NCBI GenBank assembly: GCA_013140575.1
Contig: JABFSN010000253.1
Span: forward strand, 1 to 37,283
Direction of reading: 5' to 3'
DNA from: Phycisphaerales bacterium
Lineage (GTDB): Bacteria > Planctomycetota > Phycisphaerae > UBA1845
Length of the DNA: 37,283 nt
How positions within the stretch are numbered: the stretch's first letter is position 1; each line of letters opens with the position of its first letter. The position numbers and the translations under genes were made by a program. The notes under the pieces are model-generated. The model was not told the DNA's origin and ran no database searches. It saw only the letters and a program-made list of their open reading frames with translations. Positions 1 to 37,283 of the stretch are shown here, piece by piece.

Positions 1-731
1 GGGTCCAAACGGATGACCTGTGGGGCGTCCGGGGAAGCGACGCCGAGGTTGATGGTGCCGTCCTCGGTGGGCACGGTGATGGTCGGGGCCGGCAGGGGGA
101 GGGCCTCGGCGATGGTGACGGTGCGGAAGACGATGTCGAGGTTCTGGATGCGTTCGGCCGCCCGGGTTTGAAACGGCGTGCCGCGGAACGCCGGCGCGTT
201 GACGACCTGATCGAGGTAGGCGCGGGCCTTGTCGCGGTGGCGCATGTCGCTGTCGAGGACGAAACGGTTTTCCTCGACCGTGGCGAGGGCGTGGAGCGAC
301 GTGCCGACGATGGGCATACGCTCGGGGTATTGGGTGCGAAGCTGTTCGTAGGCGGATTCGGCCTGATCGAGATAGGCGGCGTTGACGCTGCCGGCGGGGT
401 CGGTGGCGAGGGCGAGCGAACGATCGCCCTTGTGGAGCAGGGCGGTCATCTTGAAATCGCGATCGGTCGCGTCGTGGATGAGCGTTTCGAGGGATTTGAA
501 AGAAGTGTCGACGTCTTCCGCGGTGAATTTCAGGCCGGAAAGGGTCTGCGTGGCCGCGTCGACGGCGCCGGTGCGGGTGCGGCGGACGTAGGCCGTGGCG
601 AAGAGAATGACGGCGACGAGGACCGCGGCGCCGCCGAGATGAGTGGCGTGGTCGCGGGTCCAGTCGTAGGTGTCCAGCAAAAACGCGCTGAGGTCATTCG
701 ATCGCAATTCCGCACGACGTTCGGTTTTCAT
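1..731 (-). CDS. TPR-like membrane-anchored protein, partial (runs off left edge)
   Basis: An open frame runs from an ATG at 731 down to base 1 with no stop, giving 243 visible residues of a longer protein. The N-terminus (MKTERRAELRSNDLSAFL) is a short charged cytoplasmic segment. One membrane helix follows at about residues 33-49, and the rest is helical and soluble, rich in Ala and Asp/Glu. This plan matches the YfgM/TPR_21-like proteins with an anchored tetratricopeptide-type domain, which usually act as membrane-linked scaffolds or chaperone partners. The TPR assignment is by overall look, not a strict repeat count. The start overlaps the stop of the upstream lipoprotein gene (ATGA, 728-731), so the two are probably translationally coupled. 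The function is otherwise unknown. Confidence 0.75.
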   Translation of the reverse strand, partial: MKTERRAELRSNDLSAFLLDTYDWTRDHATHLGGAAVLVAVILFATAYVRRTRTGAVDAATQTLSGLKFTAEDVDTSFKSLETLIHDATDRDFKMTALLHKGDRSLALATDPAGSVNAAYLDQAESAYEQLRTQYPERMPIVGTSLHALATVEENRFVLDSDMRHRDKARAYLDQVVNAPAFRGTPFQTRAAERIQNLDIVFRTVTIAEALPLPAPTITVPTEDGTINLGVASPDAPQVIRLD

Positions 732-1213
732 GTACCACTCCGCAGGGTGGGCGGGGCCTGACCACGTTCTTCGCGGGCGACGATGACCTGCACGTGGGTC
801 TTCCGCCTGAAACGATCATCGGAGTCGGTGATGACCAGGGTGCAGGATTCGGCGCCTTTTTCGAACCGCATGGTGATTTCGCCCTTGACGTTCCCGTCGC
901 TGACCCTGGACCAGCGGGCCAGCGGCATTTGCTCGCGATAGAAACCCCGGACGGCGTGTTTATCGGCCGATCCGGAGTACAAGTGCCGCACGTACAACCG
1001 GCTGACGCCGGTGGAGCGGTCCTCGCTGGCGCTGTCCACCAGCACGAAACCGCCGGGGATCGGAATATCCGGTTCGAACGGGCGGGCGGCGATCAGCCGG
1101 GCCTCCCGCGCGGGGTCGCCCGATGAACACCCCGCGACGACGATCGGCACCGCCCATGCGATCCACCAAACCCATCGGCCGGATATCAACGCGGCGTCCC
1201 ACCTTCCGTCCAT
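728..1213 (-). CDS. hypothetical lipoprotein, 161 aa
   Basis: The protein begins with a hydrophobic signal segment (about residues 14-28) ending in VVAGC, a good lipobox, so Cys29 should be the lipidated residue of the mature protein. After a short linker comes a soluble domain of about 110 residues with mixed beta/alpha character (FVLVDSASEDRS near 56, then LYVRHLYSG, FYREQMPLARW and CTLVITDSDD). I do not recognise the family. Its gene overlaps the start of the downstream TPR-like gene by four bases, which suggests one transcript and perhaps a joint role at the cell envelope. The ATG at 1213 puts the signal peptide at a normal distance from the start. It diverges from the sigma factor gene at 1408. 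Confidence 0.7.
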   Translation of the reverse strand: MDGRWDAALISGRWVWWIAWAVPIVVAGCSSGDPAREARLIAARPFEPDIPIPGGFVLVDSASEDRSTGVSRLYVRHLYSGSADKHAVRGFYREQMPLARWSRVSDGNVKGEITMRFEKGAESCTLVITDSDDRFRRKTHVQVIVAREERGQAPPTLRSGT

Positions 1214-1407
1214 TCGCCGTTTGCGCGCCGGGGTTCGACGTTTCCGGCGGTCCCGCGAAACAACGGCCGATAAGGCGAAACCGCCCGATCGCCGGGACCC
1301 CGGAAAGTAGGGTCGGCGGGTTGCAAAGTCAACGGCATGCGGCCCACGACCGTCGGGGGTTGTGATACATTACCGGGAAGGGACACGGGGACGGAGGGAC
1401 ACAGGGC

Positions 1408-2160
1408 GTGAAGGACGACACGGACATCGGCGGTGGGGACGGGCGGTTCCCGCCGACGCAGCGTTCGGCGGTTCTGGCCGTGCGTAGTGCGGACCCGGTG
1501 GTGCGGCGTCGGGCGTACGACACGCTGATCCGCAGCTACTGGAAGCCCGCCTACAAGTACGTGCGGCTGAAATGGGGTGCGTCGGATGATGAGGCCAAGG
1601 ATTTGACGCAGGGGTTCCTGACCCGGGCGATCGAGAAGGGGGTTTTCGATCAGTACGATGCGTCGCGGGCGGCGTTCCGGACCTATCTGCGGAGTTGTCT
1701 TGATGGGTACGTGTTCAACGAGCGCAAGGCCGGCGGGCGGTTGAAACGGGGCGGCGATCGGGTGGTGTTGTCATTGGATTTCGTGGGGGCGGAGGATGAA
1801 TACCGGCGGGGGGAGCCGGTGGACCCGCGCGATCCGGAAGCGTACTTCCATCGCGAATGGGTGCGGAGCGTGTTTGCAGAGGCCGTGGAGGCGCTGCGGA
1901 CGGCGCTGGAGGGGTCGGGGCGGGCGGTGCATTTCGCGTTGTTCGAACGGTACGATCTGGCCGGCGGGAAGGTCGAAAGCAAGCTGACCTACGAAACATT
2001 GGCGCGCGAGTTCGCCTTGCCGGTGACGCAGGTGACGAATTACCTGGCGGCCGCCCGGCGGGAGTTCCGGGGGATCGTGCTGGAGCAATTGCGGGCGGTG
2101 ACGGGCAACGACACCGAATTCCGCGACGAGGCGCGGGCGTTGCTGGGGACGCCGGTCTGA
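1408..2160 (+). CDS. ECF-like RNA polymerase sigma factor
   Basis: A 250-residue protein with a sigma-70 region 2-like segment at about residues 35-105 (SYWKPAYKYVRLKWG, then DEAKDLTQGFLTRAIEKG and FRTYLRSCLDGYVFNERKA). A region 4-type helix-turn-helix lies near residues 195-230 (LTYETLAREFALPVTQVTNYL). This resembles the divergent ECF-like sigma factors common in Planctomycetota and Acidobacteria, often found beside Ser/Thr kinases. It would redirect RNA polymerase to a specific gene set. The start is a GTG preceded by GGAGGG (about 1394-1399). No anti-sigma factor is visible. The stop codon overlaps the start of the kinase gene by one base (TGATG), so control by kinase phosphorylation is a reasonable inference, not shown by the sequence. 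Confidence 0.85.
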   Translation: MKDDTDIGGGDGRFPPTQRSAVLAVRSADPVVRRRAYDTLIRSYWKPAYKYVRLKWGASDDEAKDLTQGFLTRAIEKGVFDQYDASRAAFRTYLRSCLDGYVFNERKAGGRLKRGGDRVVLSLDFVGAEDEYRRGEPVDPRDPEAYFHREWVRSVFAEAVEALRTALEGSGRAVHFALFERYDLAGGKVESKLTYETLAREFALPVTQVTNYLAAARREFRGIVLEQLRAVTGNDTEFRDEARALLGTPV

Positions 2161-3284
2161 TGCGTTGGTTGTCGGACGAAACGGTCGATCATTTGCGGCG
2201 GGTGGCCGACTGGCCGGACTTGTCGGCGACCAAGTATCGCGTGATTCAACCGATCGCGGACGGGGGCATGGGGACGGTTTACCTCGCTCGGGACGGGGAA
2301 CTGGATCGCGAGGTGGCGATCAAGGTGTTGAAGGACGCGGTGTTTGATGTTCGGGCGACGGAACGGATGCGTCGGGAGGCGCGAATTGTGGCCCGGCTGG
2401 AACATCCGGGAGTGGTGCCGTTGCACGATCTGGGGTTGCTGCCGGACGGGCGCACGTACTACGTGATGAAGCTGGTACGCGGGCGGCGGCTGGATGAACA
2501 TGCCGGTGACCTGCGGACGATCAACGACCGGTTGCGGGTTTTCGGGCGGTTGTGCGACGCGGTGGCGTTCGCGCATGCCCACGGGGTGATCCATCGCGAC
2601 GTGAAGCCGCAGAACGTGATGATCGGGGAATTCGGCGAGGTCCTGTTATTGGATTGGGGCGTGGCCAAGGTTTTGGAGAATGGCCAGGCCGGCGAATCGC
2701 CGAATCGAATCGAAGCCGTTGAACTGGGTGATGAAACCGCCGGGCCGACGGACGCCATCGGGACCGAGGGCATCGACGTTGGTTCGATGAATGATGCCGG
2801 GCGCACGGTCACGCTTTTGACCGCGAACGGGACGGTGGTGGGGACGCCGGCGTTCATGGCGCCGGAACAGGCGCGAGGGCAATTGGACCGCGTCGATCGG
2901 CGCTGCGACGTGTTCGCGCTGGGGGCGGTGTTGTATTGGTTGTTGACCGGTCGGACGCCGCTGGATCGAGATGCGTTTCAACGCATGGCGCGGGGGCAGG
3001 GATTCGAGATTGCCGCGCCCCGGCGATTGAATCGCGAAGTGACGCGGCCGCTGTCGGCCATCTGCATGAAAGCGTTAGCGGTGGACGCGGGTGATCGGTA
3101 CGCGGACGCTGGGGCGTTGGGCGCGGACTTGACGCGGTACATGAATGGAATGCCCGTGGAAGCATACCGGGCCGGGGTTTTGGAGCGGACGTGGCGACTG
3201 GTCGTACGCCACCGGATCGCGGTGTTGTTGATCGTCACCTATCTGGCCGTACGAACGCTGTTGATCTTTTTTGGGCGGCGTTAA
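2160..3284 (+). CDS. membrane-anchored Ser/Thr protein kinase (PknB-like)
   Basis: A Hanks-type kinase of 374 residues starting at the ATG at 2160, which overlaps the sigma factor stop. The longer open frame reaching back to 1857 lies inside the sigma gene and is not used. Visible motifs are the glycine loop IADGGMGTVY (32-41), VAIK with Lys55, the catalytic loop HRDVKPQN (Asp147, Asn152), DWG (Asp165) in place of the usual DFG, and GTPAFMAPEQA (228-238). Between DWG and GTP is an acidic insert of about 55 residues, longer than a normal activation segment. The C-terminus has one membrane helix (about 353-371) and only a few residues after it, so there is no periplasmic sensor domain. It probably phosphorylates the co-encoded sigma factor or a partner (inference). 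Confidence 0.9.
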   Translation: MRWLSDETVDHLRRVADWPDLSATKYRVIQPIADGGMGTVYLARDGELDREVAIKVLKDAVFDVRATERMRREARIVARLEHPGVVPLHDLGLLPDGRTYYVMKLVRGRRLDEHAGDLRTINDRLRVFGRLCDAVAFAHAHGVIHRDVKPQNVMIGEFGEVLLLDWGVAKVLENGQAGESPNRIEAVELGDETAGPTDAIGTEGIDVGSMNDAGRTVTLLTANGTVVGTPAFMAPEQARGQLDRVDRRCDVFALGAVLYWLLTGRTPLDRDAFQRMARGQGFEIAAPRRLNREVTRPLSAICMKALAVDAGDRYADAGALGADLTRYMNGMPVEAYRAGVLERTWRLVVRHRIAVLLIVTYLAVRTLLIFFGRR

Positions 3285-3352
3285 AGGACGCCGGTTCCCC
3301 GGTGTATGGAAGATGGGCGAGCCGCGGACGCGGCGGAAACAGGAGACAAGCG

Positions 3353-3703
3353 GTGTCGAAACCAATTCTGGGATTGCTGTTGGGTGGGATATTGGGCGCG
3401 CTGGATGGCTTGTCGGCGATTCTTTATCCGGAGACCCAGAACGAGATAGTGCAAATCGTGATCGGTTCCACGATTAAAGGATTCATCGCCGGCATTGCCA
3501 CCGGGTATTTTGCCAAGAAGTATCAGTCGCTGCCCATCGGCATTGTGTTCGGTTTGGGCATGGGGCTCATTCTCGCGTACCTTGTGGTGGTGATGGACGG
3601 ACGCGGGTTCTATCTGGAGATCATGTTGCCCGGTGGTCTGGTGGGTTTGATCGTCGGGTTTGCAACGCAGCGTTACGGAGCGGCGCCGCGCGTGAGCGCC
3701 TGA
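3353..3703 (+). CDS. small hydrophobic membrane protein, unknown function
   Basis: A 116-residue protein starting at a GTG, chosen because AGGAGA lies 7-12 bases upstream; the frame is open further back to 3191 but without a comparable ribosome site. It is glycine-rich and hydrophobic, with about four predicted membrane segments: around residues 4-20, 32-50, 58-80 and 90-105. The first and third contain small-residue patterns such as LLLGGILGALDG and GLGMGLILAYL. I do not recognise a family. It lies 68 bases after the kinase gene and 69 before a DUF1761-like gene on the same strand, so co-transcription is possible. Confidence 0.6.
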   Translation: MSKPILGLLLGGILGALDGLSAILYPETQNEIVQIVIGSTIKGFIAGIATGYFAKKYQSLPIGIVFGLGMGLILAYLVVVMDGRGFYLEIMLPGGLVGLIVGFATQRYGAAPRVSA

Positions 3704-3772
3704 TCGCCGCGGAACGGGATTCAATCCGCGGGCGACGGTCGGACGTCGACGGCATTCAATCGGGAGGAGTTC

Positions 3773-4192
3773 ATGTCACTGGATTTCGGACAAATCAACT
3801 GGTTGGCGGTGATCGTGGCGGCGGTGGCGGCGTTCATGGTCGGCGGCGTCTGGTATGGGGTCGTCTTTGAGAAGGCGTGGGTGCAATCGTACGGGTTCCG
3901 CGAGGACGAGTTGAAGGAAATGGCCGCCAAACAGCCGCGGAATTTCGGCATCTTTTTCGCCGGAAGTACGGTGATCGCGTGCGTGTTGTCGCTGTTGTTA
4001 GCCGCGTTGGAAATCAACACCGCGGCCGAAGCGGCGGCGTTCGGCGGGCTGTTGTGGTTGGGACTGTTGGCGACCATGGGAGCGGCCCAGACGGCGGCGA
4101 CGAACAAGCCATTGAAACTGTATCTGATCACCGCCGGTCACCAACTGGCGGAGGTCGTCACAATAAGCGCCATTCTCGGCGCGTGGCGTTAG
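3773..4192 (+). CDS. DUF1761-like integral membrane protein
   Basis: A 139-residue protein with four hydrophobic segments and the N-terminal pattern INWLAVIVAAVAAFMVGGVW followed by YGVVFEKAW. This is characteristic of DUF1761 proteins: a small four-helix membrane protein with a conserved Trp-Tyr after helix 1. The function of that family is not known to me. The ATG at 3773 follows a strong ribosome site, GGGAGGAG (about 3761-3768). It lies between another small membrane protein and a VOC-fold protein, a combination typical of accessory stress or housekeeping genes with no clear pathway. Confidence 0.75.
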   Translation: MSLDFGQINWLAVIVAAVAAFMVGGVWYGVVFEKAWVQSYGFREDELKEMAAKQPRNFGIFFAGSTVIACVLSLLLAALEINTAAEAAAFGGLLWLGLLATMGAAQTAATNKPLKLYLITAGHQLAEVVTISAILGAWR

Positions 4193-4266
4193 ACGCAGTT
4201 ACCGGCGGTCCGCGTCGGGCCGCGGCGCCAGGAACAAAGTTCAGTATCAAGAAAAGGAGACAAGTG

Positions 4267-4620
4267 ATGGGCGCCCCCATCGTTCATTTCGAGATCGGCT
4301 GCAAGGATCGCAAGAAGACGGCCGAATTCTATGGCAAGCTGTTCGACTGGAAGTTCGAGTCGTACGGCGACATGCCCATGCTGGAGCCGCAGGGCGGGGC
4401 CAACAGTATCGGCGGGCACATCAACTCGCTGGGGCACGAGCCGCATCAGTATGTGACCATCTATGCGGAGGTGGATGACATCACGAAATACCTCGACAAG
4501 GCCGGCAAGCTGGGTGGACGAACGATTGTGCCGGCGACGGAAGTGCCGCAGATGGGGCAATTCGCGTGGCTGGCTGATCCGGAGGGCAATGTGATCGGAT
4601 TGTGGAAGCCGATGCAATAG
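4267..4620 (+). CDS. VOC-superfamily (glyoxalase/bleomycin-resistance-like) protein
   Basis: A 117-residue single-domain VOC protein. The paired beta-alpha-beta-beta-beta modules are visible: IVHFEIGCKDRKKTAEFYGKLFDW at the N-terminus, split here only for description, and the second half ending in FAWLADPEGNVIGLWKP, the classic C-terminal VOC signature with its metal-ligand Glu/Asp region. Such proteins bind small ligands or metals, and substrate cannot be told from sequence. The ATG at 4267 was chosen over longer in-frame starts because AAAAGGAGA lies just upstream (about 4252-4260) and the N-terminus fits the family. It is the last gene of the plus-strand group and is followed by a hairpin-rich intergenic region. 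Confidence 0.85.
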   Translation: MGAPIVHFEIGCKDRKKTAEFYGKLFDWKFESYGDMPMLEPQGGANSIGGHINSLGHEPHQYVTIYAEVDDITKYLDKAGKLGGRTIVPATEVPQMGQFAWLADPEGNVIGLWKPMQ

Positions 4621-4975
4621 GCGGCAATTCGTAGAGCACGGATGCGACTGCGCACAGAATGCGTCGAGCAGGAATCCCCCACGCCTTGCTGCGCAAGGGT
4701 ACGTGTTTAACGTCTCCGTGGGTTGCCTGCCGCAGGCAGGCTTGAATGTAGCCCCGCATTTCAACGCGGGGTACGCCGGAGATCAAATGGCACCGAGTCC
4801 CGAAGGGACGGCTGAAACGCCGCATTCCGATTCAGCCGTCCCTTCGGGACTAATGGAATTCAAGACGAGACGTCATTCCCAGCACTGAAGTGCTGGGCTA
4901 CATTCATGGCGTCCCGATGGGACGCTAATCACAGACGCGCGAGGGATGGGGCGCCAGTCGCGCGGCGTTGCGTGA
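4621..4975. repeat. intergenic cluster of six palindromic hairpins (REP-like)
   Basis: This 355-base gap between convergent genes holds no credible gene. It contains six perfect or near-perfect inverted repeats: 4684-4698 (CCTTGC/GCAAGG), 4724-4738 (TGCCTGC/GCAGGCA), 4752-4771 (CCCCGC/GCGGGG), 4797-4850 (20-base arms), 4878-4897 (CCCAGCACT, GA loop, AGTGCTGGG) and 4911-4923 (GTCCC/GGGAC). Their sequences differ, so this is not one tandem repeat. They resemble mobile REP-type palindromes that collect between convergent genes. Some may act as transcription terminators for both flanking genes, but none is followed by a clear T-run. Confidence 0.8.
4797..4850. repeat. perfect 20-bp inverted repeat with 14-nt loop
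   Basis: The arms are 4797-4816 (GTCCCGAAGGGACGGCTGAA) and 4831-4850, its exact reverse complement, with 14 bases between. The outer part of each arm is itself a small palindrome (GTCCCGAAGGGAC), so the element can fold as a cruciform or a branched hairpin. The nearby GTCCCGATGGGAC at 4911-4923 is a one-base variant of that inner palindrome, showing that this motif was copied at least three times here. Confidence 0.9.
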
Positions 4976-6217
4976 TTATTCAGCAATGATGCGGAAGAGG
5001 CGGCCGGTGGAGGCGGCGGGGCCGCGGTCGATGATGTAGAGCTCGCCGCCGGCGTCCTGGGCGAACGAGGCGATGCGGGCGATGGGGTCGCCGATGTCCG
5101 GCGGGTTCAGATCATCGGTGCGATCGGTAATGTCGGCTGCGGCATTGCCGATCATACGCAGAGACCAGATTCGAGCGGTCAAGAAGTCGGCGAAGAGATA
5201 GTGACCGGCGAGTTCGGGAATCGACAGGCCGCGATAGACGTAGCCGCCGGTAATCGAAAAGCCGCCGGCGAGATCGTGGCCGTATTCGTAGACCGGCGCG
5301 ATTAACGCCGGGTCATCGCATTCGCAACCCGACAATCCGGTGCAGCGCGTGCCCTCCAGACATCGCCAGCCGTAATTGCGGCCGCCGGCGGCACCAGCCG
5401 GTGCGAAGTCGACCTCTTCACGGGCGTCCTGCCCGACGTCGGCGACGTAGAGGTCGCCGGTGTCGCGATCGAAACTCCATCGCCAGGGGTTGCGCAATCC
5501 GAGGGCCCATATTTCAGGCCGGCCGCCGCTCGCGGCGAACGGGTTGTCCGGCGGAATAGTGTAGGGCGCGTCGGCCGACGCGTTGTCGATATTGATGCGG
5601 AGCATTTTGCCAAGCAGCGTGCCGGTGTCCTGGGCGCGGTTGGCGGGGTCGTTGGCCGAACCGCCGTCGCCGAGGGCGATGTACAAGTACGCGTCGCGGG
5701 GACCGAACGCGATGGTGCCGCCGTTGTGATTGGCGAACGGTTGATCGACGGACAGAAGCCGAAGTGCGCTTGCGGCGTCGGCCACGTTCGGGTCATCGGT
5801 GACGCCGTATCGTTCGATGGCGGTGTTGCCGTCGACGTCGGTGTAGTGAACTAAAAAGTGTCCCTGGTCGGCGTCGCCGGCGGTGAAATAGTGAGGGTGA
5901 AACGCGAGGGAAAGCAGCCCTTGTTCGCCGTTCCCAGTGTAGCCGTCGCTGACGCGCGTTTCAATATCCAGAAAAGCGTCAGCCAGCAGTTCATGGGTCA
6001 TCAGGTCGAGGATGCGAATGACGCCCGGCTGTTCGACGATGAACAGGCGATTCACATCGCCCGGTGCGGCCACGGCGTCTACGGGGCGGTTCAGGTCGGA
6101 AGCGACCAGGATGGTGGCCAATCCACGGTCGGAAGGCGGCGGGTGGGCGACGGGGGTGCAGGCTGGACACGTGATGATCGAGAGAATCGTCGCGAGCGCG
6201 AAGGCGTGACGAATCAT
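4976..6217 (-). CDS. PQQ-dependent sugar dehydrogenase-like (glucose/sorbosone dehydrogenase) lipoprotein
   Basis: A 413-residue secreted protein. The start ATG at 6217 is chosen because it begins a signal peptide (MIRHAFALATILSIITCPAC) with a possible lipobox Cys at 20. The frame is open further upstream, but only through a palindrome array. The mature part is the six-bladed beta-propeller of the GSDH family: NRLFIVEQPGVIRILD, then GLLSLAFHPHY, the NHNGGTIAFGP segment with the likely catalytic His, GDGGSANDP, and ALGLRNPWRWSFD with YVADVGQD. A short Cys-rich insertion (RCLEGTRCTGLSGCECDD) could hold disulfides. Such enzymes oxidise aldose sugars in the periplasm with PQQ, passing electrons to the respiratory chain. 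No PQQ synthesis genes are in the window. No clear ribosome site precedes the start. Confidence 0.85.
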   Translation of the reverse strand: MIRHAFALATILSIITCPACTPVAHPPPSDRGLATILVASDLNRPVDAVAAPGDVNRLFIVEQPGVIRILDLMTHELLADAFLDIETRVSDGYTGNGEQGLLSLAFHPHYFTAGDADQGHFLVHYTDVDGNTAIERYGVTDDPNVADAASALRLLSVDQPFANHNGGTIAFGPRDAYLYIALGDGGSANDPANRAQDTGTLLGKMLRINIDNASADAPYTIPPDNPFAASGGRPEIWALGLRNPWRWSFDRDTGDLYVADVGQDAREEVDFAPAGAAGGRNYGWRCLEGTRCTGLSGCECDDPALIAPVYEYGHDLAGGFSITGGYVYRGLSIPELAGHYLFADFLTARIWSLRMIGNAAADITDRTDDLNPPDIGDPIARIASFAQDAGGELYIIDRGPAASTGRLFRIIAE

Positions 6218-6220
6218 TCG

Positions 6221-6334
6221 CAGGAAGGGATTCCCGGGAAGAGGGGCGCGAGAAGGGATTCTCGCACGAGCGGGATTGTTGATTCGCGGGAAGGGATTCC
6301 CGCGAGGATGGGTGCGAGAAAGGATTCTCGCACC
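6221..6334. repeat. array of hairpin units with a shared loop, just upstream of the dehydrogenase gene
   Basis: Four short palindromes in a row share the core GAA-(G/A)GGA-TTC. They are 6223-6234 (weak, GGAA/TTCC), 6248-6265 (GCGAGAA/TTCTCGC), 6285-6304 (CGCGGGAA/TTCCCGCG) and 6311-6334 (10-base arms GGTGCGAGAA/TTCTCGCACC). Every loop is GGGA or AGGA, while the stems co-vary: two GCGAGAA types and two GGGAA types. Spacing is about 20-30 bases. The last unit ends only six bases before the dehydrogenase start codon, where a ribosome site would normally be. Confidence 0.85.
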
Positions 6335-6364
6335 AGCGGCGCTCATACCGGCGGAGATCGTCGA

Positions 6365-6385
6365 GACGGGTGAAATCCGCCCTAC
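6365..6385 (-). repeat. GTAGGGCGGATTTCACCCGTC palindromic element, copy 1
   Basis: Read on the minus strand this 21-base element differs at two positions from the element at 28626-28646. It lies just downstream of the EF-P stop codon at 6415. Its GGGCGGATTTCACCC core can form a short hairpin. The related, longer palindrome at 11571-11642 begins with the same GTAGGG. Confidence 0.7.
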
Positions 6386-6414
6386 CTGGTTGGAGCGCGG
6401 TTTCCGGGAGACCG

Positions 6415-6975
6415 TCATTTGACGCGGTCGAGGTAGTCGCCGGTGCGGGTGTCGACGCGAATGCGCTCGCCGATGTCGATGAACGCCGGCACGCGGACGC
6501 GGGCGCCGGTTTCGACGACGGCGTCCTTGGGTTGGTTGGTCACGGTCGCGCCCCGGACCACGGGCGGGGCGTCGGTGACCTCCAATTCGACCACGTTGGG
6601 CAACTCGAGGCCGATCATGATTCCGTTGCATATCATGGCCGTCACGGTTTCGTTCGATTTCAAGAAGCGCACCGCATCGTCAAACAGCTCGGCCCCGGCG
6701 TGGATTTGCTCGAAATTGCCCTTGTCCATCAGGACGTAGCCCGGACCATCCTTGTAGAGGAATTCGAATTCCTTGGATTCGACGTAGGGCACTTCCAGGC
6801 GGGCGTCCACGGTGAATCGCACTTCCTGAATGGTGCCTGTTTTGACGTTTTTCAACTTGGTCTGCATGTAGCTGCGCTTGTTGCCCTTGGCCACGTGCGC
6901 CGACTCGTGAACGACGCAAATCGCGCCTTCATGCATGATGGTCTTGCCCTTGCGCAAATCGACGGCCTTTATCAT
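6415..6975 (-). CDS. efp: translation elongation factor P
   Basis: A 186-residue EF-P, the normal family length, with the N-terminal KOW-like domain (residues 1-62) and two OB-type domains. The C-terminal VPAFIDIGERIRVDTRTGDYLDR is the family signature region. It relieves ribosome stalling at proline runs. The start at 6975 (MIKAVDLRKGK) is chosen over the ATG at 7014, because GGAG lies eight bases before it and the length fits. The tip of domain I reads HVAKGNKRSY (27-36) instead of the usual HVKPGKGAAF, so the position of the post-translationally modified lysine is Asn32, with Lys33 and Arg34 next to it. It sits 87 bases downstream of arginine deiminase on the same strand. Confidence 0.95.
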   Translation of the reverse strand: MIKAVDLRKGKTIMHEGAICVVHESAHVAKGNKRSYMQTKLKNVKTGTIQEVRFTVDARLEVPYVESKEFEFLYKDGPGYVLMDKGNFEQIHAGAELFDDAVRFLKSNETVTAMICNGIMIGLELPNVVELEVTDAPPVVRGATVTNQPKDAVVETGARVRVPAFIDIGERIRVDTRTGDYLDRVK

Positions 6976-7062
6976 TCGCGGCGCTCCGACGTTGTTGCCT
7001 GCATCGAATTCCATACACCCCGCGGCGGGTAAGGTACATCATGGCCGGGCGGGCGTACGCGG

Positions 7063-8274
7063 TCAATGGGCGCGGCGGAGGGGCATGGTCATGCAGCGTG
7101 GGCCGCCGAGGCCGCGGACCAGCTCCGAATCGTCGATTCCGATCCAGCGGACGCCGTGTTCGGCGAGGGCGGCGTTGGTGCGTTCGTTGCGTTCGTAGGT
7201 AATGACCACGCGGGGGGCGATGGCCAGCGTGTTGGTTCCGTCGGCGCGTTGTTCGCGGGAGGCGAAATGGGTGGTGCCGCCGGCGGTGGGGATGACGGTC
7301 AAATCGGTCTGGAATTCGTCGCGGAGGATGTCGGGCAACGATCGCCGTTCCTGGACGCGGCGGGCCTTGCCGTCGGCATCGGGTTCGTAGCGGTGGATGA
7401 ACGGGACGCGGTCCATGACCTCGCCGTACCAGGTGACGACGCCGCGATCGATGACGGTCATCACGGTGTCCAGGTGCATGAATGCCTGCCGGCGGGGGAT
7501 GGCCACTTCAAACACGCGTTTGACGCGGCCCACGTGGAAACACTTGGTGGCGAGCAGTTCGATGGTTTCGGAGCGGGTGCGTTCGCTGTCGCCGATGAGC
7601 ACGGCGTCGGGCGATAGGACGATGACGTCGCCGCCTTCAATCGTGTAGGGGCGGTCTTCGGTGGGTTCGCCCGTGCCGCCGTAGGTGATGGGGTTGCCGC
7701 GGAATTCGGCGTGGTGTTCGAGGACGGCCCGGGTGTTGAGCGATTCGCGGATGCGCTGCCGGTAGTGCATTTTGGAGGAGATGGCCGCGTCGCGGACGAC
7801 CACGGCCGGGTCGCGCGTGAAGTAGGCATTGGGAACGGGAGTCAACAGGAATTCGTCATCCGGGGCGGCATCGACGGAGCGTCGACCGGTGGCGGCGCGG
7901 TATTCGCCGGCGGTCAGACCGGCGAACAGGATGTCGGCCAGGGCGTCGGGGTTCCAGTATTTCATGGACGACAGGTCGTCGGCGATGGCGGGAACCATGT
8001 CGGCGAGGCACGCTTCGCGGATGAGCCCGACGCGGGCGGCGGCGTCGTTCAGCACGTCCAAAAGCATGTCGCGCAAGTAGAACACGGTAATGCCATTGTC
8101 ACGCATGGTCTGGACGAACGCGTCGTGCTCGTCCTGCATGCGGCGGAGGTAGGGGATATCGCCGAACAGGAACCGTTTGGTGTTTTCGAGGGTGAGGCGG
8201 TCGATTTCCGGCCCGGGACGATGGACGAGCACGGCCTCGAGCCGGTCGTACTCGTTGGGAATGTGGAACAGCAC
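7063..8274 (-). CDS. arcA: arginine deiminase
   Basis: A 403-residue enzyme that hydrolyses arginine to citrulline and ammonia. The catalytic set is complete: Asp155 in YFTRDP, Glu213 in IEGGD, His267 and Asp269 in MHLDT, and nucleophile Cys394 in GLGGPRCMTMPL. The length is normal for the family. ATG at 8274 starts directly with the family N-terminal strand (HIPNEYDRLEAVLVHRPG). Ornithine carbamoyltransferase and carbamate kinase, the usual pathway partners, are not nearby, so here it may serve nitrogen release or acid tolerance rather than ATP production, unless those genes lie elsewhere. It diverges from an RdgC-like gene. Confidence 0.93.
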   Translation of the reverse strand: MLFHIPNEYDRLEAVLVHRPGPEIDRLTLENTKRFLFGDIPYLRRMQDEHDAFVQTMRDNGITVFYLRDMLLDVLNDAAARVGLIREACLADMVPAIADDLSSMKYWNPDALADILFAGLTAGEYRAATGRRSVDAAPDDEFLLTPVPNAYFTRDPAVVVRDAAISSKMHYRQRIRESLNTRAVLEHHAEFRGNPITYGGTGEPTEDRPYTIEGGDVIVLSPDAVLIGDSERTRSETIELLATKCFHVGRVKRVFEVAIPRRQAFMHLDTVMTVIDRGVVTWYGEVMDRVPFIHRYEPDADGKARRVQERRSLPDILRDEFQTDLTVIPTAGGTTHFASREQRADGTNTLAIAPRVVITYERNERTNAALAEHGVRWIGIDDSELVRGLGGPRCMTMPLRRAH

Positions 8275-8390
8275 GGGGCACCTGCGGTGGCACGCGGATC
8301 CTGCCCGGGCGTGCGACGGCGGGGTGATGGTAGGGCGGCAGAAGGTGATGTCAAGGCGGAAAACGGGTCGGTGTTGTGCTGGCCGGGGGT

Positions 8391-8410
8391 GTTAATAAAT
8401 AATTCTAATC
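8391..8410. promoter_or_regulatory. AT-rich block in a divergent intergenic region
   Basis: The sequence GTTAATAAATAATTCTAATC stands out in a GC-rich surrounding. It lies between the arginine deiminase start (8274) and the RdgC-like start (8567). The minus strand reads TAGAAT, a -10-like hexamer, and the plus strand has TAATAAAT. No convincing -35 partner was seen, so it is only a candidate promoter region. Confidence 0.3.
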
Positions 8411-8552
8411 GACGGATGCCGGCGTCCGGCAAGAGGTTGCGCGCGATTCAGTTACGCCGGGTGCAAAAGCGGTGGACGAACCGATTGACCGGCGTGGGGC
8501 GGCGGTTAGGTTTCGCGTGGTCCGGGGCGTTCGATGGTGAGCGCGGTGGGAC

Positions 8553-8559
8553 GAGGAGG
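8553..8559 (+). promoter_or_regulatory. ribosome binding site GAGGAGG deciding the RdgC-like start
   Basis: A near-ideal GAGGAGG lies seven bases before the GTG at 8567. The upstream in-frame ATG at 8534 has no such site and would add residues that do not fit the family N-terminus. Confidence 0.7.
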
Positions 8560-8566
8560 CGACCAC

Positions 8567-9856
8567 GTGGGATTTGCATCGGGGCCGGTGACGTTTCGAC
8601 GGTTCTTCATTGACGGGCCGATGGCGACGGCTGCGGGCGACGTCGTCGCGGCGGTCAAGAAATGTGCGTTTGGCCGATACGGGCAACGGTCGGCCGACGG
8701 AGTGGAAACGGGCTGGATTTCGCCGGAACACCTGTTCGATGCCAACATCGTCGCGGAGAAGATCGTATTCGACCGATTCGTGCACTGCCAGATGCGCCTG
8801 GATCGGACGGCGGCGCCGTCGAGCCTGATCCGCAGTTACATCCGCATGGAAGAGGCGGCAGCGATCGATGCCGGCGGAAAGGACCGGCTGACGCGTGACG
8901 AACGTCATCGGGCGAAGGAGGCGGCGATGGCCCGGGCGGAGGCGGAGGGCAAGAAGGGAATGCACCGGCGGATCGCGGCTTATCCGGTGTTGATCGATTT
9001 GCGGCAGAAGACGGTTTATTTTGGCAGCCTGTCGCCGACGGCGCTGGATGCGTTCATTCTGCTGTTCCGGGATACGTTTGATTGCGGGGTGGAACCGGCC
9101 GACGCCGAGCGGATCGGATTCCGGATCATGGATGCGGCGGGCGATGCGCGGTCGGTCGAGGATGCGGAGCCGTTTCATCTGGTTTCGCCGCGGATGGTCG
9201 AAGGGGACAACGGGTTTGACGTAAATGACCGGACGTTTTTCGGGCGGGAGTTTCTGACATGGTTGTGGTATCGCACGGACGTGGCCGAGGGGCTGTTTGA
9301 AGCAGGTCGTGACCGGGTGGCGGCGGCGATCGTCAAATCGATGCACCTGGACTGCGATTTCCGGGTGACGGGCAGTGACACCATCCGTGCCGACGGTCCG
9401 GGGGGCACGCCGGAGGCCCGGGCGGCGCTGACCACGGGCAAGCAGCCGACGCGCGCCGGTTTGATTCTGGGGGGGCGATCGGGCGAGTACGCGTTGATGT
9501 TCGACGGGCCGCGGTTCACCGTGTCGAGCCTGAAGCTGCCCGATCCGTCGGAAGGCGACCGTCACGATCAGTTGCGGGAGCGATTCGAGCAGGTGACGGA
9601 GGTCGCAGGGCTGCTGGATCTGCTGTTCGGTCTGTTTCTGGGGCGGCGGGCGTCGAGCGATTGGGCGGACGAGCTGGGGCGGATGAAGTTGTGGGCGGCC
9701 GGTGGGAAGGCTGCGAGCGGCGCTGCGCGACCGGCGGCCCGCAAGCCGCGGGTCAACGATCGGGCGGTTGCCTCCGCCGACGGCGAGTCCGAGTTGCACG
9801 ATTCCGGTTTGAACAACGACGGCGTTATACTGCGCCTGCATGAGCAAACGACGTAA
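8567..9856 (+). CDS. RdgC-like recombination-associated protein
   Basis: A 429-residue protein starting at a GTG with an excellent ribosome site. The start gives the N-terminus VGFASGPVTFRRFF. The layout resembles RdgC, a ring-shaped DNA-binding protein that limits RecA. It has an N-terminal domain, then a basic helical stretch with many Arg/Lys/Glu (about residues 105-138: RLTRDERHRAKEAAMARAEA), an IAAYPVLIDLRQKTVYFGS core, and a C-terminal domain ending in an Ala/Arg-rich, Lys-containing tail. The similarity is by pattern and moderate, so a distant planctomycete relative or a different DNA-binding family is possible. Its stop lies 17 bases inside the following methyltransferase gene, so the two are probably translationally coupled. 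Confidence 0.6.
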   Translation: MGFASGPVTFRRFFIDGPMATAAGDVVAAVKKCAFGRYGQRSADGVETGWISPEHLFDANIVAEKIVFDRFVHCQMRLDRTAAPSSLIRSYIRMEEAAAIDAGGKDRLTRDERHRAKEAAMARAEAEGKKGMHRRIAAYPVLIDLRQKTVYFGSLSPTALDAFILLFRDTFDCGVEPADAERIGFRIMDAAGDARSVEDAEPFHLVSPRMVEGDNGFDVNDRTFFGREFLTWLWYRTDVAEGLFEAGRDRVAAAIVKSMHLDCDFRVTGSDTIRADGPGGTPEARAALTTGKQPTRAGLILGGRSGEYALMFDGPRFTVSSLKLPDPSEGDRHDQLRERFEQVTEVAGLLDLLFGLFLGRRASSDWADELGRMKLWAAGGKAASGAARPAARKPRVNDRAVASADGESELHDSGLNNDGVILRLHEQTT

Positions 9857-10646
9857 ACCGGCCGTCGAGCGTTATCACGATCGCGTCGCGCCGCGGTACG
9901 ACGATTCGTACGACGACGCCTACTGGCGCTGGCACGACGCGCTGACGTGGGACCACATCAAGCCGCACCTGCCGACCAATCTGCGGGCGCCCGTGCTGGA
10001 TTTGGGATGTGGGACGGGCAAATGGGCGATGCGCCTGTCGCGCAGCGGTTACACGGTCGCATGCGTCGACATCAGTCAGTCGATGCTGGAGCAGGCGCGG
10101 CGGAAGCTGTCCGAGACGGGCGATGAGCGCGCGTCGTTCCATCGCGCGGACTTGGTGGATATGTCGGGTCTGCCCGCCGGTCATTTTGCGCTGGCGCTGG
10201 CGCTGGGCGATCCGATCGGGTGCGCGGAATCTCCGGCGCGGGCGCTCAAGGAGATTCGGCGGTTGTTGACGCCCGACGGAAAGCTGATCGCCACGTTCGA
10301 CAATAGGTTGAATGCGATTGAATTCTATCTCCAAACCGCCGACACCGAACAGTTGACGGAGTTTCTGCGGACGGGGCGCACGAACTGGCTGACGCGCGAT
10401 CGAGACGAACGATTCGAAATCGCCACGTACACGCCCGCGCAGGTCCGCAAGTTGTTGGAATCGGCCGGATTCGAAATCGTGGACATGATCGGGAAGACGG
10501 TCCTGCCCATGCGGCACCACCGCCCGTTGCTGGAAGACGCGGCCGCGGCGCGAACGTGGATGAAGATCGAGAAGTCGTTGTGCCGCGACGAGGCGGCTAT
10601 GGGCCGGGCGGCGCATCTGCAAGTGGTGGCGTCGCCGGGTGGGTAG
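9840..10646 (+). CDS. class I SAM-dependent methyltransferase
   Basis: A 268-residue methyltransferase. Motif I is PVLDLGCGTGKWAMRL (51-66), and the acidic end of strand 2 is CVDISQSMLEQARRKL. Strand 4 (FHRADLVDMSGLPAGHFALAL) and a strand 5 hairpin (LLTPDGKLIATFDNRLNAI) follow. The fold matches UbiE/SAM-dependent small-molecule methyltransferases, but the substrate is not visible. The start overlaps the end of the RdgC-like gene by 17 bases in another frame. The N-terminus (MSKRRKPAVERYHDRVAPRYDD) resembles that of many methyltransferases of this class. Confidence 0.88.
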   Translation: MSKRRKPAVERYHDRVAPRYDDSYDDAYWRWHDALTWDHIKPHLPTNLRAPVLDLGCGTGKWAMRLSRSGYTVACVDISQSMLEQARRKLSETGDERASFHRADLVDMSGLPAGHFALALALGDPIGCAESPARALKEIRRLLTPDGKLIATFDNRLNAIEFYLQTADTEQLTEFLRTGRTNWLTRDRDERFEIATYTPAQVRKLLESAGFEIVDMIGKTVLPMRHHRPLLEDAAAARTWMKIEKSLCRDEAAMGRAAHLQVVASPGG

Positions 10647-10682
10647 TGACACGGATTTCCGTTCGGCGAATTGTGCAGGTCA

Positions 10683-11561
10683 ATGAGACGAGTTAGTAGC
10701 AGAATCGCGGTTCACGTCTTGCCCGTGATTTCAGTGTTCGTCGGTTGCAGCTCGGGCGGCGACGACAACGAGGGCAACGGCGCGCTCGATCCGAACGCGC
10801 CACCCGTCGTGGACGGCGACTGGTATCGGCCGACGGTCGAAACTACGTGGCAGTGGCAATTGCAGCCCGACGCGGGCGGCGAGATTAACATTTCGCATGA
10901 CGTGGACGTGTATGATATCGATCTGTTCGATGTTCCGGACGAGACGATCGACGCATTGCAGGCGGCCGGGCGGCGGGTGATTTGTTATTTTTCGGCCGGT
11001 TCGTACGAACCGTTCCGCGACGACGCGGGGGAATTCGACGCGGCCGAGATCGGGCGACCGCTGGAGGGATTCGAGGAGGAGCGCTGGCTGGACATCCGCT
11101 CGGCCAACGTGCACCGGATCATGGGGGCGCGGCTGGACCGGGCCGCGGCGCGGGGGTGCGATGGCGTGGAGCCGGACAACGTAACCGGCTTCTCGAACGG
11201 CACCGGGTTCCCGCTGACGGCCGACGATCAACTGGCGATTAACCGGTTCCTCGCCAACGAAGCCCACGCCCGAGGCCTGTCGGTCGGTTTGAAGAACGAC
11301 CTTGATCAGGTACCGGACCTGGTCGCGTATTTCGATTTCGCGGTCAACGAGCAGTGCCACGAATTCGACGAATGCGAGTCGTTGCGGCCGTTCATCGACG
11401 CGGGCAAGCCGGTGTGGAACGCGGAATACGCCGACTCATTTGTCGAAGACGCTGACGAGCGGGCGCGAATATGCGAGGATTCCCGGGCGGCGAACTTGCG
11501 GACGCTGATCTTGCCCATCGATCTGGATGATTCGTTCCGGTTCGATTGCGACGTGGATTGA
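10683..11561 (+). CDS. GH114-like (endo-alpha-1,4-polygalactosaminidase family) lipoprotein
   Basis: A 292-residue secreted protein. The ATG at 10683 is preferred over an upstream TTG at 10671. The N-terminus MRRVSSRIAVHVLPVISVFV ends in GCSSGG, a slightly irregular lipobox, followed by a Gly/Asn/Asp linker. The catalytic barrel shows family marks: VICYFSAGSYEPFRDD, RWLDIRSANV, the acidic GCDGVEPDNVTGF, GLKNDLDQVP, FAVNEQCHEFDECESL and PVWNAEYAD. Enzymes of this type cleave polymers of galactosamine in polysaccharide matrices, and eukaryotic and bacterial homologues are often annotated only as TIM-barrel proteins. The substrate here is inferred. A large palindrome follows ten bases after the gene. 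Confidence 0.82.
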   Translation: MRRVSSRIAVHVLPVISVFVGCSSGGDDNEGNGALDPNAPPVVDGDWYRPTVETTWQWQLQPDAGGEINISHDVDVYDIDLFDVPDETIDALQAAGRRVICYFSAGSYEPFRDDAGEFDAAEIGRPLEGFEEERWLDIRSANVHRIMGARLDRAAARGCDGVEPDNVTGFSNGTGFPLTADDQLAINRFLANEAHARGLSVGLKNDLDQVPDLVAYFDFAVNEQCHEFDECESLRPFIDAGKPVWNAEYADSFVEDADERARICEDSRAANLRTLILPIDLDDSFRFDCDVD

Positions 11562-11570
11562 TGAATGCGG

Positions 11571-11642
11571 TTGTAGGGTGGGCACGGCCCACCAATTCCC
11601 GCGCAACAGCGTACGAAGAGGTGGGCGGTGCCCACCCTACAA
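11571..11642. repeat. long inverted repeat with 23-base arms beginning TTGTAGGGTGGGC
   Basis: The arms at 11571-11593 and 11620-11642 match at 22 of 23 positions, separated by 26 bases. It lies between the GH114-like gene (ending 11561) and the convergent dockerin-like gene (ending 11692), so it could serve as a shared terminator or be a mobile REP-type element. It shares GTAGGG(T/C)GGG with the elements at 6365-6385 and 28626-28646. Confidence 0.88.
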
Positions 11643-11691
11643 GAAATACGATGCAATGGGCGACCGTCGTTCGTCGCGATCGGGCCGGTGG

Positions 11692-12966
11692 CTACGCACA
11701 ACCGCAGATGTTATTGCCGGCGAAACCGTCGAGGACGCCGAGGATATCGAAAATATCAATGACTCCGTCACCCGCGCACGGTGAAAGATCAAGATTGCTC
11801 GCGGTACAGGGCGGGTTGAACACACCCGCGAAGCCGTCCAGAACGCAGAGAATATCGAAGATATCCGCGGTGCCGTCGTTGTTGACGTCACCGAAGAGCC
11901 GGGCGGTATAGGTGCAGGCGGCCAGCACGCAGTCGTCCTGCGTGCAGGCGTTGTCGTCGTCGCAATCGTCGTCCGTCTGGCACGCGCCTGCTTCACACGC
12001 CTGCGGGCAGGGCGTCAACGCACCGGCCCATGAACTGCCGGGGATCACGCCGCATTCGGCCTCGGTCAAGACCAGGCAGTTGCCATTCGACAGGCAGCAG
12101 GCGCCGTCGGGCGCCGGGCATTGAACACCGGAACACAGCGACTCGTCGCCCTGATAGAGGCCGCCGGAAGCCAGACAGTCCTGGTCGTCCACGTCGTCAT
12201 CGCACGTCCCATCGGGATTGCAGCAGGCGCCGGTCGGAAAACAAACCGTCACGCCGCACGACGTGCCGGGGCCCTGCGGAAATCCGCCTGCGATGCCGCA
12301 TTCCCCGGCCGTCAGATTCAAGCATCCGGTAGGCAGGAAGCAACACGACTGGGTTTCCTCGCAATCGACGACGGCGCGGATCACGAAATCGCCGGTGATT
12401 CCCACGGACGACGCGCTCAACCAGCCGCCGGGCACGGCGAAGATGGCGTTGCGATTGGGCAGGATGTTGCCGATGTCGGTCACCACGGTCGGTCCCAACG
12501 CCGGCGGGTTTTCAAGGAACTCGAATGCGACGATGATCGTTTGCCCACTGGTAACGGGCACGCTGAGCGGAATCGTCGGCGGGTCGTTCAGGAAGCGAAA
12601 CTCGTTGATGACGCCGTCGGTCATCACCGGACCGATGATCGTGGCAAGGACCGTGCCCGGCGCCGGGAACACGCCGGCGTTGTAAATGGTGATAGAATCC
12701 TCCAGCGACTGCGGCTCGCCGCCGAACAGCGATCGCCAGAACACCTGAACGGCCACTATGTCGCCATTACACGGCGACGTGAGCCAGGCCGCCGCCCGTT
12801 CGCCCGCGACGAAACCGAGCTGCATGTTGCCCTGATCGCCGCCGGACAGCGAATCGTTCTTGACGGTGACCTCGGCCGCGAAGCCGAAACGCGCCGCGGC
12901 GCACAGAACCGCGACAAACAGGACGCCGACCGTGTGCGACCGGGATGCGAGTGGAATCGGTTGCAT
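11692..12966 (-). CDS. secreted Cys-rich protein with dockerin-like C-terminus
   Basis: A 424-residue exported protein. The start at 12966 gives a signal peptide (residues 1-30, cut after FGFAA). The N-terminal half (about 31-200) is a beta-rich domain of unknown kind. Then come three modules of about 36-40 residues, each opening with Cys-Cys and holding six cysteines (208-242, 248-283, 290-324). A Cys/Asp stretch (329-351) follows, and then two dockerin-type Ca-binding repeats: GDVNNDGTADIFDILCVLDG at 359-378, and GVIDIFDILGVLDGFAG at 401-417. The second repeat lacks the full first loop. This architecture is typical of surface or extracellular proteins in Planctomycetota. Its partner (a cohesin) is not in the window. 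Ligands are unknown. Confidence 0.8.
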   Translation of the reverse strand: MQPIPLASRSHTVGVLFVAVLCAAARFGFAAEVTVKNDSLSGGDQGNMQLGFVAGERAAAWLTSPCNGDIVAVQVFWRSLFGGEPQSLEDSITIYNAGVFPAPGTVLATIIGPVMTDGVINEFRFLNDPPTIPLSVPVTSGQTIIVAFEFLENPPALGPTVVTDIGNILPNRNAIFAVPGGWLSASSVGITGDFVIRAVVDCEETQSCCFLPTGCLNLTAGECGIAGGFPQGPGTSCGVTVCFPTGACCNPDGTCDDDVDDQDCLASGGLYQGDESLCSGVQCPAPDGACCLSNGNCLVLTEAECGVIPGSSWAGALTPCPQACEAGACQTDDDCDDDNACTQDDCVLAACTYTARLFGDVNNDGTADIFDILCVLDGFAGVFNPPCTASNLDLSPCAGDGVIDIFDILGVLDGFAGNNICGCA

Positions 12967-13125
12967 GAAACTGTCGCTCCGCTGAAGCAATTGGATGACC
13001 AAGCGAACCGCGCTTATGCTAACCGATCGAGCCGCCGGATTCCACCCGATTCGGCGATTCGTACACGAGATTGGGTGCGTGGCATGGTAAATCGGCGCGA
13101 CCAGGGCGGGCAAGTGGAACTATCA

Positions 13126-14859
13126 ATGAAAACGTCAGCGATTCGGAGGTCTGCTGGGGCCATTTTCGGGTTGGCGGTGATTCTGGCGGGTACCGCGAGC
13201 GCCGAGCAGCGAATCACGGTTTCGTTTCCAGGCGAACGGTCGGCGACGCCGCTGGATGGTCGCGTTTTGCTGTTGATCTCGACGGACGATTCCGCTGAAC
13301 CGCGGTTTCAGATCACGGAGGGGCGCGATTGCCAGCAGGTGTTCGGCGTCGATGTGGACGGTTTCGCGCGCGGGGCGGACGCGGTTTTCGACGGAACGAT
13401 CATGGGTTATCCGGTCAGGCGGCTGGAGGACATCCGCCCCGACGAGTACTGGGTCCAGGGATTGTTGAATCGGTACGACACGTTTCATCGGTCGGACGGC
13501 CATGTCGTGAAGTTGCCGATGGATCGTGGAGAAGGTCAGCAATGGCATTCCAAGCCGGGGAATTTGTACAGCAAGCCGCGGCGCTTGCGGATCGACCGTG
13601 GCAGCAACGAGCCAATTCAGATCGTGTTGGATCAGGAGATTCCTCCGATCGAGCCGCCGAAGGACACGAAATACGTCAAGCACGTCACGATTCAAAGCGA
13701 GTTGCTGTCGAAGTTCTGGGGTCGACCGATGAAGCTGGGGGCGTGTGTGTTGCTGCCGGCCGGTTTCGACGAGCACCCCGACGCGCATTATCCGCTGATC
13801 GTCAATCACGGGCACTTTCCGTACACGTTTGACGGATTCCGCGAGGAGCCGCCGGACCCCGATCTGCCGCCCGACTACAGCGCGCGATTCAAGATGCACG
13901 GCTATAACCGCGTAGTGCAGGAACACGCCCACGCATTCTACGAGCAGTGGACCGGCCCGGACTATCCCCGAATGATCGTCATGATGGTGCAGCACGCGAA
14001 TCCGTATTACGACGATTCCTACGCCGTCAATTCGCAAAACCTCGGGCCGTACGGCGACGCCATTATGCACGAGCTCGTCCCCCATGTGGAGAAGCAGTTC
14101 CGAGCCATCGGACAGGGATGGGCGCGGTTCACCTACGGCGGTTCAACAGGCGGTTGGGAGGCGCTGGCCGCACAGGTGTTCCATCCCGACGACTTCAACG
14201 GCTGCTTCGCGGCCTGTCCCGACCCCATCGATTTCCGGGCCTATACGGCGGTCAATATCTATGAAGACAAGAACGCCTATTACGACGAAGGACCGTTCAA
14301 GCGCACGCCGCGGCCCGGAAAGCGAAACGGACTGGGACATTTGAGCGAGACGTTGGAAGAGCTGAATCACATGGAATTGGTTCTGGGAACGCATTCGCGT
14401 TCCGGGGGACAGTGGGATATATGGGAGGCCGTGTTCAGCCCGGTCGGCGCCGACGGCTATCCGCGGAGGATTTGGGACAAATTAACCGGGCGGATCGATC
14501 CGGAAACAGCCGGATACTGGCGCGATCATTACGACCTGCGGTACATAATGGAACGGGACTGGTCGGCACTGGGACCGAAACTGGAAGGCAAAATCCACGT
14601 CTATTGCGGCACGATGGACAACTTCTATCTCAACAACGCGGTCTATCTGATGCAGGATTTCCTTGATAAGACGAAAGACCCGCATTATGGCGGCATCGTC
14701 GACTACGGCGAACGGGCCGAACACTGCTGGAACGGGGACCACGAGCGCCCCAACGCCACGTCGCGGCTGCGCTATCACCAGATGTACGTCGACAAAATAC
14801 TCGACCGCATTCGGAAGACCGCGCCGCCGGGCGCCGATCTCGAAAGCTGGCGGTATTGA
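13126..14859 (+). CDS. secreted esterase-like alpha/beta hydrolase
   Basis: A 577-residue protein; the ATG at 13126 is chosen because it starts a clean signal peptide (MKTSAIRRSAGAIFGLAVIL then AGTASAEQ), unlike the far-upstream in-frame starts inside a neighbouring gene's antisense region. The C-terminal two thirds look like the esterase D/feruloyl-esterase-like family: LGACVLLPAGFDEHPDAHYP, PLIVNHGHFPYTF, and nucleophile Ser340 in YGGSTGG. An acidic YCGTMDNFYLN and a late His in AEHCWNGDH fit a Ser-Asp-His triad. The first 150 residues are an additional domain I cannot name. It diverges from the dockerin-like gene with a 160-base gap. Substrate unknown. Confidence 0.8.
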   Translation: MKTSAIRRSAGAIFGLAVILAGTASAEQRITVSFPGERSATPLDGRVLLLISTDDSAEPRFQITEGRDCQQVFGVDVDGFARGADAVFDGTIMGYPVRRLEDIRPDEYWVQGLLNRYDTFHRSDGHVVKLPMDRGEGQQWHSKPGNLYSKPRRLRIDRGSNEPIQIVLDQEIPPIEPPKDTKYVKHVTIQSELLSKFWGRPMKLGACVLLPAGFDEHPDAHYPLIVNHGHFPYTFDGFREEPPDPDLPPDYSARFKMHGYNRVVQEHAHAFYEQWTGPDYPRMIVMMVQHANPYYDDSYAVNSQNLGPYGDAIMHELVPHVEKQFRAIGQGWARFTYGGSTGGWEALAAQVFHPDDFNGCFAACPDPIDFRAYTAVNIYEDKNAYYDEGPFKRTPRPGKRNGLGHLSETLEELNHMELVLGTHSRSGGQWDIWEAVFSPVGADGYPRRIWDKLTGRIDPETAGYWRDHYDLRYIMERDWSALGPKLEGKIHVYCGTMDNFYLNNAVYLMQDFLDKTKDPHYGGIVDYGERAEHCWNGDHERPNATSRLRYHQMYVDKILDRIRKTAPPGADLESWRY

Positions 14860-14905
14860 AGCGCAGCCGAACGGTTTGCCGGTCGCGGTTTATCGCGTCA
14901 CTGCT

Positions 14906-15679
14906 TCACCGGGCGTCACCCGCGGACGGCATCTTGCCGATCAAACGCAGCAGTCCATCGAGAATCGTGACCGGATGCGGCGGGCAACCGGGGATGTACA
15001 GGTCGACGGGCAGCAGATCCCCCAGCCCGTTGTTCACCTCGGGACTGCCGGCGAACGGTCCGCCGCTGATGGCGCACGCCCCGAGCGCGATCACGACTTT
15101 CGGCGCAGGAACCGCTTCGTACGTTTCGATCAGTGCGTGGCGCATGTTCCGGGGAATGGCCCCCGTCACCAGCAGCCCATCCGCGTGCCGGGGCGAGGCC
15201 ACGAACTGAATGCCGAACCGCGACAGATCCCAACCGACGGTGTTCAAGACGTTGGTGTCCAGATCGCAGGCGTTACAGCTTCCCGCACAGACCTCGCGCA
15301 GCCGCAGGGCGCGGCCCAGAATCCGATGCAGGTCATCGCGCATCCTTTCTGCCAGTTTCAGATCGCCGGTGCTGAGAACCATGTCTTTCCGCCGATTGAC
15401 CGCGAGCCTGTAATCAGTCGTATATTGGATCGCGCCGGGAGGGCATGCGTCGACGCAGGCCGTGCAGAACAGGCACTTGCCCAGATCGAGCGACAGCCCG
15501 CCGGAAACCGCGATCGCTTCCGTCGGGCAGGCGTCCGCGCATTCGCGGCAGCCCTCCGGACACTTCGTGCCATCAATCTCCGGCCGGCCGCGGAATCGCT
15601 GCGGAAGAACCGGAAGCTCAAGTGGGAATTTCGTCGTGCGGTGCCCCTGGTTCAGTCGCGTTCGGAGTATCTGTAACAT
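14906..15679 (-). CDS. Ehr-like small subunit: 2x[4Fe-4S] ferredoxin fused to a NuoB/HyfI-like domain
   Basis: A 257-residue protein and the last gene of the large operon. Residues 40-80 hold two 4Fe-4S binding sites: Cys40, 44, 47 and 51, where the first gap is three residues rather than the usual two, and Cys69, 72, 75 and 79. From about residue 118 a NuoB/HyfI-type domain follows. Candidate ligands for its single 4Fe-4S centre are Cys135 and Cys138 (CAGSCNACD), Cys202 (GACAISGG) and Cys232 (PGCPP), the hydrogenase-like small-subunit pattern. In formate hydrogenlyase these two parts are separate proteins (HycF and HycG). The fusion would carry electrons between a soluble donor and the large subunit. 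It follows the large-subunit gene with a 54-base gap. Confidence 0.88.
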   Translation of the reverse strand: MLQILRTRLNQGHRTTKFPLELPVLPQRFRGRPEIDGTKCPEGCRECADACPTEAIAVSGGLSLDLGKCLFCTACVDACPPGAIQYTTDYRLAVNRRKDMVLSTGDLKLAERMRDDLHRILGRALRLREVCAGSCNACDLDTNVLNTVGWDLSRFGIQFVASPRHADGLLVTGAIPRNMRHALIETYEAVPAPKVVIALGACAISGGPFAGSPEVNNGLGDLLPVDLYIPGCPPHPVTILDGLLRLIGKMPSAGDAR

Positions 15680-15733
15680 AACTCTATCGCCGCCCCCGGA
15701 CTCGTTGACCGGAACACATCTGTTCCCGCCTCA

Positions 15734-17287
15734 TTACAAATCGTGCCCGGCATAGCTCAGGTTAAAGCTCTTGTTGCACAGCGGAAAATCCGAAATCGGA
15801 ACGCCGCGAAGCGCCAACGCCAGTCCAAACCAGTTGTGCAGCGACGGGTCTTTCGCTTTGACGAATGCAAGTTTGCCCGCGTCGTCCGTGAAGGCCACGT
15901 GCATCGCCTCGCCTCGCCAGGTTTCGCTCAGTCCGAAAGCCACTGCGTTTGGACAGAGCGGCCCCGGCGCTGCGAACGTCCTTCCCGAGGGCAGGTTTCC
16001 GAGGAGTTCGAGCAGAAACTCCATCGACCGTTGCACCTCCAGCCAGCGCACGGCCGCCCGCGCATAGACGTCCCCGGTAGTCTCGGTCGCGACCGGCAGG
16101 TGACTGAATTGAAAGACGCCGTGGGGGAAATCGTGGCGCACATCGCGCATGCAACCTGATGCCCGTGCGACCGGGCCGACCAGTCCGATCTCTTCGGACT
16201 GCTCCTGGGACAAGACGCCCGTGCCCTCGAACCGCGCGAGCACCGAAGATTGTTCGAACATCATGTCCAGAACCCGGACTACTTCCGGCTGAAGACGATC
16301 CAGTCGTGAATGAAGTCCGTCGGCCATCTCCGGAGGTATATCGAACAACACGCCGCCCGGACGGAGCAGGTTGCGCCCGAACCGGTTACCGCAAATTTCC
16401 AAAGTCAGATTCAGAAACTCACCTCGGAGCCGGCCCAGGAACGATGCCCCGGGAAGGAACGCCACGTCGTTACACAGCGCTCCCAGATCACCGACATGAT
16501 TGGCCAGCCTTTCCAGCTCCAGCGCGATGCCGCGGATCGCGTGGGCTCGAACGCCGACGGCGGCGCCGGCCAACGACTCCAACGCCGTGCAATACGCGAG
16601 TGCGTGACCGACCGAGGCATCCCCCGCGAGGGTCTCGGCCACGATCGCGGAACGCGTCGCGTTGCGATGAAGCAGCAATGGCTCCGCGCCCCGATGTTGA
16701 TAACCCAGGGCAATCTCCAGATGCAGCACTTCCTCGCCGTGGCATTGGAACCGGAAGTGACCCGGTTCAATGATGCCCGCATGAACCGGCCCAACCGCGA
16801 CTTCGTGAACTTCGTCGCCGTCCACACGGTAGAACGGGTAGTCGCCGGGAATGGGCTTGTTCGGGTCGAACGCACCCCACGGTGCGGGCGAGCCGTCGTC
16901 GGTGGCGTGATACCGCAGCGGCTTCAGCCACGGATGCCCGATCGGGTGGACACCGTATTGTTCCGCGATTTCCCGTTCAAACGCCTGCGCCGCCGGCCAA
17001 CGGCCGGTGACGGACGGATACTGCAACGGTCGGCCGTCGGATCGGCGCAGTTCCGAGCGGCAGACCTTCATCGTGCCCTCGCGATCGTCGGCGACGAAGG
17101 CATGGAGCACCACGCCGCCGTCGGGCATGCGTCGTCCGAAGAGTTGGGCCAGTCGCTCGCCCCGACCGCGGGCGGCGGCAACGTGCTCCGCAAATGCGTC
17201 CGGTTCGACGCGCGGAACCGAGTCGATGTCCGCGCGCTCGCCCTGTCGCACCGTCAACCAATCACAGCCATTCACCGGCGTCCTCAC
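15734..17287 (-). CDS. Ehr-like large subunit (NuoC-NuoD/HyfG-like) lacking the NiFe-binding cysteines
   Basis: A 517-residue protein. The start is a GTG at 17287 overlapping the preceding stop by four bases; the longer upstream frame lies within that gene. An N-terminal 30-kDa-like part (to about residue 165) carries FEREIAEQYGVHPIGHPWLK. A 49-kDa-like part begins near GPVHAGIIEPGHFRFQ and contains GEEVLHLEIALGYQHRGAE. In [NiFe] hydrogenases the next stretch holds CxxC; here the aligned residues 221-224 are Ala-Gly-Asp-Ala, just before VGHALAY. The C-terminus ends FPLCNKSFNLSYAGHDL with no second CxxC and no maturation peptide. It cannot bind nickel in the usual way, so it is Ehr- or complex-I-like. 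The substrate is unknown. Confidence 0.88.
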   Translation of the reverse strand: MRTPVNGCDWLTVRQGERADIDSVPRVEPDAFAEHVAAARGRGERLAQLFGRRMPDGGVVLHAFVADDREGTMKVCRSELRRSDGRPLQYPSVTGRWPAAQAFEREIAEQYGVHPIGHPWLKPLRYHATDDGSPAPWGAFDPNKPIPGDYPFYRVDGDEVHEVAVGPVHAGIIEPGHFRFQCHGEEVLHLEIALGYQHRGAEPLLLHRNATRSAIVAETLAGDASVGHALAYCTALESLAGAAVGVRAHAIRGIALELERLANHVGDLGALCNDVAFLPGASFLGRLRGEFLNLTLEICGNRFGRNLLRPGGVLFDIPPEMADGLHSRLDRLQPEVVRVLDMMFEQSSVLARFEGTGVLSQEQSEEIGLVGPVARASGCMRDVRHDFPHGVFQFSHLPVATETTGDVYARAAVRWLEVQRSMEFLLELLGNLPSGRTFAAPGPLCPNAVAFGLSETWRGEAMHVAFTDDAGKLAFVKAKDPSLHNWFGLALALRGVPISDFPLCNKSFNLSYAGHDL

Positions 17288-18771
17288 GGAAGGACCTCCA
17301 TTCCCCGAGGGACGGCCGCGAGCGACGCCGTCGCCGGCGGTTGGAGCGTCGCGGCGGCGGCGCAAAGCGCGTCGCGCAGAAACGCAGGCTGGTACGCGCC
17401 GAAGACGAACGCGGCGAGCAACAACAGTGCAGCCGGCGTGAGCATGGCAATACTCCGCCACCGTTCTTCATCACCACGCACGGAATCGAGCTTTTCGGGC
17501 GGCGGTCCGAAGACCATGGGCAGCATCGCGGTCATAACCCCGACGAACACGATGCAGAGTGTCAGAAGGAACAGTCCCAGAACCCACCACTGAGCCCTCT
17601 GCGCCGCGGCAAACACGATTCCGAGTTCGCTGAAGAACATGCCGAAGGGGGGCAGGCCGCAGGTCGCACAGAGTCCGCCGAGGAACAAGACGCCGGCGAC
17701 CGGATGGTGGTGCAGCGCTCCGCGCACGTCGCTCACGCGATTGCTCTTGTAAAGCCGCCAGAAGAAGCCGGCCATGAAGAAGAGAACGCCCTTGTTCAAC
17801 GTGTTGTGCAGGGCGTGAAGCATGCTCGCGTAAGACCCTCCATGGCCCAGTCCGACGCCGATCACCATCACGCCCATATGCTCCACGCTGGTATAGGCGA
17901 AAATGCGGCGATAGTCATTGTTCCCCACGACGAACACAGCCGCCGTCGCTATGGAGAGCAAACCGAACACCACCAGCCAGCCGCCGGCGAAATCGGCAAG
18001 TCCCGCCGCCGAGCATATTTGCAAAATGCGTAGAATGCCGATGAACGCGCCCAGCGTCATACCGCCGGAAAGCAGCGCCGCGACGGGGGGCGGCGCCTCG
18101 CCATACGCATCAGGCTTCCAACTGTGCAGCGGCGACAGCCCCATCTTGGCGCCGAATCCGACCAGAGCCAGAAGAAAACCCGCACGCAACCACACGACGT
18201 TGAGTTCGCCGGCGCGCAAGATCAAATCGCTCCAGACGAGCGACAGGACGGGCTCGGTCTCCGACGCTGCCACCGCGATACAGAATACCCCGAGCAGGGC
18301 AAGCGCGATACCCACCGAGTTCATCAACAAGAACTTCCACGTTGCCTCCAGCGAACGGGCGCTCAGCCGGAAGTAGATCAGCGGCGTCGCCGTTAGAGAG
18401 GCCGTCTCCATCGCAACCCACAGCACGCCCAGATGCCTGCTCAGGCACACCGCACTGAGCGAAGCCAGCAGAGCAAGCATGCAGGCCAGGAAAATGCGTT
18501 GCGAGAGAAGCGCTTTGCGATGATACCCCACGAAATAGACCGAAGTCGCGGCAAACAACACGCTCATCAGACTAACAAATAAATGCCCCAGCGGCTCGAT
18601 CCCGAAGAACAAATCAACTTTGCCGCCAAACCCCGCGGACCAGCTCCATATCGTCACTCCGAGATGCGCCGCGCATCCCAAGACCAGACTCGCAAGACGC
18701 AAACGCGGACCCGGCAGGGCGATGCACGCCGCCGCAAAGATCACGGGGACCACAATCAGGAGCACATGCAC
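17284..18771 (-). CDS. HyfF/NuoN-like ion-translocating membrane subunit
   Basis: A 495-residue polytopic protein with about 13-14 membrane helices. It starts at a GTG at 18771, two bases after the upstream stop. Antiporter-type signature residues are visible: Glu in LWVAMETASLTATPLIYFR and Lys in GFGAKMGLSPLHSWKPDAYG, followed by PPPVAALLSGGMTLGA. A second Lys lies in HNTLNKGVLFFMAGF. The HSWKPDAYGEAP form is characteristic of HyfF-type subunits rather than NuoL. It should form one of three proton- or sodium-channel subunits of the complex. Its stop overlaps the large-subunit start (GTGA). Confidence 0.9.
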   Translation of the reverse strand: MHVLLIVVPVIFAAACIALPGPRLRLASLVLGCAAHLGVTIWSWSAGFGGKVDLFFGIEPLGHLFVSLMSVLFAATSVYFVGYHRKALLSQRIFLACMLALLASLSAVCLSRHLGVLWVAMETASLTATPLIYFRLSARSLEATWKFLLMNSVGIALALLGVFCIAVAASETEPVLSLVWSDLILRAGELNVVWLRAGFLLALVGFGAKMGLSPLHSWKPDAYGEAPPPVAALLSGGMTLGAFIGILRILQICSAAGLADFAGGWLVVFGLLSIATAAVFVVGNNDYRRIFAYTSVEHMGVMVIGVGLGHGGSYASMLHALHNTLNKGVLFFMAGFFWRLYKSNRVSDVRGALHHHPVAGVLFLGGLCATCGLPPFGMFFSELGIVFAAAQRAQWWVLGLFLLTLCIVFVGVMTAMLPMVFGPPPEKLDSVRGDEERWRSIAMLTPAALLLLAAFVFGAYQPAFLRDALCAAAATLQPPATASLAAVPRGMEVLP

Positions 18772-18773
18772 GT

Positions 18774-19433
18774 TTAAGACTCCCTCAGCGCATCGAGCAG
18801 ATGGGTGTCCATATGATCAAACTCGCGACGAATATGGTACACGACGATGCCCATGATAAACACGCCCACAAAGAGGTCCAGGAGAATCCCAAGTTCCACC
18901 AGCGCCGGCGTCTGGTCCAGCAGGAGCAGACCAAAGACGAAGACGCCGTTCTCCACGACCAAATAACCGAGAACCTGAGTAATGGCCTTCGCACGGCTGA
19001 CGAGAATCAGCAGGCCATTAAACAGGGTCGCCACGGCGACGGGGACCAATAAATCCGTCGGCGCTCGTGATGGAAGCGGCATTCCGTCTGCAAATGCAAA
19101 GCTGGCGACGATGATCAACGCCCCCAAAAGGACCGATGCAGTAAAGCCGATGAATGGCTCGACCTCTCGATGAATTTCGCCGCTGCGGAGCACTCGAAGC
19201 AGAATCCACGGTATCAAGAGCACCTTCAGACCCATCGTTCCCGCTGCGATGGCGAACACATGAACTCCCGGCGCGGCGTCGTGACTGAATCCGACGGCCA
19301 CCGGCAGGAGCGCGAGCAACAGGCTTTGAACAGCGAAAGTCCGAATGCACGCCGCCATGCGGCTGGTGGCCAGCATGGCGAGATTCAGCAGCGCGGCGAG
19401 AATCAGGATCGAATCCATGACCGACCGCAACAT
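18774..19433 (-). CDS. HyfE/NuoK-like membrane subunit
   Basis: A 219-residue protein with about seven membrane helices. It has the HyfE layout, which contains a NuoK-like three-helix core. TRMAACIRTFAVQSLLLALL-type Ser/Arg residues are seen in the first helices as SRMAACIRTFAVQ. KAITQVLGYLVVENGVFVFG carries the conserved Glu, and ELGILLDLFVGVFIMGIVVY is helix-like near the end. The ATG at 19433 overlaps the preceding HyfC-like stop by one base (TGATG). The C-terminal tail IRREFDHMDTHLLDAL is a marked family feature. It joins the antiporter modules to the rest of the membrane arm. Confidence 0.88.
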   Translation of the reverse strand: MLRSVMDSILILAALLNLAMLATSRMAACIRTFAVQSLLLALLPVAVGFSHDAAPGVHVFAIAAGTMGLKVLLIPWILLRVLRSGEIHREVEPFIGFTASVLLGALIIVASFAFADGMPLPSRAPTDLLVPVAVATLFNGLLILVSRAKAITQVLGYLVVENGVFVFGLLLLDQTPALVELGILLDLFVGVFIMGIVVYHIRREFDHMDTHLLDALRES

Positions 19434-20368
19434 CAGCCCGTCCTCCGCATCAGGACCAACACCACGGCGATCGCGGAGAGTACCGTGGCGCCGGCCAGAA
19501 ACATCGGTATGCGGTTCAAGCGCAACCGCGCCGTCGCCGACTCGACGACGCCGACCAGCACGGCCAATACGCCGAGTTCCGCGATTCGCAGCGTCGAACC
19601 GAATAGGCCGATCTCTTGCGAATGTGGAATCGCGGCGTGAATCAGAATGGACCCGAGCAAAGTGAATTTAAGAGCGATGCCATAGGTGATAAAAGCGAAT
19701 TCCGGCCCGCTGTGATCGAGCACCATGACCTCGTGAATCATGGTGAGTTCCAGGTGCGTCGCCGGATCATCCACCGGAACGCGGCACGTCTCCGTCAACA
19801 GGACCACGAAGAGCGCTCCCGCGACCAGTATCATCGCCGGGCCGGCAATCCTCCACTCGAGCAAGAGCCCGGGTCCGATCATCTCGCTGAGCTGCAGGCT
19901 CTTTGTGGCCACGGCCATAACCACAAACGCCAGAAAAAGCGCCGGTTCCGACATGGCCCCGAATGTCACTTCCCGCGATGCTCCCATTCCCTCGAAGCTG
20001 CTGCCCGTATCCATGGCTGCCAGGACGGTGAACATGCGGCCAAGCGCCAGAAGGTAGGCCAGCAGGATTACGTCGCCCGAGAACCCCATGAGCGACTCAT
20101 TGGAAAGTACAGGGATAAGCGTGGCGGCGGTCAACAGGGCGGCCAGACTGACGATTGGTCCGGCGCGAAAGACCCAGGTCGTCGTCTTACTGTAGACGGC
20201 ATGCTTCTGGATTAACTTGTGAAGATCGTAATAGGGCTGCAACCACGGCGGCCCCACGCGCCCGCCGAACCACGCCTTGGTCTTGGCGATGACGCTCATA
20301 AGCATGGGTGGCATCGCCAGAACCAAGGCCAGTTCCGGGACAAACAGAATGGCCCGAACCGCGGTCAT
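19433..20368 (-). CDS. HyfC/NuoH-like membrane subunit
   Basis: A 311-residue membrane protein of the NuoH/HyfC family, which links the redox module to the ion-pumping arm. Signature segments are RVGPPWLQPYYDLHKLIQKH near the N-terminus, then YLLALGRMFTVLAAMDTGSSFEGMGASREVTFG, split here as two adjoining stretches ending in the conserved SREVTFG. VPVDDPATHLELTMIHEVMV carries the conserved acidic residues. It has about eight membrane helices. The ATG at 20368 overlaps the second HyfB-like stop by four bases. The gene order HyfB-C-E-F-G matches hyf/ehr clusters. Confidence 0.92.
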   Translation of the reverse strand: MTAVRAILFVPELALVLAMPPMLMSVIAKTKAWFGGRVGPPWLQPYYDLHKLIQKHAVYSKTTTWVFRAGPIVSLAALLTAATLIPVLSNESLMGFSGDVILLAYLLALGRMFTVLAAMDTGSSFEGMGASREVTFGAMSEPALFLAFVVMAVATKSLQLSEMIGPGLLLEWRIAGPAMILVAGALFVVLLTETCRVPVDDPATHLELTMIHEVMVLDHSGPEFAFITYGIALKFTLLGSILIHAAIPHSQEIGLFGSTLRIAELGVLAVLVGVVESATARLRLNRIPMFLAGATVLSAIAVVLVLMRRTG

Positions 20369-22551
20369 GGATGACCTCCGATCATGGACACATGCCCGAC
20401 ATTTCGTTCGACCACCACGCCTGTTCGATCCGCGGCTGAAATCGCTTCAATCAAAAACAGAACCACCAGGGTCAGCACAAGAAACAGCAGGCGGACCTGT
20501 ATGCTGCCTCGACGCAACGCGGCGATAGCAGCGTTCAAAATCGCCCGCACCGGACCAGGTCGCCGGCGTGCCATGACCGGTGAGTCGGCCGGCGACTCTA
20601 TCTCTCTCAAACGGGAGACGGTTCGCACCATGGCAAACAACCGCGCAATTCCGCGGAACAACGGCGCAAACACGTCACGCTCGGCAATGTCCGGCGCCTG
20701 CGTTTCCAACCGGGAGGCCTCCGGAAAAGAACCGTACGGGGCGACGACCACTCGTTCAGACCATAGCAGGCTTCGACACGTCTCTACCAGGAACGAAGCG
20801 AAGGACGAAGACGTGTACTGCATTCTCGCCGTCGGCCGGGCGTATCCGCAGCCCCATGTCGCCACCGTCCGCGCTCTCTGGGCATCGCGAACCGAGCCAC
20901 GCGGCCGCGCCCATCTCCGCAGGGCGGACAAGCCGCCCATTGAAACCAAGAGGAGCAACGCCATCCCGGAAAGACTTGACGCCGGCGCCAGGACACTGGG
21001 GAGCAGCGTCTCGATATTACCGACCGGCACGCTTGCGAGTTCCGCGATTGCCGATCGAACCAGCGGCACCCAAAAACCGGGTAGCACCCCGATCACCACG
21101 CATAACGACCCCAGTGCCGCCATTGCTCCGAGCATTCCGGCGGGCGTCGCGTGCGACCCAACGCCTCCCTCGCGCGGTTCACCGAGAAAGACGGCGCCGA
21201 ACACCTTCGCGAAACAGGCCAACGCCAGACCGCCCATCAGCGCCAGTGCCGCCACGCCGACGGCCGTCAATCCCCCGACCACGCCGGTTCCGCGGATTGA
21301 GCCATCAAAAAGAGCGCCGTAGATCACCCATTCGCCCAGAAAACCGTTCAACGGCGGCAGTCCGCAGATCGCGACGGCCCCGACGAGAAAAAGCAGGGCA
21401 TTGACCGGCGTCCGGCGGGCCAGCCCGCCCAGTCGCTCAATCTCTCCCGTCCCGGTTGAGTGCTGCACGGCGCCGGCCGAAAGGAAGAGCAGGCCCTTGA
21501 ACAGTGCATGGTTGGTTACGTGCAGAAGCGCCCCCGCGTACCCGAGCACGCTGAGTACCGGCTCGTTCATCGCCTCGCCGAGCAGCCCGGCGCTGAGTGC
21601 CAGTGCAATGATGCCGATGTTCTCCACCGTGTGATACGCCAGCAGACGTTTTAAGTCGTGCTGAGCCAGCGCGTAGAGGACTCCCATCACGCCGCTCACC
21701 ACGCCAACCAGCAGCATTATTTCGCCGCACATGATCGGCAACGGCGGCAACCATGTGAAAAGCCGGAGCAGTCCGTAGATCCCCATCTTCACGACCACGC
21801 CGGACAGAAGCGCCGACACCGGCGTCGGCGCGACCGGATGGGCGGCCGGCAACCACACGTGCATGGGCATGAATCCCGCCTTGGTGCCGAACCCCAGAAG
21901 ACCGAGCATGAAGAGCGTCGTGAGCGTGTTTCGATCGTCGGCCCCGACGGCCCCGGCAAACGCGGAAAACGCAGTCGTTCCGGCTAGCGCGAACAGAATG
22001 CCGAAGAGCGGCACGACGAATAAGGCCGTGCCCAGATGCGTTGCCACCAGATACATCCACGCCCCGCGGCGCACTTCGGCGCGCTCATGGTGAAACGCAA
22101 CCAGGAAGAACGCGCAGAGCGTCATTCCCTCCCAACTGACCAGGAACACTACCGCGTCCGCGGCGCACACCAGTAGAATCAAAGATGCCAGCAGCCCGCA
22201 GAAGAGCGCACAATACGCCGGCGTCGCCTCTCGGCCTACCCCCGCGCGCATGTACGTCGCCGAGTAGACGGCCACGCACGCCGCGAGCACGCCGATGGTC
22301 ATCAGGAACCACGCGGAAAGACCGTCAATACTCAACGAAGCGGTGCCCAAAGACAGCGGCCACGCCACCGCGCATGCTATTGGCGATGACGCGCGAATTA
22401 GAGAGTCGCCCGACGCGATCACCACCAGGACCGAGGCCACGAATGCCAGGAACATGGACAGGTGCAGCGCCGGACGCGCCGCACGCATGAGCAGGAGCGA
22501 CGTTGCCATCCCCCCGGCGAGAAGCGCCAGGCTCGTCAGCACCACAGTCAT
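20365..22551 (-). CDS. second HyfB-like antiporter subunit (tandem paralogue)
   Basis: A 728-residue polytopic protein with about 14 N-terminal membrane helices. Antiporter residues are visible: Glu in VVFLVSWEGMTLCAFFLVAF, Lys in GFGTKAGFMPMHVWLPAAH, the conserved Lys in NHALFKGLLFLSAGAVQ, and HP/VAPTPVSALLSG. Past residue 560 comes a HyfB-specific region with WGCGYARPTARMQYTSSSF and one last membrane helix near residues 688-706. It is clearly related along its whole length to the gene upstream of it and overlaps it by four bases. Compared with that copy it has a longer, more polar C-terminal loop (about 600-680). It would be a third proton- or sodium-pumping subunit. Confidence 0.9.
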   Translation of the reverse strand: MTVVLTSLALLAGGMATSLLLMRAARPALHLSMFLAFVASVLVVIASGDSLIRASSPIACAVAWPLSLGTASLSIDGLSAWFLMTIGVLAACVAVYSATYMRAGVGREATPAYCALFCGLLASLILLVCAADAVVFLVSWEGMTLCAFFLVAFHHERAEVRRGAWMYLVATHLGTALFVVPLFGILFALAGTTAFSAFAGAVGADDRNTLTTLFMLGLLGFGTKAGFMPMHVWLPAAHPVAPTPVSALLSGVVVKMGIYGLLRLFTWLPPLPIMCGEIMLLVGVVSGVMGVLYALAQHDLKRLLAYHTVENIGIIALALSAGLLGEAMNEPVLSVLGYAGALLHVTNHALFKGLLFLSAGAVQHSTGTGEIERLGGLARRTPVNALLFLVGAVAICGLPPLNGFLGEWVIYGALFDGSIRGTGVVGGLTAVGVAALALMGGLALACFAKVFGAVFLGEPREGGVGSHATPAGMLGAMAALGSLCVVIGVLPGFWVPLVRSAIAELASVPVGNIETLLPSVLAPASSLSGMALLLLVSMGGLSALRRWARPRGSVRDAQRARTVATWGCGYARPTARMQYTSSSFASFLVETCRSLLWSERVVVAPYGSFPEASRLETQAPDIAERDVFAPLFRGIARLFAMVRTVSRLREIESPADSPVMARRRPGPVRAILNAAIAALRRGSIQVRLLFLVLTLVVLFLIEAISAADRTGVVVERNVGHVSMIGGHP

Positions 22552-24653
22552 CCGTCTTGATCCATCCCGCCCCGTGCGCCTCGCTCGATGGAATCGTCGC
22601 CCGTCGAGGGCGCAGCGCCCGGCATCGCGGCGCCGTTACGTGGACGCGCCGAAAACGGGGCGGTCCATCCTTCGACAAGAAATACAATCAATACCGTCGC
22701 GACGATATAGACCAGGTACAACTGAATTCGGCCGTGCTGGAGCGGCAAGAGGCGTTCAAACAGCCGGGCCAGCCACGTGAACATCGGACTGTAAACTCGC
22801 TCGTGCGCGAAATCGCGCGTCACCGTCGAAAGCCGACCCGGCATTGGAAAACACGTTGAAAGGGACGGCGCCCGTCGCAGGGGGCGAAGGACAAACCGGA
22901 AGCACCGCATGACCTTCCACCCATAAGAGGAGCCCGTGTACTGCATCGTCCTTGCCGGAAACGCGTATCCGCACCCCCATGTACCGCCTGCTCCGCCGAC
23001 GGCCGCTCCCGGCGCCATGCGCCGCCGAACGACCAGGAGCCCGATCGTGACGACGATGAGAACGCCGAGTGGCCGCAAGAGTCGCCCGATCGGCTCGAGT
23101 GCAACGGCGATCGTGTCGGTTTTCCCAGACGCCTCCATCGCGAATGGCGTCAGGGCAGCGGATACCGCAGCAACCAGAGCTCCCGAGCCGAGGGCACCCG
23201 TCACGCACGCCGCTGCGAGGATCAGCATGCCCGCAAGCATGAATGGCGGGGTGTCGTGCACGGTGAGGCTCGGATCCCGCCGCGCGCCCAGGAACATGAC
23301 GGAAAAAGTCTTCGAGAAAGCCACCAGCGCCAATCCGCCGATCAATGCCAAAGCCGCCGCGCACGACGCCGGCAACGCCGCATACGAATTCGGCAAACGC
23401 ACGACACCCTGCAGGATCCCCGTGTAGATGGCGAATTCGCTAACGAAACCGTTCAGCGGCGGCAGCCCGCAGATGGCCACCGCCCCGACCAGAAACGCAA
23501 GTGCGTTCCAAGGCGTCCGCCGCGCCAGTCCGCCCAAGCGTTCCATGTCCCCGGTGCCCGTATCGTGCAACACCGCGCCGGCCGACAGGAACAGTAGCCC
23601 CTTAAACAGCCCGTGATTGAGCACGTGCAGCAGCGCCCCTCCCAATCCGACGGCGACCAGTTCGGGCCGGTTCAACGACCGCCCCAGCAACGCCACGGAA
23701 ATCGCCAGCCCGATGATGCCGATGTTCTCGACGCTCGAGTACGCGAGCATGCGCTTGACCTGTCGCTGCCCCAACGCGTACAGAATCCCCATCACCCCGG
23801 TCACCAGCGAAACGATCATCAGCCCGACGGCGCAACCGGCCGGTAGATCGGGAAGCCACGACACCAGCCGCAACAATCCATAAATACCCGTTTTGATGAC
23901 CGCACCCGACATCAATGCCGAAACCGGGCTCGGAGCCACCGGATGGGCCGCCGGAAGCCACACATGGAACGGCATGAATCCCGCCTTCGTGCCGAACCCC
24001 ACGACGCCCAGCGTAAACAAGACGACGCACCACGCCACCTCGGAAGCACCGACCGCTCCCCGGAACCCATCGATGGAGGTGCCTCCGGTTCGCGCGACGA
24101 AAACTGCGAAAACCGGCACCACGCCCAACGCTGTCCCCAGGTGCGTCGCGACCAGATACGTCCACGCGCCGCGCCGCGCCTCCCCGTCCTGGTCATGAAA
24201 TCCAACGAGGAAAAACGCCGACACGCTCATCAACTCCCAGCCGACGAGAAACAAAACGGCGTCGGCCGCGCAGACCACCAGAACCATGGCCGCGATCAGC
24301 GTGCAGAACAGCGGCGCATACGCCCCGTTTGGACCGTATCCGTCCGCGTCGTCGAAATAGTCCCACGAATAGACCGACGCGCCCACGCCCACCGCGCCGA
24401 TCACCAGAAGGAACCAGGCCGACAACCCGTCGACCGCCAGCCGGGCGCCCCCCAGCGCCAGCGGCCACTCGGCGGCGAGGCGCGTGGTCTCGCCGCCGCG
24501 AAGTACGTTCCAGCCGCCCAGAACGCAAAGCACGCCCGCCATCCCCGCGGCCGCCATTCCGATGCGCAACCCGGTGCGGCGGCGCTTCGCTGCGAGCAGC
24601 GACGCGGCCGCTCCCGATGCGAGCACCGCCAACGCGAGCGACACGTGCGTCAC
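22548..24653 (-). CDS. first HyfB-like antiporter subunit
   Basis: A 701-residue membrane protein of the HyfB/NuoL-type antiporter family. The conserved acidic position is in AVLFLVGWELMSVSAFFLVG, and the pumping Lys in GFGTKAGFMPFHVWLPAAHP. NHGLFKGLLFLSAGAVLHDT carries the second Lys. After the antiporter core comes the HyfB tail with WGCGYAFPARTMQYTGSSY and one helix near residues 649-666 (IQLYLVYIVATVLIVFLVEG). The ATG at 24653 overlaps the stop of the upstream EIIA-fusion gene by four bases. It is the first structural gene of the operon. Confidence 0.92.
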   Translation of the reverse strand: MTHVSLALAVLASGAAASLLAAKRRRTGLRIGMAAAGMAGVLCVLGGWNVLRGGETTRLAAEWPLALGGARLAVDGLSAWFLLVIGAVGVGASVYSWDYFDDADGYGPNGAYAPLFCTLIAAMVLVVCAADAVLFLVGWELMSVSAFFLVGFHDQDGEARRGAWTYLVATHLGTALGVVPVFAVFVARTGGTSIDGFRGAVGASEVAWCVVLFTLGVVGFGTKAGFMPFHVWLPAAHPVAPSPVSALMSGAVIKTGIYGLLRLVSWLPDLPAGCAVGLMIVSLVTGVMGILYALGQRQVKRMLAYSSVENIGIIGLAISVALLGRSLNRPELVAVGLGGALLHVLNHGLFKGLLFLSAGAVLHDTGTGDMERLGGLARRTPWNALAFLVGAVAICGLPPLNGFVSEFAIYTGILQGVVRLPNSYAALPASCAAALALIGGLALVAFSKTFSVMFLGARRDPSLTVHDTPPFMLAGMLILAAACVTGALGSGALVAAVSAALTPFAMEASGKTDTIAVALEPIGRLLRPLGVLIVVTIGLLVVRRRMAPGAAVGGAGGTWGCGYAFPARTMQYTGSSYGWKVMRCFRFVLRPLRRAPSLSTCFPMPGRLSTVTRDFAHERVYSPMFTWLARLFERLLPLQHGRIQLYLVYIVATVLIVFLVEGWTAPFSARPRNGAAMPGAAPSTGDDSIERGARGGMDQDG

Positions 24654-25351
24654 GCCTTGGCACCTTGTCCGTCGTCCATTTCCGCGACCCGCGCCTCGAC
24701 CGTTCCCAGTGTCGCGACGATTTCGTCCTGCGGCGCACGCGCGTCAAGGAGTCGTCGGAATCCCGCGTCCTGCAATGCGTACATCAGATGGCTCAGCAGG
24801 AGCAGGTGAACGCGAACCGTCGTGCTGACAATGACAAATAGAATGCTGACCGGCTTGTGATCAACCGCCCCGTATTCGATCGGGTTCCGCAAAAACCCCA
24901 GCGTGACCTGTGGTTCGGGAATTCCCAGCACGATCGGCCCCCGGGGATGGGGAATCGCCACTCCGTTGCCGATGCCCGTGGAGCATAGCGCCTCCCGCGC
25001 CACCAAAACGCTGTGCAACTCCTCGCGATCCACCTTCGGCGGCAGGGGCAGCGCATGGCACACCGCCTTCAGCGCCGACGCCTTGTCACCGCAATCCAGG
25101 TCGTAGATTACTCCCCCGCGGCTAAGCGCGTGGGTCAGAAGCAAATCCGGCGGCCGGACGCCGTTCTCGCGGAAGATACCCGGCGAAACCTTCATATTTC
25201 GTGCGGTCGCCCATTCCAACAGCTCCACGCGATTCAGGCGGTACTTGTCGCGAACTCGGTAACTCGGAACCGTCCCGTTTCTTATCCACGCGTAAATCGT
25301 CTCTTCCGGTACGTTCAGCAATCGGGCCGCGTCCTTGGCCGTCAATTCCAT
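24650..25351 (-). CDS. helix-turn-helix / PTS EIIA (fructose/nitrogen type) fusion protein
   Basis: A 233-residue two-domain protein. Residues 1-50 are a MerR/excisionase-type DNA-binding domain (KDAARLLNVPEETIYAWIRN, then VPSYRVRDKYRLNRVELLEW). Residues about 68-225 form a PTS type-2 EIIA domain: REELHSVLVAREALCSTGIG then NGVAIPHPR, where His135 is the expected phosphorylation site. The ribosome site GGGAGG lies eight bases before the ATG. It overlaps the first HyfB-like gene by four bases, so it is the first cistron of the operon. It likely senses phosphorylation state and controls expression or activity of the complex (inference). No EI or HPr gene is in the window. Confidence 0.88.
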   Translation of the reverse strand: MELTAKDAARLLNVPEETIYAWIRNGTVPSYRVRDKYRLNRVELLEWATARNMKVSPGIFRENGVRPPDLLLTHALSRGGVIYDLDCGDKASALKAVCHALPLPPKVDREELHSVLVAREALCSTGIGNGVAIPHPRGPIVLGIPEPQVTLGFLRNPIEYGAVDHKPVSILFVIVSTTVRVHLLLLSHLMYALQDAGFRRLLDARAPQDEIVATLGTVEARVAEMDDGQGAKA

Positions 25352-25811
25352 CTATCTTCCCTCCCGCTTCGGCTCATCGCATCACGAATCCGATCCTGCA
25401 TCGTACGCGCCATCCATGTCGCGTCCGCTGGTCGGCCGGTCGTCAGTTTCACGCCCGCACAACGATGCGTGTGCAGCGCCGAGAACCCCGAATCAGAGCG
25501 CCGAACGCGACCAGAATGGGAGCGTTCCGCGCGCGCCCGCGGACATTGTCACGCGTCAGCGTCACGCGAACAAAGCCAATCGTCCCTCCGCCATTTCGTC
25601 CACTTCGCTCCGACCGAAGTCATGATGTAGTCTGCCCAAATTCACACCCGCCCGCAACGCCGAGGCATCCGCCAGCGATTATCGTGAATTCCAGTGTATC
25701 AGGCTGAAATATGGTGCCACACCATGATCGCCCCGATCGGCGCGGGCGGGAGGCCGGGTTCTCGAATCACCCGCGACGCCGTGAATAGGACACCCGTGCT
25801 CGAACCGGCGT
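25352..25811. other. 460-base intergenic region upstream of the Ehr-type operon
   Basis: No plausible gene is visible. Small open frames here do not look like proteins. It presumably holds the promoter of the eight-gene operon and the 3' end of the ACT gene transcript. Visible elements are the palindrome at 25711-25725 and a direct repeat GTCACGCG at 25548-25555 and 25561-25568. I could not identify -35/-10 hexamers. Confidence 0.5.
25711..25725. repeat. short palindrome ATGGTG-CCA-CACCAT
   Basis: Perfect six-base arms with a three-base loop, 87 bases after the ACT gene stop and about 360 bases upstream of the operon start. It could be an operator or a weak terminator. No T-run follows on either strand. 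Confidence 0.5.
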
Positions 25812-26213
25812 CTAATCCGGGTATTCGAGCTTCAGCGCCGTCGCCAGATCGCTGACCCGGAAGACGCCCAGCGAGCGCGGTGCATCGGGCAGGCACGTGG
25901 CGTAGACGTATTCAATGTTGATCCCCGCGTTGGCCATCGTGGCCGCGATCTCCGCAAACGCCCCGCCGCGGTTGGGAATCACCAGCGACAGCACCGGCAC
26001 CAGCACGAACGCGGCCGCCGTCCCCTTCAGCGCCTGTTGGGCCTTTTCGGGGTCGTCAACGATCATACGCATGGTGCCGACGTCGACGGTGTCCAGCACG
26101 GTCATGGCCTGAATGCTGATTTCCTCGCGGGTCAGCGCCGCGCACAGGTCGGCCACCACGCCGGGTCGATTCCCCAAAAACACCGTGATCTGCGTTCGCT
26201 CGACGGCCTTCAT
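25812..26213 (-). CDS. tandem ACT-domain protein
   Basis: A 133-residue protein. ATG at 26213 gives MKAVERTQITVFLGNRPG, matching the ACT N-terminal strand, and is preferred to upstream Met codons. Two ACT-type ligand-binding folds are visible: residues about 7-70 (NRPGVVADLCAALTREEISI then QAMTVLDTVDVGTMRMIVDD), and 70-133 (PNRGGAFAEIAATMANAGIN then IEYVYATC). ACT pairs bind amino acids or similar small ligands to regulate enzymes. There is no catalytic domain, so it may act as a free regulatory subunit. Its neighbours on the same strand are a toxin-antitoxin-like pair and, downstream, the Ehr-type operon. Confidence 0.88.
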   Translation of the reverse strand: MKAVERTQITVFLGNRPGVVADLCAALTREEISIQAMTVLDTVDVGTMRMIVDDPEKAQQALKGTAAAFVLVPVLSLVIPNRGGAFAEIAATMANAGINIEYVYATCLPDAPRSLGVFRVSDLATALKLEYPD

Positions 26214-26313
26214 TTCGACACTGGTGGCGTCCCCGCCGCTATCACCATCGCGGCATCTGCTCCAGCGGCGATGGAACATCGCGATCTTTCGTGCGTATCG
26301 GATGGTGTTCGCG

Positions 26314-26688
26314 TCACGAACCGACCGCCAATGGCAAGCGCCGTACGCGCAACCGCTCGTCCTGGAACACGGCGATGGCGCCCGACTCGAGATCGGGGCT
26401 TATCGCGTCCAGATTCTTCAACAACAACGGCACCAACGCCTCCACCGATTTTCGCTGACACCGGAACAATACCACGGATGGCCGCATTGTGTGACGAGTC
26501 GCCAATAGCGTTCCGAAGTCCGTATCTTCGCTCAGCAGGATGCATTTCTTGTCTTGCGCCATGTCAAAGATATCGTCGTCGTCCGCGGACGCCATATTCA
26601 AATCGCGCACGTGAACCGCCTCATGCCCTGCCCGAATCAACTCCTCAGCCATTCGCGGAGAGAGGCTGTTGTCCACAAGGAAGCGCAT
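26314..26688 (-). CDS. DUF5615-type PIN-like toxin component
   Basis: A 124-residue protein with PIN-like nuclease features: acidic Asp6 in MRFLVDNSLSPRMAEEL, then VRDLNMASADDDDIFDMAQ with acidic residues, and LLSEDTDFGTL with Asp55/Asp57. These could hold a metal for RNA cleavage, as in DUF5615/VapC-like toxins. ATG at 26688 overlaps the antitoxin stop by one base (TGATG), the standard gene order with antitoxin first. The pair is probably a type II toxin-antitoxin module, inferred from domains and overlap. Confidence 0.82.
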   Translation of the reverse strand: MRFLVDNSLSPRMAEELIRAGHEAVHVRDLNMASADDDDIFDMAQDKKCILLSEDTDFGTLLATRHTMRPSVVLFRCQRKSVEALVPLLLKNLDAISPDLESGAIAVFQDERLRVRRLPLAVGS

Positions 26689-26918
26689 CAACCAGCCTTC
26701 AATGGCAATTGCCGCTCGCGTACCGCCTCGGCGGCGTAGGCCAAGGCCTGTCGGATATCAGCCGGTTCAAGATCGGGGTAGTCGGCAAGAATCTCCGGCT
26801 CTTTCTTTCCCTCGGCCACAAGTCCGACCACCGTGGCCACGGGGATGCGCAACCCGCGAATACACGGAGCCCCTCCCATTTGAGCCGGATTCACCGAAAT
26901 TCGATCGAAGGGGTTCAT
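26688..26918 (-). CDS. DUF433-domain antitoxin-like protein
   Basis: A 76-residue DUF433 protein (FDRISVNPAQMGGAPCIRGL then RIPVATVVGLVAEG). It has the family's short beta-start and helix-turn-helix-like part (EPEILADYPDLEPADIRQAL). ATG at 26918 is preceded by GGAG nine bases upstream and fits the family start. It is a DNA-binding antitoxin candidate for the PIN-like protein directly downstream, with which it overlaps by one base. Confidence 0.85.
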   Translation of the reverse strand: MNPFDRISVNPAQMGGAPCIRGLRIPVATVVGLVAEGKKEPEILADYPDLEPADIRQALAYAAEAVRERQLPLKAG

Positions 26919-27202
26919 GGAACTGTTCTCCGGATCCCCGGCCATTCGCGTCCCGCCGCCCGTGGCGGACATGGGTACAGCGTACGCACCAGGGGGCGAG
27001 GCGGCAAGCGGGGCGGATCATGTCCGACACTGGAATTCGTCGTCCGTTCGCGATCGGCGAGGTCCTTTTTTGCTTCTGGACCGACACCCCATTCCCGCTT
27101 GCCGAAACCGAACGCACGCCCCAACATGGGCCGCAGTCGATGTCAGACCAGGACCGGAACCGCCGACGCGGCCATTGCGGCTCGCACGGCACGAGGCACA
27201 TC

Positions 27203-28552
27203 GTGGCACCGTTGAAACGAATTCTGGGAGCGCCAACCGCCTGGTGCATCGGCATGGGCGTCGCCATCGGATCGGGCGTCTTCCGCACGCCGGGCGCCGC
27301 AGCCGAATCGCTGGGCACGCCCTTCTGGATCATTGCGGCATGGCTGTTCGGCGGGTTTTTCGTTCTGATGGCCGGTCTGGTAACGGCCGAACTGGCCACG
27401 CGCTTCGCCGAGGCCGGCGGCGAATACGTCTTCCTCCGCGAGGCCTACGGGCGGTTCGTGGCCTTCTTCTTCGGCTGGGCATACACCATCTTCGTCATCG
27501 GCGGCGGCGCCGCCACGATCGCGGCCGCGTTCGGCGATTTCGGCTGCGAATGGCTGGCCATCGACGCCGTGTGGTCGGGTTGGCTGGCGGCCGGGGCCAT
27601 CGTCGCCGTCACCGTCATCAACTCGATGGGTCTACGAACCGGCGCCGGGACGCAGAACGTCCTGACAGCCGTCAAGATCGCGGCCTTGCTGGTCGTGATC
27701 GTCATCGGCTGCACGTATGGACTTCAGTCCGTCGATTGGACGCCGACGTTCACCGCCGACGCTTCTCCGAATGGCGGGCGTCACTGGCTGGCACTCTTTG
27801 CAACCGGATTCCTCCCCGTTCTGTGGGCCTACGACGGCACCACGGACGCCGTCAAAATGGCCGAGGAAATCAAGGATGTCCGCCGCGCGCTCCCCCGGGC
27901 GTTGATCGGCTCCGCGCTCGCCTTGACCGTGCTGTACGTCGCTTTCAACCTGGCACTGCTTCGAATGGTCCCAGTGAATGCAATGGCCGGCCAACCGTTC
28001 GTCCCCGGCGATGCGTTGGCCGCCGCCATCGGTCCCGCCGGCCGGAACGCGATGCTGCTCGTCGCCATGGTCGTCTGCCTCGGTTCGCTCGGTTCGACCG
28101 TACTAGCCACCATCCGCGTGACGTTCGCGCTGGCCCGCGACGGGCTGACCTTCCGGGTCTTCGCACGCATGTCCCGCGATCAGGCGCCCATTCCCGCCTT
28201 GATCCTCGCCGCCGCAGTCGCCGTCGTGCTCGTGCTCAATCGCAGTTTCCGCCAGGTCCTCGACATCTATTTCTTCGCCAGCGCCATCCTGTTCGGTCTT
28301 TCCTATGCCAGTCTGATCGTCTTCCGCAGGCGCGAACGCGAATTCCCATCCACGGCGTTCCGTTGCCCGGCCGGACCCCTATTGGCCGTCGTTCTGATCG
28401 TCATTCAAATGGGACTTGCCGTGAATATCATCCACGATAACCCGTCGGATGCGCTATACACCTGTCTCCTGCTGGTGGGGATCGGCTTGCTCTATCTTGT
28501 TTGGCGCCGCCGGGGCACGGATACCCCATCCCATTCTGGGGGGGCGGACTGA
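27203..28552 (+). CDS. APC-family amino acid permease
   Basis: A 449-residue membrane transporter with about 12 helices. The first carries the APC fingerprint (GVAIGSGVFRTPG), and the substrate-binding helix 6 region reads FLPVLWAYDGTTDAVKMAEE. I chose the GTG at 27203 because GAGG lies six bases before it and VAPLKRILG fits the family N-terminus; an in-frame ATG at 27140 is possible. It would move amino acids or polyamines in exchange for ions or metabolites. Arginine/ornithine-type exchange would suit the arginine deiminase in this window, but specificity cannot be read from the sequence. It is divergent from the toxin-antitoxin genes. Confidence 0.88.
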   Translation: MAPLKRILGAPTAWCIGMGVAIGSGVFRTPGAAAESLGTPFWIIAAWLFGGFFVLMAGLVTAELATRFAEAGGEYVFLREAYGRFVAFFFGWAYTIFVIGGGAATIAAAFGDFGCEWLAIDAVWSGWLAAGAIVAVTVINSMGLRTGAGTQNVLTAVKIAALLVVIVIGCTYGLQSVDWTPTFTADASPNGGRHWLALFATGFLPVLWAYDGTTDAVKMAEEIKDVRRALPRALIGSALALTVLYVAFNLALLRMVPVNAMAGQPFVPGDALAAAIGPAGRNAMLLVAMVVCLGSLGSTVLATIRVTFALARDGLTFRVFARMSRDQAPIPALILAAAVAVVLVLNRSFRQVLDIYFFASAILFGLSYASLIVFRRREREFPSTAFRCPAGPLLAVVLIVIQMGLAVNIIHDNPSDALYTCLLLVGIGLLYLVWRRRGTDTPSHSGGAD

Positions 28553-28850
28553 TTCGAATCACGGCGCGTATTCGACCAGCCGGTTCCATTCTCGCGGCGA
28601 ATGAAAACACGCGTCGCGCGCATTTGTAGGGCGGGTTTCACCCGCCGTTCGCCTGGCGCATCCCGTCCACACGACGGCGCGTGTTATCCACCCCGCCATC
28701 GGATCCACCAGTCGTATTCACGATCAGGGCAATCGGGCCGCTGAACCAATACTTGCGGTGGGTTGTTCAGTTCACGCATGGCGGGTTCCGACTTTGCGAG
28801 CACGTCATCCATTCCTTCGTGACGGTTGTCCTGCCCGCTCCCCCGCGCCT
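28553..28850. other. convergent intergenic region with one palindrome
   Basis: Between the permease and an alpha/beta hydrolase on the other strand I see no gene. The only clear structure is the GTAGGG hairpin at 28626-28646. Confidence 0.4.
28626..28646 (+). repeat. GTAGGGCGGGTTTCACCCGCC palindromic element, copy 2
   Basis: Stem GGCGGGT/ACCCGCC (28630-28636, 28640-28646) with a TTC loop. It matches the element at 6365-6385 (reverse orientation) at 19 of 21 bases. It lies between converging genes. Confidence 0.8.
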
Positions 28851-29636
28851 TCAATCCGCGACGCACTGTTCAAAAAAACTCAGCAGCCTCTCCGGACCGT
28901 CGGGCCGCAACGTCGCATCCGTATGCCCGCCGCCGTCGATGACCCACAGCTCCTTCGGTTCGCCCGCGGCTTCATGCAACGCAACCGTCTGCCGATGGTC
29001 CACAATGTGATCACGCGTGCCGCAGATGAAAAACACGGGCCGCGGCGCAATGTCGGCCACGCTCCCTATCGGTTCGTGCCCGTTGGAAATCAGCGCCCGG
29101 GTCAACAGGCCCGCAAACGGTGAAAACAAAACGCTCTGCCGGCAGATGAACCCGGCCTCGCCGCGATACGAACTAAACGCTCCCTCGACCACGATGCCGC
29201 GAACTGCCTCGATCTCGGCCGCGACGACGATTCCGATCGCCCCGCCCAGCGATTGCCCCCACAACACGACCCGACCGGCATCCACGTCACTTCGCGTCTG
29301 AACGTACCGAACCGCCGACCGCGCGTCGGCGATGGTCCCGGCACGGCTCGGCACGCCGTTCGATCGGCCGTACCCGCGATAATCGAAACACAACACGTTC
29401 CAACCGCGCGGCGGCAGCCAGCGAATACGCTCGAAATGCCCCGTGATGTTTCCCGCGTTGCCGTGGCAATGCACCACCGTGCCGCGCGCCGCGCTCCCAG
29501 CCGGGAAAAACCATCCGTGCAACCGCGTCCCGTCTTCGCTTGCGAACTCGATCGGCTCGTAGGCCAGCCCGTACGCCTCGGGATGCCCATAGATTTCCCG
29601 CGTCGGCATGTAAAACAGGCGGTCGCCCGCGGCCAT
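28851..29636 (-). CDS. alpha/beta hydrolase, DUF/BEM46-like
   Basis: A 261-residue single-domain hydrolase. It shows the oxyanion HCHGNAGNITGHFERIRW near the N-terminus, nucleophile Ser in VVLWGQSLGGAIG, acidic residue in CGTRDHIVDHRQTVAL, and the final His in VIDGGGHTDATL, so the triad is complete. YRGYGRSNGVPSRAG is a typical family feature. Such proteins hydrolyse esters or thioesters, and the substrate is unknown. There is no signal peptide, so it is probably cytoplasmic. The gene is closely followed (19 bases) upstream by a lipoprotein gene on the same strand. Confidence 0.87.
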   Translation of the reverse strand: MAAGDRLFYMPTREIYGHPEAYGLAYEPIEFASEDGTRLHGWFFPAGSAARGTVVHCHGNAGNITGHFERIRWLPPRGWNVLCFDYRGYGRSNGVPSRAGTIADARSAVRYVQTRSDVDAGRVVLWGQSLGGAIGIVVAAEIEAVRGIVVEGAFSSYRGEAGFICRQSVLFSPFAGLLTRALISNGHEPIGSVADIAPRPVFFICGTRDHIVDHRQTVALHEAAGEPKELWVIDGGGHTDATLRPDGPERLLSFFEQCVAD

Positions 29637-29655
29637 CGCAACCCCCTCCGCCGCG

Positions 29656-30354
29656 TCAATCCACCTGGTCCGTCGGTCGGCGGCTCGCGGATTCGGTCAA
29701 ATGCTGCAACCGCCGGAAAATCGGCGAAGCCCGCAGATCGACGTCCCGCCGCAACTCCTCGAGGGTCAGTCCGTCATCGAGCAGACCGCCGATGCTGCGC
29801 TCCACAACCCCGGCCAGTTTCGCAATCTCCTCGGGCACGCCCTCGATCGCTTCGGTCACCAGAATCCATCCGTCCCCCCGCCGCATCAGCTCGACCGACT
29901 CCAGCGGCAGCCGATCCCCGACTTGATAGACCACCGTCGCGCGATCCGACTCAACACGCTGACTCACCAACCGTGCGTGTCGCGACAAGACGCCCAGCAC
30001 GTCGGCCGATCGGGTGAAATCAAGCGCCTCCGCCGCGGCCAATCCGAACCGGTCGGCCGCCCGTCGCGCTAACGCCTCGGCCGCCGACTGCAACCGGTCC
30101 ACCGCCCGAATCTGCGCGATGACCGCCTTTCGCTGCTCCGCCAACAAGTACGTCTCCGCGGCGGAATGCCGGCCCGCGTCGCATTCGACCCGAATGCGCT
30201 GAATCGTCTGGATCGGATTCAAACCGGCGGCGTCGGATGAAACCGACGCGGACGGCGCCGATTCTGAACGGCGACATCCCACGGACGTGTACGCGCCGGC
30301 GGCGATGAATCCGCCCACCCACGCGAATGCCCGGATGCACTGGCGACGGTCCAT
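29656..30354 (-). CDS. hypothetical lipoprotein, 232 aa
   Basis: The ATG at 30354 starts a signal peptide (MDRRQCIRAFAWVGGFIAAG) with an imperfect lipobox ending in SVGC near residue 27. A mainly helical soluble part follows. It holds many Arg/Glu/Ala residues (AEQRKAVIAQIRAVDRLQSA), and the second half includes DRATVVYQVGDRLPLESVEL and WILVTEAIEGVPEEIAKL. I do not recognise the family. It is in the same direction as the alpha/beta hydrolase and the lipoprotein/secretin pair upstream. It may be an envelope protein. Confidence 0.65.
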   Translation of the reverse strand: MDRRQCIRAFAWVGGFIAAGAYTSVGCRRSESAPSASVSSDAAGLNPIQTIQRIRVECDAGRHSAAETYLLAEQRKAVIAQIRAVDRLQSAAEALARRAADRFGLAAAEALDFTRSADVLGVLSRHARLVSQRVESDRATVVYQVGDRLPLESVELMRRGDGWILVTEAIEGVPEEIAKLAGVVERSIGGLLDDGLTLEELRRDVDLRASPIFRRLQHLTESASRRPTDQVD

Positions 30355-30466
30355 CGCTGCGGAACTCCCGGCCGAATCAGCCCGGCCGGCGATTCCATCG
30401 AAATGCACGCCCGGAATGCCCGACCGCTCGTCTGCGTGGACGGTGCCTGCACGTCATGGCCCGACG

Positions 30467-30991
30467 TCAGGGAATGCGGGCCACCATCGGCACTTTGAAA
30501 TACTTCGGCTGGCCGGCGATCGTCCGCCCATCCTTGCGGACAAACGACACCACCACCATGATCTCCTGCCCGCGCAGGTCCGCCTCACCCCACGGAATTC
30601 GGAATCCGTAGCCCCATCCGTACCGCTTCGGGATGCGTCCGCGATACCCGTATGCCCGTTCCTTTTCGAACGATTCGGTATGAACCAGCGTGTTCGCGCC
30701 GGCGCCCTGCTCGTCACGATCCACGCGGTAGATTTCAAACTTGATCGTGCCGTCACCGAACGCGCCCTGCTCGCCTTCCGCCGGCGTCAGAAATACCGAG
30801 CACTTGAACCCCTGCGGAACCAGCGTGGGCGGCTGATCGAAATTCAGCCACACGTCCTGACTGCTGTAAAACGTGCTGACCCGGACGATGTCCGATCGGC
30901 CCGCGACGCGAGCGCTCTGACAACCCGTCACCGCCGCCAGAAACGCCCCGGCGGCGATCGCCGGCAAACTTCTGCTACGTCGCGCGCTCAT
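30467..30991 (-). CDS. small lipoprotein coupled to the giant secretin gene
   Basis: A 174-residue protein with signal peptide and a good lipobox (AAVTGC, Cys near residue 24). A beta-rich soluble domain follows: DVWLNFDQPPTLVPQGFKCS then FLTPAEGEQG, and a region with GYGFRIPWGEADLRGQ near residue 130. The ATG at 30991 overlaps the secretin stop by one base, so it is made with the secretin. Secretins often need a small lipoprotein pilotin to reach the outer membrane; the pairing suggests such a role, but the sequence does not show it directly. No family recognised. Confidence 0.75.
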   Translation of the reverse strand: MSARRSRSLPAIAAGAFLAAVTGCQSARVAGRSDIVRVSTFYSSQDVWLNFDQPPTLVPQGFKCSVFLTPAEGEQGAFGDGTIKFEIYRVDRDEQGAGANTLVHTESFEKERAYGYRGRIPKRYGWGYGFRIPWGEADLRGQEIMVVVSFVRKDGRTIAGQPKYFKVPMVARIP

Positions 30992-33900
30992 CACGGTCCC
31001 GTCGGCGGAAACCGAACCAGCTTCGGCCCGTACGTCGGCCGCTCCGTCACCGGTCCGATCGGTTCATCCTTCAACACCGTCGGCCGCTTCGGACCGTACT
31101 GCCCCGGTGTTGGACCATATATTGAACGGTCCCGCTCCGGCGCGACCGGCGGCATCGCCGCATCCGGTTCCGGCGGCAACGGTCCCATCAGGTCCTCATT
31201 CGCGTGTATCCGCAGCCCCTGCATCAGCGGGTGCCGCTTGATGCGATCCGGGAACCGCCCCGTCCGATTTACCTCGGCCACCGACATCTCGTGCACTTCC
31301 GTCTCGTCGCGCAACACGTTGACCGTCAGTACGATCAGCAACTCCGTCTTGTTGCTGTTCTTCGTCGTCGTGCGGAACAAATTGCCGATGTACGGAATGT
31401 CCCCCAGCAACGGAATCTTCACCACCGAATTCTGGATGTCCTCCGTGATCAACCCGCCCAGAATCACCGTCTCCCCGTCCTTGATCGTCACCGTCGTCTC
31501 GGCCGTCCGCTCCGAAAAGACCGCGGCCGTCAATCCCTCCGACACCTGCAACGACTGGTTGCTGATCTGCGATATCTCCGGCGCGATCTCCAGGTTCACG
31601 TACCCATCCGGATTGATGTGCGGCGTCACCTGCAGAATGATGCCCACCTCTTCATACTGAATCGTCGTCGAGCTCTGCCCCCCCGCGCTCGTCGTTCCGC
31701 TGATGATCGGAACGCGATCCCCGATGGTTATGTTCCCCTCCGCGTTGTTCTGCACCAGAATCGTCGGCCGGGACAAAACCTCCAGATCGCCCTGCGATTC
31801 CAGCGCCCGGAACAGAAAACTGAAATCCTCGCCCGAAATGGTCAACGACAATCCGCCGAACCCCACCCCCGCCGCACCGATGTCCGTGCCTCCCACGTAG
31901 TCGAAATCCTGTCCCTGGATCACGCCGTTCGGACCGACAAATGCCTTCTCCGAAAAATTCAGATCCTGCGCCGCGAATTCCACCCCCAGCTCGAACCGAT
32001 CGTCCATCGACACTTCCGCGATCAGCACCGAAATCATCACCTGCGGTTCCGGCCGGTCGATGTCGTGAACCAGTTGCATGTAGCGTGAATGCTCCCGCTG
32101 GCTCGCCCCCAGCAGCAGCACATTCGATTCCTCGTCGCCCACCACCGTGACCCGCTTGTCCGCCCGCTGCCGAATCGACGTCGCGTCGTCCAGTTCGCTC
32201 AACAGTTCGTTCTCCCGCTCCGTGAAATCGTCCACCGTCGATGCGATCACGTCAGCCTTGGCAAACCTCGGCCGGTAAACCTCGTGTACCCGTTCGTCCA
32301 AATCCTGCGCGTCCAGCTCCCGGACCAGTTCCTCCACCATCAACAGATCGATCGCATTGCCCGACGCAATCACCGTGTTCGTCCGCCGGTCGGCCGTGAA
32401 CCGCAACGGAATCCGCGCCGACGCCCCTTCGCCGGCCGCACCCGTCGCCGCGGCCGCAGGGGCGGTCGCCGCTGCGCCCTCCGGACCGAACACCAGCTTC
32501 TGCTCCACTTGGTCGCCGCTCTTTTCCTCCGTCCCAAACAGATCGTTTAACCGCTCAACCACCCCGTCCGCGTCCGCGTTCGCCAGCGGAAACAACCGAA
32601 TCTCCGCCGTCACCGGCTTGATCCGGTCAAAATCGAGAATCATCGTTTCCAACAGGTCCATGCTCTCGGCCGGCGCCAGCACCATCAGCGAATTCGTCCG
32701 CGTATCCGGCGAAATGGTGATGTCCTGCCGCAGCAGCTTCCGGACGTACTCCTTCCCGTCCGCCGCCTTTTCCTTGAACGACAGAATCACCGCGCTCTCT
32801 TCGTCGCCTGACGCGCCGCCCTTCAACGTCTCGTCCAGCACCTTGGCGAAATCCTCCGCCAGCGCCTGCTTCAATCGGACCACCCGCATCATCATCTCTT
32901 TCGCCGGCTTGGTCGTGTCCAGCTTCCCCACGATCTCCGCGATATTCTCCATCTCCGACGCCGACGCCCACACCACGATCGAATTGCTTCGCGTATCCGG
33001 CTGAACCGCGATCGCGTCCGCCCGGCCCGTCGCCCCCTCCCCCTGCTGCTTGAACAGCGTCTCCAGCGTTTGGGCCATCGTCTCCGCCTTCGCCAGTTTC
33101 AACGGGAAAATATGAAACTGCCGGGCGATGTTCGACGGCACGTCCAGCAGCGTCAGCAACCCCTCGATCAACGCATGGTCATCCCGCGACGCACTCGCGA
33201 TCAAACTGTTCGACGCCTCGTCCGCCTGAATGTTGATCGGCGTCGCCTTGTCCTCCGTTCCTTCGGTCCGCTTCTCGAACAACTCCGCCATCTTCGCCGC
33301 CAGCTTCGCCGCCGACGCATGTTGCAACCCGTATACCTCGAACGTCGACGTCGGAACCCCCGACGCCTTGTCCAGTTGCACGATCAAATCCTCGCACCGT
33401 TTCAACGAATCCCGCGCCCCGGAAATGATCAGCGTGTTGCTGCGCTCGTCCGCAATGATCGTCGGCTGACGGAACAGGTCCGGCTCGGACGCGTCCGCCT
33501 TCCGGCCCTCGAACAGTTTCTCCAGCATGTCCGCCAGCCGCACCGCGTCCGCAAACTCCAGCACGATCAGCTTCGTGTCGTCCCGAAATATGTCCGACAA
33601 CTCACCGTCCATCCGCCCGATCAACGTCTCGATGATCGACAGATTCTGCCGGCTCGCACTGGCCACGATCGAATTCGACCGCGGGTCGGCCACGATCGCG
33701 ATCTTCTGCCGCGCCTCGCTGATCGGGTTGTCCAGCCCCGCGGCCGGGTGGTACAACCCCTGCTCGAACAACTCCTTCACCTTCTCGACCACGTCCGACG
33801 CCTCGGCATTGCTCAGCGTAAACGTCCGGATCACCCCCTCGATCACCGGCTCCACGTCGATCGCCGCGATGATCCGCGACATCTCGTCGAAATTCTCCCG

Positions 33901-36159
33901 GCTCGACGCGATCAACACCGTGTTCGTCGCCCCGTCCACCGCCACCGCCACCCGGTCGCTCGGGCTTTCCTCCTGCCCCTGCGCCAGACGCTGCTTCATC
34001 CGCTCCTCGAACAGACCTTTCAACATGTCCCCCGTCGCCTGCGCGTCGTTGTGCGACAACGCCATCAGCCGAATCTCCGCGATCGGCGACAGCGGCTGCG
34101 ATTCCAACTGCTCGACCAGCCGCCGAACCGCCTCGAAATCCTCCGGGCTCGACGCGATCACCAGCGAATTGCTCCGCTGATCCGAAATAATCACCGGCTG
34201 ATCGTCCGTCTCCCCCTCCTGTTTCAGCTTCGACTTCCGCTCCCACAACTCCTCAATCTTGGTCGCCAGGTCCGACGCGCTGGTCTTGTCGCAATTGATG
34301 ATCCGGATGTCGTCCATCCACCGCTGCGACGCCACGTTCAACTGCTCCGTAATGCGAACGATCTCCGCGTAGTTCTCGTCGCTCGCCGAAACGATCAACG
34401 CGTTGCTCCTCACGTCGACCGCCAGGAACACCTCCTCGCGGGCCTTGGCCAGCTTCCCCATCTCCGTCTGCTCGAACAGCTCCATCCGCTTCTTGAACAA
34501 CTCATCCAAAATGGCCGACACCCGCGTCGCGTCCAGATGCTCCCCCAGAAACAGTAGTTGCATCCCGTATTTCAAGCTCGTCACCGGCACGTCCAGTTGG
34601 TCCACCACCGACTCGGCCAACGTCATCTGTTCCGGGCGGCCCGACACGAACAATATGTTCGCCCGCTTGTCCACCGCCAGCCCCACGTTGTACACCAGCG
34701 CTTCGCCGAATTCGCCCTCCGGCACCGCCTCCGTCTTCGTCCCGCCCGGCGCCCGCTCCGGCAGCGTCTTGCCCTCTTCAAACATGGTCTTCAGGATTTC
34801 CTGCACCGACTCCGCGTCCGCGAACTTCAACGGGAATATCCGCAGGTGCATCTCATGCCCCAACGGCACCCCGTCCAGCAGCTTGATGATCTCATCCAGC
34901 GAATCGATGTTCGCCTCGACCGTCGCGATGATCAGCGAATTCGTCCCCTTGTCCGCCAGAATCCGCAGCGGCTTGTCCAGCTCCAGCGGCGTCAGCTCCG
35001 TCCGCGATCCGTCCGACTCCCGCTTGATGATGCTCAACCGCCGGATCGTCTCCTTGATCTCCGCCTGGCCCGTCGAGCTCGCCAGCATGTCCGTCAGCAC
35101 CTTGGCCATGTCCTCCGCCGTCGTGTTGATCAGCGGAAACATCACCAGCTTGATGTGCCCGAACCCTTGCACCGGCTCCACGTCAATCTGATCGATCAAC
35201 GACTGTACCTGCTGCCGCATCGACTCCGGACCGAACACCATCACGCTGTTGTCCGCGTCGTTCACCTCGATGTTGATCTCCTCCTGCCCCTCCTGCTTCT
35301 TCCGCAGCCGCTCGACGATCAACTTCAACTGATCCACCACCTCCGTCGCTCGCCGGTTCTTAATAAAAAACTTCATCGTCGTGAACTTCGGAATGCTCTC
35401 CTCCACCTCGTCGATCGCGTCCGCGATCTCGATGATGCGCTCCATCCGCGTCGGCGGCCCCGTGATCAGCACCACGTTCGTCGACACCGCGATCACCGTG
35501 ATCCGCTGGTCCGGCAAATCCGGCGACGCCGGCCACAATTCCTCCACGATGTCCTTCAGCTTCTCCGCCACCTTTTCCGCGCTGGCGCTCTTCAGCGTGT
35601 GCAGCACGTACTCCTTCTCCGCCGGCTCCCGGTCAATCCTCCCGATGAACCGCTCCAAAACCTTAATGTCCTCGTCGTTGCCGATGATCACCAGTTCGCC
35701 CGTCTCCAGCGTCTCCACCGACACGTCATTCCCGCTCAACTTCAACTGCAGCGGCCCCTCGTCATCCGCGCTCACCAGACCCGCGTCACCCGTCGCATGC
35801 CGGTCCGCACCCTCAGTCGCCGGACCGATCCCCTCATTCGCTGCCTGACCCGACGTATCGTTCGCTGCCCGCGACCGCTCCGCCTGCTCAATCAAATCTT
35901 GCAGAACTCTCGCCTCTTTCGCCTCCCGCGCCGCTTTTTCTTCGTCCGTCTCTTGCTTCGGTTCGGCCTGACTCGGTTCCGATTGACTTGGTGCAGGTTG
36001 TGTCGGCGCGGATTGCCGCTGACCCGAACGGGTCTGCTGTTTGGACGGCGCAGCCTGCTGACCGGCAACGTCACCAGCAAACGCCGCCGACACCAGCCCA
36101 ACCGCCAGCCAAACCGCTGCCACCCAACCTGAACTCTTCCGCTTTCTTCGTGGTGTCAT
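30991..36159 (-). CDS. giant secretin with about 14 tandem N-domain modules
   Basis: A 1,722-residue exported protein. The ATG at 36159 gives a signal peptide (GWVAAVWLAVGLVSAAFAG at residues 11-29) and has AGGGGA seven bases upstream. Residues 38-80 are Gln/Pro/Ser/Glu-rich. Following an initial half-module (136-176) are about 14 repeats of the GspD/PilQ-type N-domain, each 70-100 residues. Each ends in a strand like DVRSNALIVSAS and a helix closing in LD (ends near 250, 326, 429, 523, 607, 685, 768, 850, 930, 1006, 1081, 1178, 1282, 1368). The barrel domain spans about 1370-1615 with VLSRPTILVQNN, VGIILQVTPHINPDG and PLLGDIPYIGNLFR. The tail has three YGP repeats. Normal secretins have three to five N-domains. 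It would form an outer-membrane channel with a very long periplasmic shaft. Confidence 0.93.
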   Translation of the reverse strand: MTPRRKRKSSGWVAAVWLAVGLVSAAFAGDVAGQQAAPSKQQTRSGQRQSAPTQPAPSQSEPSQAEPKQETDEEKAAREAKEARVLQDLIEQAERSRAANDTSGQAANEGIGPATEGADRHATGDAGLVSADDEGPLQLKLSGNDVSVETLETGELVIIGNDEDIKVLERFIGRIDREPAEKEYVLHTLKSASAEKVAEKLKDIVEELWPASPDLPDQRITVIAVSTNVVLITGPPTRMERIIEIADAIDEVEESIPKFTTMKFFIKNRRATEVVDQLKLIVERLRKKQEGQEEINIEVNDADNSVMVFGPESMRQQVQSLIDQIDVEPVQGFGHIKLVMFPLINTTAEDMAKVLTDMLASSTGQAEIKETIRRLSIIKRESDGSRTELTPLELDKPLRILADKGTNSLIIATVEANIDSLDEIIKLLDGVPLGHEMHLRIFPLKFADAESVQEILKTMFEEGKTLPERAPGGTKTEAVPEGEFGEALVYNVGLAVDKRANILFVSGRPEQMTLAESVVDQLDVPVTSLKYGMQLLFLGEHLDATRVSAILDELFKKRMELFEQTEMGKLAKAREEVFLAVDVRSNALIVSASDENYAEIVRITEQLNVASQRWMDDIRIINCDKTSASDLATKIEELWERKSKLKQEGETDDQPVIISDQRSNSLVIASSPEDFEAVRRLVEQLESQPLSPIAEIRLMALSHNDAQATGDMLKGLFEERMKQRLAQGQEESPSDRVAVAVDGATNTVLIASSRENFDEMSRIIAAIDVEPVIEGVIRTFTLSNAEASDVVEKVKELFEQGLYHPAAGLDNPISEARQKIAIVADPRSNSIVASASRQNLSIIETLIGRMDGELSDIFRDDTKLIVLEFADAVRLADMLEKLFEGRKADASEPDLFRQPTIIADERSNTLIISGARDSLKRCEDLIVQLDKASGVPTSTFEVYGLQHASAAKLAAKMAELFEKRTEGTEDKATPINIQADEASNSLIASASRDDHALIEGLLTLLDVPSNIARQFHIFPLKLAKAETMAQTLETLFKQQGEGATGRADAIAVQPDTRSNSIVVWASASEMENIAEIVGKLDTTKPAKEMMMRVVRLKQALAEDFAKVLDETLKGGASGDEESAVILSFKEKAADGKEYVRKLLRQDITISPDTRTNSLMVLAPAESMDLLETMILDFDRIKPVTAEIRLFPLANADADGVVERLNDLFGTEEKSGDQVEQKLVFGPEGAAATAPAAAATGAAGEGASARIPLRFTADRRTNTVIASGNAIDLLMVEELVRELDAQDLDERVHEVYRPRFAKADVIASTVDDFTERENELLSELDDATSIRQRADKRVTVVGDEESNVLLLGASQREHSRYMQLVHDIDRPEPQVMISVLIAEVSMDDRFELGVEFAAQDLNFSEKAFVGPNGVIQGQDFDYVGGTDIGAAGVGFGGLSLTISGEDFSFLFRALESQGDLEVLSRPTILVQNNAEGNITIGDRVPIISGTTSAGGQSSTTIQYEEVGIILQVTPHINPDGYVNLEIAPEISQISNQSLQVSEGLTAAVFSERTAETTVTIKDGETVILGGLITEDIQNSVVKIPLLGDIPYIGNLFRTTTKNSNKTELLIVLTVNVLRDETEVHEMSVAEVNRTGRFPDRIKRHPLMQGLRIHANEDLMGPLPPEPDAAMPPVAPERDRSIYGPTPGQYGPKRPTVLKDEPIGPVTERPTYGPKLVRFPPTGP

Positions 36160-36468
36160 TAATCGTTCCCCTGATCCGACCGCTCTTACAAATGTAGCGG
36201 CCGATGTTTCAGACCGGCGCGACTCCGTCGCGCCCGCTCCCGTCCCGCGCCTCGACCTCACCTCTCCCGCGTAGTTCCGCGCCTTTCACGCTTTCTCACC
36301 TTCCCACCTCCTCACCTTCTCACCTTCTCACCTTCTCACTTTCTCACCTTGCCGCCCTAACGTCGCCTGCATCACACCCTACCCATTCTCAACGTCGGCC
36401 CGCCCCCGTCAATCGCTCCAACCCTGTCTCCCCATTTCGCCTTTCGACGTTTCGCCTTTCGCCTTTAT
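36160..36468. repeat. intergenic gap with a tandem 8-base repeat
   Basis: This 309-base gap separates two same-strand genes for proteins built from secretin N-domains. At 36291-36350 the plus strand has a degenerate tandem array of TTCTCACC (four or five good copies plus variants). On the coding strand this is a purine-rich GGTGAGAA run. The rest shows no gene, though short CTTTCGCC repeats occur near 36440-36465. Confidence 0.7.
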
Positions 36469-37283
36469 TCATCCCCGTCCTCTCGTCGGCGCCGGCCTCG
36501 GCCGCTGCACCGGCGGCCTCGCCGGTTGACGCGTCGGCTGGCGCGGCGGCGTTCGCGTCGCCGCCGGCCTTGACCCACTCCCGCTCCCTCGTCGCCCCGA
36601 CCCCGCCGACTGTCCCTGCTGATTCTCCTCGATCACCCGTTCCAGTAACCGCCTCGCCTCGTCCGGCTTCATGTTGTTCAACTGAATCGTCCTCATGCTC
36701 AACCGCCCCGTCGGACCCATCGTCTCCAGGCTCTTGATCAACTTCTCCGCGTCCGCGAACAACGTCGGCGTGCCTCCCAGCACCAGCGCGTTTGTCCGCA
36801 CGTCCGGCGTGATCAGAATCGTCCCCGGCTCCATCCCCGGAACCGCCTGCGCCCGAATCTGCTCGCTCTGGTTGATCGTCGTCTCCACCAGGCTTGCCAG
36901 GTCCATCACATTCACCCCTTCCGCCACCGGAATGATCAGGTGCCCGGCCCTGTCCTCCGACGAAGGCACGTCCAGTTCCTTCACCAGATTCTCGATCTGC
37001 GACATATCCGCCGCCCCCGCCCGCACGATCAACGTGTTGCTGATCTCATCCGCCGCCACCACCGGCGCCTGCACCGTCGACGCCCCGCTCCCGCCCGACC
37101 GCCTCGACTCCACGAACATCTTCGTCAACACCGGCTCGATCTGCGCCGCCCGGGCATGTTCCAATGCGATGATCCGCGGCTTGTTGCCAGCGTCCTCCAC
37201 CTCCTGATCCAGCTTCGCGATCACCCCCCGCAACCGCTCGATCTCCTCCCCCGCCCCCGACACGATCAACGTGCTATTCGATG
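36469..37283 (-). CDS. secretin N-domain repeat protein with basic tail, partial (runs off right edge)
   Basis: The frame is open from the right edge to a TGA at 36469, leaving 270 visible residues of the C-terminus. It contains the same modules as the giant secretin downstream: the end of one (SNSTLIVSGAGEEIERLRG), two complete units (about 35-104, and 112-188 with PDVRTNALVLGGTP), and a half module (195-218). It then ends in a 48-residue Gly/Ser, Pro and Arg tail rather than a secretin barrel. It may stack with the secretin or extend its shaft in the periplasm, but without its N-terminus the role is unknown. The true start is outside the window. Confidence 0.85.
   Translation of the reverse strand, partial: SNSTLIVSGAGEEIERLRGVIAKLDQEVEDAGNKPRIIALEHARAAQIEPVLTKMFVESRRSGGSGASTVQAPVVAADEISNTLIVRAGAADMSQIENLVKELDVPSSEDRAGHLIIPVAEGVNVMDLASLVETTINQSEQIRAQAVPGMEPGTILITPDVRTNALVLGGTPTLFADAEKLIKSLETMGPTGRLSMRTIQLNNMKPDEARRLLERVIEENQQGQSAGSGRRGSGSGSRPAATRTPPRQPTRQPARPPVQRPRPAPTRGRG

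Follow-up and report, generated by a model that had tools for sequence, protein, structure and literature searches.

The window analyzed here is a stretch of 37,283 nucleotides from a Phycisphaerales bacterium. Near one of its ends, the minus strand carries a large secretin gene (gene B), which lies between the truncated end of a second gene (gene A) and a lipoprotein gene followed by a putative second one (Table 1). The open reading frame of gene B runs from an ATG at 36159 to a stop at 30991, exactly where the original prediction had placed a giant secretin with about 14 N-domains and a normal barrel. The Pfam search agreed with this composition: 14 stretches exceeded the threshold for Secretin_N (PF03958; E 8.5e-148), and a single barrel was matched by Secretin (PF00263; E 1.7e-49). 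A profile built in this analysis recovered 15 N-domains, and such counts shift by a few with the profile and threshold used. The HMM count is thus 14 to 15 rather than a few. Usual secretins have three to six ring-forming modules. No N0-like domain was found in gene B. Among the long-secretin loci compared, the YGP motifs of the tail are kept within the order only and not outside it, and they are therefore not a general mark of long secretins. The gap between genes A and B contains short tandem repeats at 36293-36350 and 36435-36466 (periods 8 and 7). Elsewhere in the window, an operon for a complex I-like or group-4-hydrogenase-like membrane complex occupies positions 14906-25351 on the minus strand; it is headed by a helix-turn-helix and PTS-EIIA2 protein and encodes a 20 kDa-type subunit with ferredoxin domains, a 49/30 kDa fusion, NADHdh, and three proton-antiporter subunits.

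Table 1. Features of the secretin locus in the window.
Feature	Positions	Strand	Basis and remarks
Gene B, secretin (GspD) with 14-15 N-domains and outer-membrane barrel, 1722 aa	30991..36159	-	ORF, Pfam, NCBIfam type_II_gspD
Gene B signal peptide, MTPRRKRKSSGWVAAVWLAVGLVSAAFA	36076..36159	-	Sequence, read by eye
Gene B N-domain array, 14 (Pfam) or 15 (own profile), linkers of ~7 residues	32041..35928	-	
Gene B secretin barrel domain, PF00263	31312..31806	-	Pfam; AlphaFold model, GspD fold matches
Gene B C-terminal tail with YGP motifs, candidate S-domain	30994..31131	-	Alignment A1, conserved in order
Lipoprotein gene, candidate pilotin	30467..30991	-	Start overlaps secretin stop (TGATG); signal peptide, lipobox
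Putative second lipoprotein, system membership uncertain	29656..30408	-	Adjoins first in 13 loci of order
Gene A, 3' end only (contig end cuts gene): N-domains 23 (second half), 24, 25 and basic tail, no barrel	36469..37281	-	ORF, domain register

The repeats of gene B are diverged, as had been read from their sequence at the outset, with a mean pairwise identity of 23% and a range of 11 to 36%. We compared the array with its counterpart in a related genome (G020, locus L055) and found that gene B domains 1-15 correspond one-to-one, and in the same order, to gene B domains 1-15 of that genome. The domains scored 69-149 bits against their G020 counterparts, as compared to 0-44 bits for the best match inside their own protein. 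Because 15 domains match the related genome in register, the repeats are not the product of an assembly collapse. The more general concern that the number of domains is inflated by misassembly or collapsed repeats arises from the fragmented metagenome assembly and from the window ending inside the array. Its probability is nevertheless negligible: the repeats are too dissimilar, the same domain order occurs in independent genomes, fused versions are found in single-contig genomes (G030, G034), and the split with separate leaders appears in more than 10 genomes, so that recurrence in independent assemblies already refutes it. The same class also includes secretins with only three N-domains (L172, L173); we found no misassembly by which a routine short homologue of this kind could be the true ancestor of the giant form.

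The array extends beyond gene B. A second contig of the same genome, C55, measures 4448 bases and consists of a single reading frame of 1482 codons that neither starts nor ends within the contig and that carries 15-16 N-domains and no barrel. Aligned to the L055 locus of G020, C55 corresponds to gene A domains 10-23, and the stub at the end of the window to the second half of domain 23 and domains 24 and 25. The two contigs share no sequence overlap, and each of them holds half of domain 23. As the contig break falls inside this domain, C55 and the stub are most likely parts of a single gene A, and the domain register joins C55, the stub, and gene B into one series. A full count of 14 N-domains is ruled out by the stub upstream and by C55. 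Thus, the prediction of an exceptionally long array holds and the array is real, but the number given was incomplete, as it covers only the membrane-end part of a secretin with ~36-51 N-domains, which in this lineage is encoded by two or three genes. Neither the start of gene A nor GspK was found among the contigs of this genome's assembly, which most likely reflects an assembly gap and not a loss; the start of the type II secretion operon is absent from the assembly as well, the region being cut off by the contig end.

A search of 40 genomes, which included that of the window, found strong barrel orthologues in nearly all of them. Within the window's family, a gene A product of 2384-3084 aa with 22-27 N-domains is followed by a gene B product of about 1500-1800 aa with 12-15, which together amount to ~36-40 N-domains in the relatives. 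Other families of the order encode the secretin in one open reading frame of 4144-4890 aa with 36-45 N-domains, in some cases in the single-contig genomes mentioned above. Single proteins are also found in other orders of Phycisphaerae (3580-5073 aa, 37-51 N-domains), the extreme being a protein of 5,073 aa with 49-51 N-domains. One gene A (L064) exceeds 4110 aa and has 49 N-domains, and two loci (L071 and L076) have three genes instead of two. Long forms, from 2646 to >3600 aa, occur in loci titled Verrucomicrobia too. The secretins of Pirellula-type relatives have 5-9 N-domains and those of Gemmata-type relatives 8-11; the three other secretins in the window's genome are 621-1238 aa long. 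The survey of genomes for secretins of similar length and their neighbors, which the original prediction had called for, thus revealed giant forms in Phycisphaerae with type II secretion genes upstream in the relatives. A contig titled Akkermansia muciniphila (L104) also carries a secretin, with 41 or more N-domains; this title may be a placeholder for an uncultured Verrucomicrobium.

The organization of these proteins bears on how the two gene products are related. Genes A and B each encode their own signal peptide, and those gene A proteins whose end is complete carry basic, Arg-rich tails. The gene A proteins of relatives and the fused proteins start with an N0-like region, the profile of which found the N0 domain of XcpQ/GspD as its best, though weak, PDB match (E 0.015). 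The linkers between N-domains are short, with a median of 7 residues. The fused proteins of the order have two long linkers, of which the second precedes the barrel and the 12-15 N-domains nearest to it and coincides with the site at which the two-gene families are split. The blocks of the three-gene forms fit both long linkers. In other orders, up to 50 N-domains follow one another without a long linker. A tree of the barrels places the split forms inside the fused ones with at least two changes, and the split is therefore derived. These sequences show that the ancestral form was a single polypeptide composed of an N0-like domain, 30-51 N-domains, and a normal barrel. Its own signal peptide, its basic tail, and the lack of a barrel could also mean that the gene A protein makes up an independent periplasmic assembly, for example, an inner-membrane ring stack, which would leave a channel of gene B alone with 14-15 rings and a length of about 40-45 nm. 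We consider this very improbable, given that sister families fuse the same domains with the barrel in one chain and that the N0-like domain, which in type II systems meets the inner-membrane protein GspC (PMC6882859), sits in gene A.

The original prediction had raised the possibility of a distinct secretion or cell-envelope system. The neighboring genes and the family scores instead place the secretin in the type II secretion system. The NCBIfam equivalog for type II GspD (TIGR02517, type_II_gspD) gave 669 bits on gene B, with a cut-off of 351, and among the four secretins of the genome, the giant one alone passed this cut-off. The barrel-less gene A of the related locus (L055:6425-14305, minus strand) also exceeded it with 496 bits, which means that automatic annotation would call gene A GspD. 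Since the score sums over the repeats, it backs the GspD identity of gene B without proving it. The solved structures nearest to gene B are GspD chains of type II systems (E 4.5e-48). In the relatives, the upstream region encodes GspE, GspF, GspG, further pseudopilins, GspK, a PilM/GspL-like protein, and a GspM-like protein. The full series including the ATPase is found in one genome (G004, L160); elsewhere, the ATPase gene is usually not adjacent. These neighbors make up a type II secretion operon and identify the secretin as its GspD.

The lipoprotein encoded directly after the secretin belongs to a family that occupies this position in 74 of the 78 loci with at least 10 N-domains, in 15 of the 18 loci with four to nine, and in 3 of the 10 with fewer, the loci not being independent of one another. 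The GC of the lipobox is invariant in all 19 aligned members, and AlphaFold predicts a confident Ig-like β-sandwich (pLDDT 86). Searches for a known pilotin family gave no Pfam or NCBIfam match, and the fold search returned generic β-sandwich matches only. The genetic link to the secretin is its adjacency, from which we infer that the lipoprotein may be a pilotin or a clamp. No Pfam match was obtained for the putative second lipoprotein at 29656-30408.

An AlphaFold model of the last six N-domains and the barrel of gene B consists of repeated β-α-β-β-α units followed by a secretin barrel, and the structures nearest to it are those of GspD; its overall confidence is modest (pLDDT 68, pTM 0.37). 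By analogy with known secretins, each N-domain would form a ring, and a long periplasmic shaft would be the natural reading of the gene B array. With an assumed rise of 2.5-3 nm per ring, the computed length of the tube is 38-45 nm for 15 rings, 100-120 nm for 40 rings, and 128-153 nm for 51 rings. Stacks of 40-150 nm are thus suggested by extrapolation, the secretins used as a guide having six rings or fewer. At 100 nm or more, the tube would be longer than an ordinary periplasm is wide. The shaft may suit the enlarged periplasm of planctomycetes, as the original prediction proposed; long secretins are found in Verrucomicrobia too.

Together, these data make it probable that a giant GspD of a type II secretion system has been split, with gene B encoding its outer-membrane half, and that the N-domains of this GspD stack into a periplasmic tube. 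The gene A protein would dock below the gene B protein, so that about 15 rings of gene B would sit atop about 25 of gene A in an oligomeric tube of roughly 100-120 nm. Substrates driven by a pseudopilus would pass through such a tube, crossing a wide periplasm from the inner membrane to the barrel, for which the lipoprotein would serve as a pilotin or clamp.

Whole N-domains have been gained and lost inside the array, and the barrel-proximal ones keep their register between families. Preservation of register nearest the barrel, together with changes in the distal array, would also be expected if gene B were a true GspD in which only the barrel-proximal domains formed rings, the rest being flexible beads that either gather substrates or serve as a tether between the channel and the inner membrane or peptidoglycan. 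Fission at linkers, which indicates that the parts need not be one chain, and the basic, Arg-rich tails of the gene A proteins point in the same direction. Short, regular linkers over up to 50 uninterrupted domains and an N0-like cap at the far end speak against such flexibility, and we regard it as unlikely. The stacked tube is the reading that we prefer. With belief and doubt closely balanced, we extend it to a lineage-wide type II system that has a secretin tube of 40-50 rings and at least 100 nm, tuned by the gain and loss of whole domains; in one order, two or three exported proteins would dock end to end and be held by a lipoprotein family without known relative.

If this is correct, a conserved secretin with 30-51 N-domains, the subunits of which reach ~5,000 aa, would rank with the largest bacterial channels. 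Repeat expansion would then be able to lengthen the part of a secretion system that spans the envelope roughly ten-fold, and the secretin would offer a molecular entry point for studying how PVC bacteria join their two membranes across wide, folded periplasms. How a pseudopilus could operate over 100 nm becomes a question as well, and the split form represents a natural experiment in which such a tube is made from separate pieces. Our search of the open literature for giant secretins, planctomycete secretins, and GspD in planctomycetes found no description, and a prior one may still exist. A study in Mol Biol Evol from 2020 reportedly presents new planctomycete protein architectures and is likely relevant. 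We also considered a possible link between the giant secretin and the crateriform structures of planctomycetes (PMC5394234).

Several known systems share individual features with the one described here. Pilotins of the PulS, AspS, MxiM, and PilW kinds resemble the lipoprotein in being small lipoproteins partnered with a secretin; the lipoprotein differs from them in having neither a family match nor a convincing fold match. DotD of the Legionella type IVB system is an N0-like domain made as a separate protein and offers a parallel for a secretin-type N-domain on its own polypeptide. However, DotD is one domain of a type IVB system, whereas the separate chain of the giant secretin carries more than 20 N-domains and belongs to a type II system. 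The longest characterized secretin among the papers searched, Thermus thermophilus PilQ, likewise spans a wide periplasm with the help of additional N-domain rings, with six stacked rings (N0-N5) and a length of 350 Å, or 35 nm (PMC5745081). PilQ, which has 757 aa, serves type IV pili and competence, and the type II secretin described here has about six to eight times as many domains. The closest likeness is to the GspD proteins PulD, XcpQ, and EpsD, which share with it the barrel, the N-domain fold, and the type II operon of the relatives; the N0-like start of the complete form, a weak profile match, would be a further likeness. The usual GspD has the domains N0-N3, and PulD reaches a length of 20 nm (PMC6882859); in contrast, the secretins described here have 30-51 N-domains, which in this lineage are split over two genes.
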